IMG/VR virus record: IMGVR_UViG_3300030117_007501
Span: 94,283-158,282 of that record
Source: a virus
Direction: 5' to 3' (one strand)
DNA: 64,000 nucleotides
In this document: one piece after another, positions 1 through 64,000 of the stretch
How positions within the stretch are numbered: the stretch's first letter is position 1
Layout: every line of letters starts with the position of its first letter
Position numbers and translations under genes: made by a program
Notes under the pieces: model-generated
Seen by the model: only the letters and a program-made list of their open reading frames with translations
Database searches by the model: none
What the model was told of the DNA's origin: nothing

Positions 1-15
1 AAAGGCTTATGAACG

Positions 16-390
16 ATGAAGGTTGAGGTATCAAACGGAGAACTGCTTGACAAACTCTCTATCTTGGAGGTAAAGAAGGAGAAAATAAAGAAAAAAGAAA
101 AGCTCCTACATGTCGAAAGAGAGCATGCCCACCTCAAGAGCCTGGCTGGTTCATTAGAGTTTTCTCTCGAAGACTCTTCCTATGTAAGACTTAGAGAAAT
201 AAATTATCAACTCTGGGACATTGAAGATGAGATAAGAAAGAAGGAAGAGGAAAATGACTTCGGAAAAAGATTCATAGAGTTGTCGCGTTCGATATACATT
301 CTAAATGACGAAAGGTTCAGAATGAAGAACGACATAAACAAGAGAACAAACTCCCTCTTTCAAGAGCAAAAGGATCATAAAAATACATGA
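16..390 (+). CDS. DUF6165-like protein
   Basis: A 124-residue, highly charged, mostly helical protein. Its N-terminus (VSNGELLDKLSILEVKKEKI) resembles the conserved opening of the DUF6165 family, small proteins of unknown biochemical role often found in bacterial polysaccharide and nucleotide-sugar clusters. Residues about 15-45 and 70-90 look like amphipathic helices or coiled coil, and I see no signal peptide or membrane segment. The stop overlaps the next start as ATGA, so translation is probably coupled to the aminotransferase downstream, which supports a role in the same sugar pathway. The family assignment rests on recognising the N-terminal motif; the function is unknown. Confidence 0.6.
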   Translation: MKVEVSNGELLDKLSILEVKKEKIKKKEKLLHVEREHAHLKSLAGSLEFSLEDSSYVRLREINYQLWDIEDEIRKKEEENDFGKRFIELSRSIYILNDERFRMKNDINKRTNSLFQEQKDHKNT

Positions 391-1487
391 CAGAGTTTAT
401 ACCGCAAATCGAACCATGGATAGATGCGTCAGAACTCGATCAGTTTAAAAGAATTATAGAATCAACATATGTTGTGGAACATGCTCTAACGGAGGAGTTT
501 GAGCAAGAGATAATCAAACTGACTGGATCTAAGTATGCCATGGCAGTAACCAATGGCACTGCTGCACTATTTTGCTGTCTTAAGTCATTGGGCATCGGCA
601 CTGGTGATGAAGTTATAGTGCCGGATTTGACATTTGTGGCAACAAGCAATTCTGTAATAATGGCAGGCGCAATTCCTGTTTTTTGCGATGTAGATCCAGA
701 CACACTATGTATTGACGTTTCAGCAATAGAATCTTTAATAACCGAGAACACAAAAGCAATAATGCCAGTTCACTTGTATGGCAATTCAGCTGACATGGAA
801 AGCATAATGAGTTTGGCTCGACGACACAACATTAAGGTTATCGAAGACGCCGCACAAGGCGTCGGCGTGAAGAGGAAATCTAGACATGTTGGGACGATGG
901 GGGATTGCTCTATATTATCTTTTTACGGAAACAAAACTATCACTTGCGGTGAGGGTGGAATCATCTTGACAGATGATGAAGAGATATATAGAAAGTGCGG
1001 CATATTGAAGAATCACGGTAGACCGGAAAGAGGCACCTTCATTCATCATGAGATAGGGTATAATTTTGCTTTCACCGAAATGCAGGCAGCAGTGGGGTTA
1101 TCTCAACTTCAAAAGTTAGATAGAATAATATCGAAAAAGAAAAAGATAAGGGAAACCTACAAAGAGCATTTGGGTGGAATGTTTGAATTCATGAAAGTGG
1201 ACAACGATACTAACCCAGTGCATTGGTTTACTTCCATATATACCGATAGCAAGGAGGCTTTGGCGGCGCATCTTGCCGCAGCTAATATTGGAAGCAGGAG
1301 CTTTTTTTATCCACTACACTTGCAGCCGTGCTATATTAACAATCCAAGTTTGGTTAAAATGTCGGGGACATACGAGAACAGCACTAGCGCATATTCTAGG
1401 GGATTGTCACTCCCGTCTGCATATGGAATGACAGAGCAGCAGCAAATGAGAGTTATTAAGGAAGTGCGGAAATTTCATGAAAGTTAA
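387..1487 (+). CDS. DegT/DnrJ/EryC1/StrS aminotransferase, perosamine-synthase-like
   Basis: A 366-residue fold-type I PLP enzyme of the sugar aminotransferase family, close to the usual length of GDP-perosamine synthases (about 360-370). Visible landmarks are VTNGTAAL at about 55-61, the PLP-nitrogen aspartate D154 in VIEDAAQ, and the Schiff-base lysine K183 in SFYGNKTITCGEGG, followed by GYNFAFTEMQAAVGLSQL. All active-site parts expected for an aminotransferase are present, unlike its downstream neighbour. Because GDP-mannose 4,6-dehydratase is in the same operon, the likely reaction is transfer of an amino group from glutamate to GDP-4-keto-6-deoxymannose to give GDP-perosamine. Another 4-keto sugar substrate is possible. 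It starts at an ATGA overlap and overlaps the next gene by 11 bases. Confidence 0.85.
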   Translation: MTEFIPQIEPWIDASELDQFKRIIESTYVVEHALTEEFEQEIIKLTGSKYAMAVTNGTAALFCCLKSLGIGTGDEVIVPDLTFVATSNSVIMAGAIPVFCDVDPDTLCIDVSAIESLITENTKAIMPVHLYGNSADMESIMSLARRHNIKVIEDAAQGVGVKRKSRHVGTMGDCSILSFYGNKTITCGEGGIILTDDEEIYRKCGILKNHGRPERGTFIHHEIGYNFAFTEMQAAVGLSQLQKLDRIISKKKKIRETYKEHLGGMFEFMKVDNDTNPVHWFTSIYTDSKEALAAHLAAANIGSRSFFYPLHLQPCYINNPSLVKMSGTYENSTSAYSRGLSLPSAYGMTEQQQMRVIKEVRKFHES

Positions 1488-2637
1488 ATTAGCAGAAGAT
1501 ACAATAGACGAAGGCGATATTGATTACTTAATAGACTGGCTTAAGACTTATCCTAGATTAACAAAGGGTGAAGTCACAATTCAGTTTGAAAAGAAGTGGT
1601 CAGAATATCTGGGTGTAAAGCATTCTGTGTTTGTAAACTCAGGATCATCAGCGAACTTGTTGATGCTATATACTCTGGTGGAGAATGGCTCTTTATCTCC
1701 AGGAGACACGGTGGTAGTGCCGGCAGTGTCATGGTCGACAGATTTGGCTCCGGTATTTCAGCTAGGTTTAAACCCTGTTTTGTGTGATTGTAATATGGAA
1801 ACCCTCTCAGTTGATATCAATCACTTACAATACATATTTGATACAACTCGCCCTAAAGCTTTAATGTTGGTTTCCGTGCTGGGTATGGTGCCCGACATGT
1901 CTAGTTTGGTGAGATTGTGTGAAAAATATGACGTGCTTCTTTTGGAGGATTCGTGTGAGTCTCTGGGTTCAGAGTTTAAGGGAAAGAAGCTCGGCTCCTT
2001 TGGTGTCATGTCTTCCTTTTCTACGTATTTTGGACACCACATATCCACGATAGAGGGTGGCATGGTGTGTACAGATGACGACAATATGGCAAACCTACTT
2101 AAATCAATAAGGAGTCATGGTTGGGCTAGAGATATGGACACTAGTGTGGCGACAGACTTAGAAAGGGAATTCAAAGTAGACAAGTTCAGCTCTTGTTATA
2201 CATTTTATCATAGTGGATTCAACCTAAGATCCACTGACTTGCAGGCATACTTGGGGCTTAGGCAGTTGGATAAACTTCCAAGCTTGGTTTCTAAGAGGAA
2301 GGAAAATTATGATTTATATAACGAAAATATAAAAAATGAATTTTGGCAACCACCCAAAAGCAGTGAAGGGGTGTCTAGTTTTGCATTTCCAGTCATAACA
2401 AAACAGAGAGATAAAGTTGTGTCAAACCTAAAGCAAGAGGGGGTTGAGTGTCGCCCACTAATATGTGGTAGTCTCGGAAGACAGCCTGTGTGGATTAAGA
2501 AGCGTGGTGTCTTGGAGTTGAGAAATGCAGACATTGTTCATAAGCATGGAATGTATTTGCCAAACCATGGATCTATGGGGAAAGAAGAAGTGACGCAGAT
2601 TAGTAAATTGGTAAATTCTGGCATAAGAGGTTCTTGA
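1477..2637 (+). CDS. colD: ColD-like GDP-4-keto-6-deoxymannose 3-dehydrase (PLP-dependent)
   Basis: A 386-residue member of the DegT family in which the Schiff-base lysine is replaced by histidine: the motif is SFSTYFGHHISTIEGG, with H187-H188 where the neighbouring aminotransferase has K183. This substitution is the hallmark of ColD, which uses PMP/PLP and glutamate to remove the 3-hydroxyl of GDP-4-keto-6-deoxymannose. Other ColD-like landmarks are VNSGSSANLLM (53-63), VPAVSWSTD (81-89), LLEDSCESLGS (155-165) and a late ECRPLICG segment; the length matches ColD (about 388). No cysteine cluster for an Fe-S centre is seen, which argues against the CDP-sugar E1 dehydrase. The gene ends directly against the next start. 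Enzyme class is strongly supported; the substrate is inferred from the operon. Confidence 0.85.
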   Translation: MKVKLAEDTIDEGDIDYLIDWLKTYPRLTKGEVTIQFEKKWSEYLGVKHSVFVNSGSSANLLMLYTLVENGSLSPGDTVVVPAVSWSTDLAPVFQLGLNPVLCDCNMETLSVDINHLQYIFDTTRPKALMLVSVLGMVPDMSSLVRLCEKYDVLLLEDSCESLGSEFKGKKLGSFGVMSSFSTYFGHHISTIEGGMVCTDDDNMANLLKSIRSHGWARDMDTSVATDLEREFKVDKFSSCYTFYHSGFNLRSTDLQAYLGLRQLDKLPSLVSKRKENYDLYNENIKNEFWQPPKSSEGVSSFAFPVITKQRDKVVSNLKQEGVECRPLICGSLGRQPVWIKKRGVLELRNADIVHKHGMYLPNHGSMGKEEVTQISKLVNSGIRGS

Positions 2638-3552
2638 ATGAAGATTTTAATTACAGGTGGCACGGGCATGCTTGGTTCCGCTTTCGAGGGCGAGAATATC
2701 ATAAAAACCAATTCGCGTGAATTTGACTTAACAAATCTCACCGACGCGCTCAACATGTTGCGAAAATATCAACCAACCCATGTTATTCATCTTGCAGCAA
2801 AGGTTGGAGGATTGGGCGCAAATATGAAAAACAAGGCTGACTTTTATAGAGACAATATTCTAATAAATACGAACGTTCTAGAAGCCGCAAGAATCTACAA
2901 AGTAAAGAAGCTTCTCTCCCTGATGAGTACGTGTGTATATCCAGCAAATGCAGAGTTACCTCTCAAGGAAGGCTCTCTCCACGTCGGAGCGCCCCACTCT
3001 TCTAACTTTGGTTACGCATATGCCAAACGCGCGTTAGACGTCCAATCTCGAGCTTATAGGCAGCAATATGGTTGCAATTTTATAACAGCAATTCCAAACA
3101 ACTTGTTTGGAGAACGAGACAATTTTGATTTGGAAAATAGCCATGTAATTCCAGCTATTATAAGAAAAGTATATGAAGCTAAAAAAAACAATAAAAGTGT
3201 GTTATTATGGGGAGACGGTTCTCCGTTGAGGGAGTTTACGTATTCTAAGGATATGGCAAAAGCACTGATGTTTGTTTTAAAAAACTATAAAGACGCCACC
3301 CCGATAAACGTTGGCAACACCTACGAACACTCAATTAAGGAAATAGCCACTACAATATCAGATATAATGGACTTTAAAGGAGACATTATTTGGGATACAT
3401 CAAAACCAAAAGGGCAATACAGTAAGCCGTCCTCTGGAGAGAAATTAGAGCTGTTGGGGTATGACAGGAACTTGTTTACTCCAACCAAAAAGGCACTAGA
3501 AAAGACTTGTGATTGGTTCGTTGAGAATTATCCGAATGTGAGGGGAGTATGA
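2638..3552 (+). CDS. GDP-L-fucose synthase / GDP-L-colitose synthase (ColC)-like epimerase-reductase
   Basis: A 304-residue extended short-chain dehydrogenase/reductase. It has the NADP-binding loop GGTGMLG (7-13), the family signature [11 protein letters not shown] (53-63), a catalytic serine/threonine region in LMSTCVYP (95-102) and the YxxxK pair Y126/K130. [12 protein letters not shown] matches the fucose-synthase substrate loop. Fcl converts GDP-4-keto-6-deoxymannose to GDP-fucose, while the related ColC acts on the 3-deoxy intermediate to give GDP-colitose; sequence alone does not separate them. The ColD-like enzyme immediately upstream makes ColC the better inference. It starts one base after the colD-like stop and shares an ATGA overlap with the dehydratase downstream. 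Confidence 0.85.
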
Positions 3553-4532
3553 ATAAAGAAAGCAAATTAGCAATAATAACTGGAATCACCGGACAGGACG
3601 GAAGCTATCTGGCAGAACTTTTGTTGTCAAAAGGGTATAGAGTCATCGGACTGAAAAGAAGATCTTCATTAATAAATTCTGAAAGAGTCGATTCGGTATA
3701 CGGACATGCACGGTTTCACATGGCGTACTATGATTTGAACGATGCAGGAAGCATATGGAAAATCATAAACAAATTTAAGCCAGATGAATTTTATAATTTG
3801 GCAGCTCAGTCTCATGTTAGAGTTTCTTTCGACATTCCGGAACATACCGTCGATGGCATAGCGATGGGCACACTAAGAATAATGAATGCCTTGAGAGAGT
3901 TGAGTCCCAATTGCAAGTTTTATCAAGCATCTTCATCTGAGATGTATGGCGATGTAAAAGAGTACCCTCAAAATGAAAATACAAGGTTCTCACCAGCATC
4001 GCCATATGCTTGTGCAAAGTTGTTTGCACACAACTTAGTAAATAACTATAGGGAATCATATGGTATGCATGCTTCTTCGGGAATACTATTTAATCACGAG
4101 TCACCCCGGCGAGGAGAGACTTTTGTAACTAGAAAAATAACAATGGCTGCAGCTAGAATTAAGCTAGGCTTGCAAGATACTTTGTTTTTAGGAAATCTCG
4201 AAGCAAAGAGAGACTGGGGTTTCGCAGGGGATTACGTAAAAGCTATGTGGATGATGCTCCAGCAAGACAAGCCAGATGACTACGTTATTGCTACTGGAGA
4301 AACACACACTGTTAGAGAGTTTTTAGAAGAAGTGTTCGAATACGCTGAACTAGATTATAACAAACATGTGAAAATAGACGCCAGGTTTTTCCGCCCTCAT
4401 GAAGTTCCAATCTTGCTAGGTGATGCCAGCAAAGCAAAAGAAGCTTTAGGATGGAAACCGGAAATAACATTTAAAGAATTAGCAAAAATGATGTATGATG
4501 CTGATATGAGACAATTGATAGGAGGACATTAG
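3549..4532 (+). CDS. gmd: GDP-mannose 4,6-dehydratase
   Basis: A 327-residue enzyme catalysing GDP-mannose to GDP-4-keto-6-deoxymannose, the entry point for fucose, colitose, perosamine and rhamnose nucleotide sugars. It shows the nucleotide loop [15 protein letters not shown] (11-25), the NADP-binding KRRSS (37-41), LAAQSHV (84-90), the catalytic SSSEMYG (128-134), Y153 and K157 in SPYACAK, and the substrate loop [18 protein letters not shown]. Length is slightly below bacterial Gmd (about 350-370) but all catalytic parts are present. It closes the sugar operon, and the next gene starts immediately after its stop. The active-site residues appear intact, so the enzyme is probably functional. 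Confidence 0.95.
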
Positions 4533-4733
4533 ATGAGATTATCTGATCAAGCAATGGGAGCACTAATGATGGCGCTCCAAAAGTGCCTTATGGAGCAAAG
4601 TGATATCACAGAGATTTTGAAAGAGTTCACATTTCAGGTGGATGATGAAGAAAAACTCGTAATCAACAACCCACCAATAGTAAAAGCACAGAAGACATTT
4701 GTAGAGAAGAATTTCACAGTTGGAAGTGATTGA
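4533..4733 (+). CDS. Small conserved-type phage protein, unknown function
   Basis: A 66-residue acidic protein starting directly after the gmd stop. Residues 1-30 look helical (MGALMMALQKCLMEQ) and are followed by a short beta-like acidic tail. There is no signal peptide, membrane span or metal motif, and I do not recognise the family with confidence. The GGAGG just before the start codon (within AGGAGGACATTAG) is a good Shine-Dalgarno site, and the stop overlaps the next start as TGATG, so it is a genuine translated gene in this operon. Confidence 0.7.
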   Translation: MRLSDQAMGALMMALQKCLMEQSDITEILKEFTFQVDDEEKLVINNPPIVKAQKTFVEKNFTVGSD

Positions 4734-4984
4734 TGCCTCGATACTGTTATAGGTGTAAAGAATGCAATATCGAACTTGTAATAACTCATCTAATGAGTGA
4801 GTCGAGGGAGGACTGCGCCGCTTGTGAGGGAAAAGGAACTCTTGTGAAGATACCATCTCTCACTGGAAAATTAGTTAAGAAAGATGCAAGTAAGGTTGGA
4901 GAAGTCGTGAAGCAGTATATAAAAGACGCAAAAGAAGAAATTAAGCAAGAAAAGAAAAACCTAAAAATTAGAGAGGCAGATTAA
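4733..4984 (+). CDS. FmdB-type zinc-ribbon protein
   Basis: An 83-residue protein beginning MPRYCYRCKECN, the typical opening of FmdB-family small zinc ribbons (MPxYxYxCxxC). A second cysteine pair, C-A-A-C, lies about 20 residues later, giving a likely four-cysteine zinc site. The C-terminal half is a lysine- and glutamate-rich helix. I chose ATG 4733, which overlaps the previous stop as TGATG, over the TTG one codon upstream because family members begin with MP. FmdB proteins are described as putative regulators with little direct evidence, so the role here is open. It lies two genes upstream of the late sigma factor. Confidence 0.75.
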   Translation: MPRYCYRCKECNIELVITHLMSESREDCAACEGKGTLVKIPSLTGKLVKKDASKVGEVVKQYIKDAKEEIKQEKKNLKIREAD

Positions 4985-5292
4985 TGACAGCGACAATTAT
5001 TGCATTAGTGTCTGTAGGTATAAATATATTTCTTCTCTTCTATATAAGGTGGCTTCTTCGAAGCATGACATTTATATCAGAGAATATGGATGGATTGTGG
5101 GTTTTGATAGAACAATTCAGACAACACGTAGACATGCTGCATGAAACAGAGATGTTTTATGGAGACAGTAACCTTCAGGCGCTGATGGAACATTCAAAAA
5201 AAGTAACAGAAGAAATAGATTCATATAAGCTTTTACTTTTACCAGAAGAAGAAATTGAAACGGACGGAGAATATATAGAAGATGACAGCTGA
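4984..5292 (+). CDS. Small single-pass membrane protein
   Basis: A 102-residue protein with one clear N-terminal hydrophobic span (about residues 4-26, IALVSVGINIFLLFYIRWLL), followed by a soluble helical region and a strongly acidic C-terminus. The short N-terminus and the arginines after the span suggest the bulk of the protein is cytoplasmic. It overlaps both neighbours: its start shares one base with the zinc-ribbon stop, and its last 11 bases overlap the sigma-factor gene. No family is recognised. Confidence 0.75.
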   Translation: MTATIIALVSVGINIFLLFYIRWLLRSMTFISENMDGLWVLIEQFRQHVDMLHETEMFYGDSNLQALMEHSKKVTEEIDSYKLLLLPEEEIETDGEYIEDDS

Positions 5293-6016
5293 AGAGGGTA
5301 TAAAAAAGAAAGTCTTTAAGAGAAAAAGAGCAAAAAGAAAGAAAAATAATTATTTTACAAAAGTTCACGAAAACGCAATCATAGAGTATACGAATACCGA
5401 TTGTCTTAAAAGGAGAACGGAACTGTACGTCCAATTTATACAGCCCGCTCTTGATGAGATGGTTGATAAGATAATTTATACCTACAAATTCACAACACTT
5501 CCTAATATCGACACTCTCAAAGACGAGTGTAAAATATGGCTAACAACAATACTCGACAAGTATGATCCGAACAAAGGCTCGAAAGCGTTCTCTTATTTTT
5601 CAGTAGTTACAAAAAACTGGTTTATTCACAAGGTAAAAAAGAACTCGGCAAGAACAAAGAAAGAAATCTCGTATGAGGAGATGATAGAAACAGGAAGGCA
5701 CGAGATAAGACAAACAGTAGCTCCAGACGAGACTTATATGCATAGGAGACTTGAGTTTGAGTTTTGGAATCTGCTGTTGGGACAGATGGATAAGTGGAAT
5801 GTTGATAGTCTCAAACCAAATGAGAAGAAAGTCCTAGAGGCAGTCAAGATATTGTTGAACAATGTTGACGATATTGATATCTTCAATAAGAAGGCTGTGT
5901 ATTTGTATTTGAGGGAGATAACTGGGCTGAACACCAAGCAAGTTGTGAGCAACTTAAACAAGTTGAGAGAGAAATATAAACTTTTTAGACATAAGTGGAA
6001 CCGTGGGCAGCTTTAA
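5282..6016 (+). CDS. Late-transcription sigma factor, T4 gp55-like
   Basis: A 244-residue basic protein with the core sequence of T4-type late sigma factors: a segment ending DKYDPNKGSKAFSYFSVVTKNWFIHKVKKN (about residues 91-120), which corresponds to the conserved region-2 helices that bind core RNA polymerase and recognise the -10 element. A lysine- and arginine-rich N-terminal tail precedes it, and residues about 195-240 form another helical basic segment. As in T4 gp55, there is no obvious region-4 domain for a -35 element. Its role is to redirect host polymerase to late phage promoters. It starts inside the membrane-protein gene. The CTANTTA motif in the gap just after it may be one of its own targets. 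Confidence 0.75.
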   Translation: MTAEEGIKKKVFKRKRAKRKKNNYFTKVHENAIIEYTNTDCLKRRTELYVQFIQPALDEMVDKIIYTYKFTTLPNIDTLKDECKIWLTTILDKYDPNKGSKAFSYFSVVTKNWFIHKVKKNSARTKKEISYEEMIETGRHEIRQTVAPDETYMHRRLEFEFWNLLLGQMDKWNVDSLKPNEKKVLEAVKILLNNVDDIDIFNKKAVYLYLREITGLNTKQVVSNLNKLREKYKLFRHKWNRGQL

Positions 6017-6031
6017 AAATATAAGTTATTT

Positions 6032-6038
6032 CTATTTA
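6032..6038 (+). promoter_or_regulatory. Candidate late-promoter motif CTANTTA (CTATTTA)
   Basis: CTATTTA lies in the 26-base gap between the sigma-factor gene and the gene at 6043. It begins only 11 bases before the ATG, which has no Shine-Dalgarno site, so if this is a -10 element the transcript would start at or near the start codon. The same motif recurs in five other intergenic gaps of this window. Confidence 0.4.
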
Positions 6039-6042
6039 CTGT

Positions 6043-6345
6043 ATGAGCAAATTAGACGACTACATAGAGAAAGCCACTTCAAACGTTACTGAAGATAGAG
6101 CAGCAACAAAAACACTTCTTGTGAATTTGCTAAAGTACATGCAAATATCTGACGATAGACACAAGGAAGTTGGCTTGATAGCTGCAAAGTATCTAGAAAC
6201 CCTGCAGAGATCAAATGAACAACTAGTAAAGCTAGCGAGCCTAGTTTCAAAGAAGGAGTCATCCATTCCCGGACTCACGGACGATGATAGGGAAGATTTG
6301 TTTGATATCATCAAAAACACAAACAAGAGTGGGGATACCGAATAA
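6043..6345 (+). CDS. Small helical protein, possibly terminase small subunit
   Basis: A 100-residue helical, soluble protein with a central pattern (about residues 18-68) of two helices ending AAKYLETLQRSNEQLVKLASL. This recalls the oligomerisation coiled coil of T4-type small terminases (gp16), but the similarity is weak and I cannot confirm it; the large terminase is 48 kb away, which is also not the usual arrangement. No Shine-Dalgarno site precedes the ATG; the upstream gap instead holds a candidate late promoter very close to the start. Its stop overlaps the next start (TAATG). Confidence 0.65.
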   Translation: MSKLDDYIEKATSNVTEDRAATKTLLVNLLKYMQISDDRHKEVGLIAAKYLETLQRSNEQLVKLASLVSKKESSIPGLTDDDREDLFDIIKNTNKSGDTE

Positions 6346-7556
6346 TGTCAGGAGCAATAGAAAGCGGAGCAAAAACCCCACGTCCTCTGGCACCGGGAAC
6401 AACGAACGCCACAACAAGAAAATCAGGAAAAACTAGAGCCCCAATAGGTACACGTCCAGGGCACTCTAGAATTGTGGACGCCCAAGTTGAAACTCAGAGA
6501 ATGGCAAAACGAGCTTATGAAAGCCGGACAGAGACAGCTCAGTACCCATGGGCACAAGTTTATTTCGCAAGACTGTTGAAGGTTGAAGAGGTGTCGACAA
6601 TATTGGGAAACAACCTTTATAAGAAATTATATAATCAAGTAATTCACTCATCAGCTCAAGACATACAGTTACTTGAGGTGGTGGGAGGTGTTGATTTCGA
6701 GCATGCTTGTTATAACGCACCAGAAAACATCTACGTCAACAGTGAAGACTGGCAACATGCCCAAGCTCAAGAGCGCTGTGCGGTAGGTAAATTTGCTAAA
6801 TTCTACGCGATAACGAACGATTCACAACTGCCAGTTGTGGGTAGCTCAATACAGATTGAGTGGACGGACTTCAGTCCGAAAGTAACAGGGATAATTCGTG
6901 ATTTTGCATCCGACACGGGCATGCCCGGTGGCCCAGCATCATCCCCTTCTCCGATGGGTTCATTTTCTGGGGGAACAGTTAGAAATCTCGGCGCCGCCCC
7001 GCTTGACAATACACCGCCAGTCAATGAGGCGATGCCTCTAACAGACAATTTTAAATTTAAAGACTTCCGATGTAAAGATGGTACCCCCGTGCCTGATAAA
7101 TACAAAGACAGAATTAAAGAATTGGCAACTCAATTGGAGATATTAAGAGCTGAACTGGATGGTAGAAAAATGGTTATAATATCAGCGTATAGAACAAAGA
7201 ACTACAATGACAAGCTTAGAATCAAAGACGGTAAAGAAGCCGGAGTATACACAAGTCAGCATATAAAATGCAGAGCAGCGGATATTGTCGTTCCCGGCCG
7301 AAGCCCTCAACAAGTGCATGCAAGATTATTATACCTCATAAAGCAGGGAAAAATAAAAGAAGGTGGTGTAGGAATTTATGATAAGTTTGTACACTACGAT
7401 ACAAGAGGGGTAAAAGCTCGCTGGGATGAGAGAACTACGAAACCGACAGGACATAAGTCGATTAAGGATGGAGGCAGAGCGCCCCTGCAATCGGAATCAC
7501 CAGAGGGCAAAGAAGATTCGGATACGTTTGAGCCTTTAAATAACTTGAACGATTAG
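6345..7556 (+). CDS. Baseplate/tail protein with C-terminal M15 peptidase domain
   Basis: A 403-residue protein. Residues 1-65 are a basic, proline- and threonine-rich tail. Residues about 66-185 look like a tail-hub domain with an OB-like end (VVGSSIQIEWTDFSPKV), and a glycine/proline linker runs from 190 to 230. Residues about 235-365 form a D,D-/L,D-carboxypeptidase-like M15 domain: SAYRT (280-284), SQH with H306, AADI with D313, and FVHYD with H350, the three zinc ligands, followed by GVKARW. The enzyme should cleave peptide stems of peptidoglycan. Its position at the head of the virion operon suggests a tail-borne lysin that opens the wall during DNA entry rather than a lysis endolysin, though both are possible. 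The start overlaps the previous stop. Confidence 0.75.
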   Translation: MSGAIESGAKTPRPLAPGTTNATTRKSGKTRAPIGTRPGHSRIVDAQVETQRMAKRAYESRTETAQYPWAQVYFARLLKVEEVSTILGNNLYKKLYNQVIHSSAQDIQLLEVVGGVDFEHACYNAPENIYVNSEDWQHAQAQERCAVGKFAKFYAITNDSQLPVVGSSIQIEWTDFSPKVTGIIRDFASDTGMPGGPASSPSPMGSFSGGTVRNLGAAPLDNTPPVNEAMPLTDNFKFKDFRCKDGTPVPDKYKDRIKELATQLEILRAELDGRKMVIISAYRTKNYNDKLRIKDGKEAGVYTSQHIKCRAADIVVPGRSPQQVHARLLYLIKQGKIKEGGVGIYDKFVHYDTRGVKARWDERTTKPTGHKSIKDGGRAPLQSESPEGKEDSDTFEPLNNLND

Positions 7557-7567
7557 AAGAGGTTGAT

Positions 7568-8737
7568 ATGGCTAAGAAAAAGACAGGACTAGCTCTTGGG
7601 GACAAGGATGGAATAGAAACCAAGGGTATATGTTATGATAAGAAGAAGGAAGAAGTTCCTCTCTATAACGCTAGGAAAGGCGACTATGTTATAACAGGCG
7701 AAACTGACAAGGGTGTCAACAACAACGCATGGATAGTTTTGGGCAGAGATAGATTAAACGATGCATGTTCAGGCTATGGTGGAATTGGGCACTCTAGTTC
7801 GGGTGCAATAGATATAGTCGTAGGCAGAATGACACCAGTCCCAATGAGTGTCATGGGCGAGGGAAGCAAAAAAGAAAAGGTTTTCGTCGACCCTATGTAC
7901 ACCCCCATAATAGCTTCAAGCTTAGCAGGAACTAAAAAGAAAAAGGATCCTGCCAGAAGCGGACAAGCAATTACTGTGGATGCCGGCTCTGCAGCTGTAG
8001 GGGGAGAAGATTACGAAGAGATTGGTGAAGTTGGTACACCACAGGAAGACTCAGAACATGTTCAGAGTTGTTCCGAAAAAGGTATATTTTTCGACGCCGC
8101 GCGTATTTATATAAGCCAGAAGGCTGACATAGATCATTATTTTGGATTAGTCGAAGCAGGAGCTATTCCTTCTCCCGGAAGAGGGGTGGCACCCAGATCT
8201 GCAATAGCTATGAAGGCTGATGGCGTTAGGATAATTGCGCGAGAAGGCATTAAGTTGGTTACGATGGGCAATCACGGCACACCAGGCGGCACAGGCACCT
8301 ACAATTCTAATGGAAAAAAGATAAATGCAGTGCAAGGAATTGCGCTTGTGGCAGGAAACGGCAAGGATCAGAACGGCTTGCCTGTCAAGCAGCACCCCAT
8401 TGTTCTAGGTACTGCTCTCTGTGCAGCATTGCATGAACTGGGATCAGAGTTGGCAAAATTGGCAGGTGTCGTCGCCAAACAGGGTGAGTTGAACAGTAAG
8501 ATGTACACTGCTTTGATGCATCACACTCACGGAGAAACAGCCCTCGGCGCAGTTACTCTCCTGTCTCCATCCGCAACTATGGGAGGCGCTCAGGCTATTA
8601 CTGAAAATATCACTTTTGTCCAGTCTTCAGTGATAGGTATGCAAGCGAATCTTTCGACATGGGCTACCTCGCAAACCGGTGGTGGAAAAGGGGGCCCGGG
8701 CGCCAAAATTTGCAGCAATTGGAATACGGTAAACTAA
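7568..8737 (+). CDS. Putative baseplate/tail-tip virion protein
   Basis: A 389-residue protein, glycine-rich and beta-prone throughout. The N-terminus is lysine-rich. A central segment (about 165-250) contains ISQKADIDHYFGL and MKADGVRIIAREGIKLVT, short repeating beta strands like those of tail-spike or puncturing-device proteins. The last 120 residues contain MYTALMHHTHGE and a run of small residues. It sits between the M15 hub candidate and the giant protein, one base before the latter, so a role in the tail tip is likely. I do not recognise a named family, and the gp5-like/PAAR-like idea is only suggested by composition and position. Confidence 0.6.
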   Translation: MAKKKTGLALGDKDGIETKGICYDKKKEEVPLYNARKGDYVITGETDKGVNNNAWIVLGRDRLNDACSGYGGIGHSSSGAIDIVVGRMTPVPMSVMGEGSKKEKVFVDPMYTPIIASSLAGTKKKKDPARSGQAITVDAGSAAVGGEDYEEIGEVGTPQEDSEHVQSCSEKGIFFDAARIYISQKADIDHYFGLVEAGAIPSPGRGVAPRSAIAMKADGVRIIAREGIKLVTMGNHGTPGGTGTYNSNGKKINAVQGIALVAGNGKDQNGLPVKQHPIVLGTALCAALHELGSELAKLAGVVAKQGELNSKMYTALMHHTHGETALGAVTLLSPSATMGGAQAITENITFVQSSVIGMQANLSTWATSQTGGGKGGPGAKICSNWNTVN

Positions 8738-8738
8738 T

Positions 8739-11700
8739 ATGGCTAACATGAAAATACGAATTGTAAAAGGAGAAGTTTCAGCATCTGCCCTGAGAGCGTA
8801 TTATTATGGCACATCAGTTGAAACCAGACAGCAAGACGAAGATCAGGGCATCAACACTATATCTCCCGGAGATGTATACACTTTTGAGTTCAAGTATAAT
8901 GACATCGGCAAAGGAGAATATAAGCTAGGCTACTCCGGAAAGGAGATGCTGGCGATAAAAGAATTTTTAGCCTCGGTGGTTGATCCAAGCACGTACAGGA
9001 TAGAAGATAGGGGAATTTTCGGAGCCCGAAGAACAAGGGTAGCTTCAAGCGACGCAGAGGCGGCAACAGATAGGAATTCCCCTATATCGATGAGAGACGG
9101 ATTTACTTTCGATGAAAAGACTCAAGCAGCCCTAACAATATGGCAAATGAACAACAGTGCCAGTATAAGAGAGTACGGAATTACTCATTTGGGTTGGACA
9201 CGGGACGCAGACAGCCATTACAGTGAAGAAATAGGCAGCTTTGGGCTAGCTTCATTTGCTATAGCTCACGGCTGGTCTCAGGGTAGAAAACATTTTTATG
9301 ATGAGGGGTTTGGATCCCCGCCGAGCAAGGTTGACGCGGCAACAGAGCAGATAAGAGAAGCAATATCTCCAAACCCCCCTTCATCACCAAGCCGCCTACA
9401 TATGGCTGCAACCCGAGTCGCTGATGTAATCCATGAGGCTGTCCCCAAAGACAACGAAGGTAGAGCAATTGAAACTGGGGAGCTGACAAAGGAACAACAT
9501 CAGCAGCACGCACTATCAGAGTTGTCGACTCCAGAGCCTAGCGGCAATCAAGCGCCATGGGAAGATCCGTCCGGAAAGAGAATAGGCGTATTCGTTGATA
9601 CTGATTTTACTTTAGAAAATCCTCCTTCTTTTTCTTATGAGGAGGACATGATATCTTATCTTCTAATGAAGGAGCGTGAAGCGCTCGAGAAGGTGTTCGA
9701 TCATTATGGAAAGGCAAGCACTTGGCCATTCCCGATAGGTAGAATGGTGAACGAAGAAGAGCCTACAATGTCCGCTTGGTATGATATAGAAGCCATGCCG
9801 GAAGCTATAAATGTCACTATAGACGAAACTCCAGCCGGCGCCATGCGCTATGATCAATTTGAAGCGCGCTACTCTTGGGCACTTCGACAAGGTGCCGCAG
9901 CGAGAGGTAGAATACCTTTAGTGTGGGCGGAGGCAGGAGTTGTAATTACGCCGAAAGAGTGGAGGCTGGGCTTAGCAGCAACGCCAGATTTACCAGAAGA
10001 AGATAGATCGTCACAGCACTTTACCGACATTGACGTTGTTGTTAGAGAAGTTTTTCGCGCTCCAAAAGCTCGTCCGGGTGATGTGTATAGGCTTCAGTTC
10101 TGGGTTAACAAAGGGATATTGCGAGAAGGAGCATCATCAGGGGGAACTAGGTTTACACCAGCTGATGTTATAACTGCTGCAGTTGTTAATTACGAAAAGG
10201 CAGCTGGGGCAATTGATGCTGCCGGAGAGTTTCTGGAAAACCCTGGCGCTGCAGTAGAAGCATGGGTTGGAAAAGCCGAAGACAGAATAAATAAATCTGT
10301 CGACGCAGCTGAAGATTATGTTCGCTCTAATCTGAGGTATGCTGATCAAAACAAGAAGAAGGTGGCAAGAAACGTTTGGAAGAAGTGGAGAGAAGACACC
10401 AGACGAAGGCAGGCGGATCAAAGGTATGCTAGTGCCGAAGCCCGCGCTGCACAGATATTGGAAGCTAGAAAAAAGTCCGGCTTCCCAACTCCCTCTCACG
10501 TAACATATGAAGCTAGAACATTCAAAAAGCACATAGAGGCTGTCGCCTCTAAGATGGATGAGTTTCAGAAAGAGTTGGTAGAGTGGCAAAAAGCCTCAGT
10601 TAAAAATGTAAAAACATCAGGAGGTTCGTTTGTTCCGGTGTTGGATTTGTCGGTGGAGGCTCAAAACTTACGAGACTGCATACCAGCTTTCGAAAGAATA
10701 TTGGGAAGGAACGGATTCAAACTAAGAGACAAGTTTGGAGAATATATAAAAGTCTCCTACGTACCAGACAAAGATGAGACGTCCGCGAAAAACGTGCTAG
10801 GGGCATTGATAGCTACCATGTCCTTTGTTCCTAGGAAGGGTGAAGGTGTTTTTGGTACTAGATCTGCATCAGCTTTTGTGGGAGGGGATTACCAGACAGA
10901 CGAAGAAAGCGAAAAGATGACAATCCGCGTGAAAGCAGGCGCTAGAGAGTTCGACTCGCACATAGAAGCAAAAAGTTTAGAAGACATATCTGATCCCGCC
11001 ATCGTGAATAGGAGAAATAGTCTCTATTCTAAACTTAAGCACCCCTTCAACAACCCAAGAACTCTGGCATACCTGATGCAGCTAGAGGAGATGTACAACT
11101 ACATCAATAAGCCTGCCGACTGGGGGAGCGACTGTAATGATGTTTTAATGCCAAAGTCCATTCCTTTTGCCATGCAGTTTACATATCCTCTACCTGGTAT
11201 CAAGCCAAGAACTCCAGATAACTATGGGAAGCCAAAGGAAGGGCCCGATTCGTTTGACAAGGCAGCGCTGCAAGTTGATGGTTCAATGCTTAAGATGATG
11301 GGCGAGATAAAGACTGCAAGTCAAGCTGTTTCGGAAAAGATAGCCATATCAGAGGAAGAAAAAGACGCTCTCCTAAAGGTGGAGCAGGGCAAGGTATATG
11401 ACATAAACGATTTGCTGCCTCTCGGCGAATTGTGCACATGGGAAGAAATACAGCAAAAGGTGTTGAAAAAGTTTGACTTCAAAATGATGTTGTGTGAGTG
11501 GGCACAGTGTTTAGCTATCCCCTGGCCTATTGAGTTTGATTGGGATTTGAACTTTGACTTCGACTGGCCAAAGATTCCAACATTTGATTTATACATGTTG
11601 TATCCTATAATTGTAGCAAATCTCCTAGAGATGCTGATAAGACTTCTTTGTACAATAATTATGAAGCTGTTGGATATGATAAGGTTGCCGAATTGTGATG

Positions 11701-14700
11701 ACTTGTTCGACGCTGCATTGTACGGCATATCGTCTATAGCAAACGCAGTAGAGGAGTACCACAACCAAAAGGACGGAGAAGGGGGTATTGTACTCTTTAA
11801 TGCAACTTCCGGAGTTAATCCTATAAATGCTGAATTTTTGAAACTGATAAAGGCGCAAACTCCCGGACAAGCAGAGGCTCAAAAAAGATTCATACAAAAC
11901 TTGGCAGACTTTGGAGTATCTGCAGAATACATGGAAGACAATAATCTTGACGGTGAAACTGTCTCGGCTCTTTTCGAAGATGTATCGAGAATTTTGACTC
12001 CTACAGAACTTTGTGCTCTTTTGCAGGGAGCGCTTAACCACGAAACAGTAGAGTTGGTAAGAAGTCTAATAATATCAACCCAGCCGTCATTAGCATCCTT
12101 TTTCAGAAATGATACAGCGGTATCTCAGTTCTTCTCCTCTCTTGGAGGCTTATTGGGGCAAGAGATATGCGATATTGTCAGTAGAGCCCCCGCCGAAGCG
12201 ATGTCTTCCGGAAGGTGCGATGACGGCACTAACTTGAGAGACTACTTGGCAGCTGGCGGTGCCGACGCTCAACAGATAGCTAACGCACTAGCTATAGCCA
12301 AAGCAGAGGCAGATAGAAGATTGGCAGTCGCCAACTCACTAGCAAGTTCAAATCCGCTGGATGGTGTTGTACCAAAAAATGTAGTAGATTTTTCAGATCC
12401 TAATGCTGTTATTTCAGATATACCACCTGCTTTAATGAATCAACTGTCAAATGGGGTATCATCTATAATAGGAACAGTCAAGGGAACGTATTTGCAGGAA
12501 ATAACAAGATATGTCCCATCTCTATATGATACTGACTCCCGAGCAATGAATTTTCTAGATCCTGAATTTAACATATTTTTTAGAATTCAGGCGGAAATAG
12601 CAATGAAGATATTAATGGACTTTGAAAGTCAAACTCCCAAACTGCTCTCCGATATGCCGCTACCTAAGTGGGAGGCTAGAAATTCTCTGTACACCACATA
12701 CAGATACAATTTTGAAGGATTCCAGAGGCAATTGATTCCGATGCCATTTTCTTCGCCACCCTATCGAATTGAGTATAAGGAAACAGTAATTGAAGTTCCA
12801 AACGCTTTTGAAACGAGTGGCTTGCCTGGTTCGAGCTATCGAAGTCTAGAAGACTGGCTTCAGCAGAGTAATCTCATGTCTGACGAGGGCAGTCCAATGG
12901 GGCAATTTGTGCTAAGAACAGTGTTGGATGACGAGGAGGGAGTAATACTAGAAGAAGACACCTCAGTCCAAGAGCATCCAGAACTGGGCCCAAAGCTTAT
13001 ATCTGCAACTATGTTATCGAAAACTGAGCCACAAGACGGTTCCATATTGTTTGGCGATGATGACTGGCAATATACAACTAAATATGGAAAAGTTAAGTCC
13101 GCTAGCGATATTGCAAACATACAATTGGCGGCAGACGGACGCTACGGTGAAGCAGGTGAACCAACTGCCGTTGCTGACTTTATTAAAGAAGTTATGGATG
13201 ATGTAAAATCTCGACTAAATGAGCTTCAAATGCATATAATGAGAGATTTGGAGGTTAACCATAAGCAAAGGGTGGAGTCTAATATTGCACCGGATGTCAG
13301 GAGATTGATATTAAAGGAAGAAGAAATAAAGAGAGAACAGCTACCAGCAACTCTAGAGAGAATTTACGGGCCCGCCGCTGAGGTATCCAACTTGGAGCAT
13401 TTTTATGCGGATGAGGAAGGGTTCAGGATGATGATCCCAGAAGTCGTGGACAACGAAGGCACTTCTTATGATGCAGATATAACCTATATAGAATATCCCG
13501 CAGACTCTCAAAATAGGAACGTAGTCTCAACGGTTATTCGAGATAACGTCGTACTTAAAAACAGTCAGCAGGACGCTGCGACAATTATAAGAGTTGACGA
13601 GTGCGATGAATCTATTATCGAGCTAATAAGAGAAGATTATCCCGATAATACACCTTCTTTGTTTGAAGATTTCACTATTCCTCCGGGCAAAAATCAGCGT
13701 CCCGAGTCTTTATTTCACCTAACAAAGAAGAATTTTGAATTAGATTATCAAAGATACGGGCTCAATAAGCCAGACATGCTCGAAAGAGGTTCGAATGCTT
13801 TTCCATTGTTTCACGACTATGTGTATACTGGCTTGTATAAGCATATGCAAGAAGTCATTTTCGAGAAAGTTTTTGATCAACTAGCTTCAAGTCCAATGTT
13901 TGATCCGGAAGAGTTGAGAAAGATAGATAATAGACTCAGAGGAAAGGCAGAGATAAGCCCAGAGGGTTGTTTGAGGTTGTCTGAAGGCTTAATGAATTTT
14001 GATAGGTTAATAAAGAATGCCACAGACATGGTGAGAGAGGAGTTTAAGAAACCTGAAAACGCACTAGCAAATAGAGATTATTCAGATCCAGGCCCGTTTG
14101 AACAAGGTGTTTTAACCGCCTTAGTTAGCTTGATGGTGGATGTCCTATTGGTTGAGATAGCCATGAGAGGCGGCGTAGCCTTTTCAACCTACAGTACGGA
14201 AAAACTCTTAAATGATACTGTGTTCAGGGAGTACATTCTCAAGTTTATCGATTCAAGCGTACTCGATATATCGAGAATGGGATTCGATTACGGATCCGCC
14301 TATGATGTCTTTTATAAAAAATTGGGATCCCTGTCTGGTATGCCTGTTGGCACCGATAGTCAAAGGAGAGCAGCATTATTGGAGTTCTTGGCTCTTAAGC
14401 TGTGGAATGCGGACAATACATCGTCGGTTAGAGAAACCAGCCTTACTGACGAGGGTGTTGCTATAGCGCAAAGAATAGATAAGGCATTTGGCACAAAAAC
14501 AGATACTTTCTCCCTGGACGATAGCTTTAAGATTGTTCCCGTTTCTAGATGGATACCAAAAACTGATCAATTGTGGCAGAAATATAGAAACTTTTCGCAC
14601 ACAATGCCCTCCGCGACCCTGGAAATAACTAGGTATGATAATACACCCCCAAACCTAATTGAAACAGAACAAGAGTTCCTCTTGTCGCCGATAAAGCTTC

Positions 14701-17700
14701 CCCATCTTGATGATGTTAAGAAGAAGGGAAGATTTTATATTGAGAATTATATAAGAATCATCGGGCCCGGCGCTAGCAGTCTTGAGGGTGATGAGTTTAA
14801 GTTTGGGCAAGAGTTCCAAGAATTTAGAAGGACTTTGAGAGAACAGATATTCATTGCATCATTGGGCAGTCCTCACTTGGCATCGTTTGGCCAGGTAGAC
14901 TTCCAGTTGGATCGCTTCGAAGCACAGGTGGAGAGAACCAACACCGCTGTAGGCGAAATAGAAGATAGGCTTGAAGAGCTTGAGGTTATGGAGCCGGTAC
15001 GTATAGCCGATGACGATAATTATTTAACCGTAGATCCTCCAACTGCTCCCGTGGGACAATCGCAGGAATTGGTTAATTCAACTGAGTTGGTTGATTTTAT
15101 CCGAGCTTCATATCACGAAGGCTTCGATAAAGAGATGTGTGATATTGTTGGAGCTATATATTCGGACAACCCTCTAGATCCGTGTTACATGTCTCCAAAA
15201 TCAAATTATCGATTTCCAACAAGGCTTATTAAGAAAAGAAGAAAGTTTTTAAAAATACGCCCAAACAACTCATCGACATATAATCTCGGCCCTGCAGATG
15301 TTGCCGTAGAGGACGGTTCCCACATAAGCTTATTTATGCAGGCTCATCAATACAAGGAAGATAATTCCCGATGGGGCGTGCAGGATTCTAACAACAATTC
15401 TCCATGGGAATATTATTCTGTTCCTGCAAATGTATGTGAAATATCAAAAAACTACAGAAACATAGATAACCCGGAAGAAGACACATTTGTCAATATCTTG
15501 AATCAGTTTGCACCAGTCGAAGGCGAAGATCCACGTGCCCCGAGCGATAGGGCGGATATAATTATATCTCTAGAGGTAAAGGATATGGTGGATAAAATAT
15601 ATGCTCTAGAGCCTCTCGAAATGCCAGAATTTCCAGATAGGGATCATTACAACGGAGGTGAGGCGATAGTTTCATCGATGATGAATCAGTTCACTCCGAT
15701 AGGAAGAGTCCGCCTGGTGACTGGTGGTAAAGTGGGGTATAGATATCCATACCGCCCTTCGGAGGTAAACGACAAAGAAACATACCCTAGGCTTAAGAGC
15801 GGACTAACAATAAAGAAAGTACAACTTTTAGATGATGAAGCTATCCCGTATGAGGTGGACGGCGAGACTGAGTGGCATCCACTCGATCCAGATGCGCCAT
15901 GGATACGTGCAGGTTGGGGTGACGTCCTCGATCAAGAACGGTTTGGAGGTAGATCTTTCCATAATCTGGGCAAGTTAACGGAAGAAAGATTCGAATATCA
16001 CAAAGAAAGAGGGCACTTAATAGAAAACTCTCCGGAAACACCGGGCTTGGGACGTCCAAAGGGCATATATGAAGAGTGGACAGAGTATGTGATAGATCAC
16101 GAAATGTATGTCTTCGATCATCCGGGAGAAAGTTGGCACCACCCAGATGAAATGCCGGCACTGACGTCATTGGTGATGTCTAAGATAGCGCAGTTTACTG
16201 CTATCGACGAAAACACCGGCCGCCCTAACGTCCTCGGGCGGTCTGTTTTCGCTCCAAGTATGTATAGTGGCCAAAACAGAGGCCTGCGCGCTCCACGTGA
16301 ACAATGGTCCAGGCAAAACAGGCCAAGTCGATACCGTGCTGATGAACATGCCGCAGTGATGAGGGCTTGCGATCACGAAAATCCGGGCACTCATTATCCA
16401 AGAGTGTACTCCACGACGTTCACTGCACCTAGGAACACGCGTACCATGGAACGAAATTTCAACGACACCGGCACGGCGAGCCCTGTCTTCCTCGCGTTGG
16501 ATCAATATCCGTTTGGAGGAAATCATGCCATCACAGAGCATAATTCCTTCAGGAGGCTTCCGAAAAATTCTCGCCCCGACTTGTTTAATCCGGGAGCATG
16601 GTATCCCGGTGCACACATGAGTGATGGTCAGTGGTCAGAGGGCAGTAGTTTAATAGCTAACAGAAGCAAATCAATGTCTTTTGGATACGTATTGTCTCGC
16701 CCAATGGGACACTCAAAAGCTGGTCAAGCGCCTGCCGGCCCAGAGAATTCTCGAGAATTGAGGGCTAATCAGTACGCTGTCCCAGTAAGGATGCTTGTAA
16801 CGAAAGTAGATTATAAGCAGGATATGTATGACGAACAAGGAAACGTAACAAGATCTCAGATACTACATTCAGAAAGCTTCATCAACTATGAACTCCCAGA
16901 GGCAGTAAAGGGGCTGGGGCACAATGAGGGTGAAATAGTTGAGCATGATTTTTCATCTCCTGTAAACGTACAACGAGGACAAACAGTTAAGCCTGCCTTG
17001 GCAAAAATGAATTTTGATAGGAAAACCTCCCTGCAAAGAGGGTTGAATCAGTTGGCTTTTGAATACTGCCTAGGGGGCACCAGATCTAATTCGTTGCGAG
17101 ATTCCAATAGGGCAAGGATGTTCGCTCATTATGGCTGGCCAGCTCGCGGAGTCGTGAACCCCGAAGGCGAAGTATTCCAGAGGTTTCAAAAGAGAGTTCA
17201 CGCATGGATAATGGAGCCCGACAACGAACAAGCGCCTCCAGACTCCCTTCGATGGGAGGACATCTGGCCTGACGACCCACCACCCGCTCAGCGATCGCCA
17301 AATCCTGCAAACTCCTACTACAATGAAGCGAAGCGGGCTATGGAGCGAATTCGCGACGATAATCGAGGCTCTGGAATTCAACAATTGCGGCGCCGCGAAA
17401 TGTTCGTACGAGAAAACTTGCTAAACAATCCATTACACCCAGATTATGACATCATGGGCCGGATCGGTGGTGGGATGGACGATGTTGACGGAGCCGACAT
17501 AATGCACCGCCATTGGATAACTCACATGCGCAGATTCGAGCCCGGTACGACAGCTAACATCGAATTTTTAGAGGCAATATGGAGAGGAAGATTTCAGCCC
17601 GGCAATTATGGTCCGGACAACGACTCTAGTTATCGCGGCGGCCATTTGCCTTTCATAGGTGAAAAGATAACACTAACTAAGTTTACTGAAAATGGATTAA

Positions 17701-20700
17701 TAGGACAAGAAGAAGATAATCAAGCATCAATTGTAACATCAGAAATCAGAAACCCCTTGTGGAATCCAGATGATTTTACTGGAATGTTTGCTGATGAAAT
17801 CCACATGGAGCTATTATCTATATCGGCAGACACGCATGGAATCAGGCCGTTCAGTCAGTACTATACTACTGAAGCCGCACGCACCACACGTCGTGGATTG
17901 CAGCCCGAAGAGGTATCGCACGGCCCAGCACTATCTGTTTCGAAGGTATATAGTGCTGGCGCACACCAAGAGGCAAAGCATAAGTGGTGGGGTAAAGGTA
18001 GCCCATATGACGGCGAGTATATCTATGATCCTGATGACAGAGATGATCCTTACAAAGCAAAACTAGATAACTTGTTTTACAAAAAAAGAAGAGGAGTCCT
18101 TCTTAAACAATCGACTTTGGGCACACCATGGTTTAGGGCATTGAGTGATCCAAACGCCAACAGCCAAGAGCTTAAGGGGGAAGTTACTAGGTTTCTGGAG
18201 TCTTACGTAAATTGTAGAAGATACGAAGGTTTTTGGGGGAGGACTTCTAGTCCATGGTGGCTGTGGGGTGCACAGGGCTATTATCCAGGCGCCAGAGGCG
18301 CGGATTGGACATTGCAGACTACAAGCCGCGATCACCTCGGAAGAGAACAAGTCAGACCCATCAATATGTCTGAGGAGCGGGGCAAATATGAGAACAGTTA
18401 TAGGCTGCATCTCCAATATGACGCTTCAGATATAGTAGCATATGTGGTGGAGAAACTATTGACTCGCCCAAACCGTGATGAACCTGCAGCCGATGAAAGC
18501 AATTGGTTTGACGGACACAGAGGGCACTATGGAGGAAATGTAAATGTTCACCGTGGGTATGGTCCATACGAGTGGTATAGAACTACTAATAATGTTTACT
18601 CTAACCGATACGACGTCGACCCTGAAAACGTAGCAAGGCAAGATTCCATGATGGCAATTCAGAGTTTATATACGAATGATATAGTAGCTGTCTTTAGGCA
18701 ATTGGGAGATTGGAATTGTCAAGCCGTAAAACACTTCGTTAATGCATTCCCAAGGGTCCAGGGCGTACGCCGCATTGATGACGCCGATGAAGACATAAGT
18801 GAAATCGTTCAGGATTATCTCGGCCGATCTGAGACATTTACAACCTGGCTTAGTGATATAATTCCCGAACCTCAAAAACAGCCGGGCTACAGGAAGGGCG
18901 CCAAGAACGCTGGAGCAATGTCGATAAGCTGGGATTATCAATATAAGAGATGTTTTGACAATGATCCGACAATCCGAACCTGGCCAGATTTGTGGGATAT
19001 GGTACATCTCGTTGGATACGGCGCAGGCTGGGCATTGATGTCATACGGGGGCAACGACGGCGGCGTGCCCGATGATTCTGAACACCATAACAACATTATC
19101 ATGCCTAGCCAGTGCTTTAGTTATGTGCAGGGCGACGCAAATCACCCACAAGTACTGCCGGCAGAAAATAGGCATGAATCATTTATGAGTCCGTTTAACA
19201 TTGTTGTTCCGGAAATGACAAGCACAGAAAGGATAAATTATGGACAAGAAGATTCGCCAAGAAGAGAACCATCTGCTGGTGGAGTAGGGGAAATAGTCTT
19301 TGGGGATTACCAATTTATAGACTCACCAGACATGGCAACAGCCGATATGTGGAATTTTGAAAGCAGGAAGATGCTAGATGGGACTGGGGACAAAGAGGCG
19401 AAAATAACTGCCGCAGCGGACAATAACACACTAGCTGATGGGTTCAACATATATGCTGCAAATGCTGCGATAAACTTACTACTGAGGGCAGAACAAGAAG
19501 AGAGGTACTTTTGGTCACAATTAAGTCAATTTGGCACTGGAGAATACAATCCAGAAGGAGAGCCTATAGGCATATTCGAAAGTTTAAATAGGAGGCTGTC
19601 AGCTGAGATGTCTAGGCGCCTTGAAGTGTTGTTTGGGGAAACAGAATACCTTGTTGGATCTAGGCTCGTGTATATAGTCCCGGAAGATACGGATCCGAAT
19701 TTTGGAGATTCCGGAGAGTTTTGGACACAACACGGCGAAAACCCACAAGATGAATATAGAGATTTTACAGAAATAACTCGAGAAGAAAGAACCTGGATGG
19801 TAACTGTAGAGGATGAATCAACTGGGCAGTGGTTTAGATCTAGGTGCATCCCACTGGCATTCAATGAAGTCCCAATAGATATGAAGTGCCACTATACTAG
19901 ATTTCAGAATGAAATAGCTTCAATGAGTGCAGAAGTCCTCAGTGGACTTAAGCAAAAGCCTGAGTATAGAATGTTGTCGAAATACGCTTTCCCAGTCGAG
20001 AGGTATGCAAGCATATCTAGTATATATTCTTTGATGGCGCTCTCTCAAAGAGAACAAGTCAGAGATACTCTCAGCAATACCAAGGCTAGTATAGCAAAGC
20101 TGATGAAGCTGATGTCAGAGCGTCCACCGTTTGGAAACACGATTGAGATTATGGATGGAGGCGTTTTTAGATCTGTGTTTATGGGCTCGATGAGTCCTGA
20201 TGGGCCAGTAGGCTTGCCAAGCTTCATGATGGCTAAGTTTGGAGACTTCATATCTGATTTGGCGTACAACGCAATGATGACGCCACCATGGTTGATAAGA
20301 TCTTTAGCATCTGGCTTAGATCCTGCGTTCAAAGACATGAGAAAGCTAGCAATGAACCCTCAATGTAAGATAGATGGAGTCAACTGGAAGAATGTCACAA
20401 AGACAGCACTTGATAACAAGATGGTTAAGGGCGTAGATACCAAGAATAGAACCTATGCACCAGTCAGTACTGCATTTCCCGCAGATTTATTCTATCGAGG
20501 TACCCAGATATCGCCTCCGTTTGTTAATAAGAATTTCTTTAAAGCATTGGTTAAGTTCGCTAATTTTGTTGCAAAAGACAACTTGCCTCCTCCTCCGAAG
20601 ATTAAAGCCGGCGCAAGATCGGCAGACACTGCAGAATACGATAAGTTGGTGGCAAGAGTGAACGATAGATACGGAACTTTCTTGGGCCCATTGGGGCTAA

Positions 20701-20828
20701 TCGCTCTAGGTATACCGCCGATGCCAGGAGAGGCAGATATGTACGGCGAAGACGCCGGTTGTCCTCCGCCAGGCTCCGAAGAGGAAGAATACACACGCCC
20801 AGAGCCATGTCCGGACATTGAAGAGTAA
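8739..20828 (+). CDS. Giant virion protein (4029 residues), probably baseplate/tail
   Basis: A single 12.1 kb open frame, among the largest expected in any phage. Residues about 110-145 (DGFTFDEKTQAALTIWQ) weakly resemble a peptidoglycan-binding helix pair. Residues about 520-640 are helical and charged. Around 920-1010 is a tryptophan- and phenylalanine-rich hydrophobic stretch (FDWDLNFDFDWPKIPTF, then LYPIIVANLLEMLIRLLCTIIM) that looks membrane-active or deeply buried. Residues about 2370-3470 are rich in Trp, Tyr, His, Arg, Pro and Gly, and the DNA there is visibly more GC-rich with more CGN arginine codons than the flanks. The last 700 residues return to the flanking style and end in an acidic tail. 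The location just before gp25 points to the baseplate. It does not look like a tape measure, which would be more uniformly helical. Function is unassigned. Confidence 0.85.
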   Translation: MANMKIRIVKGEVSASALRAYYYGTSVETRQQDEDQGINTISPGDVYTFEFKYNDIGKGEYKLGYSGKEMLAIKEFLASVVDPSTYRIEDRGIFGARRTRVASSDAEAATDRNSPISMRDGFTFDEKTQAALTIWQMNNSASIREYGITHLGWTRDADSHYSEEIGSFGLASFAIAHGWSQGRKHFYDEGFGSPPSKVDAATEQIREAISPNPPSSPSRLHMAATRVADVIHEAVPKDNEGRAIETGELTKEQHQQHALSELSTPEPSGNQAPWEDPSGKRIGVFVDTDFTLENPPSFSYEEDMISYLLMKEREALEKVFDHYGKASTWPFPIGRMVNEEEPTMSAWYDIEAMPEAINVTIDETPAGAMRYDQFEARYSWALRQGAAARGRIPLVWAEAGVVITPKEWRLGLAATPDLPEEDRSSQHFTDIDVVVREVFRAPKARPGDVYRLQFWVNKGILREGASSGGTRFTPADVITAAVVNYEKAAGAIDAAGEFLENPGAAVEAWVGKAEDRINKSVDAAEDYVRSNLRYADQNKKKVARNVWKKWREDTRRRQADQRYASAEARAAQILEARKKSGFPTPSHVTYEARTFKKHIEAVASKMDEFQKELVEWQKASVKNVKTSGGSFVPVLDLSVEAQNLRDCIPAFERILGRNGFKLRDKFGEYIKVSYVPDKDETSAKNVLGALIATMSFVPRKGEGVFGTRSASAFVGGDYQTDEESEKMTIRVKAGAREFDSHIEAKSLEDISDPAIVNRRNSLYSKLKHPFNNPRTLAYLMQLEEMYNYINKPADWGSDCNDVLMPKSIPFAMQFTYPLPGIKPRTPDNYGKPKEGPDSFDKAALQVDGSMLKMMGEIKTASQAVSEKIAISEEEKDALLKVEQGKVYDINDLLPLGELCTWEEIQQKVLKKFDFKMMLCEWAQCLAIPWPIEFDWDLNFDFDWPKIPTFDLYMLYPIIVANLLEMLIRLLCTIIMKLLDMIRLPNCDDLFDAALYGISSIANAVEEYHNQKDGEGGIVLFNATSGVNPINAEFLKLIKAQTPGQAEAQKRFIQNLADFGVSAEYMEDNNLDGETVSALFEDVSRILTPTELCALLQGALNHETVELVRSLIISTQPSLASFFRNDTAVSQFFSSLGGLLGQEICDIVSRAPAEAMSSGRCDDGTNLRDYLAAGGADAQQIANALAIAKAEADRRLAVANSLASSNPLDGVVPKNVVDFSDPNAVISDIPPALMNQLSNGVSSIIGTVKGTYLQEITRYVPSLYDTDSRAMNFLDPEFNIFFRIQAEIAMKILMDFESQTPKLLSDMPLPKWEARNSLYTTYRYNFEGFQRQLIPMPFSSPPYRIEYKETVIEVPNAFETSGLPGSSYRSLEDWLQQSNLMSDEGSPMGQFVLRTVLDDEEGVILEEDTSVQEHPELGPKLISATMLSKTEPQDGSILFGDDDWQYTTKYGKVKSASDIANIQLAADGRYGEAGEPTAVADFIKEVMDDVKSRLNELQMHIMRDLEVNHKQRVESNIAPDVRRLILKEEEIKREQLPATLERIYGPAAEVSNLEHFYADEEGFRMMIPEVVDNEGTSYDADITYIEYPADSQNRNVVSTVIRDNVVLKNSQQDAATIIRVDECDESIIELIREDYPDNTPSLFEDFTIPPGKNQRPESLFHLTKKNFELDYQRYGLNKPDMLERGSNAFPLFHDYVYTGLYKHMQEVIFEKVFDQLASSPMFDPEELRKIDNRLRGKAEISPEGCLRLSEGLMNFDRLIKNATDMVREEFKKPENALANRDYSDPGPFEQGVLTALVSLMVDVLLVEIAMRGGVAFSTYSTEKLLNDTVFREYILKFIDSSVLDISRMGFDYGSAYDVFYKKLGSLSGMPVGTDSQRRAALLEFLALKLWNADNTSSVRETSLTDEGVAIAQRIDKAFGTKTDTFSLDDSFKIVPVSRWIPKTDQLWQKYRNFSHTMPSATLEITRYDNTPPNLIETEQEFLLSPIKLPHLDDVKKKGRFYIENYIRIIGPGASSLEGDEFKFGQEFQEFRRTLREQIFIASLGSPHLASFGQVDFQLDRFEAQVERTNTAVGEIEDRLEELEVMEPVRIADDDNYLTVDPPTAPVGQSQELVNSTELVDFIRASYHEGFDKEMCDIVGAIYSDNPLDPCYMSPKSNYRFPTRLIKKRRKFLKIRPNNSSTYNLGPADVAVEDGSHISLFMQAHQYKEDNSRWGVQDSNNNSPWEYYSVPANVCEISKNYRNIDNPEEDTFVNILNQFAPVEGEDPRAPSDRADIIISLEVKDMVDKIYALEPLEMPEFPDRDHYNGGEAIVSSMMNQFTPIGRVRLVTGGKVGYRYPYRPSEVNDKETYPRLKSGLTIKKVQLLDDEAIPYEVDGETEWHPLDPDAPWIRAGWGDVLDQERFGGRSFHNLGKLTEERFEYHKERGHLIENSPETPGLGRPKGIYEEWTEYVIDHEMYVFDHPGESWHHPDEMPALTSLVMSKIAQFTAIDENTGRPNVLGRSVFAPSMYSGQNRGLRAPREQWSRQNRPSRYRADEHAAVMRACDHENPGTHYPRVYSTTFTAPRNTRTMERNFNDTGTASPVFLALDQYPFGGNHAITEHNSFRRLPKNSRPDLFNPGAWYPGAHMSDGQWSEGSSLIANRSKSMSFGYVLSRPMGHSKAGQAPAGPENSRELRANQYAVPVRMLVTKVDYKQDMYDEQGNVTRSQILHSESFINYELPEAVKGLGHNEGEIVEHDFSSPVNVQRGQTVKPALAKMNFDRKTSLQRGLNQLAFEYCLGGTRSNSLRDSNRARMFAHYGWPARGVVNPEGEVFQRFQKRVHAWIMEPDNEQAPPDSLRWEDIWPDDPPPAQRSPNPANSYYNEAKRAMERIRDDNRGSGIQQLRRREMFVRENLLNNPLHPDYDIMGRIGGGMDDVDGADIMHRHWITHMRRFEPGTTANIEFLEAIWRGRFQPGNYGPDNDSSYRGGHLPFIGEKITLTKFTENGLIGQEEDNQASIVTSEIRNPLWNPDDFTGMFADEIHMELLSISADTHGIRPFSQYYTTEAARTTRRGLQPEEVSHGPALSVSKVYSAGAHQEAKHKWWGKGSPYDGEYIYDPDDRDDPYKAKLDNLFYKKRRGVLLKQSTLGTPWFRALSDPNANSQELKGEVTRFLESYVNCRRYEGFWGRTSSPWWLWGAQGYYPGARGADWTLQTTSRDHLGREQVRPINMSEERGKYENSYRLHLQYDASDIVAYVVEKLLTRPNRDEPAADESNWFDGHRGHYGGNVNVHRGYGPYEWYRTTNNVYSNRYDVDPENVARQDSMMAIQSLYTNDIVAVFRQLGDWNCQAVKHFVNAFPRVQGVRRIDDADEDISEIVQDYLGRSETFTTWLSDIIPEPQKQPGYRKGAKNAGAMSISWDYQYKRCFDNDPTIRTWPDLWDMVHLVGYGAGWALMSYGGNDGGVPDDSEHHNNIIMPSQCFSYVQGDANHPQVLPAENRHESFMSPFNIVVPEMTSTERINYGQEDSPRREPSAGGVGEIVFGDYQFIDSPDMATADMWNFESRKMLDGTGDKEAKITAAADNNTLADGFNIYAANAAINLLLRAEQEERYFWSQLSQFGTGEYNPEGEPIGIFESLNRRLSAEMSRRLEVLFGETEYLVGSRLVYIVPEDTDPNFGDSGEFWTQHGENPQDEYRDFTEITREERTWMVTVEDESTGQWFRSRCIPLAFNEVPIDMKCHYTRFQNEIASMSAEVLSGLKQKPEYRMLSKYAFPVERYASISSIYSLMALSQREQVRDTLSNTKASIAKLMKLMSERPPFGNTIEIMDGGVFRSVFMGSMSPDGPVGLPSFMMAKFGDFISDLAYNAMMTPPWLIRSLASGLDPAFKDMRKLAMNPQCKIDGVNWKNVTKTALDNKMVKGVDTKNRTYAPVSTAFPADLFYRGTQISPPFVNKNFFKALVKFANFVAKDNLPPPPKIKAGARSADTAEYDKLVARVNDRYGTFLGPLGLIALGIPPMPGEADMYGEDAGCPPPGSEEEEYTRPEPCPDIEE

Positions 20829-20843
20829 TAAAAATTTTCATAA

Positions 20844-20850
20844 CTAATTA
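20844..20850 (+). promoter_or_regulatory. Candidate late-promoter motif CTANTTA (CTAATTA)
   Basis: CTAATTA lies in the 48-base gap before the gp25-like gene, 33 bases upstream of its ATG and preceded by ATAA. That spacing leaves room for a transcript start followed by a ribosome-binding site. Confidence 0.4.
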
Positions 20851-20876
20851 ATATTACACGATAGCAGGGTACTATA

Positions 20877-21257
20877 ATGGCAGGAATATCAGTAAAATTA
20901 CCATTGTCTATGAGTGAGTTCGACGGACCCTACACTCTTAACAAAACGTTGAAGGAAACTGTTAAACAAAACTTTAAAATGCTTTTGTTAACCATACCTG
21001 GCGAGAGAATGATGAATCCTGATTTCGGAATTGGATTACAAACATTCCTATTCGAGCCCAACGACTTTGGAACTCAAGAAAGAATCTCATCTAGGATTCA
21101 TGAGCAGGTGGGCAAATACATGCCATTCTTAGAAGTCACTGACATATATACCAGCGACGAACCGGCATCATTGATGAGCGTGACAATATCTTATTTCTTG
21201 GTACCAACCTCAGAGCAGGACGTATTGACGCTATCTTTGTCACAAAATGAAATATAA
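20877..21257 (+). CDS. Baseplate wedge protein, GPW/gp25 family
   Basis: A 126-residue protein of the gp25/lysozyme-like family found in contractile tails and type VI secretion systems. Landmarks are the N-terminal NKTLKETVKQNFKMLLLTIPGERMMNPDFGIGLQTFLFE (about 21-59), which includes the conserved PGER...P.FG.G.....FE core, and an I..R I..Q pattern about 20 residues later. The length is typical. It is a structural component at the junction of baseplate wedge and sheath. It is followed by the gp6-like gene, the order seen in many contractile phages. A CTAATTA motif lies 33 bases upstream. Confidence 0.9.
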   Translation: MAGISVKLPLSMSEFDGPYTLNKTLKETVKQNFKMLLLTIPGERMMNPDFGIGLQTFLFEPNDFGTQERISSRIHEQVGKYMPFLEVTDIYTSDEPASLMSVTISYFLVPTSEQDVLTLSLSQNEI

Positions 21258-21259
21258 CT

Positions 21260-21266
21260 CTAATTA
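21260..21266 (+). promoter_or_regulatory. Candidate late-promoter motif CTANTTA (CTAATTA)
   Basis: CTAATTA occurs three bases after the gp25-like stop codon and 31 bases before the ATG of the gp6-like gene, in a 33-base gap. A good Shine-Dalgarno site (AGAGGAAGG) sits between it and the start. Confidence 0.4.
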
Positions 21267-21290
21267 CTAATGACTTAAGAGGAAGGCAAA

Positions 21291-23087
21291 ATGGCAAAAA
21301 AGAAGATTGTTCCAATAGATTACACTAGTCGAGATTTCGATTCTATTAGGAATGATTTGATAACATATGTGAAAAGATATTATCCAGACACGTACAAAGA
21401 CTTTAACGAAGCTTCTTTCGGATCTCTTATGTTGGATACCGTATCGTACGTTGGGGACATGCTCTCCTTTTACTTAGATTACCAGGCAAACGAGTCATTT
21501 TTGGAAACCTCTATAGAGTATGATAACGTAGTTAAGCACGCAAGGCAGATGGGGTATAAATTTTCTGGAACTCCGATGACTTATGGGGAGTGCACCTTTT
21601 ATATTCTAATACCAGCCGCTGCAGGTACAGTTACTCCTGATCAGAGATATATACCCACATTGCTTAAGGGCACGCAGGTAACCTCTCCCGCAGACACTGT
21701 TTTCACCTTAAACGAGAATGTTAATTTTGCTGACCCTAGTAACGAAATGGTTGTCGCAAGAACTGACGCGAACGGCGCCCCTACATATTTTGCTATCCGT
21801 GCGGAAGGGCAAGTTGTCTCCGGAGACTTGATGATAGAAGAGGTAGAGATTGGCGACTTTATGAGGTTCAACAAGGTTGAGCTAGCAGGTTCAAACATAT
21901 CCGAGATAGTGACTGTGATGGATTCACTAGGTAATGAATACTATGAAGTGGATTTCTTGTCACAAGATGTAATATATAAAGAGATAGTAAACAGAGGAGC
22001 ACACAGAGAATCAGTCCCCAGTATAATGAAGGCATACCCAGCCCAGCGCAGGTTTGTTGTAGAGGTTGAAAAGGGAGTAACCCACCTTCAGTTTGGGTAT
22101 GGATCAGATTCAGAACTAACTAGCAACTCTGTTGTTGATCCTTCAGAAGTTGTTTTGAATGTGCATGGTAAGAACTATGTAACCAACACGTCTTTCGATC
22201 CAAAAAACCTAACCTCCACAGACAAGTTTGGTATTGCACCATCCAACACAACATTGACGGTGGTGTATAGAAGAAACACCAATGAGAATTCAAATGTGTC
22301 AGCAGGAGTTTTAAATAAGGTTATAAATGTAGACTTGTATTTTCCAGAACGAGCCTCGCTAGATAGCGCAAAGATTCAATTTATTTCATCGAACATAGAG
22401 TGCACAAACGAAAGCCCAGTAGTTGGGCACGTATCTCTACCTTCGACAGAAGAAATTAAAAGGAGAGCAATAAACGTATTTGCGACGCAAAACAGAGCTG
22501 TCACTAAGCAGGATTATGTTACTTGCGTTTATGCAATGCCTTCTAGGTTTGGTGCTGTCAAGAGATGTGCTGTATACAGAGATAATGACGAACTTAAGAG
22601 AAACTTAAATTTGTATGTAATATCTGAAAACTCTACTGGGCAGTTAGTTGCAACGAACTCTTCAATAAAAGAAAATCTGAGAACTTGGCTTAATGAAGTC
22701 AGGATGATTGGCGATACAATAGATATATTGAATGCGAAAATAGTCAACATAGGCATAGAGTTTGAAGCAGTGGCTCAAGACGGCAGCGACAAAAACGCAG
22801 TACTGAATAACGCAATTCAGGCATTGTCTGAGAAGATGACAAAGATACACAGGGACATAGGTGAGCCTCTTTACGTAACAGATGTTTTCAGCATCCTTAA
22901 AGATGTCGAAGGTTTGCTGGACGTTACAGACGTTAGAATAGTGTCCAAGTCGGGTAGTTCTTACAGCGAGAATTCCATAAGCATAAGAGAGAACCTTTCA
23001 CCAGACGGAAGATACTTGCATATTCCTTTCGACAGTATATTGGAAATTAAGTTTCCTTACACGGATATTGTAGGAGCTATTAGATAA
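21291..23087 (+). CDS. Baseplate wedge protein, gp6-like (baseplate J family)
   Basis: A 598-residue protein. The N-terminus has DYTSRDFDSIRNDLITYVKRYYPDTYKDFNEASFG followed by a FYLDYQANESFLETS segment, the typical opening of T4 gp6/baseplate-J proteins in marine myoviruses. The middle is beta-rich, and residues about 390-480 contain EIKRRAINVFATQNRAVTKQDYVTCV, the signature shared by gp6-like proteins. The C-terminal third is alternating alpha/beta. It is the main wedge scaffold that dimerises to make the inner baseplate ring. The stop overlaps the next ATG (TAATG), so expression is coupled. Confidence 0.85.
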   Translation: MAKKKIVPIDYTSRDFDSIRNDLITYVKRYYPDTYKDFNEASFGSLMLDTVSYVGDMLSFYLDYQANESFLETSIEYDNVVKHARQMGYKFSGTPMTYGECTFYILIPAAAGTVTPDQRYIPTLLKGTQVTSPADTVFTLNENVNFADPSNEMVVARTDANGAPTYFAIRAEGQVVSGDLMIEEVEIGDFMRFNKVELAGSNISEIVTVMDSLGNEYYEVDFLSQDVIYKEIVNRGAHRESVPSIMKAYPAQRRFVVEVEKGVTHLQFGYGSDSELTSNSVVDPSEVVLNVHGKNYVTNTSFDPKNLTSTDKFGIAPSNTTLTVVYRRNTNENSNVSAGVLNKVINVDLYFPERASLDSAKIQFISSNIECTNESPVVGHVSLPSTEEIKRRAINVFATQNRAVTKQDYVTCVYAMPSRFGAVKRCAVYRDNDELKRNLNLYVISENSTGQLVATNSSIKENLRTWLNEVRMIGDTIDILNAKIVNIGIEFEAVAQDGSDKNAVLNNAIQALSEKMTKIHRDIGEPLYVTDVFSILKDVEGLLDVTDVRIVSKSGSSYSENSISIRENLSPDGRYLHIPFDSILEIKFPYTDIVGAIR

Positions 23088-25750
23088 TGGCAATAAAAAG
23101 ATACATATCAAATTCTGACACAACAATAACAAATGCATTCAAATCAGATTTGCTGAACAGGGGTTCTAACGCAAACATGGGACAAAGTGACATACTGGAA
23201 ATGTTCAGTATATACGCTCAGTCGACGACATCCTCCTTAGAACAGAGTAGGATTCTTATGAAATATCCTATTGCTGATATCTTGGCAGATAGAAACTCTG
23301 GAGCAATACCTTCAAGTGGAAGTGTCAATTTTTACTTAAGGGTTTTTAATGCCGAACACGGACAGTCGGTACCAAAGAAATACTATGCAGACATTGCTCC
23401 TATCGCCGCTGCGTGGGACGAGGGGCATGGACTAGACATGGAGGGCTACCTAGATAATGGATCAGCCTGTTGGGTATCATCATCCGATGATGCAGTAGCT
23501 CAGGTGGTGAAGGTTTCCTTTCTGTCTGACACTAGGGCAAGTTACGGGGCATCTAAGCACGTATCCGTATATAATGGCAGAGGCCAAAGACAGAATTATT
23601 GGTTCAAGACAGCGGGTGGAGATACTGCACCAACGCTAACAGGTACAGAGTATGAAGTAGACATTCAAACCGCCGCAAACAAAGCGGCTATAGCTTCTAC
23701 GTTTAAGTATCAGGTGAATCTCACAGCAGCAACATCCGGTATTACAGCTGCGTTTAGTGGTAGTAGCACCTCAGTGGTTCTTTTGACAAACGATGTTCTT
23801 AACGAGGTTTCTGAGCCTGTCACATCTGATGGGATGAGCGCAGTCTACACTGCCGACGTAGAAACGTTTGGAAAGAGTGCGCATTTGTGGGAAGAGCAAG
23901 GAGGAGACATATACAAAGAAAGCAATGTTAAACATACTACTCTGCCCGTATATAGTCAATATTTTGAAGACGTCGAAGATTTGGAGGTTGATGTGACTTC
24001 TCTCGTGGAGGAGTGGCTCACTACCGAGGCAGCAGGTGACGTACTAGCTAACAAAGCGACAGCAGAAATAACATTTTCAGGACAGCCAACAGACGGCTCG
24101 AAAATAACACTAGTCAGCACCAACGGAAAATCAGTAACGTATAATCTTGAAAACGGAACAATAACTGGAACGCAAAATGCCAACAATTCAGCAGAGGTAA
24201 ATGTTGATACCGATGCAAACACCACTACAATGGCAGCTGCCTTCGCCGCAGCGGTAAGATCAGTAAGGGGACATAGGGACGAAATAATTGTCGACAACAA
24301 TGCGGCAATAGTCAGGCTAACTCAGTCTCTTGGTGGTTTCGGAGGCAACAGAAAGGTGGATAGCAACGGAGCAGTTCAGGCTACTTTTTCAAATAGCGGA
24401 TTTTTCAATGGAGGTGTCGGACTGGTAAACAACGGAATGATGCTTAAGTTGTCGGGCTCTTATGAAGACGGATCTTTGGAGAAGACATTTTATACTAAGA
24501 AGTTTTTTGCGAGAGGTTCTGAGTTCTTCTTTAAGCGCCCAATGATAGAAGCTCGTTTTGACGATTCTAAATTGGATGACAGAGGAAATTTTCATGTTAG
24601 CAGTTCTTTGATATCTGGCGCCGAAAACATGGAGACACTATATCTCTATAATAACTACAAAGGAACGTTGCGAGATATTCCAACAGTCACGGTGATAAAC
24701 AAGGCTACTTTGGAAATGACATTTATTTCTGCAGCCATCGATGGAGGCACGCTAAACTTGGTAGCTTCTGATGGAACTAGTGTAACCTTTACCGCGAGAG
24801 ATCACGATCACGCCCAATTGGGAGGCGGCTCAGTCAATGCGGCAGTAACTGCTGCAGGTGCTGTGACGTTTGATAGGGGCAATCTGGGTGCTGACGACGC
24901 CGCAGACGCACTATTGGCTGCTTCTCAATTTGCTGCAGCAGTAAACATGGCAGGGCACAACATAAGTGACAAAATCACGGCTGTCGCGGAAGGTGCTAAG
25001 GTAACACTAACTCAGGTGACTGCCGGACACACTGGTAACACCGCTGTCACAGACGCAGCAAACTGGGATAATGGAGTTTCTGGCACTACACCAGCTAATT
25101 TTTCCGGCGGTAGCGGAGGCATATATCTTAGGTTGTTCGATGCGACTACTGGAGACGAGCTGGAGGCTAAGCCGAACTATCCAGTAACTGGTGGCTGGGA
25201 TTCAACGGGAATATACACTGCCTCTTTCGCATTGGAAACTACTGCCTCTACGGTGCAAGATATATGGCTAACAGAGGAAAATCCCGAAGGAGGAGGCGCT
25301 TATAAGCAAATTCAATACTATACTGGCTCCTTTTCTCCCGTCACCTATGGTGCCTCGATGTCAGCGGCAAACTACGACTCAGATTACGTACTTAAAATAA
25401 CAAACCTCAGATCTTCATATACGATAGAGGAAAAGCCCAGATTTAGAGTATACACAAGGAAGAGGAACTGGCAACCCAACATTTATACTGTTGCCAGAAA
25501 TGCTGCACCTATCAACATAATTGAAAATTCTTATTATAAAATAACTCGAGAATCTGATAACCTAGATGTTATAGACTATGGAACCGGAAGCGTCAATCAC
25601 ACGAGGCTTTCGTATGATATGAGCGGCAGTTATTTTGATTTGGACATGTCCTTGTTGGAAACTGGCTATTCTTACATGGTTTCTTTGGTTTTCAAGTTGG
25701 ACGGAGTTTACAAAGAGCAGAATGAGAAATTTAAGTTTAGGGTTGAATAA
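23087..25750 (+). CDS. Baseplate/tail structural protein with two related beta-domains
   Basis: An 887-residue protein. The N-terminal 100 residues (RYISNSDTTITNAFKSDLL and following) are of the type found in marine phage baseplate proteins. Two related domains lie at about residues 324-445 and 541-675. Both begin with a strand of the form ATxEMTF/ATAEITF, continue to a DG.KITLVSTNGKSVT-like strand, then an alanine-rich AAAF helix, a VRLTQ/VTLTQ strand and a G.GG end. The rest is beta-rich with a final segment FDLDMSLLETGYSYMVSLVFKLDG. It lies directly downstream of the gp6-like protein and overlaps the next gene by one base, so a wedge or fibre-attachment role is plausible. Confidence 0.75.
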   Translation: MAIKRYISNSDTTITNAFKSDLLNRGSNANMGQSDILEMFSIYAQSTTSSLEQSRILMKYPIADILADRNSGAIPSSGSVNFYLRVFNAEHGQSVPKKYYADIAPIAAAWDEGHGLDMEGYLDNGSACWVSSSDDAVAQVVKVSFLSDTRASYGASKHVSVYNGRGQRQNYWFKTAGGDTAPTLTGTEYEVDIQTAANKAAIASTFKYQVNLTAATSGITAAFSGSSTSVVLLTNDVLNEVSEPVTSDGMSAVYTADVETFGKSAHLWEEQGGDIYKESNVKHTTLPVYSQYFEDVEDLEVDVTSLVEEWLTTEAAGDVLANKATAEITFSGQPTDGSKITLVSTNGKSVTYNLENGTITGTQNANNSAEVNVDTDANTTTMAAAFAAAVRSVRGHRDEIIVDNNAAIVRLTQSLGGFGGNRKVDSNGAVQATFSNSGFFNGGVGLVNNGMMLKLSGSYEDGSLEKTFYTKKFFARGSEFFFKRPMIEARFDDSKLDDRGNFHVSSSLISGAENMETLYLYNNYKGTLRDIPTVTVINKATLEMTFISAAIDGGTLNLVASDGTSVTFTARDHDHAQLGGGSVNAAVTAAGAVTFDRGNLGADDAADALLAASQFAAAVNMAGHNISDKITAVAEGAKVTLTQVTAGHTGNTAVTDAANWDNGVSGTTPANFSGGSGGIYLRLFDATTGDELEAKPNYPVTGGWDSTGIYTASFALETTASTVQDIWLTEENPEGGGAYKQIQYYTGSFSPVTYGASMSAANYDSDYVLKITNLRSSYTIEEKPRFRVYTRKRNWQPNIYTVARNAAPINIIENSYYKITRESDNLDVIDYGTGSVNHTRLSYDMSGSYFDLDMSLLETGYSYMVSLVFKLDGVYKEQNEKFKFRVE

Positions 25751-28700
25751 TGTCAATTAAAAACCTTTTTGAAGAAAAATCAAAGATAGTAGCAAAGACT
25801 ACGGTAAAGGACTTGACTGAGAGTTTGGAGTCTGAGGACTACATCTTTGTTCGAGATAAGAAAATTAAAAGATTTCTTCCAACGGTAGATTATTCTAAAC
25901 CAGAGAATTTTGCTAGATACGGATTGGCAGAAAGATACTATACGGACTCTATAGAGAGAATATACCAAACTTATCCTTACGATGGGACGTTCTACGAAAA
26001 AGAAGCTTGGCACTTAAGTTCTTCATATTTAGATAATCACATATTTAGGGTTGACTACCCTAGAACAAATGGTTTTGCTCTCTTCTCTCCTTCGGGCTGG
26101 GGCACTCAATCCGCCAATCACGATAATTATGGACTGCCAAGTACTGCTGAGTATGTGTATATTAAGGGTGGGCCCCATGCAGATCCATATGGCGACATCA
26201 AGGGCGAAAACAGTCTGGCAAACATATATGATTCCGCCAGCTATAGAGAATCAAATCTTAAAATTGATGGCGCCACAGGTAATACTGTCGAGTTTTGGCT
26301 CAAAAAAGACGGATATGACACTTCGAAAACTAGATTAGAAGTCCTATTTGACGCTACTGTTTCGGGTTCAACGCCTGGAGACGCAGATTACGGAAGATTA
26401 AGAGTTACAATAGACAATAATCCAGCTAGTTCTGCTTTTTTGATAACATATCAATCAGGAAGTTTAGGGTTTATAGATACTGCGATAGGTGGATCCTCAA
26501 TAACCGAGGATACAATCGCAGACGGAAAGTGGCATCATTATGCTTTTACATTCAAACACAACCCTACAACTGAAAAAATTGACTCAAACCTGTACATAGA
26601 CGGTGCATATAACGCAACTGTTTCTGTTGCAGCTGCGACATTTGGAGCAATTGATGGCAACATAGTTGCAAATATCGCAGCACTTGTCGACTCTCCAACG
26701 GCAGCTAGCTCAGCTGGGCTTGGTTACGGAAAGTTGTCTGGTTCGATGGATGAATTTAGATTCTGGAAGGTAGAGAGGAATGCTAAGGAAATAGGAGAAA
26801 ACTGGTTAACAAATGTTGGCGGTGGAACAAACAAGTACGAACACAATACTAAGCTTGGCGTGTATTATAAGTTTAACGAAGGAATAACAACAGATGCAAC
26901 AACAGACTCGGTAGCTTTGGATTACTCTGGCAGAGTGTCAAACGGCTCATGGGTGGGGTACAGTTCTTCATCGAGAAACACCGGATCTGCCATGGTTGAC
27001 TCTGGTAACGCATTGAGGGAATTTCAAGATCCTATAATTTATAGCAATCATCCAGACGTTGTATCTCTTTTGGATGAAAAAAGACAACTAGGACAATCTC
27101 ATGATTATCAGAATACTTCTGCGCTATATTATTCTCTGCCAACTTGGATAATAGAAGAGCAGATGAACACCCATACGGAAGACAAGAGTACTCTTTCGGA
27201 TATGATGCAGATAATGGCTAGCTACTTTGATACATTGCATTTGCAAATAGAGGCTATCACGTCTCTGAAAGATGTTAGCTATAGGGATTACCCATCCCCA
27301 ACACACGTAAGTGGTTCGGATTTTGCACCATTCACAGAAAAACTATTAGAATCTAGTGGCTTCATTGCTCCGGATCTGTTCGCAGATGCCGAAGTGTTGG
27401 AAAAGTTTGGTACCAGAAACAAGGACGGACAGTTTGAATTTGAACTACATCAAGTTAAGAACTTCATATACAGAAACATATATAATAACCTTACAAACAT
27501 CTATAAATCAAAGGGTACTGAAAAGTCCTTCCGGAATCTTTTTAGATGTTTCGGGATAGACGAGGAACTTATTAAGCTAAATGTGTATGCGGATAATCAC
27601 ACTTACTCGTTTTCTGATACGTTTTTGCACAAATCTCATAAACAAAAGGTGGTGGATTTTAATTCTCCCGACAGATATGGGGCTACAATATTTCAGTCTG
27701 GCTCTTTAAATCCATATAGAGCACACTACATTTCAGGCTCTGGCACCACAGGGGAAACCGATGTATCAACAACTGTTGAAGCAGATATCTTCTTCCCCAG
27801 GAAGGAGAGGTATGGATCAAAGTATTTTCAAGAGACGGGATTCATCACATCTTCGTTGTTTGGCATCCACACCCCATCAACAATAGCGGGTGATATGACG
27901 TGGGCATCAAATGATTTCGCCAGCATCCAGGCTCATGTAGTGAGAACATCAGAGTATGAGTCGGATGCATATTTTATGCTAACGAGTTCAGCGGGTATAA
28001 TACCAGAGTTGACGTCACCTATAGTGCATGACGTCTATGGGGATAATAAGTGGAACATTTCCTTTAGAGTCAAGCCTGCACCTCACATGGCAGCATCCCC
28101 CAGTGGCTCTATGGATGGCTCTGTGGCTGCACAAGCCGCAGCCTTTGTTGTCGAATTTCGAGGAACAAGGTATATCCTAGATAGTCTCGAAGATAGCTTT
28201 CATGTAACTGGTGCAGTTTCGAGAACTAATGCTACAAGGCTTTGTTTTGCACCCAAGACATTGTATGCGGGGGCACACAGAGTAAACTACACAGGCTCAG
28301 TGTCGGAGTACTCGGATGTAAAGATATCGAATATACGATATTGGAATGCTTATTTGTCAAACGATGAGCTGGATTTTCACTCTAAAAATCCAGATAACTT
28401 CGGTAGAATGCACCCATCAAAGCCAGAGTATGTGAATAAGTCGGATATTCTTGATAGCAACTACAGGGAAACAGACACTCTCGCTCTACATTGGGATTTT
28501 GATAGAGTAACCACGTCAGATTCTTCAGGAGAATTTGTTGTAGTAGATGCCTCATCCGGCTCGGTTGGTGCTCTTAGCACTTTTGACGGCATGACAAAAA
28601 GACACCATGTTGGCGTCGGGTATGGATTTCCAACTAGCAGCACCTCGGTAGTATCGACTATGTGGACAGCGGGACTTCAACAAGCGCTACCAGAGAATGT

Positions 28701-31700
28701 TTATAGCTCAGACATGGTAAAGGCTTTGGATTCTGACAGTGAAGTGTTCAGATATGACTCGCGCCCAATAAACTACTTCTTTTCTTTCGAAAAGAGCATG
28801 TATCAGACTATTTCTGCAGAAATGCTTAAGTTCTTTGCAACAATAAAGGACTTTAACAACCTCATCGGAGAACCAGTAAATAAATACAGACAGAGCTACA
28901 AGGGCATGCAAAAGCTGAAAGAAATGTTCTTTAGGAGGGTGGATAACACTCCAGACATAGAGAAGTATGTGGAGTACTACAAGTGGTTCGACTCAGCCCT
29001 CTCCGTGATGATAGATCAGCTCAAGCCGGCAACTACTAGATTTTCTGAAGACATAAGAACGATGATAGAGAGTCACGTTCTGGAAAGAAACAAATACTGG
29101 ACTAAGTTTCCAACTATAGAGATGAAATCGGTAGATCCAATTGCCCAGCTACGCGGCGGTGCGGCAGAGCATAGAGGATTTCATTGGGGTAGAGATCATG
29201 CCCCGCTGCCCTCTAGCCCCAGAAAGGAGTCTGAAAATTGCTCATGGTGGGCGAATATGGCAGAGCGGACAACTACGGAGATATTCCGTGATGCTCACAT
29301 CTCTGATGAAGTCCGCGAAGCACGCGAAGCAATAAGAAGAATAAAGATTACAAAAGTTTCGGGCTCTTCGTACTATACCCGCGCTTTGTCTCACCCATAT
29401 GTTTTGGATATGAAGCGAGACAGGGTAATAGGTTCGATGGAGGAAAATAGAATACTTAATTTATATGCCATGGCATTGCGCCCTGGCACAACTTCCGGAT
29501 TGTCTATTGCAGCATCCAGTGTTCAAGAGTTTTTAGATTGTGATGATTCAACTCCGACAACCAAGAGGAGAATAAGAGCAGAAGCGGTATATTTGGGCGA
29601 TAATTCATATACTGACACTGGCACAGACTTGGCTCTGCCTTTTAGATTCTACAGTTCGTCCATCGGTGACGGGTATATATCTGGCTTGACAACGTTTAAG
29701 GCAGGAGTGTCAATAACAAATATTCATCATGATTCTTACAACAATGAAATAATAGCACCACTTCAGGGTGTCTATACATCTCAGCACGTTGGGGGGAATG
29801 CTAATAGGCATGTGAAGGCAGGAGAGACAGATCCCCAATTACGCCCAGAAACTTATAAGTTGCAGATTTCCTCGGGACAGATTGTACTAGTCCACCAAGG
29901 TTTCGAAACGCCGCGCACTTTTTGCGCCCGTGAAGGACTCGCAAAGCGTCCGGTAAACATAAGAAACATACAAACTACTACAAGTTCCGCTCATGTCGGG
30001 AACTATCAGTATGATTATGATATCGTGTTTACAGGCGGCAGGGCATCCAACAATAGAGATTTTATAAAGAATTCTGGCTACGCTGACTCAACATATAGTC
30101 CTGTGTCTTCTGAATTTTTTGATGACTTTGTTGATTTGCCAAAAATACAAAGAGAAAGAACAAATCACGTATTGGTGAATAGATTTTCATCCCCAGGAGG
30201 GCCCGAAACAGCAGGCGATGCTGATGGTGGACAGGGATTGGACAGAGAGACGTCAGAATTTTCAATATACAATTCTATGAACTATAGAAACTCTATAGTA
30301 AGAAGTGATTTGGATACCCTTTATGCAGAGCACTCTAACCAGTTTGGAGCTAGAAGCGGAAGCGTGCATATATCGAACACTTACGAATTTATGTCAGGAT
30401 CCGGTGCTGGGTACGCTTCAGTTCATATGACTAACAGAAACAGTGCCGCAAGAAAAGAGTCGGTGGGAACAGTTAATTTCAACACCAAAGCTGTTTTACT
30501 TGACGGCTCGACAGAATACTTGCGCTTAGATGCAGCAAGAGCAATATTCACAGATAATAATGAGATTTCTTTGTTTGCGTGGATAAAACACCCAACCGTA
30601 TCAAACGCGAATGCCCATGTTATATTCTCTATACATGATTCTTCGGGAGGAAATAGGCACCTATTTCTCTTAAGGGGTACCGCCGGCACAGACGGCACAC
30701 TTCAGTTTTACCAAAATTCCACTGGTTGGCAAAAGGTATCCAACACAAGGATAGACGATGACAAGTGGCACTTGGTTGGATTTGTATACGAGGGAACAGG
30801 AAATACTCTCAAGCTGTATTTGGATGGGGAATCTCAAGGGGATGCCTTGACGGTTACAAATATAGCATCCATAATGGCAGGCACAGACTTGGTAAGTATT
30901 GGCCAAGAGTGGGACGCCGGCCCAACGGCTAGTGACTTCTTTGATGGGCATATTGCAGATTTAGCAATATGGAACAAGTCGTTAACGCAAGCGCAAATTA
31001 GAGAAATCTATTCAGACGGCTTCTTTAAGGGCCCTCATGACTTGCTTAAGCACACTGCAAATGCAAACTTACAAGCATGGTACAGAATGGGAGACGGAGA
31101 TAATGGCTCTGGCACACCGGACAGCGCCGGAGGAACAATCTTTGACATGAGTGCAAACTCATACAATGCAACGCCAGTTTCGGGCCCGACTATTGTATCT
31201 GTCCCCTCTCTTCCGGGCGAGACTCACGTCATCGAAGATAGGCTCGAGAGGGATAACTTTTTCGTGCAACGTCCGATACCTAGAAACGAACTTCAATATT
31301 CATGGGTTACTGCATCCTCTATAGAGACTACCAGTAGTTTTCCTGGTTATGTACATGAGTTCTCGATACCTTCTGGAAATACTGACTCTGTATATCAGGA
31401 TGAAATTCGATTCTTAACAGCTAGTGAAAATAACGCAAACAATGACTTTGTTGGGTTGAATAGGATTATTAACAGAGCGTTAACATCCAGCACCAACACA
31501 ATCGGCAACAGTTTATCAACCACTGAAGGCTCTGTGAACGACATATTGCTTAACAGGCAGGGCCCTTACGGATGGCCATCATGGAAGCAGATGCGGGGAT
31601 CTGAACATCCCATAGCAAGATTGCATAGAAGAAACAACATAATATCAATACAGTCGCGAGATGGCACTCCAAACCAGAGAACCATGAATATCTATGATTG

Positions 31701-34700
31701 GCCACAAAAGATACCAGAAAATGTTTCTAGCACAAAAGATAGGGAAATCAATAATTTTTACGACACTCCGGTAAGTGCAAAATATAAGCCAGTTGAAATA
31801 GGGTTTGGAAATCTCAAGGGGCAAATACTAGGCACCCTCCAAGAGGAGATGGTAGATAATGTAGACTTGATGACAATAACTCCGGATGAAAATACTAGAA
31901 TATTCCACAGAGGAGAAAGAAATGTTGTTGCGAAGGTTAGCTATGGCAATGCAGCAACGTCCTTTGCAAACTCCGAAATCATAAAGCTACTAAGCATAGA
32001 GGAATGTAAAGAAGGAATATATCAGAATGCTCACGATATAATGGTTGATAATGGTATAATTCCGAACTCCATTGTATACAGCGAAGTTGTTTATCCTCGT
32101 GAGGATAACACCTTCACCAAGAAGGCAAGAACAAGGGTTAATTTCAATAATGACTTTTGGAGAGATTCGCACGCAGACAGAGTTGAAGAGCTTACATATG
32201 AATCTGGAAAGACAAACAGCTTCGGAATCTATAGAAGAACTAGCAAAGCATATTACATTTCAGCCAGCATGTGGCCGCTGGATGCTCGCACTGACTTCTC
32301 CAAAGTGCCTCCGACGATAGAACAGGGAGGGGCACTCAACTATAACAATTTTCATGATCAATTGGGGGTTAGTGGCTCTGGTGAGCTGCAGAATGATTAT
32401 AGTCTTTTCCATTCTGCAATGGAAGGGGCATCACTTCACCAATTGCAGATGGCTCCATTGTACAATAGGTTGATACCTCAAGAATATGATAATAAAGAAT
32501 ATTTAGCAGGACACTCCAAGTGGGAGACGGGAGAACAGTCTGGAAAGACTCCTTTTTATGATTCATACGAAAACTACAGAGAGGAGCTGAGAGCGGTAGG
32601 TAAGGAATATAGCTTAGTTCCGGAATTTAGAATGAGTGAGCATATGGAGTCGATAGTTTTGACAGGATCGAGTTTTAGTGCACCACTTGAATCATTTTTA
32701 ACTTTGACAGGCTCTTCGGTGGCTAATAGCAGCTTTTCAGCATTCTTTGAAACATATTCTAATACAGATTTTCTGAAATATTTTCAGGTGGTTCGGGATA
32801 TGTCATCGGAAGATATGGGCAAGGAACCATCAAAGATATGGCTTAAGTGCAATGCTTTATTGAAGTTTTTGCCATATGATGGCTTCTATCCAGCTCTCCG
32901 CACCCTGCAGATGGCGAAGATGTGGAACGACGACTACACAAGAGGAAATCTTTCCACAAACCTCTATACGAAAGTTAGACTAGAAGCCAACAGGAACCAT
33001 GCAGCTAAGCCTCTTTTCGCTCCTGGCATCTTGTTCAATTCTATTAAATCTGGTGTTGCCGTGGATTATCCTATCTTCAGGAATCCCGGCACTGGCAGCG
33101 TAAGAGATGAAGAATATCTTGCCGGCGTGGGTTATCAAAGTATAACAAAAAACACTGTGGCAGAAGCTATAGCAGCTGGAGGAACCCAAGGTTCAATACA
33201 GGGTAGGTTCCATCATACGGCGTCATTCAATGTCAGGCACGGCAGGTATGGACAGGGCGTAACAGGCTCCTGGGCAAATGGAACGGCGGATGAGAGCATA
33301 CCTAGACTCTCCTCTTCGACGTGCGTGAGAGTGCCCTTTGAGGCTATATTGTCACCCGACACCATGAGAGGTACAATATTGTATGACAATGAACCTCACC
33401 CTTCAGCCAGTATGATAGTGCCGTTTCTGCACCATAGTGCGTATGGAGTGGCAAAATATTATGACTTGCACCCCATATATGGATCGGTACTAACTGGATC
33501 AGAAGATACAGAAGATTTATATGAAAGCTTCATATATCGAACATTGACAGATATAGCTCACAAAAACGGCTTAACTCTGAAAGTGCAGAATGCCGACTTA
33601 TATTCGATGGCGGCTAATAATTTCTTCGCAGAGTCGATAAACTTTTTCCTTAAGGACTCATCAGTAAAATCATTTATATCAGAACCTGATACATACAATT
33701 TTACTGTTGGCAGAACATATGCTATGCGAATAACATTAGCTAACGAAAACGTAGTAATGTATGAAAACAGAGCAGCCTTTGGCCCTCCGGTGGACAACAG
33801 CTCTCCAGACAAAGGAACCTCTCATGGCTTTGCGCCATATTGTCCAGCATTTCAGCGTTACGATGACGAGGCGTATGTTGATTTGTCGTTTACTGCCACA
33901 AAGAGTTCTTATACTGTGGAGGAATTGTTTGCTGTGTTGGCGCCTTCTTACAGCGAAAACTCCAGACAGACTGGCTCGGCGTATCAACTTCTTACAGGAT
34001 CTTCCACAAATCAAGAATATCAGATGAGAATAAGCTCTTCTGTGAATTTGTTTGGCACCATTGAGGATTTAGACGTAGAGTACGATGCCAATGGAAACGT
34101 ACGAACTGCAAGAAGAGGTGCCAGCAACAAGAGAAAGAGGTGGGTAATTCAACCTAAGTGGGAATGTCCAATACTAGATTTTTCAGATAAGTCGATGACA
34201 GTGCTTAACTTGAATTCCGGACAAACAGAGACGCAGACAACAACTGGGTTTTTCGAAAATGCTAGCAATAATGAATACTTGATGTCATCAAGGGGTATGT
34301 GGCACCAGTATGGCACAGTTCCGGGAGAGTCTAGAGGAATTTTTCTAGGTATAAGTGACATTACTGGCTCTGAATCTCTCGCCGCAGCGGTAGGGTTCCC
34401 TCGTGGTAATCGCCAACGACTAGGGGAGCTTCCGGAAGATGGAGAAAGAGTAATATCAGAGGCTGTAGTCGCTATTCCATATTATGTTAAGAGATCAAAG
34501 GCGAACTTCTTTAAGCTCGACAGGCAGCAGGTAAAGAATGTCTTAAACAACACAAACCTTGAATCTGTCGATAATTCGATAAAGCACCAAATAGAGATGA
34601 TGAATCGCTATGTTTTCCCACCCCAAATGGACTTTGTTAACAACAGGCGTAAAACACCTATAGCGATGTACGTGTTCGAGTTCTCACACAAACTATCCAG

Positions 34701-35121
34701 AAAGGATGTGTCTGATATTTGGCAAAACTTGCCTCCGGATATTGGGACTCACGGCATAGGTTCACGCCCAGGTGATCCATTTGGTATGGGCAGCACAGAA
34801 GTGACAGTGGGGCACTCCCTCAAGAGTCCAGATGCGGACATAAAAGATCCTTTGGGTGGTGTCCTCCCAGATAAGTTGAGGTGGATGGTATTCAAAGTGA
34901 AGCGCCGCGCCAGTGCAAACTATTTTAAGAAGTTGTCTGACTCTCTGACGGGACACAAGCACGGGGGAATTTCAATATTCAACGAGAGCGAAAAGAGGCA
35001 GCTCGTTAGTTCTACGCTTGACGATTTGCAAAAGAGAGCGAAATATTCTTATAACTGGCCATATGATTTCTTTTCTCTCGTCGAGCTAATTAAAGTAACA
35101 GCAGAAGTCGAAATAGAGTGA
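25750..35121 (+). CDS. Giant virion protein (3123 residues) with LamG-like domains
   Basis: A 9.4 kb single frame. At least two and probably three concanavalin/LamG-like beta-sandwich domains are visible: about 170-350 (VEFWLKKDGY, WHHYAFTF, LYIDGAYN, MDEFRFWKV), a more divergent one at about 760-885 (WNISFRVKP, YSDVKISNIRYWNAYL), and about 1573-1757 (EISLFAWIKH, DDKWHLVGFVYEG, LKLYLDGE, IADLAIWNKSLTQAQIREIY). LamG domains usually bind carbohydrate or protein ligands. Between them are helical segments such as EMLKFFATIKDFNNLIGEPVNKYRQSYKGM. It follows the gp6-like and 887-residue proteins, so it is probably a baseplate-attached adsorption or fibre-hub protein. Start ATG overlaps the previous stop. 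Confidence 0.8.
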   Translation: MSIKNLFEEKSKIVAKTTVKDLTESLESEDYIFVRDKKIKRFLPTVDYSKPENFARYGLAERYYTDSIERIYQTYPYDGTFYEKEAWHLSSSYLDNHIFRVDYPRTNGFALFSPSGWGTQSANHDNYGLPSTAEYVYIKGGPHADPYGDIKGENSLANIYDSASYRESNLKIDGATGNTVEFWLKKDGYDTSKTRLEVLFDATVSGSTPGDADYGRLRVTIDNNPASSAFLITYQSGSLGFIDTAIGGSSITEDTIADGKWHHYAFTFKHNPTTEKIDSNLYIDGAYNATVSVAAATFGAIDGNIVANIAALVDSPTAASSAGLGYGKLSGSMDEFRFWKVERNAKEIGENWLTNVGGGTNKYEHNTKLGVYYKFNEGITTDATTDSVALDYSGRVSNGSWVGYSSSSRNTGSAMVDSGNALREFQDPIIYSNHPDVVSLLDEKRQLGQSHDYQNTSALYYSLPTWIIEEQMNTHTEDKSTLSDMMQIMASYFDTLHLQIEAITSLKDVSYRDYPSPTHVSGSDFAPFTEKLLESSGFIAPDLFADAEVLEKFGTRNKDGQFEFELHQVKNFIYRNIYNNLTNIYKSKGTEKSFRNLFRCFGIDEELIKLNVYADNHTYSFSDTFLHKSHKQKVVDFNSPDRYGATIFQSGSLNPYRAHYISGSGTTGETDVSTTVEADIFFPRKERYGSKYFQETGFITSSLFGIHTPSTIAGDMTWASNDFASIQAHVVRTSEYESDAYFMLTSSAGIIPELTSPIVHDVYGDNKWNISFRVKPAPHMAASPSGSMDGSVAAQAAAFVVEFRGTRYILDSLEDSFHVTGAVSRTNATRLCFAPKTLYAGAHRVNYTGSVSEYSDVKISNIRYWNAYLSNDELDFHSKNPDNFGRMHPSKPEYVNKSDILDSNYRETDTLALHWDFDRVTTSDSSGEFVVVDASSGSVGALSTFDGMTKRHHVGVGYGFPTSSTSVVSTMWTAGLQQALPENVYSSDMVKALDSDSEVFRYDSRPINYFFSFEKSMYQTISAEMLKFFATIKDFNNLIGEPVNKYRQSYKGMQKLKEMFFRRVDNTPDIEKYVEYYKWFDSALSVMIDQLKPATTRFSEDIRTMIESHVLERNKYWTKFPTIEMKSVDPIAQLRGGAAEHRGFHWGRDHAPLPSSPRKESENCSWWANMAERTTTEIFRDAHISDEVREAREAIRRIKITKVSGSSYYTRALSHPYVLDMKRDRVIGSMEENRILNLYAMALRPGTTSGLSIAASSVQEFLDCDDSTPTTKRRIRAEAVYLGDNSYTDTGTDLALPFRFYSSSIGDGYISGLTTFKAGVSITNIHHDSYNNEIIAPLQGVYTSQHVGGNANRHVKAGETDPQLRPETYKLQISSGQIVLVHQGFETPRTFCAREGLAKRPVNIRNIQTTTSSAHVGNYQYDYDIVFTGGRASNNRDFIKNSGYADSTYSPVSSEFFDDFVDLPKIQRERTNHVLVNRFSSPGGPETAGDADGGQGLDRETSEFSIYNSMNYRNSIVRSDLDTLYAEHSNQFGARSGSVHISNTYEFMSGSGAGYASVHMTNRNSAARKESVGTVNFNTKAVLLDGSTEYLRLDAARAIFTDNNEISLFAWIKHPTVSNANAHVIFSIHDSSGGNRHLFLLRGTAGTDGTLQFYQNSTGWQKVSNTRIDDDKWHLVGFVYEGTGNTLKLYLDGESQGDALTVTNIASIMAGTDLVSIGQEWDAGPTASDFFDGHIADLAIWNKSLTQAQIREIYSDGFFKGPHDLLKHTANANLQAWYRMGDGDNGSGTPDSAGGTIFDMSANSYNATPVSGPTIVSVPSLPGETHVIEDRLERDNFFVQRPIPRNELQYSWVTASSIETTSSFPGYVHEFSIPSGNTDSVYQDEIRFLTASENNANNDFVGLNRIINRALTSSTNTIGNSLSTTEGSVNDILLNRQGPYGWPSWKQMRGSEHPIARLHRRNNIISIQSRDGTPNQRTMNIYDWPQKIPENVSSTKDREINNFYDTPVSAKYKPVEIGFGNLKGQILGTLQEEMVDNVDLMTITPDENTRIFHRGERNVVAKVSYGNAATSFANSEIIKLLSIEECKEGIYQNAHDIMVDNGIIPNSIVYSEVVYPREDNTFTKKARTRVNFNNDFWRDSHADRVEELTYESGKTNSFGIYRRTSKAYYISASMWPLDARTDFSKVPPTIEQGGALNYNNFHDQLGVSGSGELQNDYSLFHSAMEGASLHQLQMAPLYNRLIPQEYDNKEYLAGHSKWETGEQSGKTPFYDSYENYREELRAVGKEYSLVPEFRMSEHMESIVLTGSSFSAPLESFLTLTGSSVANSSFSAFFETYSNTDFLKYFQVVRDMSSEDMGKEPSKIWLKCNALLKFLPYDGFYPALRTLQMAKMWNDDYTRGNLSTNLYTKVRLEANRNHAAKPLFAPGILFNSIKSGVAVDYPIFRNPGTGSVRDEEYLAGVGYQSITKNTVAEAIAAGGTQGSIQGRFHHTASFNVRHGRYGQGVTGSWANGTADESIPRLSSSTCVRVPFEAILSPDTMRGTILYDNEPHPSASMIVPFLHHSAYGVAKYYDLHPIYGSVLTGSEDTEDLYESFIYRTLTDIAHKNGLTLKVQNADLYSMAANNFFAESINFFLKDSSVKSFISEPDTYNFTVGRTYAMRITLANENVVMYENRAAFGPPVDNSSPDKGTSHGFAPYCPAFQRYDDEAYVDLSFTATKSSYTVEELFAVLAPSYSENSRQTGSAYQLLTGSSTNQEYQMRISSSVNLFGTIEDLDVEYDANGNVRTARRGASNKRKRWVIQPKWECPILDFSDKSMTVLNLNSGQTETQTTTGFFENASNNEYLMSSRGMWHQYGTVPGESRGIFLGISDITGSESLAAAVGFPRGNRQRLGELPEDGERVISEAVVAIPYYVKRSKANFFKLDRQQVKNVLNNTNLESVDNSIKHQIEMMNRYVFPPQMDFVNNRRKTPIAMYVFEFSHKLSRKDVSDIWQNLPPDIGTHGIGSRPGDPFGMGSTEVTVGHSLKSPDADIKDPLGGVLPDKLRWMVFKVKRRASANYFKKLSDSLTGHKHGGISIFNESEKRQLVSSTLDDLQKRAKYSYNWPYDFFSLVELIKVTAEVEIE

Positions 35122-35132
35122 GGTAGTTTCAA

Positions 35133-36038
35133 TTGTCGTTTTTTAATAAAAAAGAAGATGTCATAGACATACAATTGACTCAATATGGCAAACTTCTTCT
35201 TTCAAAGGGGAGGTTTAAGCCGGAGTATTATTGTTTTTTTGACGATGATATTTTGTATGACGCAGATTATGCAGGAGTACCAGAAAGCCAAAATGCCGCA
35301 GAGGATAGGATAAAGGAGACTCCTTATGTTCGCCCTCAAAATGCATTTTATGGAATAGAGACAAAATATAGCCAGGCAAATATAGATATAAGAGAAGGAG
35401 AAGCAGAATTATATCAGCTGCTAAACCTGACTCCCGACAACGAAGAGAGGGAGAACGCTTTAAGGTACCCCCTTTATACTGGAATATTAGGAGAGCAAGA
35501 GGCTACAAAAGTAACAGTAAACGCTCTTAGAGCGCCGTTTACGGGCTCTCTGAGCTATTACAGTGGCTCAAATGTGTCTTTACCAATCCCACAGTTGACA
35601 TGCGAATCACAGTACATAATTATGAAAACTAGGCTTTCTGCAGAGGAATATCAGCTTAGTGAGGATGTAATGCAGGATGAAATAATATTTGAAGATGGTA
35701 CAGCGTATAAGTTGTTGAGCGGCGCCCCAATGCAATTTAAGCTACTTGAAGAGAACGCGCCTTACTTGGCAGAAAATTTTGAAATTGAAGTTTTTGAGGT
35801 GGTTCCTGGCACCGCAACAGACGAAGAGCAGATATTGTTGCCTCTATTTTTCGAGAATTGCGCAAACCCTATAGCAGATTTAAACAACTATTTCGAAATA
35901 TCTGTTGATAACCTTGCCGACGCAGGCGAGAGAAGAGGGTTGTTTGTTAGTCTTCCAACTCAAAGATCTATGGTACCTTATGTCAACACCGACACATATA
36001 GGAAGTCCATAGTAAGTACTACAGAGGAGTGTGAGTAA
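35133..36038 (+). CDS. Virion protein with LTxxGxxxLxxGxFK N-terminus
   Basis: A 301-residue acidic protein. The opening IDIQLTQYGKLLLSKGRFKP followed by YYCFFDDDI is a motif I associate with marine phage tail/baseplate proteins. A looser version (ILDAVLTDAGRQRMARGNFK) opens the protein at 43109, suggesting a shared N-terminal element. The TTG start is supported by a GAGGTAG Shine-Dalgarno site about eight bases upstream and by the lack of any in-frame ATG before the motif. Biochemical function is unknown; its position between two very large virion proteins indicates a structural role. Confidence 0.75.
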   Translation: MSFFNKKEDVIDIQLTQYGKLLLSKGRFKPEYYCFFDDDILYDADYAGVPESQNAAEDRIKETPYVRPQNAFYGIETKYSQANIDIREGEAELYQLLNLTPDNEERENALRYPLYTGILGEQEATKVTVNALRAPFTGSLSYYSGSNVSLPIPQLTCESQYIIMKTRLSAEEYQLSEDVMQDEIIFEDGTAYKLLSGAPMQFKLLEENAPYLAENFEIEVFEVVPGTATDEEQILLPLFFENCANPIADLNNYFEISVDNLADAGERRGLFVSLPTQRSMVPYVNTDTYRKSIVSTTEECE

Positions 36039-36040
36039 TA

Positions 36041-39000
36041 ATGGCTAGTATTATAAAATATGAAGGCATAACTCCAAAAGTGTATGTTAAGAACATAACC
36101 CTGACACCTCATCGCCTTCCAAACTCTATAGTCGACAATCGCTGGGATGCAACATCTGAAGGTGTGACTATAGTTTTGGACATGTGTATAAAACAACAAA
36201 TAACAGCATCCGGCTTGTCTGAGTACCACAACCTCTTCGCTCTGATGCAAAATATAGACATTTTCGTGGTGCAATCCTTTACTCCATCTCAGTCTGGAAG
36301 GTTTGGGAACACAGTTGCGCCATCAAATTTGGGATCGGTGTTGGCAAATCCGAGAGCCAGAGTTCAGTCTTTTTTGGAAAACTCTCGTAGTATGACTCAG
36401 ACATTGAATGCTTTAACTGCAATGACTGACAAAGTTCAATTCGCAAAGATAAACCTGCTTGAAACAAGATCAACGGTATTAGACTCAGGAGATCCTAGAG
36501 CGTATGTGAGTGCTTCTCTTTTAGAAATACCTTTTCAGGTGTCTTTTTTCATACCAGATGCCAACCCTACTTCGTTAGAGTACAGAGTGTTTACGCATAT
36601 AGATGCAGAAAAAGCAATAACTCAGGGAGGCGAACTTGCCTCTCCCGATCCTGCACACCTGTACTCACTAAACCAAACCGGCGGCTCGGTGACGTATCAG
36701 TCTGTCATAAGGGGGAGTAAAGTAAACGAAAGAGCATTCGTCTATCTGGACGGAGCAGGCAACCAGTGGCTAGGTGAAGTCCATCAGATGCCTGATACTG
36801 ATCAGATAATGAAGGGAGCGGTGCACGGAGATTACGAAGGAGCCAATGCGCTACTTGTCAAGAGGGAAGTATATAATAGTAAGATAAACGACTTACGCCC
36901 CCTGGCACTCCCCCCGGTTGAGGATAGATTTGATGGAGGGGATGTGTACTACGATGCTCATGAGTATCAGAGACAGTTTCGCATGCGCCGTCTAACTGCC
37001 CGCGCATATGGAATGAGAAACATTAGGGAAGGCGCGGGAAGTTTGAGGGAAGCTATGATTGAGCGCCTTATGTCGCCGACAAATAGGAGGACGGAGTATG
37101 GAGGCGCCCGTTTTGATAGTGAACTCATACTCACTCCAACGTTGGGAAGAAGGTGTAATTTTCTTTTTACTGTTGATTGGGCACAGATAGTCAAATATCA
37201 GTCTAGACTAGCCAAGTTCTACACGTCGTTCCCTCAATCTTCTTTTTCTAGGGTATTGTCAAGCAGCTTAATACGAAGCATGAAGCTTTTTAGGAGGCGA
37301 ATGACTGATATGCCTATCGGAGTCGACAAGATGGGAAACAGCGCCCATAAAATAATGGATGAGAACGAGATACCAACTCTTGTAGCGTCTTACAGTGAAA
37401 CAATCCAGCCTCAAGGGGAAGGAGCCCTGGTGTCTACAAACCAATTATCTGAAGTCAATATAGACTGGTCTTCTTCGGGGGGATTTTATTATAGATCTTT
37501 TGGAGGCACGGATGCGGATATAGCTAACGTGAATTATGGAAAATACCAATATTATCTTGAAGTTGAAGTAGTGGACGGAATTGATTCTATAATGGAGGGG
37601 CACAAATCAGAATTGGAAGAGAGTCTTAGATTCATGAAGCAATTTCTGGAAAGAGCATCAATACCGGCTTACGTGCCAGGGTATAATGGCACAGACTACA
37701 GAAATGCCACACCAGATCAGCTGGCAGAATACTTGAATGCCGGAGCGAGACTGCAAGGTAGTTACGACTATGACAGGCTCAGGTATACAGAGGGATACCT
37801 AGAGGACATCGAGAGGGAGACTTCAGGCTTGGCAGCAGCAGTCAGAAGATACTTGGCAGCATACAGGATAATTTATGGTAGTGCTGATTCCGGGGACAAC
37901 AATATGTTATATAACATAATAAATCCTCGTCGTGGCGCTTCACCAGAATCGATACAGAATTTTATAATGTGTTTACAGTCGCTCCTATCGAAAATAGAAG
38001 ATATCCTGCAATACAACACTGCAAGGGGAAAAGACGAAGGAGCAAAAACACCAGCACCGTCAAGGTATCCAGAAAAAAATGTGTTCAAATTTGACATTCA
38101 GTTTGACGAAATTTATGATGCATCGGTTGTTAATAACCCTTCTGTAACATATTTTAGTGATTACACTAATGTAAACAATGGACTTAAGATAGTAAAGATG
38201 GAAGACAGAGTAAGAGAGGAATATGTCCAGTTTTTTGGAGACTCTCAGGCTTTAGTGAATGGTTCGTCTGCAGATATTCGCAAAAATGGAATTAAATTAA
38301 CACCAAACGAGTACCACATCAGCAGCCCAGAAATAATGAAAAATTCCACTTTTGCAAATAAGAACGACTTTGGAGTGGGGTATAGAACAAATTCACCAGA
38401 AATAGGATTTATAAGTACTGCCGGAAACTTCGGAAACGCAGAAGACACAAGGCTCAGAGCGCTTGTGGCACCAATGTACACTGGTGGACAGAACATGGCG
38501 TCAAACGTAAACTTATCACACAGGACTCCCTTTGTGCCTTCGAGAGACATGGTTTTTTCTGGAGACGAGGCATCTTCATTCAGGATTAATAGCCAAGCAA
38601 TGCTGCAGACAAGAACCAATTTTTTGCAAAATCTAGAGTCAACATACATAAATATAGACAAGATACATGATTTGGGAGTGACTCTTGAAACGCCGTCCTA
38701 CTTGAGAGACACAACATGGTTGCAAGATTTCGATGATGCTGACGAATTTATATCAGATCCAAAAATTTTAGCATCATCCGTCAGCGGATCAGGTGAGAAC
38801 CTATGCTTGAACGACAGGATAGCAAGAAGGAGTTTGCCAACAAGCCCCAGGAACCTGATGGCATCTCCAGCATCAAAGTTTGTAAACTTGTTATCAAGGA
38901 GATTGACAACCAATATTGATGGAGTCTATGAATCTGAAAATGTAGGAACTATCAGAGGAGTTCAGGAAAGGTTGGAGTCTATACGGGAGACAAACCCGTA

Positions 39001-39358
39001 TATTTATGATACTGTACCTATGCAGATAAGGAGCATAGTGAGGGCAGGAGTTGAAACGCCCGGAGTGCTAGCTAATGGTGAGGTTTCTCCGTTCTTGTTT
39101 GGTATGATGGCTTCCGTCGAGGAAAAGGTTGACACTTCGTTTGGAAAGAGTGGTACAAAATCTGGAGAAGGAGATTTTAAACCAGTTCGGAACGCCCTGG
39201 CGGGATCCCGGACTTCTAGCACTACACCTAGCACTGGAAAGAAGTATAAGTTGTGTCGTCTTGCTCCCTATGAGAACAGAGAAGCAGGTATATCCAGAGC
39301 TAAATCTATGAGCAGTACGGTAGTTATGGATGAGTATTTTTTAGTGGAGGTAGGCTAA
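36041..39358 (+). CDS. Large virion structural protein (1105 residues)
   Basis: A mixed alpha/beta protein starting two bases after the previous stop, with a good GAGGAG Shine-Dalgarno site. The N-terminal 180 residues are beta-rich; residues about 305-360 are arginine-rich (EYQRQFRMRRLTARAYGMRN), and about 500-650 are helical. No enzymatic motif, signal peptide or transmembrane segment is apparent, and I do not recognise a named family. Position in the uninterrupted tail/baseplate operon is the main evidence for its role. Confidence 0.7.
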   Translation: MASIIKYEGITPKVYVKNITLTPHRLPNSIVDNRWDATSEGVTIVLDMCIKQQITASGLSEYHNLFALMQNIDIFVVQSFTPSQSGRFGNTVAPSNLGSVLANPRARVQSFLENSRSMTQTLNALTAMTDKVQFAKINLLETRSTVLDSGDPRAYVSASLLEIPFQVSFFIPDANPTSLEYRVFTHIDAEKAITQGGELASPDPAHLYSLNQTGGSVTYQSVIRGSKVNERAFVYLDGAGNQWLGEVHQMPDTDQIMKGAVHGDYEGANALLVKREVYNSKINDLRPLALPPVEDRFDGGDVYYDAHEYQRQFRMRRLTARAYGMRNIREGAGSLREAMIERLMSPTNRRTEYGGARFDSELILTPTLGRRCNFLFTVDWAQIVKYQSRLAKFYTSFPQSSFSRVLSSSLIRSMKLFRRRMTDMPIGVDKMGNSAHKIMDENEIPTLVASYSETIQPQGEGALVSTNQLSEVNIDWSSSGGFYYRSFGGTDADIANVNYGKYQYYLEVEVVDGIDSIMEGHKSELEESLRFMKQFLERASIPAYVPGYNGTDYRNATPDQLAEYLNAGARLQGSYDYDRLRYTEGYLEDIERETSGLAAAVRRYLAAYRIIYGSADSGDNNMLYNIINPRRGASPESIQNFIMCLQSLLSKIEDILQYNTARGKDEGAKTPAPSRYPEKNVFKFDIQFDEIYDASVVNNPSVTYFSDYTNVNNGLKIVKMEDRVREEYVQFFGDSQALVNGSSADIRKNGIKLTPNEYHISSPEIMKNSTFANKNDFGVGYRTNSPEIGFISTAGNFGNAEDTRLRALVAPMYTGGQNMASNVNLSHRTPFVPSRDMVFSGDEASSFRINSQAMLQTRTNFLQNLESTYINIDKIHDLGVTLETPSYLRDTTWLQDFDDADEFISDPKILASSVSGSGENLCLNDRIARRSLPTSPRNLMASPASKFVNLLSRRLTTNIDGVYESENVGTIRGVQERLESIRETNPYIYDTVPMQIRSIVRAGVETPGVLANGEVSPFLFGMMASVEEKVDTSFGKSGTKSGEGDFKPVRNALAGSRTSSTTPSTGKKYKLCRLAPYENREAGISRAKSMSSTVVMDEYFLVEVG

Positions 39359-39359
39359 G

Positions 39360-42300
39360 ATGGCAGCAGGCAATTACGGCGACGGCGGAGCCGGTGGCGG
39401 CATGGGCGGAGGTAACAATTCTGGAGGCTCTATCCCTATCGCGAACGTAGGTGCCGTCGTCACCGCTAACAACGCAGCACGCGCTGCATCAACCGAAGGA
39501 GCCCGCCCCCCTGAAGTGACTCGCGCAGGGGCTGATGCGGTATCAAACATGAATAATGCCCTACAGTTCAGTCCTGTAGAAGATCCATGTTCTTTGGGGA
39601 ACCTAACAGAACCAGTACAACTAGAAAGAGTATTCCCAGATCCCGAACAAGAAGAACCAGTTGAGATTGTGTATCCCGTCCCACCAGAAGAAACTGTGTT
39701 CCTAGTTCCTGATGACTTAATAAGAACAAACTACGACAGGGTTTCCAGAACAAAAACGCTGGTTAATCAGGGGTTGTATTTTGATGTTTCTGAGTCTATG
39801 ATGACTATTAGAAATTCAAATACTTCATTCTTGGGATTCACATATGTGAGAGATTTGTATAGCCGATATCCCGAACGCCCAAATGACAATTCAATGGGGA
39901 TGTACGGCAATCTATTCCCCTATCTTGCGTACCGAACTCCCGAGGCGTATCCGGGGTTTTATTTGTATCCGATAATGTCAAACTTGGCAAATCAGGAAGC
40001 AGCCGATGACGTCGCGCGAAACAACATTGATACTTTGAGATACACGCTCCGAAGATCATGGATGAGACACAGAAATGGCGCGGCAATTTATCAAAAGTCT
40101 ACGCCACGATCGGCACTAGAATCCCCTTTCGACATTTATGTGGTTGATAGTGATGCGCGAATGTCATCTAGGACTAGGATAAACCTTCTTCCGAAATCTA
40201 TATTTTTCCCAGCCATCCCCCCAGCTCCATTCCATTTTAACCACATGGGAGTAGCAGTTCACCAAGACGCCCAATTGACTGAGGCTGACTGGAATGCTTT
40301 TAGTTTTTCGAAATTGGACGCATACGTTTTAGGCCCCCTGCATCCAGACTACGATTCCTGGAATGCGATAAGTAAGCAAGTTTTTGCAAAGCCTTTGGTG
40401 CCGATTGGTAGAGAGTTTAAGGATCATGTGCATGATGTATCCATGCCTTTTTATGAAAAAGAGCTGGATAGCTTGCCTCCTGGTAGAATATTGGATGTTC
40501 AAGTTAGGGTTGGAAGTAATTTTATTTCCGATAATTATAGAAATTACAACGGAAGCGAAACTAATATGAGGGATGTATATTCTTCATATCGAATGGACAA
40601 GGAGCCCGGTGATGCCGTCTATCGTCCCGCTGGACAAAAGGTTAAATTTACTCCATACAATGTTAAGGAGTTCGAAAATGTGGCATCGGAAAAGAAAAAT
40701 CAGTTTCCAATGTATGTTAACATAGAGTTTTCCACCCATCATGGCACAAAGGTTTGTCGATTTATAAAAAATTCAAGACTAGAAGAAAGAGTGATGAGTA
40801 CCATGGTTAGGTCTTTCAATACGAAAGCACTAGAAGACAGAGAAAGGACAGCTCAGTATGCTCGATCAGGAATAGAAGACATATATGCAGAAATATTAGA
40901 TGAAAGCGCGGGAAGAAGTCGTCGTATTAGGAGATCCCGGGAAACACCAAGAGAAAACGACAAGTCAGTACAAGGGCAAGAGAGAAGTACGATAGATGTA
41001 TTGAGATGGTTTGAGTCCTTGTCCGGACGTGGAATAAACACCCGATCCACTGTTGGGTTCCCTCTAGGAATCCAAGATGACGAAGAGTGGAACGCTGTAC
41101 AAGAGGCAGGCGGCGGCATGGATGCGGCGCTGTATGCCCTAAGAAAGGCAGTGTTCATCAATGCAACAACAAAACTAATACAGTCTAAATTTAGAAATTA
41201 CACAAAACTGCTGCAGGGAGAGAAAGCATACTCTGAAACAATCGGATACAGGATAGATAAGTTTTCCGTAATTAACGGAGAGGAGAGCTTGATACAGAGT
41301 TTTTATATCCTGGACAATGACGAAACGGATAGGGTTAATTTTGTAGATTCGCAAGTAAAGTATAGGCGCGAATATGTGTATAGAATTTATGCTTATAATT
41401 TTGTAGTTGGCACAAAGTATCGATATTCGAAATTGACAACTGCCGACATAGAATACGCAGAAGGCGGTCAACGAGGAAGTCCAGAGGTAGCAACAGCGAC
41501 TCTGGAATCTAACGCTAGTTATGTATATGATGCATCTCGCGACGAATTTGGCCCGTACCGCCCAGTAGCTTATCGCAACGATGAGCCAATATATGCGGAT
41601 ATTCATCCGAAAACTCCAATCCCTGATGATTTAGTGGGGCAAATACAGAAGCTGTCAGTACAGCACCCCTTTTATGACTTGGACAACCCTCCAGCTGGCT
41701 GGCGTGATATGTTAGTGAGAGGAAGGGAACCAACCCTAATAGGCAACCCAGAAATAGGTATTCCAATATGGACTGTTCCGGTTTCTAGGGGCACAATATC
41801 TCTTGCCCGCCCCCCGAGCGAAGAAGAGATAATGGCTGAATGGAGAAGCAGAGAGTCCGCAGCTGCAGCTGTATCAGCTCTTCTCGTGTACCCGCGAGTT
41901 GCTGAATCGCTGAACGACACTCAAATAAACAGAAAACATTGGTGGAATGACAGACAAGACTTAGATCCTGTTACTGATACGTTAGGCAATCCGGTGTTTG
42001 ATTTGACGGCACCAAACGTCTTTGGCCACGCTCGTAGTGGAGGAGTGACTCTGGAGCCTTTCTACGTTGATGTGGAATCAGAACCACATGCTGTGTTTAT
42101 TGAAGTTCCGTTTTTTGAAAAGAGGGTTACCATGGAGGACGCTCCACCCGTCTTCCCGCAGGTGCATATCGTTCCTTTCAAGGGAGAGACAGATGTTGTA
42201 AGAATAAATCTCACGTCTAATTCGGGAGAGTACAATATGGAACCAATAGCTCTCAACGAAGAAGACGAAGAAATATTCGAAGCAATCATTCAGGCGCAGG

Positions 42301-43037
42301 ATCCTGCAGACGGAAAAATTAAATTCAAGAGCGATGATCCTCCAGTAAGCTACGAAGTATTCCGCATGACGCAAATGCCAACTTCTGTAAGAGACTTTGC
42401 AGATTCAAAAATAGCGGATGTTTATGCCACTGGAACCGGAGGAGTGTACGACGATGCTATAGAGCCAAATGTGGTATATTATTATATATTCAGAGCAGTG
42501 GACGCCGCAGGACACGTTTCAAACCCAACTGACATATATCAGTGTCAGTTGGTTACTACGGAAAATGGTATGTTCTTGGATGTGACTACATTGTACGAGC
42601 CTGATATGATGGCAGATAAGGTTGAAAAGAAGTCGCTTATGAAGACATTTACGATAAAGCCTGCACTGATACAGAAGATGTTCCAAACAGGAGAGCAAAA
42701 TAGAGATTTAACCGGTGATGAACCCCTCGGTATGCCACCCCCAGGAGGCCCTGAGATTGGACTATTTCAAAAATCGATTTGGGATAAGACATACAAAGTG
42801 AGGATAAAATCGAAAAATTCCGGAAAAACTTACGATATTAATTTAAAGTTTAAGAAAAAGGTGGTAGATTTAACAGAGGATGAACTGCAAGAAGTGACAC
42901 CAGCAGAAAATCCTCTTAACACCCCACTGGGCGAAGGGTCTGAGTTCTCGCGCACCGGGATTCTCCCTGTCGCGCGCACCGGGGGGTTTGAGTTTTTCAG
43001 CGATGGAGGGAATCCCAAGTCGAGAGGCTTGAATTAG
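39360..43037 (+). CDS. Large virion structural protein (1225 residues) with Fn3-like segments
   Basis: The first 30 residues are glycine- and asparagine-rich (MAAGNYGDGGAGGGMGGGNN), a flexible tail. The next 500 residues have no recognised fold. Around residue 670-690 (YRREYVYRIYAYNFVVG) and again around 1030-1060 (VVYYYIFRAVDAAGHVSNPT) are patterns like the F and G strands of fibronectin type III domains, common in phage surface proteins. The C-terminal 130 residues end with a lysine-rich stretch (YDINLKFKKKVVDLTEDEL). It begins one base after the previous stop. The gene is followed by one of the few real intergenic gaps. Confidence 0.7.
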   Translation: MAAGNYGDGGAGGGMGGGNNSGGSIPIANVGAVVTANNAARAASTEGARPPEVTRAGADAVSNMNNALQFSPVEDPCSLGNLTEPVQLERVFPDPEQEEPVEIVYPVPPEETVFLVPDDLIRTNYDRVSRTKTLVNQGLYFDVSESMMTIRNSNTSFLGFTYVRDLYSRYPERPNDNSMGMYGNLFPYLAYRTPEAYPGFYLYPIMSNLANQEAADDVARNNIDTLRYTLRRSWMRHRNGAAIYQKSTPRSALESPFDIYVVDSDARMSSRTRINLLPKSIFFPAIPPAPFHFNHMGVAVHQDAQLTEADWNAFSFSKLDAYVLGPLHPDYDSWNAISKQVFAKPLVPIGREFKDHVHDVSMPFYEKELDSLPPGRILDVQVRVGSNFISDNYRNYNGSETNMRDVYSSYRMDKEPGDAVYRPAGQKVKFTPYNVKEFENVASEKKNQFPMYVNIEFSTHHGTKVCRFIKNSRLEERVMSTMVRSFNTKALEDRERTAQYARSGIEDIYAEILDESAGRSRRIRRSRETPRENDKSVQGQERSTIDVLRWFESLSGRGINTRSTVGFPLGIQDDEEWNAVQEAGGGMDAALYALRKAVFINATTKLIQSKFRNYTKLLQGEKAYSETIGYRIDKFSVINGEESLIQSFYILDNDETDRVNFVDSQVKYRREYVYRIYAYNFVVGTKYRYSKLTTADIEYAEGGQRGSPEVATATLESNASYVYDASRDEFGPYRPVAYRNDEPIYADIHPKTPIPDDLVGQIQKLSVQHPFYDLDNPPAGWRDMLVRGREPTLIGNPEIGIPIWTVPVSRGTISLARPPSEEEIMAEWRSRESAAAAVSALLVYPRVAESLNDTQINRKHWWNDRQDLDPVTDTLGNPVFDLTAPNVFGHARSGGVTLEPFYVDVESEPHAVFIEVPFFEKRVTMEDAPPVFPQVHIVPFKGETDVVRINLTSNSGEYNMEPIALNEEDEEIFEAIIQAQDPADGKIKFKSDDPPVSYEVFRMTQMPTSVRDFADSKIADVYATGTGGVYDDAIEPNVVYYYIFRAVDAAGHVSNPTDIYQCQLVTTENGMFLDVTTLYEPDMMADKVEKKSLMKTFTIKPALIQKMFQTGEQNRDLTGDEPLGMPPPGGPEIGLFQKSIWDKTYKVRIKSKNSGKTYDINLKFKKKVVDLTEDELQEVTPAENPLNTPLGEGSEFSRTGILPVARTGGFEFFSDGGNPKSRGLN

Positions 43038-43051
43038 TGTTTATAATATTT

Positions 43052-43087
43052 GTTTTAAGAACTATTTAAGATAAGGTGCACTATTTA
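43052..43087 (+). promoter_or_regulatory. Candidate late promoter region with two CTATTTA motifs
   Basis: The 71-base gap before 43109 holds CTATTTA at 43062-43068 and again at 43081-43087, starting 19 bases apart; the second begins 28 bases before the ATG. The 25 bases at 43052-43076 match 53444-53468 at 20 of 25 positions by hand alignment. No clear terminator hairpin is visible after the upstream gene. Confidence 0.45.
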
Positions 43088-43108
43088 GTTATGATAGGAG
43101 AATAATAA

Positions 43109-44080
43109 ATGGCTTTTTTGGATAATTCGGGAGATATCATTCTAGATGCTGTCTTGACTGATGCGGGACGCCAGAGGATGGCAAGAGGTAATTTTAAAAT
43201 AGTTAAGTTCGCTTTGGGAGATGAAGAGGTTAACTATGAACTCTTTAATTCAAATCATCCTAGCGGATCCGCGTACTATGATTTGGAAGTCATGCAAACT
43301 CCAATTCTTGAAGCTTTTACAAACAACACCGCTTCAATGAAATCTAGGTTGATGACAATAGCAAGAACAAACATACTCCATCTTCCAATATTGAAGGTAA
43401 ACGAAATAAGAGGCGGGAACGACACAAGATCTAATTTGGTGGGTTCCGGAGACAATGCTGGCATGTTTGTTGTAACTGCAGACAGAGCAACAGAGGAAGC
43501 TCTAATTTCAGAATCTCAGGGAGTAATGTTCGGATTCAATGTGAATGAGGACGGAGGCAGACATATATTGGTTGATCAGGGGCAGGACACAGCTGGCGAT
43601 CCACCTATTACTCAAGCAATGGATGCAGACTTGGTTGAAACTCAGTATATTGTACAGATAGATAATCGACTAGGAAGAATCGTTTCTCGCGATGGCGCAG
43701 TTCAAGCTGTGTCTTTCGTCGATGACGATAACATCGCAACGTACTATTTCGGGTTAAATGCCGGGCCTATAGTTTCTTCAGTTGGTTTTACCGATGACGG
43801 CACTAACTTAACAATACAAAGAGATTCTGGCCCTAATGCGATACCTTTTACGGGCCCTACTGGTACAAGACTTTCTTTCAAGATAGCCTCGTCAGCCCAG
43901 TTGCGCTCTAGTTCCGCTCTCTTAACTAAGCTTGGCGGCAGCTCGACAGTCACTGTCGTTAAGGGTAACGCCGCAGGTTCTGATGCAACTTGCTACTACG
44001 CAGACACAAACATAAGGGTTACAGGAGTCACAACTGGCTATAGCTTGGACATACCTGTAAGATTCGTACGAAAGACATAA
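43109..44080 (+). CDS. Virion structural protein, LTDAGRxRMxxGxFK type
   Basis: A 323-residue protein starting MAFLDNSGDIILDAVLTDAG, then GRQRMARGNFKIVKFALGD. This opening occurs in virion proteins of T4-like marine phages. It is related by motif to the protein at 35133. The middle contains ITQAMDADLVETQYIVQIDNRLGR, and the C-terminal 100 residues are beta-rich. It has a good AGGAG site and is the first gene of a new transcription unit to judge by the motif-bearing gap before it. Exact location in the particle is unknown. Confidence 0.75.
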   Translation: MAFLDNSGDIILDAVLTDAGRQRMARGNFKIVKFALGDEEVNYELFNSNHPSGSAYYDLEVMQTPILEAFTNNTASMKSRLMTIARTNILHLPILKVNEIRGGNDTRSNLVGSGDNAGMFVVTADRATEEALISESQGVMFGFNVNEDGGRHILVDQGQDTAGDPPITQAMDADLVETQYIVQIDNRLGRIVSRDGAVQAVSFVDDDNIATYYFGLNAGPIVSSVGFTDDGTNLTIQRDSGPNAIPFTGPTGTRLSFKIASSAQLRSSSALLTKLGGSSTVTVVKGNAAGSDATCYYADTNIRVTGVTTGYSLDIPVRFVRKT

Positions 44081-44093
44081 AGGGGAAAAGTAA

Positions 44094-45239
44094 ATGGCAT
44101 CTGTTTTTAAAACATTTTTGAATAATGATATAACTTCGACAAGGACTCTTCTCCACGAATCGATTCCTTTGACTGGCTCTCTCGTATCGGGAACATACGG
44201 CGTTAACGCAATAGCTCTTGGTAGCGAACCAAACATCAAAAAGTACACACACGGCATGTTTCAGGGTGTATACGATTATCCGTACTTAAGTTCGTCAGCG
44301 AACCATATATTTGACATTACGTGTGGATTTTCTTCTGAGTCACCGTACTCAGGCAGCGTGAAAGTAACATCTCAGCACGACAAAAAACTGAACATGTACA
44401 ACCAGATGGCTCAACTTCTTATGGGGCACGACATTAGTGGTTCGATTCGTCCATTTGATGCTGATGGAAACTTGGTTGGAGGAACAAAGATTAATGAAGC
44501 TTTCTTTTTAAACTTTTCTAGACTCCTCACGAAAGACGAGATAAAGAAAGGATCGTTCAATCTTGAGCTTGGGGTTGAGAGCGATTACGACGAGCGCCCA
44601 AACAAGCATTTCACAAAAAGAATAAAGATAACCGATATTAGTGGTTCGAGTGGTTTCTTTGTTAACTCCCCAGTTGGAGAATATGGCATACTCCATGCTC
44701 AAACTTCGGATGGTTCTACTATAAGACTTACCAATGAAACAATAGGCACAGCAACGTCATATCCTGCGTGTGGGTTGATATTTTATCAGGCTGGCATAGT
44801 TGTTATTTCTGGATCAGTCTTCAACGACACTCAGCGCGGCGGTATTTTGCACAACACGAATACTGATGCCATGGAGATGATAGACGGTTTTGGATATGAG
44901 GGGTTTGATTTCTTTACAGGCTCGAGCATTGATGTTGTCGCCGACAAGATAAGAACTCGTATATACAACATTTCATTTAACAACACAACAGAGTTAAATT
45001 CTGCAGTATATTTTTGCAGGGCGAGCCACAATGAGTTCAATTATAGCTCAAACCCAACATATTTGACAGGAAGCCAGATAAGAGTTAAGAACCAAGCTGC
45101 TGATTCTCCTCGTTCTTATGTTACGACTGTCGGCCTCTATTCGCCAGATAATGAGCTTTTGGCTGTTGCAAAGCTTTCTGAACCACTCAGAAAGGATCCT
45201 ACAAATGAGTTGACATTAAGAGTTCGATTGGATTATTAA
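44094..45239 (+). CDS. Virion structural protein, paralogue of the next gene
   Basis: A 381-residue beta-rich protein with many SGS/TGS turns. The C-terminal 60-70 residues carry NYSSNPTYLTGSQI, then YVTTVGLYSPDNELLAVAKLSEPL and end with an LRVRLDY strand. The gene at 45289 has the same pattern in the same order, so the two are paralogues. The N-terminal SIPLTGSLVSGTYGVNAIALGSEPNIKK has no recognised family. Position after the 43109 gene suggests a tail or baseplate surface component, possibly a multi-copy pair of related subunits. Confidence 0.75.
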   Translation: MASVFKTFLNNDITSTRTLLHESIPLTGSLVSGTYGVNAIALGSEPNIKKYTHGMFQGVYDYPYLSSSANHIFDITCGFSSESPYSGSVKVTSQHDKKLNMYNQMAQLLMGHDISGSIRPFDADGNLVGGTKINEAFFLNFSRLLTKDEIKKGSFNLELGVESDYDERPNKHFTKRIKITDISGSSGFFVNSPVGEYGILHAQTSDGSTIRLTNETIGTATSYPACGLIFYQAGIVVISGSVFNDTQRGGILHNTNTDAMEMIDGFGYEGFDFFTGSSIDVVADKIRTRIYNISFNNTTELNSAVYFCRASHNEFNYSSNPTYLTGSQIRVKNQAADSPRSYVTTVGLYSPDNELLAVAKLSEPLRKDPTNELTLRVRLDY

Positions 45240-45257
45240 TAAAATTAAATCCATGAA

Positions 45258-45278
45258 TTCTCTAATTATTTTAGAGAA
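45258..45278 (+). promoter_or_regulatory. Perfect 8-bp inverted repeat overlapping a CTAATTA motif
   Basis: TTCTCTAA (45258-45265) and TTAGAGAA (45271-45278) are perfect reverse complements around a 5-base loop TTATT, in the gap before 45289. The motif CTAATTA at 45262-45268 sits in the left arm and loop and begins 27 bases before the ATG. The right arm runs into the Shine-Dalgarno site (AGAAGGAA), so an RNA hairpin here would sit against the ribosome-binding site. It lacks a following T-run, so it is not a normal terminator. It could be an RNA switch, a processing site or a binding palindrome. Confidence 0.5.
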
Positions 45279-45288
45279 GGAATAGAAA

Positions 45289-46515
45289 ATGTCAAATTAT
45301 AAAAAATTCAGAATAGACGATGTATTCTATAATACGGTAAAAACTTACCCAAAGTACGATATAAATATATATCACAATCAAGTTTATATAAATAACGAAA
45401 TTGTACGCCCCGGAGAGCGAGCGACTACTGTCAAGATGTTGAGTCAGGGCGAAATAAGCCTTCATGAACTAAACATAGATAGGGGCGCACTTGACAAGAT
45501 ATATCCTTTTGTAACGAAGGATGGCGCCCGAACTGGTATGAAGACAATCTCAACAACTAATTTTGACAATTCTGATCAATTTGTTTATGGCGATAGGATG
45601 ACAGACATATATCCGTATACTGCCAGTATAAACAGGATAAGCGTGCCCGCAGGCTCAGACGTTAGTTCATTCACTTTCGAGAATGGTGAAGGGGACTATG
45701 TTCCCGTTGCAAACAATAAGAAGTATATAAGATCGCTTAAGCCTACGTTGGAGGAATATAAGAGATTTAGTACTCATTATGCTTATTCGTCCTCGTACGG
45801 AAACAAGGGAACTCAGAAAGTCAATATGGTTTGTATACCTTCTATTTTTTACGGCTCATCAATAAAGAAAGGCTCAGTTAAGCTAAGTTTTTATGTTTCT
45901 GGCTCGCTCCAAGCTCAGCTCGTAGATTCACGAGAAAACGGTGAGTTGCTTCAGGTGAGCGGCTCTTCATCTAACGACGAAGTGGCTGGCGTGGTGTTGT
46001 ATAATGAGGGCATATTATTACTAACCGGATCTTGGGATTTGAACTCTGAACACACAGCCACATACAATGGCGATTCAAGCCCTGCAGTCAAGCCTTCTTG
46101 GTTGCACTTTGGTGCTGGAATGCCTTACGTTGGCACTGGCACGACGACAACGCTTATATCTTCAAGTTTTGGAATTGAGTTCGAAGGCACGACTACGATA
46201 CCAACTATAACGATGCTGGCTCATGCACCAAAGGGAGAATATAATTACTCTAGCAATCCAACATTTGTGAAGTCCGGCTCTGTGGGTGGAGTAAGTTACG
46301 ATAGCGTGCAGTACAGGGAAGACGCTGGAACCATAAAAAACATTACCAAATCTCCCTATACCAATCACACTGCTTCTTTCAAAAAGCAAACTTATATCTC
46401 TAAGATAGGAATATACGATAAAAATAAAAATCTAATAGGAATAGCAAAGCTGGCAAACCCGATTAAGAAGACGGAAGAAAAAGACTATACTTTTAAATTG
46501 AAGCTGGACTTTTAA
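45289..46515 (+). CDS. Virion structural protein, paralogue of the 44094 gene
   Basis: A 408-residue beta-rich protein. Its C-terminus repeats the layout of the previous product: EYNYSSNPTFVKSGS, then YISKIGIYDKNKNLIGIAKLANPI and a final KLKLDF strand. The N-terminus differs (a lysine- and tyrosine-rich region with YKKFRIDDVFYNTVKTYPKY), so duplication was followed by N-terminal divergence or domain exchange. It is the last gene of the tail/baseplate block; the next gene begins one base after its stop and is not a virion-type protein. Confidence 0.75.
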   Translation: MSNYKKFRIDDVFYNTVKTYPKYDINIYHNQVYINNEIVRPGERATTVKMLSQGEISLHELNIDRGALDKIYPFVTKDGARTGMKTISTTNFDNSDQFVYGDRMTDIYPYTASINRISVPAGSDVSSFTFENGEGDYVPVANNKKYIRSLKPTLEEYKRFSTHYAYSSSYGNKGTQKVNMVCIPSIFYGSSIKKGSVKLSFYVSGSLQAQLVDSRENGELLQVSGSSSNDEVAGVVLYNEGILLLTGSWDLNSEHTATYNGDSSPAVKPSWLHFGAGMPYVGTGTTTTLISSSFGIEFEGTTTIPTITMLAHAPKGEYNYSSNPTFVKSGSVGGVSYDSVQYREDAGTIKNITKSPYTNHTASFKKQTYISKIGIYDKNKNLIGIAKLANPIKKTEEKDYTFKLKLDF

Positions 46516-46516
46516 G

Positions 46517-47134
46517 GTGCGTGCCGAAAAGAAATATGAACTAATGTTGTTGAGATTGAGATACCTCAAGAAAGACTTGCAATTCGTCAAAGAAACAAAT
46601 GAAGAGGCACAGCAGGCATTCTCGCAAGCGTTCAAAGCTTTTGTAAAGTATTTACCAGAAGCTCAGAGAGAGTCCGTAGAGAAGATTGTAAAAAAAGAAA
46701 CCCCACCAAAAGAAACGGAAGAGAAAAAGAAAACAAAAAAGAAAACAAGAGCACCAGTGAAGACTGAAAAGAAAAAGCGCGAGGTGCAAAAACTCTTCAA
46801 GAAAGTGGCTAAGGACAGCCACCCTGATCGTATTATTGGATTAAGCGAAGAAGAACAGGAAAGGAAGAAGGAACTCTTCAAGGAAGCACAAGCCGCAGCA
46901 GATGAGTCTGATCTCTTTGATTTGATAGAGGTAGCGGAGAAGCTAGACATAGAAATACCAGAAGCTTCGGAGGAGAGTATAGAGTTGCTAAAGGAGTCTA
47001 TCGCAAAAATAAACGGAGAAATAAAAAAAATAAAACAATCTTTTGCGTGGGTGTGGTATCATGATCCTTCAAAACGAGACAAAATAATGAGGCAGTATAT
47101 TGGAAAGCTCAGACTTAGTAACCCTCGGACTTGA
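46517..47134 (+). CDS. J-domain (DnaJ-like) protein
   Basis: A 205-residue lysine- and glutamate-rich protein. Residues about 1-60 are helical, and 60-86 form a highly basic linker. Residues about 88-135 are a J-domain core: a helix QKLFKKVAKDS followed by the hallmark HPD (102-104), a loop and an EEEQERKKELFKEAQAA helix. The HPD motif is what J-proteins use to stimulate DnaK ATPase, so this protein probably recruits host Hsp70 for folding or for disassembling complexes. The C-terminus has SFAWVWYHD. A GTG start at 46517 gives the frame; ATG 46544 is an alternative. Its last 35 bases overlap the RuvC-like gene. Confidence 0.75.
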   Translation: MRAEKKYELMLLRLRYLKKDLQFVKETNEEAQQAFSQAFKAFVKYLPEAQRESVEKIVKKETPPKETEEKKKTKKKTRAPVKTEKKKREVQKLFKKVAKDSHPDRIIGLSEEEQERKKELFKEAQAAADESDLFDLIEVAEKLDIEIPEASEESIELLKESIAKINGEIKKIKQSFAWVWYHDPSKRDKIMRQYIGKLRLSNPRT

Positions 47135-47654
47135 CATTTCTACAAGCATAACGGGCGCTACGGTTCTTGATAAATCGGGCGAAATTTTATATAGCGAAGC
47201 GTGGGACACCAGAAACAAGAATAAGTTTTCAACTCTCTATGACAAAGCGCAGTTTGTTAAATGCAGGCTTTTGGAGTTGCAAGCCAGGTGGCAAATTAAA
47301 GAGATTTTTATTGAACAATCACTGCAGTCTTTTAGATCGGGATTCTCCTCTGCTCGAACTCTTTCGACTTTATCTAGATTTAACGGGATAATATCCTGGC
47401 TTTGTTACGACATCTTTCAAATAGAGCCTCAAATGATAGCTGCAGCATCTGCTAGAAAAAGAGCCGGGATAAAAATAGACAGAAGCAAAGATACGAAGGC
47501 TCAAATATTGCAGTTTTATCTTGACAAGAACCCCAACATTAAAGTAGAATATACACATAAAGGAAACCCAAAACCGAAATACAAAGACATAGCGGATAGT
47601 TGGGTTGTTGCAGTTGCGGGATTACAGATTTGTCAAGAAAAAAACATAAATTAG
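47100..47654 (+). CDS. RuvC-like Holliday junction resolvase
   Basis: A 184-residue RNase H-fold nuclease. The acidic residues are visible: D12 in LGLDISTSITGATVLD, E72 in IFIEQ, and D163/D166 in YKDIADSWVVAV. This is the pattern of RuvC and its phage/pox relatives, which resolve branched DNA during recombination or before packaging. The start is TTG: no ATG lies before the first catalytic motif, and GAGG is seven bases upstream. It overlaps the J-domain gene by 35 bases and the primase gene by about 25. In T4 this task falls to the unrelated endonuclease VII, so a RuvC-type enzyme is a replacement. Confidence 0.85.
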   Translation: MESSDLVTLGLDISTSITGATVLDKSGEILYSEAWDTRNKNKFSTLYDKAQFVKCRLLELQARWQIKEIFIEQSLQSFRSGFSSARTLSTLSRFNGIISWLCYDIFQIEPQMIAAASARKRAGIKIDRSKDTKAQILQFYLDKNPNIKVEYTHKGNPKPKYKDIADSWVVAVAGLQICQEKNIN

Positions 47655-48562
47655 TTTCTGATATACTCGGAAGAAGTTATCGGGTAAACGAAGAGTGTCT
47701 CTTCAAATGTCCGAAGTGCAAGCATTACAAAAACAAATTGTCAGTGAATTACGACAAGAACGTCTTTAAGTGCTGGGTGTGTGATTACTCAGGGAAAGAT
47801 ATTTTAAAACTAGTGCGCAAGTATGGCAGCTATAGCCAGAAGAGCGAGTGGTTAGAGTTGTCTGGCAAGGTTGACTTGAACGAGTTTGACAATCTTTTCG
47901 AAAAGGAAGAAGAGGAAGAATACGTTCAGCGCATTGAGTTGCCAAAAGAATTTATGACTTTAACATCTCGCAAGCCATCGCTAGCGTCTCTTCCGGCTTT
48001 AAATTACTTAAAAAAAAGAGGATACACTGCAGATGACATTTTGCGTTGGAAGGTGGGATATTGCCTACAGGGGGAGTACTCTAATCGTGTAATAATACCA
48101 TCCTTCGATGAAGAAGGTTATGTTAATTATTTTATCGCTCGGAGCTTCACTGAAGATTGGTATCGATACAAGAATCCTCCCGTTTCTCGAGATATTGTGT
48201 TTAACGAACTGTATATTGACTGGGGTGAAGACGTCGTTCTGACGGAGGGGATATTTGATGCGATGAAGGCTGGAAATGCTATACCCCTGTTGGGCTCAAC
48301 GTTGAACGAACGCTCACGACTGTTTCAGAGAATAGTCACGTATCAGCCAAACATATACATAGCTTTAGACTCAGACGCGGAGAAGAAGTCTTTAAGATTG
48401 ATTAAAAATCTGCTACAATATGACATAAGGGTTCGAAAGGTAGATATAAGTCCTTTCTCCGATGTTGCAGAGATGACAAAGGAAGAGTTTCAACAAAGAA
48501 AAGAGAAAGCATCTTTTGTTGAAGAAGGTGACTATTTATTATACCACGCTTTAAGCTTGTGA
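47630..48562 (+). CDS. DnaG-like DNA primase
   Basis: A protein of about 310 residues. An N-terminal zinc ribbon has C27/C30 (CPKC) and C48/C51 (CWVC). The catalytic core carries LKKRGYTADDILRWKVGY and RVIIPSFDEEGYVNYFIAR, followed by a TOPRIM domain with the glutamate of LTEGIFDAMK and the ALDSDAEKKS acidic motif. It makes RNA primers for lagging-strand synthesis. I see no helicase domain, so a separate helicase must lie elsewhere. The start is unclear: I prefer TTG 47630, which gives a natural SRKKHKLVSDILG N-terminus; TTG 47600 would add ten unlikely residues rich in cysteine. Confidence 0.85.
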   Translation: MSRKKHKLVSDILGRSYRVNEECLFKCPKCKHYKNKLSVNYDKNVFKCWVCDYSGKDILKLVRKYGSYSQKSEWLELSGKVDLNEFDNLFEKEEEEEYVQRIELPKEFMTLTSRKPSLASLPALNYLKKRGYTADDILRWKVGYCLQGEYSNRVIIPSFDEEGYVNYFIARSFTEDWYRYKNPPVSRDIVFNELYIDWGEDVVLTEGIFDAMKAGNAIPLLGSTLNERSRLFQRIVTYQPNIYIALDSDAEKKSLRLIKNLLQYDIRVRKVDISPFSDVAEMTKEEFQQRKEKASFVEEGDYLLYHALSL

Positions 48563-48571
48563 GGAGAGATT

Positions 48572-48754
48572 ATGCATATTACTAAAGAAAAACTAAAAAC
48601 ACTTATAAAAGAGGAGCTTATTCGCACAGCAGATATGCTAGCTCCAATAAACGAAAACCAGAAAGTTGCACTCGCCGCACTTACTGAATTGACGGATCAA
48701 GATGCCGCAACTGTTATAGCCATTTACGAGTCTATCGCAGCAGAAAAAAAATAA
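48572..48754 (+). CDS. Small helical protein, unknown
   Basis: A 60-residue protein beginning MHITKEKLKTLIKEEL, a helical opening I have seen on many small marine phage proteins, then an alanine-rich acidic helix. There is no metal site or membrane segment. A strong GAGGAGAG site precedes the ATG. It lies between the primase and a sigma70-type promoter. Function is unknown. Confidence 0.65.
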   Translation: MHITKEKLKTLIKEELIRTADMLAPINENQKVALAALTELTDQDAATVIAIYESIAAEKK

Positions 48755-48761
48755 AAATAAT

Positions 48762-48790
48762 TTGACTTTTTAAACAACACCAGTTATAAT
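48762..48790 (+). promoter_or_regulatory. Sigma70-type promoter for the SbcDC fusion gene
   Basis: TTGACT (48762-48767) and TATAAT (48785-48790) are separated by exactly 17 bases, a near-consensus host-type promoter. Transcription would start about 48797, and GGAGGT at 48805-48810 is a good ribosome-binding site for the ATG at 48814. This is the only strong sigma70 promoter I found in the short intergenic gaps. Confidence 0.8.
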
Positions 48791-48813
48791 ATAAAAGATA
48801 TACTGGAGGTATA

Positions 48814-51800
48814 ATGGCGTTTAAGATTGCGCATATTAGCGACGTACACATTAGGAATTATAGGTATCATGATGTGTATGAAGTAGTGTTTGAGAATTTA
48901 TATAAAATCCTAGAAGAAGAAAAGCCTGATATCATTATCAACACTGGAGACACTTGCCACACGAAGTTGCAAATTTCTCCTTCCTTTGTTGATGTGACAA
49001 GAAAGTTTTTCGAAAGACTGTCGGACATTGCTCCGCACCACGTCATATTGGGAAACCATGATTTAAATTTAAGAAACCCCAGCAAGATGGACGCCATCTC
49101 ACCGATAGTTTCTAGTTTAAAGCACCCAAATCTATACTTACACAAATACTCTGCGGAGGTTGAGGTTTCGCCTGGAATCTTCATAAATGTATTATCTGTG
49201 CTAGATAGGGAAAATTGGATAAAGCCGACAAATCAGGATGTGGTTAATATCGCTCTTTTTCATGGCTCTGTCGCTGGAGTAAAGACTGACACTGGATGGG
49301 TTATGGAGCACGGAGATATTGATATTTCCGAGTTTGAAGGATTCGACTATGTTATGCTTGGTGATATTCACAAAACTTTTCAAAAGCTAGATTCAGAGGG
49401 TAGGGTTTGTTATCCTGGATCTTTGATTCAGCAGAATCACGGCGAAACAAACGATAAGGGATTCTTGTTGTGGGAAATAGAGGACAAGGATAATTTTAGT
49501 TGTCGACATATAAAGATAGAAAACCCTAAGCCATTCGTCACAATCCAGTTGACTCCGAAGGGTAGAATTCCGAAAGGTACGAACATTAATCCTGGCGCCC
49601 GCTTGCGCCTCGTAACAAACAACAATCTTCCTCTCGACGCCCTTCGAAGAGCGGTGGATGTAGCAAAGCATCGCTTTAAGCCTGAGAGCGTAACTTTCTT
49701 AAACAGGGGAGCAGGAGCTTCCGTGTCGATGGATGACGCCACTAAGAACTTGGCTCAAGAGGATTTGCGGGACATAACAGTACAAGAAACTCTAATAAAA
49801 GAGTACTTAAAAGAACATCAGGTGGAAGACGACGTGATGCAGACTGTGCTCGATTTGAACCGACGCTACAATGCATCTATAACAGAGAGCGAAGAAGTAT
49901 CAAGAAATGTAAACTGGAACTTAAAGTCTGCCGAGTGGAGTAACCTGTTTAACTACGGTGAAGGAAACAAGATTGATTTTACAAAATTAAATGGCATAGT
50001 CGGAATATTCGGTAAGAATTATTCAGGCAAGTCATCACTGATTGATCAAATGTTGTACACCCTGTACAACTCTACGTCAAAAAACGTCCGAAAGAATCTG
50101 GATTTGATAAACCAGAACAAGGAGAAGGCGGAAGGTAAAGTTGTTATTACCGTGGGAGACAAAGATTATACAATTGAGAGGACTTCTGAAAAGTATACAA
50201 AAAGGCTTAAGGGCAAAGAAACTCTTGAGGCAAAGACAGATGTTGAGTTTTATACAACCGATTTGTTGGGTGAAGTGATAACTCTAACCGGCACAGCGAG
50301 AAGTGATACCGACAAAAACATCAGAAAAATATTTGGTACTTTGGATGATTTTCTTTTGACATCGATGGCTAGTCAGTTGGGCTCGCTATCTTTTGTCAAC
50401 GAGGGCTCCACAAAGAGGAAAGAAATATTAGCTAAGTTTCTGGATTTAGAGGTTTTCGAAAGAAAGTTCCGACTGGCAAAGGAGGACTCTCAAGAGACGA
50501 GAGCAATCTTAAACAGGCTAGAGGGGAGAGATTACCACAAGGAAATTACTGATATTGAGATAGAGTTAGAAAAAAGCAGAATTCTCACAGAAGAAAATAA
50601 GACTGTATGCGAGAATTATAGAGGGGAGATATCGGAAGCTTCAGAGGAGATAGATGCAATACAGGGCAATATCGACTCTGTACCAGCGGAGATTATAGAC
50701 ATTAGAACCCTCAAAGCTGACATGGAGAGCGCTGAGAGAGACATTTCTTTCTTGAATATTGAAAACGGGGAAATAGAAAATTCCCTATTGGAAAATCAGC
50801 TTTTATATAAAAAGATAGAGGATTTTCTAAATAATTATGACATTGAAGAGTGTATGCGTGATAGCGAAACAATCAAGCAAAAGAGGGAGGAACTAGACAA
50901 TGTTCTCTTGGCTATCAAAGAAGAAGAATCAAAACTTAGCACAAACAGAAGGAAAGTCACACTTCTCTCTGAAGTTCCTTGTGGTTCTGAGTTTTCTCAT
51001 TGTAAGTTTATTAGCGATGCATATGCTGCAAAAGACTTGGTTAAAGTATCAGAAAGAAATACACAGGAGAATGAGAGAGCGAGGAATACGTTAGAGCAAG
51101 AAATTGAGGACATGAATCCTGAACGTGTAGCAGAGCATCTAAACAAGTACAATCAAGTTCTAGAAAAGAAAAACAATGTAGCAAACAACATAAGCTCAGA
51201 ACAAATCAAATTTGAAAAGAACAAGACGAGTGTTTTGCAACTCGAGATTTCTTTAAAAGAAATGAAAAAGAAGGCGTTTGAGTATGAGGAAAACAAAGAG
51301 GCTATCGAGAATCTTGAAGGCTTAATCGATCATAGAAATAGATTAATCAAGTTTAAAGAAGAGCGACAGCATGCTCTAGAACAATGTCTTGAGGATACGG
51401 CGTCGCTTTATCGACAAAATGGCTCTCTCGAGGAGAAGTTAAATTCTCTAACAGAAAGCAGAGACACTCTAGAAAAAATGAGAGAAGAGTACTCTGCGTA
51501 TGATTTGCTTATGACGTGTTATCACTCTAATGGTATTTCGTATGATATTATCAAGAGGAGACTTCCCCTCATTAATGATGAGGTGGCAAAGATTTTGACA
51601 GATGTTGTTGAGTTCGAGGTTTTTATCGAGAATGAGGAAAAGAAGCTCGATATATTTATCAAGCACCCTAGGCACGATCCGCGGCCGCTGGAGCTTGGCT
51701 CTGGAGCTGAAAAAACCATTGCAGCAATGGCTATTCGTCTGGCTCTTTTGTCGGTGTCAAGCTTGCCGAAGCCGGATATCTTTATATTGGATGAGCCTGG

Positions 51801-51969
51801 TACCGCTCTAGATGAGGAAAATATGGAGGGTTTTGTCAGAATTCTGGATATGGTGAAGAATTATTTCAAGACAGTTGTTCTAATATCTCATTTGGATGCG
51901 CTGAAAGATTGTGTGGATTCTCAAATTTTGATAGAAAAGAGTGAAGGTTTTGCTCACGTTAATGTATAA
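48814..51969 (+). CDS. SbcD-SbcC (Mre11-Rad50, gp47-gp46) single-chain fusion
   Basis: A 1051-residue protein joining two normally separate subunits. Residues 1-330 are an Mre11/SbcD metallophosphoesterase: D10/H12 in ISDVHI, D46 in GDTCH, GNHD (80-83), FHGS and LGDIHK. Residues about 385-1051 are a Rad50/SbcC ATPase: Walker A GKNYSGKSS (about 400), a long coiled coil from about 560 to 940 interrupted by a cysteine pair in PCGSEFSHC (about 724-731), the signature LGSGAEKTIAAMAIRLAL (about 961), Walker B IFILDEPGTALDEE (about 989) and the switch histidine in ISHLD. It should process DNA ends for recombination-dependent replication. The open frame is continuous, so the fusion is real in this sequence. 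Confidence 0.9.
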   Translation: MAFKIAHISDVHIRNYRYHDVYEVVFENLYKILEEEKPDIIINTGDTCHTKLQISPSFVDVTRKFFERLSDIAPHHVILGNHDLNLRNPSKMDAISPIVSSLKHPNLYLHKYSAEVEVSPGIFINVLSVLDRENWIKPTNQDVVNIALFHGSVAGVKTDTGWVMEHGDIDISEFEGFDYVMLGDIHKTFQKLDSEGRVCYPGSLIQQNHGETNDKGFLLWEIEDKDNFSCRHIKIENPKPFVTIQLTPKGRIPKGTNINPGARLRLVTNNNLPLDALRRAVDVAKHRFKPESVTFLNRGAGASVSMDDATKNLAQEDLRDITVQETLIKEYLKEHQVEDDVMQTVLDLNRRYNASITESEEVSRNVNWNLKSAEWSNLFNYGEGNKIDFTKLNGIVGIFGKNYSGKSSLIDQMLYTLYNSTSKNVRKNLDLINQNKEKAEGKVVITVGDKDYTIERTSEKYTKRLKGKETLEAKTDVEFYTTDLLGEVITLTGTARSDTDKNIRKIFGTLDDFLLTSMASQLGSLSFVNEGSTKRKEILAKFLDLEVFERKFRLAKEDSQETRAILNRLEGRDYHKEITDIEIELEKSRILTEENKTVCENYRGEISEASEEIDAIQGNIDSVPAEIIDIRTLKADMESAERDISFLNIENGEIENSLLENQLLYKKIEDFLNNYDIEECMRDSETIKQKREELDNVLLAIKEEESKLSTNRRKVTLLSEVPCGSEFSHCKFISDAYAAKDLVKVSERNTQENERARNTLEQEIEDMNPERVAEHLNKYNQVLEKKNNVANNISSEQIKFEKNKTSVLQLEISLKEMKKKAFEYEENKEAIENLEGLIDHRNRLIKFKEERQHALEQCLEDTASLYRQNGSLEEKLNSLTESRDTLEKMREEYSAYDLLMTCYHSNGISYDIIKRRLPLINDEVAKILTDVVEFEVFIENEEKKLDIFIKHPRHDPRPLELGSGAEKTIAAMAIRLALLSVSSLPKPDIFILDEPGTALDEENMEGFVRILDMVKNYFKTVVLISHLDALKDCVDSQILIEKSEGFAHVNV

Positions 51970-51992
51970 TACTAAGAAAGGAGGAGAATACT

Positions 51993-52199
51993 ATGACAGA
52001 ACAAATGAAGGCATTTGCTGACAAGTATGTGGAAAGATTTATTTCTAGAAAATTTCTCGCATGGGCTACTGCTACCGGCTTGTGTGCTTACGGCACTGTG
52101 ACTAGCGACAATTGGACAGCAGTGACTTTGGCTTACATTGGAACTCAGGCTTTGGTGGACATGGCTGTGAAATGGAAGCACGGTCCGGACAAGCGATGA
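51993..52199 (+). CDS. Small two-span membrane protein, holin candidate
   Basis: A 68-residue protein. After a charged N-terminus, residues about 19-37 (KFLAWATATGLCAYGTVT) and about 41-58 (WTAVTLAYIGTQALVDMAV) look like two short membrane spans, followed by a basic tail KWKHGPDKR. Size and layout fit class II/III-type phage holins, and the next two genes resemble spanin-like proteins, but holins have little sequence conservation and no functional motif confirms this. A strong AGGAGG site precedes the ATG, and the stop overlaps the next start as ATGA. Confidence 0.55.
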   Translation: MTEQMKAFADKYVERFISRKFLAWATATGLCAYGTVTSDNWTAVTLAYIGTQALVDMAVKWKHGPDKR

Positions 52200-52600
52200 G
52201 TTGGTTGATATTTAAAGAATTCTGTTCAAAGTCTTGGGTTTGGCTAAAAGAGCATTGGCAAATACCATTCTTGATTGCGTGGTCGATAATCATATGGGTA
52301 ACAGCACGAAAAGACTTTGACGCAGCTTTGGCGGTAATAGAAGCAAAAAAGAAATCTTATGAGGAGCAAATATCCGCGATAAAGGATGCTCACAACAAGG
52401 AGATTCTAAAAAGAGAAAATCTCGTAAAAGAATATAATGAAATGCTTTCCAAAGTTGAGAAGGAATTCGAAGATAAGCAAAAGAAATTAGAAGAACACCA
52501 CAAGGCAAAAATAAGAGAAGTGGTTGTGAAATCAAAAAACAATCCAGAAGAGGTGAAAAGAGAAATTGAAAGAATATTCGATTTTAAACATGTTGAGTAG
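52196..52600 (+). CDS. Membrane-anchored coiled-coil protein, i-spanin-like
   Basis: A 134-residue protein. I chose ATG 52196, which overlaps the holin-candidate stop by 4 bases; the longer frame from 52112 lies inside that gene. Residues about 21-39 (WQIPFLIAWSIIIWVT) form one N-terminal membrane span, followed by about 90 residues of highly charged coiled coil (IEAKKKSYEEQISAIKDAHN and following). This is the layout of inner-membrane spanins (Rz type), which bridge to an outer-membrane partner at the last stage of lysis. No sequence family was recognised, so the role rests on layout and position. Confidence 0.5.
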   Translation: MSWLIFKEFCSKSWVWLKEHWQIPFLIAWSIIIWVTARKDFDAALAVIEAKKKSYEEQISAIKDAHNKEILKRENLVKEYNEMLSKVEKEFEDKQKKLEEHHKAKIREVVVKSKNNPEEVKREIERIFDFKHVE

Positions 52601-53054
52601 AGTGTTGGTAGTTTGCATTGTTTTTAATGCGTGTCCAGTGTATTCCCAGCCAGCTTCGGAGGCTCCAAGTTTTACGTATCTCAAAAAGGGGGAGTCACTC
52701 TTGAATCTTGATTCTGCTTGGTGTTATAGTGACAAGGCAAACGCGATACTTATAACATCTGCAGAAAGGGCAGAGAAGAGATGCCAACTAGAAGCAGAGC
52801 TTCAGTTTACAAAAGATAAAGCAAAACATGATTTAGAGGTAGGGCTTCTGAGGGCTCACATAAAATCGATAGAGTCTTCTCATTCCCGAGTCGAAGCTGC
52901 CTTAAAAGTGGAGAACGAGAATTTAACCAAAGTGGCTCTAGATCGCCCAACCGATATGAGGATGTGGTTTGCTGCCGGAGGCTTCGCTGTTGGGATAGCT
53001 ACTACTTTGCTGATAGGGTGGCTAACTGTCTCTGCTCAGACGGGGTTCCAATAA
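52590..53054 (+). CDS. Exported coiled-coil protein with C-terminal membrane span
   Basis: About 154 residues from ATG 52590; TTG 52566 is an alternative start. The N-terminus LSRVLVVCIVFNACPVYS looks like a signal peptide. The cysteine could be lipidated, but FNAC is a poor lipobox. A helical charged region follows (about residues 55-120), and a C-terminal hydrophobic span WFAAGGFAVGIATTLLIGWL precedes the end. It overlaps the i-spanin-like gene by 11 bases, reminiscent of overlapping spanin genes, but a C-terminal span is not usual for an o-spanin. It may tether the inner membrane to the periplasm. Function is uncertain. Confidence 0.55.
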   Translation: MLSRVLVVCIVFNACPVYSQPASEAPSFTYLKKGESLLNLDSAWCYSDKANAILITSAERAEKRCQLEAELQFTKDKAKHDLEVGLLRAHIKSIESSHSRVEAALKVENENLTKVALDRPTDMRMWFAAGGFAVGIATTLLIGWLTVSAQTGFQ

Positions 53055-53434
53055 TGTCGACAGATTATGATAGGATTGCAAGGTTTGAAAAAGCCATATC
53101 TAAAAAATATGGGAAAGAGGCAATTAAGAATCCAAAAGGCGAATGGACAGATGAAAAAGAAAAAGAATTCATTGAGCAGATGAAGGAATTTTATAATAGG
53201 TTAGAGAAAAATTCTGAAAAATCCGAAAAAGAAAAAGTAAAAGGGGTTCTCGTATCAAAAAGAATCCTATCCAGAAAGTCAGACAGAGAATGCCCTGTGT
53301 GTGAAAAGTACTCCTTCGAAAGAAAAGACGATTTGTATATGAACAAATTTCAGTGCTGTTTCGATTGTTTTATACTCCACGTAGAGGGGAGGGAAGAGCG
53401 TTGGCTCTCCGGTTGGCGACCGGAAATAGATTAG
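53054..53434 (+). CDS. Small protein with zinc-finger-like cysteine pairs
   Basis: A 126-residue protein starting at ATG 53054, which overlaps the previous stop by one base (TAATG). The first 80 residues are charged and helical. Residues about 85-120 carry a CPVC pair and a later CCFDC group, a likely zinc site, with FERKDDLYMNKF between. The C-terminus is REERWLSGWRPEID. No named family is recognised. It closes the putative lysis region before a promoter-like gap. Confidence 0.65.
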   Translation: MSTDYDRIARFEKAISKKYGKEAIKNPKGEWTDEKEKEFIEQMKEFYNRLEKNSEKSEKEKVKGVLVSKRILSRKSDRECPVCEKYSFERKDDLYMNKFQCCFDCFILHVEGREERWLSGWRPEID

Positions 53435-53443
53435 CTTAAATGC

Positions 53444-53468
53444 GTTTAAAGAACTACTTATGTTTAGG
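53444..53468 (+). promoter_or_regulatory. Candidate late promoter (CTACTTA) upstream of packaging genes
   Basis: In the 72-base gap before 53507, CTACTTA (53454-53460) lies in a 25-base segment matching 43052-43076 at 20 of 25 positions. The motif begins 53 bases before the ATG, so the leader would be longer than at the other sites. GAGAGGGAG at about 53489-53497 is the ribosome-binding site. Confidence 0.45.
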
Positions 53469-53506
53469 AGTCCTTTATTTAAAGTACAGAGAGGGAGCGT
53501 AATAAA

Positions 53507-54082
53507 ATGGCAAGCACAATAGAAATTATCAATGGCATATCACAAGCCGCAGCGAACGCACACGATGGAGCAGTAGATTCGGACGGAGAAGCTGTAAGCG
53601 TTGGACTCAAGAGGGAGGAGGGGAACCCCCTTGTTGACTCGCGAGTTATGGACGGCTTTAGTGTTAAGGTATATGGAAATAAGTTGTGTATCGGGTACCA
53701 TTCTGAAATAAACATTAAAGATGTTCATCAAAACAGCTTTGAATCTGATATCGAGCAGATGATAGCGGACATCGCCTCCTTTCTTAAAAAGGAGTATAAA
53801 AAGATTACAGGCAGCGCCCTAAGTTTGAAAAAGGAAGGAGAAATAGATATCTTCGTCCAGAACATATCGAGAGTACGCTCGATTGTTCAAGCAAAGTGTC
53901 ATTACGTTATCGGAAATATCGATGCAGAGGCAGTCAAGGAGCCAAGCGAAGACAGGCTCGAAGACAGCATTAAAAAGTGGCTTGCCTTGGGCGACGGCAA
54001 GAAAGCGCAAAACGACAGCAGAAAAAAGGATAGCTTCGATCATTTTGATCCTACAAACATAAAAGCTGGCATTCGAAAGTGA
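53507..54082 (+). CDS. Unknown head/packaging-region protein
   Basis: A 191-residue protein. Residues 1-45 are helical and acidic; 45-135 are alternating strand and helix (VMDGFSVKVYGNKLCIGYHS, then IEQMIADIASFLKKEYKKIT), and the last 45 are charged and disordered-looking (KKAQNDSRKKDSFDHFDP). It is the first gene of the packaging operon, three bases before the terminase. It could be a head-completion or terminase-associated protein, but no motif proves this. Confidence 0.65.
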   Translation: MASTIEIINGISQAAANAHDGAVDSDGEAVSVGLKREEGNPLVDSRVMDGFSVKVYGNKLCIGYHSEINIKDVHQNSFESDIEQMIADIASFLKKEYKKITGSALSLKKEGEIDIFVQNISRVRSIVQAKCHYVIGNIDAEAVKEPSEDRLEDSIKKWLALGDGKKAQNDSRKKDSFDHFDPTNIKAGIRK

Positions 54083-54085
54083 TAA

Positions 54086-55672
54086 ATGACATTTCGTTTG
54101 ACAAAAAAAGAAATGATGAAGGAGATTGTCAAGTGTGGCAAAGATCCCGTCTACTTTATAGATTCATATTCTAAAATAACACACCCCCAAGAAGGCTTGA
54201 TACCATTCAGGCTGTATGACTTTCAGAAAGATTTACTAAGAGACTATCAGGACGATAGATTTAACGTGATACTTAAGGCGCGACAGCTTGGAATATCAAC
54301 TGTTACTGCTTCTTATATCGTGTGGCTCATGCTGTTTCACAGAGAAAAGAATGTCTTGGTGGTTGCAACCAAGCTATCGGTTGCAGCAAACTTGGTAAAG
54401 AAAGTTAAATTAGCCATTAAGAATTTACCAGATTGGCTTAGAATAGCTAACGTAACAATCGACAACAGAAACTCTTTCGAGCTATCCAATGGATCCTTAA
54501 TAAAGGCATCATCCACCAGTGGCGATGCTGGACGTTCTGAAGCGCTTTCTTTGCTAGTTGTTGACGAGGCAGCGCACGTTGAAGGTATGGATGACTTGTG
54601 GACTGCTCTGTATTCAACACTGTCGACAGGTGGACGCTGTATTGCCCTGTCTTCTCCCAACGGCGTCGGAAACTGGTTTCATAAAACTTACACAGAAGCA
54701 GCAGAAGGGAGAAACGATTTTAAGCCAACTAGGTTAACGTGGGATGTGCACCCCGACAGGGATAAGAACTGGTACGAAAAAGAAACCAGAAATATGTCTC
54801 GACGCGACATAGCTCAGGAGTTGGAATGCAGCTTTAACATGTCGGGCGAAACCGTGTTTCATGGAGAAGACATCGATAGAATGTTGGAAAAAATATGTGA
54901 TCCGAAATACAAGACAGGGTTTGACAGAAACTTGTGGATATGGGAAGAATATCAGCAAGGCTCAAGTTATATTATTTCAGCTGATGTTGCGAGAGGTGAC
55001 GGCAAAGACTATTCTGTTTTCCATGTGATAAAACTAGAAACGATGGAAATTATAGCCGAATACCAAGGAAAGGTAACTCCTGACATATTCTCGAGAATTC
55101 TCTTCGACACGGGAAGAGAGTACGGCAATTGCATGTTAATAGTGGAAAATAATTCAGTCGGTTTTGCAGTGTTGGATAAGCTGGTGGAGAGTGGGTATCC
55201 AAATATTTATTATTCTATTAAGTCGACTCACGAATATGTTGATCAGTATGAAGCAGAGCTTCGAAGCAATTCGGTGCCTGGTTTTACGACGTCGATGAAA
55301 ACACGCCCTCTTATTATTGCAAAGATGGAAGAATTCGTAAGAAATAAACTAATTACCATATATTCTTCCAGGCTTTTTAACGAAATGAAAACATTTGTCT
55401 GGAATCACGGCCGCCCACAGGCTATGAGATCTTACAACGACGATCTAATAATGGCATGTGCGGTGGGTTGCTGGGTAAGAGACACGGCGCTAGTTGTCGA
55501 TAAAAAGGACATAGAGTATAAAAAAGCTATGATTGATTCAATGATAAGAACCAGCACAAAACTAAATACATCAATAAAGGGTATGCAGGGCTATAAAAGT
55601 AATGAAATATCTGATAGAATGAAGGAACACGCAAAGGCACAGATAGACTATCCGTGGTTGTTTAGGGGATAA
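54086..55672 (+). CDS. terL: Terminase large subunit, gp17-like
   Basis: A 528-residue DNA-packaging motor. The ATPase has a Walker A-like KARQLGIST (64-72), Walker B LLVVDE with D160-E161, and a coupling motif LSSPNGVGNWF (189-198). The RNase H-like nuclease has D300 in IISADVARGDGKDYS, E354 in LIVENNS and D452-D453 in YNDDLIMA. Domains, order and length match T4 gp17-type enzymes, which cut concatemeric DNA and pump it into the prohead. It sits three bases from its upstream neighbour and two before the portal gene. Confidence 0.95.
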   Translation: MTFRLTKKEMMKEIVKCGKDPVYFIDSYSKITHPQEGLIPFRLYDFQKDLLRDYQDDRFNVILKARQLGISTVTASYIVWLMLFHREKNVLVVATKLSVAANLVKKVKLAIKNLPDWLRIANVTIDNRNSFELSNGSLIKASSTSGDAGRSEALSLLVVDEAAHVEGMDDLWTALYSTLSTGGRCIALSSPNGVGNWFHKTYTEAAEGRNDFKPTRLTWDVHPDRDKNWYEKETRNMSRRDIAQELECSFNMSGETVFHGEDIDRMLEKICDPKYKTGFDRNLWIWEEYQQGSSYIISADVARGDGKDYSVFHVIKLETMEIIAEYQGKVTPDIFSRILFDTGREYGNCMLIVENNSVGFAVLDKLVESGYPNIYYSIKSTHEYVDQYEAELRSNSVPGFTTSMKTRPLIIAKMEEFVRNKLITIYSSRLFNEMKTFVWNHGRPQAMRSYNDDLIMACAVGCWVRDTALVVDKKDIEYKKAMIDSMIRTSTKLNTSIKGMQGYKSNEISDRMKEHAKAQIDYPWLFRG

Positions 55673-55674
55673 GA

Positions 55675-57651
55675 ATGGCAGACAAAAATAAGAATCCGAG
55701 AAATGCAGAAAACTTGTTGTTTAGAAGACTGACAAGGTTGCTTTCGGGCCCGTTAGTTAATTACAGGACTCAAACTGGCAGACGAATAAGAAGAATAGAT
55801 TTAGACAAATTCGCAGATAGATTCAAGTCTGCCTCCGGCCAACACTTTAAAAAGATGGCTTACGATCCATTCTCCAACTTGCAAGCCAATGTTATGGCAG
55901 GGCAGGCTAGAACCGAGAGATATGTTGATTTTGATCAGATGGAGTACACTCCAGAGATAGCATCCTCTTTAGATATCTATGCGGACGAGATGACTACCAG
56001 CAGCAAATTGCAGCCCCTAATTAGTATAGATTGCCCTAACGAAGAGATTAAGCAGCTCTTAAATTCTCTGTATTATAACATCATAAATGTTGAATTCAAT
56101 TTGTTTGGATGGAGTCGGACTATGTGCAAGTACGGAGATATGTTTCTGTATTTGGATATAGATGAAGATAGGGGAATTCAATCTGTTATTGGATTGCCGA
56201 CTGCCGAAATGGAAAGACTGGAAGGCGAAGACAAGACAAATCCAAATTATGTTCAGTTTCAGTGGAATTCTGCAGGAATGACTTTTGAAAACTGGCAAGT
56301 TGCACACTTCAGAATACTAGGCAACGACAAGTATGCGCCATACGGCACAGCTGTTTTGGAGCCTGCCAGAAGAATATGGCGACAGTTGACTTTGCTTGAA
56401 GATGCTATGATGGCATATCGTATTGTCCGATCACCAGAAAGAAGGGTGTTTTACGTTGATGTCGGAAACATTCCTCCAAATGACGTCGAGCAGTTCATGC
56501 AAAAGATAATGACTCAAATGAAGAGGCATCAGGTTGTCGATCCAGACACAGGGCGTGTGGATTTGAGATATAACCCTCTCTCTATCGACGAAGACTATTT
56601 TATTCCTATTCGAGGCGGACAGTCCTCGCGAGTGGAAAATTTGCCAGGCGGACAATACACCGGAGATATCGACGATGTGAAGTATCTCAGAGACAAGTTG
56701 TTCTCCGCTCTTAAGGTGCCCCAGTCTTACCTCTCTCGCGGAGAAGGCTCAGAAGAAGATAAAACAACTTTGGCACAGAAAGATATTCGCTTTGCTCGTA
56801 CAATACAGCGCCTGCAGAGATCTTTGATAACTGAGCTTGAGAAGATTGGCATAATACACTTGTATGTGCTGGGTTTCCGAGAAGACGACTTGGTATCTTT
56901 TAAATTGGCTTTGAATAACCCGTCTAAGCTTGCAGAGCTTCAGGAGCTGGAGCATTGGAAGACAAAGTTTGACACAGCCTCGTCAGCTACTGAGGGATTC
57001 TTCAGTAAGCGTTGGTTGGCGAAGAAGATGTTTGGCATGACAGACGAAGAGTTCATGAGAAACCAAAGAGAAATGTTCTACGACAGGAAGTTCGAAGCTA
57101 CCTTGGAGGTTGTCGGTGAAGCAGAGCAGGCATCCGTTGCAGGTGAAGCGCCTCCCGCCGCAGGCGGAGATATACTGGGCGGCGAGCCTCTCCCCGGAGA
57201 AGAAGAAGGTGGAGAGGTTGATTTACCCGGCGCCGAAGCAGATACGGGGGCACCTGAAGTTGAGCCCGGTGACGAGCCTGCTGCAGAGGGCGAGGAAGAC
57301 GTCCTCTTAGCAACTCCGGGAAAGAGAAAAGACAAAGCACCAAGAATCACACCTGGCGCAAAAGGAAAGGTATATACCCCAGTTGATGTCGATAAACGTC
57401 AATCTGCCGGCAGAGGGAAGCAAATGAAAGGATCGTGGAATCACGAAACTTCGCGAAACACAACTAGGAATATTTCTCCCGGCTCGTCTGATCTACTGGG
57501 GCTAGGAAGAGGAATTTACGAGGAAGTAGAGAAAGTGAACTCTAATTATAAAGAGGAAGAGAAAAGATTATTCGAAGTTAACAAAGACATTAAACGGTTA
57601 ATATCAGGACTAGGACTGAGGGAAGAAAAAGATGAGACTAAAGCACAATAA
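55675..57651 (+). CDS. Portal protein, gp20-like
   Basis: A 658-residue portal vertex protein. Recognisable segments are YDPFSNLQANVMAGQARTER, YTPEIASSLDIYADEMTT, the FYVDVGNIPPNDVEQFMQKI stem region and KVPQSYLSRGEGSEEDKTTLAQKDIRFARTI. Unlike T4 gp20 (about 520 residues) it has a C-terminal extension of about 160 residues: a low-complexity acidic Gly/Glu/Pro/Ala stretch at about 480-545, then a basic segment and a final helix. The DNA of the acidic stretch is locally GC-rich. The final 20 bases overlap the next gene. Confidence 0.93.
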   Translation: MADKNKNPRNAENLLFRRLTRLLSGPLVNYRTQTGRRIRRIDLDKFADRFKSASGQHFKKMAYDPFSNLQANVMAGQARTERYVDFDQMEYTPEIASSLDIYADEMTTSSKLQPLISIDCPNEEIKQLLNSLYYNIINVEFNLFGWSRTMCKYGDMFLYLDIDEDRGIQSVIGLPTAEMERLEGEDKTNPNYVQFQWNSAGMTFENWQVAHFRILGNDKYAPYGTAVLEPARRIWRQLTLLEDAMMAYRIVRSPERRVFYVDVGNIPPNDVEQFMQKIMTQMKRHQVVDPDTGRVDLRYNPLSIDEDYFIPIRGGQSSRVENLPGGQYTGDIDDVKYLRDKLFSALKVPQSYLSRGEGSEEDKTTLAQKDIRFARTIQRLQRSLITELEKIGIIHLYVLGFREDDLVSFKLALNNPSKLAELQELEHWKTKFDTASSATEGFFSKRWLAKKMFGMTDEEFMRNQREMFYDRKFEATLEVVGEAEQASVAGEAPPAAGGDILGGEPLPGEEEGGEVDLPGAEADTGAPEVEPGDEPAAEGEEDVLLATPGKRKDKAPRITPGAKGKVYTPVDVDKRQSAGRGKQMKGSWNHETSRNTTRNISPGSSDLLGLGRGIYEEVEKVNSNYKEEEKRLFEVNKDIKRLISGLGLREEKDETKAQ

Positions 57652-58459
57652 AAAAAGAAACACCGCGTTTGTTTATGAGGCACTTATCAGAGAGCTAACC
57701 AAGGCTGTCGTGAGAAAGAACAAGCAAAGAAAGAATCAGATAGTTTCAATTATCAAGGAGCACTTCAACAACGACACCTTGTTGTCTAGAGAGCTATCCT
57801 TGTATCAAGCAATATGCGAATCTAGGGACTTGAATAAGGAAACTGCTGAAAGAGTAATAATCGAATCTAGGATTTCCCACCGCTCGCTAGATAAGAAGGC
57901 TCTATATCGAGAACAGAGCAGCCTCATCAAAAAGATAAACAAGACATTATCAGGAAACATATTTAACAATTTTGTTCCAAACTACAGAAGTATAGCAAGC
58001 GCTTATTCTATTTTTAATTCTGAGATTCCCCCCAAAGACAGAGTTTTGCTGGAGAGCAAGATGGCAGAACTGATGACTTTGGAAGAGTCGGAAAAGAGCA
58101 GCGAAGAGAAGAGACATATTGACAACATAGTGTACAAGACTTTTGTCAAAAAGTTTAACAGTGAATATGGAGAAACTCTTCTGTCCGAGCAAAAGGAACT
58201 TTTAAGCAGATATATAACTTCGTTCTCTGATAACGGTATAGAACTGAAGATATACATGAACGAAGAGATAGGTAGATTAAAAGATGTAGTATCTAACGCT
58301 GAAACAAACGTTCACGTCAGCGAGGATAAGGATATGAAGCAGAAAGCCGAAAAGGTTCTCGAACTCCTTCAGGATTTCAAAAATCGAGAAATAGACGACT
58401 CGATGGTGGAAAAGACACTTAAAATACAAGATTTAGCTAATGAGTTGACAGAGCAATGA
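57632..58459 (+). CDS. Helical protein of the portal-protease region, unknown
   Basis: A 275-residue, highly charged, almost entirely helical protein with a basic N-terminus (RLKHNKKRNTAFVYEALIRELTK). Position between portal and protease is where T4 has head core genes (gp67, gp68), and the composition would suit a scaffold-like core protein, but no sequence family is recognised. The start lies 20 bases inside the portal gene and the stop overlaps the next gene as ATGA. Confidence 0.7.
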   Translation: MRLKHNKKRNTAFVYEALIRELTKAVVRKNKQRKNQIVSIIKEHFNNDTLLSRELSLYQAICESRDLNKETAERVIIESRISHRSLDKKALYREQSSLIKKINKTLSGNIFNNFVPNYRSIASAYSIFNSEIPPKDRVLLESKMAELMTLEESEKSSEEKRHIDNIVYKTFVKKFNSEYGETLLSEQKELLSRYITSFSDNGIELKIYMNEEIGRLKDVVSNAETNVHVSEDKDMKQKAEKVLELLQDFKNREIDDSMVEKTLKIQDLANELTEQ

Positions 58460-59034
58460 CAATCAAAATAAACATAAGTCCAGAAATAGCAGGAGCAGAG
58501 CCTACACCGGAGGCTCCTAAACCAATTGTTATTGAATTGGACGCAAGAAGAACAATAGACGGAAATATTATGATAATGGATCATGAGGACATTGACATTG
58601 TTCTAATGCCATCTAAGTCTAAGTGCCTTGCTTTGGCAAAAGAGATGCACGATGATAAAGTTTATGGCGCACAGGATAGGTTGTTTAGGTTTTTGTCGAA
58701 AAGTGGAGTTATTGTCCTTGAGTCGATACAGAGCGGAAATGTGTATGGCTCAATGGAGGCAACGATTCCTGAGTCTGCTATAGAAGGAATTGATTCGACA
58801 CAAGCTGTCCTTTATTCTGTCTATAAGTATCTTCAGGAGGAGGCGCCATATTTTACTGCAACTTCGAAGATAAGAAACAAGTCTCTGAATCACTTGTTGC
58901 ATCCTGACGATGAGCACGCAACAGACTTGGGCACTGTTCCGCATAAGTCAAGAAAGGGTTCTCACTCTCCTTCTGTTCGTCCTTACGGCTATATGTACAA
59001 CTACTCTCTCCTGAGAGAAGGTGAGGAAGAGTGA
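58456..59034 (+). CDS. Unknown protein in head operon
   Basis: A 192-residue protein. The N-terminal 35 residues are proline- and alanine-rich; residues 35-140 are alpha/beta (IDIVLMPSKSKCLALAKEMH, GVIVLESIQSGNVYGSMEAT), and the C-terminal 50 contain histidine- and serine-rich sequence followed by YGYMYNYSLLREGEEE. I see no enzymatic motif. It overlaps both neighbours by 4 bases, which points to tight co-expression with the head genes. Confidence 0.65.
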   Translation: MTIKINISPEIAGAEPTPEAPKPIVIELDARRTIDGNIMIMDHEDIDIVLMPSKSKCLALAKEMHDDKVYGAQDRLFRFLSKSGVIVLESIQSGNVYGSMEATIPESAIEGIDSTQAVLYSVYKYLQEEAPYFTATSKIRNKSLNHLLHPDDEHATDLGTVPHKSRKGSHSPSVRPYGYMYNYSLLREGEEE

Positions 59035-59333
59035 TAGATTTAGCTTTCTTTGTGCTTTGTTCGTTTGGTCTTACTCAAATTTTACTCTTCGGTTCAATAT
59101 TCGATGATATCCGCCCCACCAATGGAACGATAGGGAAACTCTTTCGTTGTCCTATGTGTATGGGCTTTTGGACAGGCTTATTTCTTTGGGGCATAAACGA
59201 TACAACAGAACTATTTAGTTTTGATCCGTCACCTGCAACTGGACTGCTTTTGGGCTTTCTTAGTTCTGGGACGTGTTATGTGCTTTCTATGCTCGTTGAT
59301 GATTACGGGTTTAAGGTTTCAAGAGGAGAATGA
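59031..59333 (+). CDS. Small membrane protein, DUF1360-like
   Basis: A 100-residue protein with an N-terminal hydrophobic segment (about 3-23), a CPMC-containing FRCPMCMGFWTGLFLWG segment at about 38-54, and a C-terminal span TGLLLGFLSSGTCYVLSML. The CxxC-GFW arrangement resembles DUF1360 membrane proteins found in bacteria and phages, whose function is unknown. The start is GTG, overlapping the previous stop as GTGA. Its presence in a head operon is unexplained. Confidence 0.65.
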   Translation: MIDLAFFVLCSFGLTQILLFGSIFDDIRPTNGTIGKLFRCPMCMGFWTGLFLWGINDTTELFSFDPSPATGLLLGFLSSGTCYVLSMLVDDYGFKVSRGE

Positions 59334-59334
59334 C

Positions 59335-59388
59335 ATGACTGCGAAATGGAAATTGCAACCAGTACGTAGATGCTGTAGGGGTAAATAG
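59335..59388 (+). CDS. Possible 17-residue basic peptide
   Basis: An ATG at 59335 opens a 17-codon frame (MTAKWKLQPVRRCCRGK) ending at TAG 59386-59388. AGGAG lies six bases upstream of the ATG, as good as the sites of real neighbouring genes. The peptide is basic with a CC pair. It may be a leader peptide for the protease gene, or chance; length alone cannot decide. Confidence 0.3.
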   Translation: MTAKWKLQPVRRCCRGK

Positions 59389-59393
59389 CCGAC

Positions 59394-59408
59394 GCGGGTG
59401 ATCCCCGC
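59394..59408 (+). terminator. Short GC hairpin, possible weak terminator
   Basis: GCGGG (59394-59398) and CCCGC (59404-59408) form a 5-bp stem with a 5-base loop, followed by TGCTTGTTTTCG. The T-run is interrupted and the stem is short, so this could be a weak intrinsic terminator or a leader structure upstream of the protease gene, whose AGAGGAG site begins about 15 bases later. It sits in a 103-base gap (59334-59436), the longest in the window without an obvious gene. Confidence 0.35.
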
Positions 59409-59436
59409 TGCTTGTTTTCGTGAGAGGAGTAAAGTT

Positions 59437-60027
59437 ATGAAGCTAATAAGAGAATATTTCGAACTATGCGAAGGTGGCATATGCCAGGATTTGCTAACTG
59501 AAGAAGAAAAGATAAAAGTCAAGAACGGTGCCCTGTACTTATCTGGGATAATGCAGATGTCCGAGACAAAAAATGGAAACGGAAGAGTCTACCCTCATGC
59601 GATTCTCGAAAGAGAGGTTAACAACTACAATAAACTTGTGAAAGAGAGAAGAGCCCTCGGAGAACTCGATCACCCAGAGGACTCTGTTGTAAATTTAAAA
59701 AATTGTTCGCACCTTGTAACAGCCATATGGATGGAGGAAAACAAGGTGTTTGGAAAAATAGAAGTATTAAATACTCCTGCCGGCAGTATTTTGCGTAACC
59801 TAGTTGAAAGTGGAGTCAAGATGGGTATATCTTCTCGAGGCATGGGTTCTGTTCGCGAGTCGAACGGGCAAACGATAGTAGAAGATGACTTTCAGTTGAT
59901 TTGTTTTGATATGGTTTCTGATCCATCCACTCCGGGAGCTTTTATGATGACGGAAGCAAAGAATTCTTCTAACGTCTTCACTAAAGCGGACTCGATAAAC
60001 AGAAAGTTGAATGACATTTTAAAATAG
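59437..60027 (+). CDS. Prohead protease, gp21-like
   Basis: A 196-residue serine protease of the herpesvirus-assemblin/gp21 fold. Markers are NGNGRVYP (46-53), H79 in ALGELDHPED, and the catalytic serine in GISSRGMGSV (S132/S133), followed by FQLICFDMVSDPSTPGAF. It should cleave scaffold and head proteins during prohead maturation. I chose ATG 59437, which has an AGAGGAG site; the longer frame upstream has no site and begins in the hairpin. An L-C-E-G sequence at residues 10-13 matches the T4 protease consensus (L/I-x-E|A/G) and could be a self-cleavage site. Confidence 0.9.
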   Translation: MKLIREYFELCEGGICQDLLTEEEKIKVKNGALYLSGIMQMSETKNGNGRVYPHAILEREVNNYNKLVKERRALGELDHPEDSVVNLKNCSHLVTAIWMEENKVFGKIEVLNTPAGSILRNLVESGVKMGISSRGMGSVRESNGQTIVEDDFQLICFDMVSDPSTPGAFMMTEAKNSSNVFTKADSINRKLNDILK

Positions 60028-60040
60028 GAATTTTTCAGTT

Positions 60041-62953
60041 ATGCCCAAGAAGATAAGAGTTGTAAAAAGAAGAAGTCATACCTTAAGAGAGCGAAAGGTA
60101 ACAGAGCAGAATAGGCAAGAGATAGTGTTGCAAGAGGGCTTGCTTAACAAGATTAAAAGGGCTTTTAAGTCCGCTAGTCTTGAAAAAGGCGGCAGCATCA
60201 TCGGCAGAGGTTCACGATCAAGAGACGCTAAGAAGGTAGTGCAGTCAATTCTAGACAAAGAGTCCAACAAATTCATTAAGGATTTAGACTCAGACATAAA
60301 AGAAAAGTTTCCAGGCTTTCCAAACAACGATGAGGCAGAGAATTTTAACCTAGGTGCTACAAGTATTTTGGCAGTATATTATAGTATAGTTGCTGCTGCT
60401 GGACAGTGCGGCACAGAGGGGCTGCAGTGTGATCCGAAAAATAATCTAAAAAAAGGTGATGAAGGCTGGCTTCCAATTATGGCAGCAAACCAAATAATCG
60501 AAGATTTGGAAATATATGCGAAGTATGTTGTTGACTATAAGATGGGTGATTACTTTAAGCATGCTATGAACGAGGGTGCTGAAGAAAATCAGAAGATGTA
60601 CTCTCTGACAGAGCAGCAAATAGAAAGAATGGACGAGCTGTGGGGTTCCGCACAATCGAAAATGAACAAGGCTGTTGCAGCCTCTGAGAAGGGCGAAGCG
60701 CTTCCTGGCGAAAAGGTTTCGGATAGGGAAAGGCTTTTCGGCAAGGGGAAGAAAACCTTTGCTATGGCAGGACTTCAAGACAGATTTCTTCCAGCCGTCT
60801 TAGCAGCGATGGGCTCTGCAACTGGACTAGCACACATAATAACAGCTAGCTTTGTTCCTGATGACTACACGTTCGAATCGTTTGGAAATGCACAGGCTCA
60901 GGAGACTGTTGAGAAAGAGTTCGGAGGACTAGAGCAGGCTATAGCTGATAAGGGCGAAAACTTAACTTCTACTCTCGCAGAGTTGGCAGGCTCTCCTCAG
61001 AACGCTACGACTATGGGGGAGTTTGCAGAGCAGTTCGAACAGGTATCTAACAATACAGACTATTCAATTGAAGAGATAACGGCAGCTTTCGAGAAGGACT
61101 TGGGCATGCCAATGCAGGATGCCGACAAGATGATGAACCACATGGTTGAATTCGGCAAAGCGAATGCTGATGCGAGCTATGGTTCAGTTGTAAATGACAC
61201 GGGTGTGTCGCAAGAGTTCATAAATCATGTCGCACAATCTGATCCACAATTTGCAGAAGAGCTTAAGGAAGGCGCAGCAGGCTCAGGTAGATTCAAGGGT
61301 GGTTTCACAAACCTTTTGGGTATTAAGCCTGGTACGGTTGTGTTGGCTGCGTCATGGGGCTGGAGACTCACCAAAGAGGCGTTCCGCCAATCAGGGCATG
61401 CCGTGATGGATCCTACATTCACACAGGCATTGGTTGGCTCTGGTGCGTTAGCTAAGATAGGTATTGGGTTCTTGGCAATGGGCGGACTCATAACCTTAGT
61501 CAGAAAGCATGGCGAAGAGCATGGTAGAGCTGCAGCAATGCAGGCAGTCATTGACAAGATTAATCCGATATCGGGTGCTCAACCAGAGCCAGTCGAAGAA
61601 GAAGATTGTGTAACGCTAGCTAAGAAGATGGACAGCGAAATACAGGTTGGCGACTTCGTTATGTATGAGGAGAGACAAGGTTCTAAGAAGGCGCAAGGAG
61701 AGTTTGAGACAGATTTTAGTGTGGCAATCGTAGTAGACAAGCTTAAGGGCGTCGACGCTGACATAGAAAATCCAAAAAACCTTTGGACAGCGAAAGAGGA
61801 AGAGGGCGAAGAGGAAAAAGAAGAGTTGTCAGAGGGCCCACTTCCAAGCGGTGCAGCCTTGGGAACAGATAGGATACAAGGTTCGAAGGATACAGGAGAG
61901 GATTATAGAAACAGAATTTTCTGGAACATTTTTGAAATAGCCGTACGAACCTCGGACAAGCATGGAAAGACTCCTAGCGGCACCCAGCACGCTGCAGCGG
62001 TTTTTAGAAAGGAAGGTGACAATCCTTGCCGCCCATATATAACAAAGATATCAGAAGAGCAAGCAAGAACGCACATAAACACTATGTTGGCAGGTGGGGT
62101 GTTTGATGATTCAATTGATGCTTTCTTGAATAGTGACTCCGAAGTGGCACAGAACTTGAGAGATCAGGGTGCTGTTGAGAAGATAATGAACATAATTGCT
62201 GATGCTAACCCTGCAGAGATAACAGAGCAGGAAGAGCCGGAGCAGGTAGATCCTCTCGGCGGATTCAAAGACGAAAAGGGCGGTATCAAAGCAAGAAAGA
62301 TATTTCAGCAGTTGGGAATCGGAAACCCAGAAGCTGATCCGTCAATACAGGTATATCAGTTTCTCATGTCAGCTATCAGCGCCTTGAACCGCGCTGGAGA
62401 GGCTCCTCTTAAGAGAATTAAGAGATTGTCTGATGCAATAAGCAAGTTTAGCTGGCGCGGAGGCAGGAGAATTCCTACATCCAAAAAGAAAGAGGTGTTC
62501 AATTTAATCGCCTCTGCTGATCCTTTGCTTTCTGCTGGTGAAGATGGTGTAGGGACAGATATCGACAGAGCAAAAGGATATCTATCAGCCGTTGAGGACT
62601 TGTATAGCCATTCTCGATGCAAGGAGTGGTGTATATTGGCTATCATCAGAGGGAACAGAGAGACAAAGAAAAAGTACTTGACTGATAAGATAGGCGGTAA
62701 AAAGAATCCTAGTAGATCTACTCCGGACAAGTGGCTCGAGTTTGTTCAAAAGCAGGATCCGGAAATGAGATGGCAAGCTCGCCCGAAGGCGAAGGCTAAA
62801 GCTGCTGACAAGGTAGCGTGGAAGGAAAAGCAAGAAAAGAGAGCAGCAGCTTACATGCAGTTCTTGGACTCTGGAGATATTGTAAAAGAATCCACTGAGA
62901 TTAACGAAACGTACGATCGCTGGCAAAAACTGGCGGGTATTCTGAAAGGATAA
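60041..62953 (+). CDS. Large putative internal head protein (970 residues)
   Basis: A lysine- and glutamate-rich protein directly after the protease. Residues 1-20 are very basic (PKKIRVVKRRSHTLRERK), and L30-Q31-E32-G33 matches the protease cleavage consensus. Two hydrophobic stretches lie at about 245-272 (FLPAVLAAMGSATGLAHIITASF) and 463-490 (LVGSGALAKIGIGFLAMGGLITLV) and may be membrane spans. Between them is a helical acidic region, and the C-terminus is helical and basic (RPKAKAKAADKVAWKEKQEK). This would suit a protein packaged in the head and delivered with DNA, but no family is recognised and the role is inferred from position and the cleavage motif. Confidence 0.7.
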   Translation: MPKKIRVVKRRSHTLRERKVTEQNRQEIVLQEGLLNKIKRAFKSASLEKGGSIIGRGSRSRDAKKVVQSILDKESNKFIKDLDSDIKEKFPGFPNNDEAENFNLGATSILAVYYSIVAAAGQCGTEGLQCDPKNNLKKGDEGWLPIMAANQIIEDLEIYAKYVVDYKMGDYFKHAMNEGAEENQKMYSLTEQQIERMDELWGSAQSKMNKAVAASEKGEALPGEKVSDRERLFGKGKKTFAMAGLQDRFLPAVLAAMGSATGLAHIITASFVPDDYTFESFGNAQAQETVEKEFGGLEQAIADKGENLTSTLAELAGSPQNATTMGEFAEQFEQVSNNTDYSIEEITAAFEKDLGMPMQDADKMMNHMVEFGKANADASYGSVVNDTGVSQEFINHVAQSDPQFAEELKEGAAGSGRFKGGFTNLLGIKPGTVVLAASWGWRLTKEAFRQSGHAVMDPTFTQALVGSGALAKIGIGFLAMGGLITLVRKHGEEHGRAAAMQAVIDKINPISGAQPEPVEEEDCVTLAKKMDSEIQVGDFVMYEERQGSKKAQGEFETDFSVAIVVDKLKGVDADIENPKNLWTAKEEEGEEEKEELSEGPLPSGAALGTDRIQGSKDTGEDYRNRIFWNIFEIAVRTSDKHGKTPSGTQHAAAVFRKEGDNPCRPYITKISEEQARTHINTMLAGGVFDDSIDAFLNSDSEVAQNLRDQGAVEKIMNIIADANPAEITEQEEPEQVDPLGGFKDEKGGIKARKIFQQLGIGNPEADPSIQVYQFLMSAISALNRAGEAPLKRIKRLSDAISKFSWRGGRRIPTSKKKEVFNLIASADPLLSAGEDGVGTDIDRAKGYLSAVEDLYSHSRCKEWCILAIIRGNRETKKKYLTDKIGGKKNPSRSTPDKWLEFVQKQDPEMRWQARPKAKAKAADKVAWKEKQEKRAAAYMQFLDSGDIVKESTEINETYDRWQKLAGILKG

Positions 62954-62956
62954 AAG

Positions 62957-63376
62957 ATGGATAAGTCTGAATTAAAGAAAATTCTAAAGCCTTTAATAAA
63001 GGATTGTATAAAAGAGGTGATATTTGAAGAAGGGGTGCTCTCTTCTATAATATCGGAAGTTGTAAAAGGGACGGCAGGCAACAATATTGTCGAAACTAGA
63101 CAGCAAAATGAAACCTCAGAAGCTTTGAGGAAAGAAGCAATCGAGGCTAGAAATCAAAAAATTCAAGAAACAAGAAAGAAAATGGCAAATGCGTTAGGAA
63201 ATGATGCATATGCTGGTATATTTGAAAACGTAGAGCCACTAAAGACGGGCGGGACACCATCTGCACCATCTGCACCAGCTAACCCTTTGAGTGGTTACGC
63301 ACCCGACGATGCAGGGGTTGATATTCGCGGCTTGTTGTCAGTGGCTGGTGATAAGTGGGGCAAACTAAGAGGATAA
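62957..63376 (+). CDS. Small head-region protein, unknown
   Basis: A 139-residue protein with an N-terminal amphipathic helix (SELKKILKPLIKDCIKEVI) ending EEGVLSSI at about 24-31, a charged coiled-coil middle, and a proline- and alanine-rich linker (TPSAPSAPANPLSGYAPDD). The N-terminal helix followed by EEG is similar to the start regions of the protease and the 970-residue protein, hinting at a shared targeting segment, though its cleavage consensus is imperfect. It lies between the internal head protein and bS21. Function is unknown. Confidence 0.65.
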   Translation: MDKSELKKILKPLIKDCIKEVIFEEGVLSSIISEVVKGTAGNNIVETRQQNETSEALRKEAIEARNQKIQETRKKMANALGNDAYAGIFENVEPLKTGGTPSAPSAPANPLSGYAPDDAGVDIRGLLSVAGDKWGKLRG

Positions 63377-63377
63377 A

Positions 63378-63602
63378 ATGGGAAGAAGAACTCCGGTAAA
63401 TGTTGAAGTGATTGTATATGATCAAGATTCAATTGGAAGAATGATAAAGAAGTTTACTAGAAAAGTCAAAAAGTGTGGCATTCTCGATGAAGTACATGAA
63501 AGAAGGTATTATACGAAGCGTTCTGACAAGAAGCGCGCAGAAAAAAAGAGAAGACGGCGCTTGATTGAAATAGAAAACGAAAAAAGAAGAAATAATAACT
63601 AA
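63378..63602 (+). CDS. rpsU: Ribosomal protein bS21 homologue
   Basis: A 74-residue, very basic protein. It has the bS21 pattern: a first strand (VNVEVIVYDQDSIGRMIKKF), then a FTRKVKKCGILDEVHERRYY helix and the RSDKKRAEKKRRRR tail. bS21 sits near the Shine-Dalgarno/anti-Shine-Dalgarno duplex on the 30S platform and helps initiation. Phage-encoded bS21 is known from some pelagic and jumbo phages, where it may bias host ribosomes towards viral mRNAs. All the usual regions are present and the length is normal, so it is probably functional. It sits one base after its upstream neighbour and before a virion gene. Confidence 0.9.
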   Translation: MGRRTPVNVEVIVYDQDSIGRMIKKFTRKVKKCGILDEVHERRYYTKRSDKKRAEKKRRRRLIEIENEKRRNNN

Positions 63603-63629
63603 TTACACTAAGTTAAGGAGAGTTTTAAA

Positions 63630-64000
63630 ATGGCATCAGGTTTTGGACACGTAGCAGGCACAGGGCAGTTCCGAGAGTATGGTTCGCCTGGAATCAGATC
63701 AACAGGCTCGTATCTTATCGGCGCGCGCCCGTTTATACTCAAGGCAGAGCTTGACGGCGGAAAAGTGTATAAGATTGAATTCCCGTATGTTACCCGCGCA
63801 ATAACAGTCATCAGTCAAGACGCCGCAAGCGACGATGTGGCAGTTGCTTTCGCAAACCATGCTAATACTTGGGCTCATCATGCGATAACTTTATCAAACA
63901 ACCGCGACAGTATAACGATGAATGTTAGAACTTCGTCCCTTTATCTAAAGGCATTGTCGGGTGACGTCACTGTAGAAATATTTGCAGAAATGACAGACAT
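63630..64000 (+). CDS. Virion-type protein, truncated by window end
   Basis: An open frame begins at ATG 63630 with AAGGAG nine bases upstream and continues to the last base without a stop. The first 120 residues read ASGFGHVAGTGQFREYGSPG and continue through a beta-rich stretch including YKIEFPYVTRAITVISQDAA and NSDSIT-like strands. The look is that of a head or tail surface protein, perhaps a head decoration protein, but the major capsid signature is not seen. CTAAGTTA, a one-base variant of the CTANTTA motif, lies 22 bases upstream of the ATG. Confidence 0.65.
   Translation, partial: MASGFGHVAGTGQFREYGSPGIRSTGSYLIGARPFILKAELDGGKVYKIEFPYVTRAITVISQDAASDDVAVAFANHANTWAHHAITLSNNRDSITMNVRTSSLYLKALSGDVTVEIFAEMTD

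Follow-up and report, generated by a model that had tools for sequence, protein, structure and literature searches.

The window, the whole 64,000-nucleotide stretch of virus DNA analysed here, carries on its + strand a gene (48,814–51,969) that joins an Mre11 (SbcD)-like nuclease to a Rad50 (SbcC)-like ATPase in one reading frame. We estimate at about 85% the probability that this gene is a phage Mre11/Rad50 fusion of the R555-like family whose product acts as a self-contained end-processing homodimer for UvsX-driven recombination-dependent replication. The fusion is kept across a deep phage clade, and in this large, mostly aquatic phage group it is the normal form.

Domain Organization of the Fused Protein

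The frame starts with ATG and encodes 1051 amino acids without an internal stop. A canonical GGAGG ribosome-binding-site-like region (48,799–48,813) lies 7 nt 5' of the ATG, and the fusion, its parts and the four neighbouring genes named below (resolvase, primase, terminase and portal) are all on the + strand. Pfam places Metallophos at residues 3–187 (E = 2e-12), AAA_23 at 377–587 (8e-9) and SMC_N at 377–1026, PHROG_77 (SbcC) matches residues 305–1049 (6e-56), and the PDB matches are to Mre11/SbcD in the N-terminal part and to Rad50 and SbcC at the C-terminal lobe.

The nuclease domain (residues 1–235; 48,814–49,518), delimited by the Pfam match, invariant alignment columns and the secondary structure of the model, is a calcineurin-like phosphoesterase with the DxH, GD, GNHD, H and H motifs of SbcD/Mre11, here DVH (10–12), GDTCH (45–49), GNHD (80–83), H150 and GDIH (183–186). 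It is followed by a capping domain (approximately residues 236–319; 49,519–49,770), supported by model strands and a helix at residues 241–297 and by structure matches to SbcD nuclease and capping domains, and by a Rad50-binding helix-loop-helix (approximately residues 320–359; 49,771–49,890) with model helices at 321–331 and 339–359 and the conserved pattern LRD..VQE.LI.EYL...LN.KYN in the fusion-family alignment. The linker EEVSRNVN (residues 360–367 in model numbering; 49,891–49,914) then precedes W368 and the first ATPase strand.

The second half has the split ABC head of SbcC/Rad50, joined via a coiled coil. The N-lobe (residues 368–570; 49,915–50,523), which contains the AAA_23 match, carries the Walker A motif GKNYSGKS (400–407) with invariant G405 and K406. 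The coiled coil (approximately residues 571–880; 50,524–51,453) consists of long helices in the model and is a fast-diverging region; its tip, CGSEFSHC (50,980–51,003), forms a CX6C hook (C723, C730) in an apex loop between model helices 677–720 and 731–766. The C-lobe (residues 881–1051; 51,454–51,966), defined by PDB Rad50 matches at 923–1050 and invariant columns, contains the signature SGAE (963–966), Walker B ILDEP (991–995) and the H-loop SH (1025–1026). The catalytic motifs are thus all intact, and they are near-invariant among relatives. Judged by the sequence of its head domains, the protein is homologous to SbcC/Rad50, with a variant tip.

Integrity of the Reading Frame

Could a sequencing or assembly error have fused two genes? 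We found nothing in favour of such an artefact and consider its probability negligible because independent relatives keep the fusion without gaps. A contig from a different assembly (IMGVR_UViG_3300007511_000064) encodes a protein with 89% amino acid identity that aligns gap-free across all 1051 codons. The two genes differ at dN values of 0.060 (nuclease), 0.056 (linker) and 0.054 (ATPase N-lobe), and their synonymous sites are nearly saturated; the linker has changes at 3 of 55.8 nonsynonymous and 10 of 13.2 synonymous sites. These values point to purifying selection that extends through the linker. Furthermore, about 165 distinct fetched phage proteins retain the same fusion, as does the isolated phage Mel-JY01, and nearly all of the complete relatives that we fetched are single uninterrupted frames. 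The first-pass annotation, which had read the gene as a single SbcD-SbcC polypeptide of 1051 residues, was therefore borne out by the open reading frame, the Pfam and PHROG domains and the gap-free relative, and no stop or frameshift was found at the junction between the halves in this relative or in the other fetched ones.

Three relatives have interrupted copies, and in none of them is the gene split at the Mre11/Rad50 junction. One (L034) has a single in-frame stop at residue 199 in an otherwise intact frame, and another (L193) has a frameshift near residue 198; both lie in the loop after motif V and are probably sequencing errors or recent losses. In a 484-kb phage (LR756508.1; fused gene at 3944–8169), an inserted ORF (4665–5582) with a TnsA-like endonuclease domain interrupts the gene just after GDIHK and leaves two frames, an arrangement that resembles genes split by mobile endonucleases. 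An intron in LR756508 was considered and rejected, as Rfam gave no match at the gathering score and the other matches were at chance level. An intein in two further relatives (L159 and L160), whose matches span ~4.1 kb, was likewise rejected; these are ordinary fusion frames of 1065–1069 aa.

Membership of the R555-like Family

Fusions of Mre11 and Rad50 were described in 2011 by Yoshida, Claverie and Ogata in Mimivirus (R555), bacteria, plasmids, eukaryotes and the Bacillus phage 0305phi8-36 (PMC3175470). R555-like sequences outnumbered all other Mimivirus-like genes in aquatic metagenomes and were enriched in viral size fractions. Their scaffolds carried a primase and other phage genes, and the authors suggested that some come from phages (PMC3175470). 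The gene studied here is therefore not new in kind, and the earlier view that the fusion is unusual did not hold, as it belongs to a described family (PMC3175470) and is the rule in this phage group. Our literature search on this phage form, Mel-JY01 and the CX6C hook found only that paper.

R555 deviates from canonical Mre11 at two positions, the third Asp of motif II being replaced by His and the residue equivalent to Pf His206 by Asp (PMC3175470). The window protein has the same two deviations, GDTCH and GDIH versus the usual GDxxD and GHxH, and in the family alignment H49 is found in 156 and D184 in all of the 169 rows. It likewise has the Mre11-like N-terminus and Rad50-like C-terminus in one frame, together with the capping domain, the helix-loop-helix and a linker (about 8 residues, compared with ~9–12 in the family description). 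Among viral proteins, the best fold matches over the full length are repair proteins of giant viruses related to Mimivirus (Tupanvirus, Harvfovirus and Yasminevirus), together with the long repair proteins of Tenacibaculum phages PTm1 and pT24. Because the window protein shares both R555 motif changes and matches giant-virus fusions best in fold over its full length, the assignment to the family is firm, with R555 itself compared by its published description. By that description, R555 has the same domain order, retained helix-loop-helix region and GDxxH and GDxH motifs (PMC3175470), whereas it is a 1351-aa protein with a long coiled coil and the window protein has 1051 aa and resides in a tailed-phage genome.

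The two replaced metal-site residues could alter metal binding or activity. As they differ from canonical Mre11 and are fixed family-wide, and were noted for R555 too, one may ask whether the protein performs a task other than that of SbcCD, such as nicking or acting as a structural bridge, its nuclease being weakened. We think this rather improbable: the remaining metal ligands (D10, H12, D46, N81, H82, H150 and H186) are invariant or nearly so in the family alignment, and lost catalysis would predict some relatives with dead active sites.

Distribution and Comparison with Split Pairs

The first-pass annotation had proposed a search for related phage fusions, and scans of IMG/VR with protein and alignment queries returned at least 584 relatives. 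The fusion is also found in uncultured phage genomes of 484 kb and 735 kb. In the isolated Microcystis phage Mel-JY01, the protein WWT39521.1 ('AAA domain containing protein') is a full-length fusion with 30% identity over 100% of the query, and the gene order is the same (primase, small ORF, fusion); unlike the window protein, it has a canonical CXXC hook, and its phage is a fresh-water cyanophage.

In a tree of the nuclease and ATPase lobes, the 36 fused main-group rows group together on one branch (SH-aLRT 100), separate from the T4-like, T5-like, SPO1-like and cellular split pairs. T4 gp47/gp46, also a phage nuclease/ATPase pair for recombination-dependent replication, is encoded by two genes with two small ORFs between them, has a CPTC hook, is distant in sequence and lies outside the fused clade. 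The window gene, in contrast, is one frame, with one match per half in the record; no second SbcC or metallophosphatase match was found in the 158,282 bases of this record, which is possibly a fragment. E. coli SbcD/SbcC has homologous halves and the same fold but is encoded by two overlapping genes and has a longer coil and canonical motifs.

Two other phage fusions also differ. The phiLo_161 protein (866 aa) of Thermus phage phiLo combines nuclease and ATPase in one frame but is placed on a very long branch beyond the main fused clade. Its fusion may have arisen independently, although the length of the branches makes this uncertain; scanning viral contigs with it found no relatives. The fusion of Bacillus phage 0305phi8-36 (A7KV18) likewise has nuclease and ATPase in one frame but is reported to be without one P-loop segment and without the capping and helix-loop-helix region (PMC3175470).

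Relatives in GTDB are mostly on short contigs of metagenome-assembled genomes and are probably misbinned phage DNA. In a WOR-3 bacterium 'chromosome' assembly (CP070664.1; L206, 7959–10,052), there is a truncated fused frame of 698 aa with 57% identity to the window protein over residues 3–628, which we attribute to a phage insertion or misassembly.

Genome Context

The genome that carries the fusion is plainly that of a tailed phage. Upstream of the fusion lie a RuvC-like resolvase gene (47,100–47,654), a conserved neighbour in 85 relatives' loci, and a primase-like gene (phrog_47, partial DnaG type; 47,600–48,562), present on the same strand in 122 relatives' loci and also in Mel-JY01. Downstream are the T4-type terminase large subunit (54,086–55,672; 89 relatives' loci) and a T4-type portal protein (55,675–57,651; 60 relatives' loci), both identified by Pfam and PHROG matches. 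Between the primase and the fusion, a 60-aa ORF (48,572–48,754) starts with MHITKEKLKTLIKEEL; we found a single copy of this motif in the stretches of the genome that we read, and 22 of 167 loci from relatives have an IKEE-like motif 5' of the fusion.

The record also encodes UvsX/RecA, a 5'-3' exonuclease, a DnaB-like helicase, a ribonucleotide reductase, which is of the B12 type (L218, 3623–5491), and its own PolIII alpha with a PHP domain (L218, 14,036–17,479). Further genes of the record encode a Cpn60-type chaperonin and Hsp70 (L219, 4285–5862 and 10,250–12,205). Two adjoining proteins of 747 and 418 aa (L218, 8358–11,859) contain repeated Cu-binding MopE motifs, which are unusual in a phage, and the window has two giant ORFs, one of 4029 aa at 8739–20,828 and one of 3123 aa at 25,750–35,121. 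An adenylosuccinate-synthetase-like protein (L221, 6243–7241) matches phrog_1211 (PurZ-type); we rejected its identification as a Z-genome PurZ because it retains the QYGD Asp.

The Joint between the Two Halves

The AlphaFold model, built with 46 sequences, has a mean pLDDT of 76.8 and a pTM of 0.40, with pLDDT below 50 in the Walker A region. This moderate quality is too weak for geometry, and the dimer assembly set out below is therefore a proposal. The order in the model is nuclease, capping domain, the two helices (321–331 and 339–359) and the first Rad50 strand at residue 368, and the linker length of ~8 residues is read from the end of the helix at 359 and the start of this strand. The fold matches are to Mre11/SbcD (7dog, 3tho_B and 6s6v_A) and to the Mre11-Rad50-Nbs1 complex (7zr1). 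In 166 of the 169 alignment rows, the stretch 353–368 is 15–16 residues long, and R364 (157 rows), N365 (166) and W368 (163) are nearly fixed. This conservation of length and residues suggests that the joint is under constraint and does not act as a loose tether.

An internal start or processing could in principle yield separate Rad50 chains alongside the fusion, and the window gene does have an in-frame ATG at codon 342 with a purine-rich stretch upstream. However, this start is unconserved among relatives, and a ribosome-binding site with a start occurs at the junction in 11 of 169 rows compared with 3–14 of 169 rows for stretches elsewhere in the gene, so that no conserved internal site was found there among the 169 rows. 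The short linker of near-constant length also argues against separate chains, which we regard as very improbable.

Variation of the Coiled-Coil Tip

The CXXC hook is usual, although not universal, in SbcC/Rad50, and the window protein has CX6C instead. Among 162 complete proteins, 105 have CX6C, 8 have CX7C, 46 have CXXC and 3 have other tips. When the coil is left out, well-supported branches of a FastTree tree force at least nine changes involving CXXC. All of the split phage SbcCs that we examined have CXXC, except that of Moorella.

A pair of close relatives illustrates such a change. The heads of L047 (CX6C) and L081 (CXXC) are 97% identical in protein and mostly 78–97% identical in DNA, whereas at residues 601–800 the DNA identity drops to 44–59%. 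In this region, L047 is closer to L030 (56–65% in DNA) than to L081, whereas at residues 1–50 its DNA is 97% identical to that of L081 and 76% to that of L030. Such a pattern resembles mosaic exchange involving the coil and hook. Relatives with hook switches also include L041 and L050.

Because CX6C or CX7C and CXXC alternate repeatedly between phages with heads up to 97% identical, the coiled-coil tip might be an exchangeable specificity cassette, with hook swaps deciding which nuclease molecules join. We offer this as speculation and think it unlikely. If true, hook swaps could separate the complexes of co-infecting phages or evade an inhibitor.

Proposed Function and Implications

In T4, gp46/gp47 process DNA ends for recombination-dependent replication. 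The separate Mre11-Rad50 complex is M2R2, that is, already 1:1, and its subunits are tethered via the helix-loop-helix of Mre11. Consequently, the proposal that fusion fixes a 1:1 ratio and, by tethering the nuclease to the ATPase, may alter the geometry of the complex was not supported; the fused protein retains the helix-loop-helix (residues 321–359) and a short linker of near-constant length, and little change through fusion is visible at the sequence level. Structural arguments made for R555 agree, as the C-terminus of Mre11 lies ~28 Å from the N-terminus of Rad50, so that the fusion mimics and is compatible with the normal complex (PMC3175470).

By analogy with T4 and SbcCD (partly after PMC3175470), from which activity, stoichiometry and role are all drawn, the fused protein is most likely a homodimeric end-processing nuclease that supplies the UvsX-like recombinase. 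Two copies would pair via their nuclease domains and ATP-bound heads into a counterpart of M2R2, a homodimer in which every helix-loop-helix clamps in cis onto the coiled coil of the same chain. By binding and hydrolysing ATP, the protein would control when DNA ends reach the manganese nuclease, and, like T4 gp46/gp47, it would trim or resect ends and hairpins to serve recombination-dependent replication driven by UvsX. The main benefit of the fusion would then probably be the co-expression, co-assembly and co-transfer of both halves.

These results give the R555-like fusions of the 2011 aquatic metagenomes a definite home, as complete single-copy genes of large tailed phages. Their position near primase, resolvase, terminase and portal genes supports the suspicion of the 2011 authors that they are largely of phage origin. 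Furthermore, should the hook variation hold for the proteins themselves, it would offer a natural series for testing zinc hook function, and a one-chain Mre11-Rad50 of 1051 aa is now available for structural and mechanistic work.
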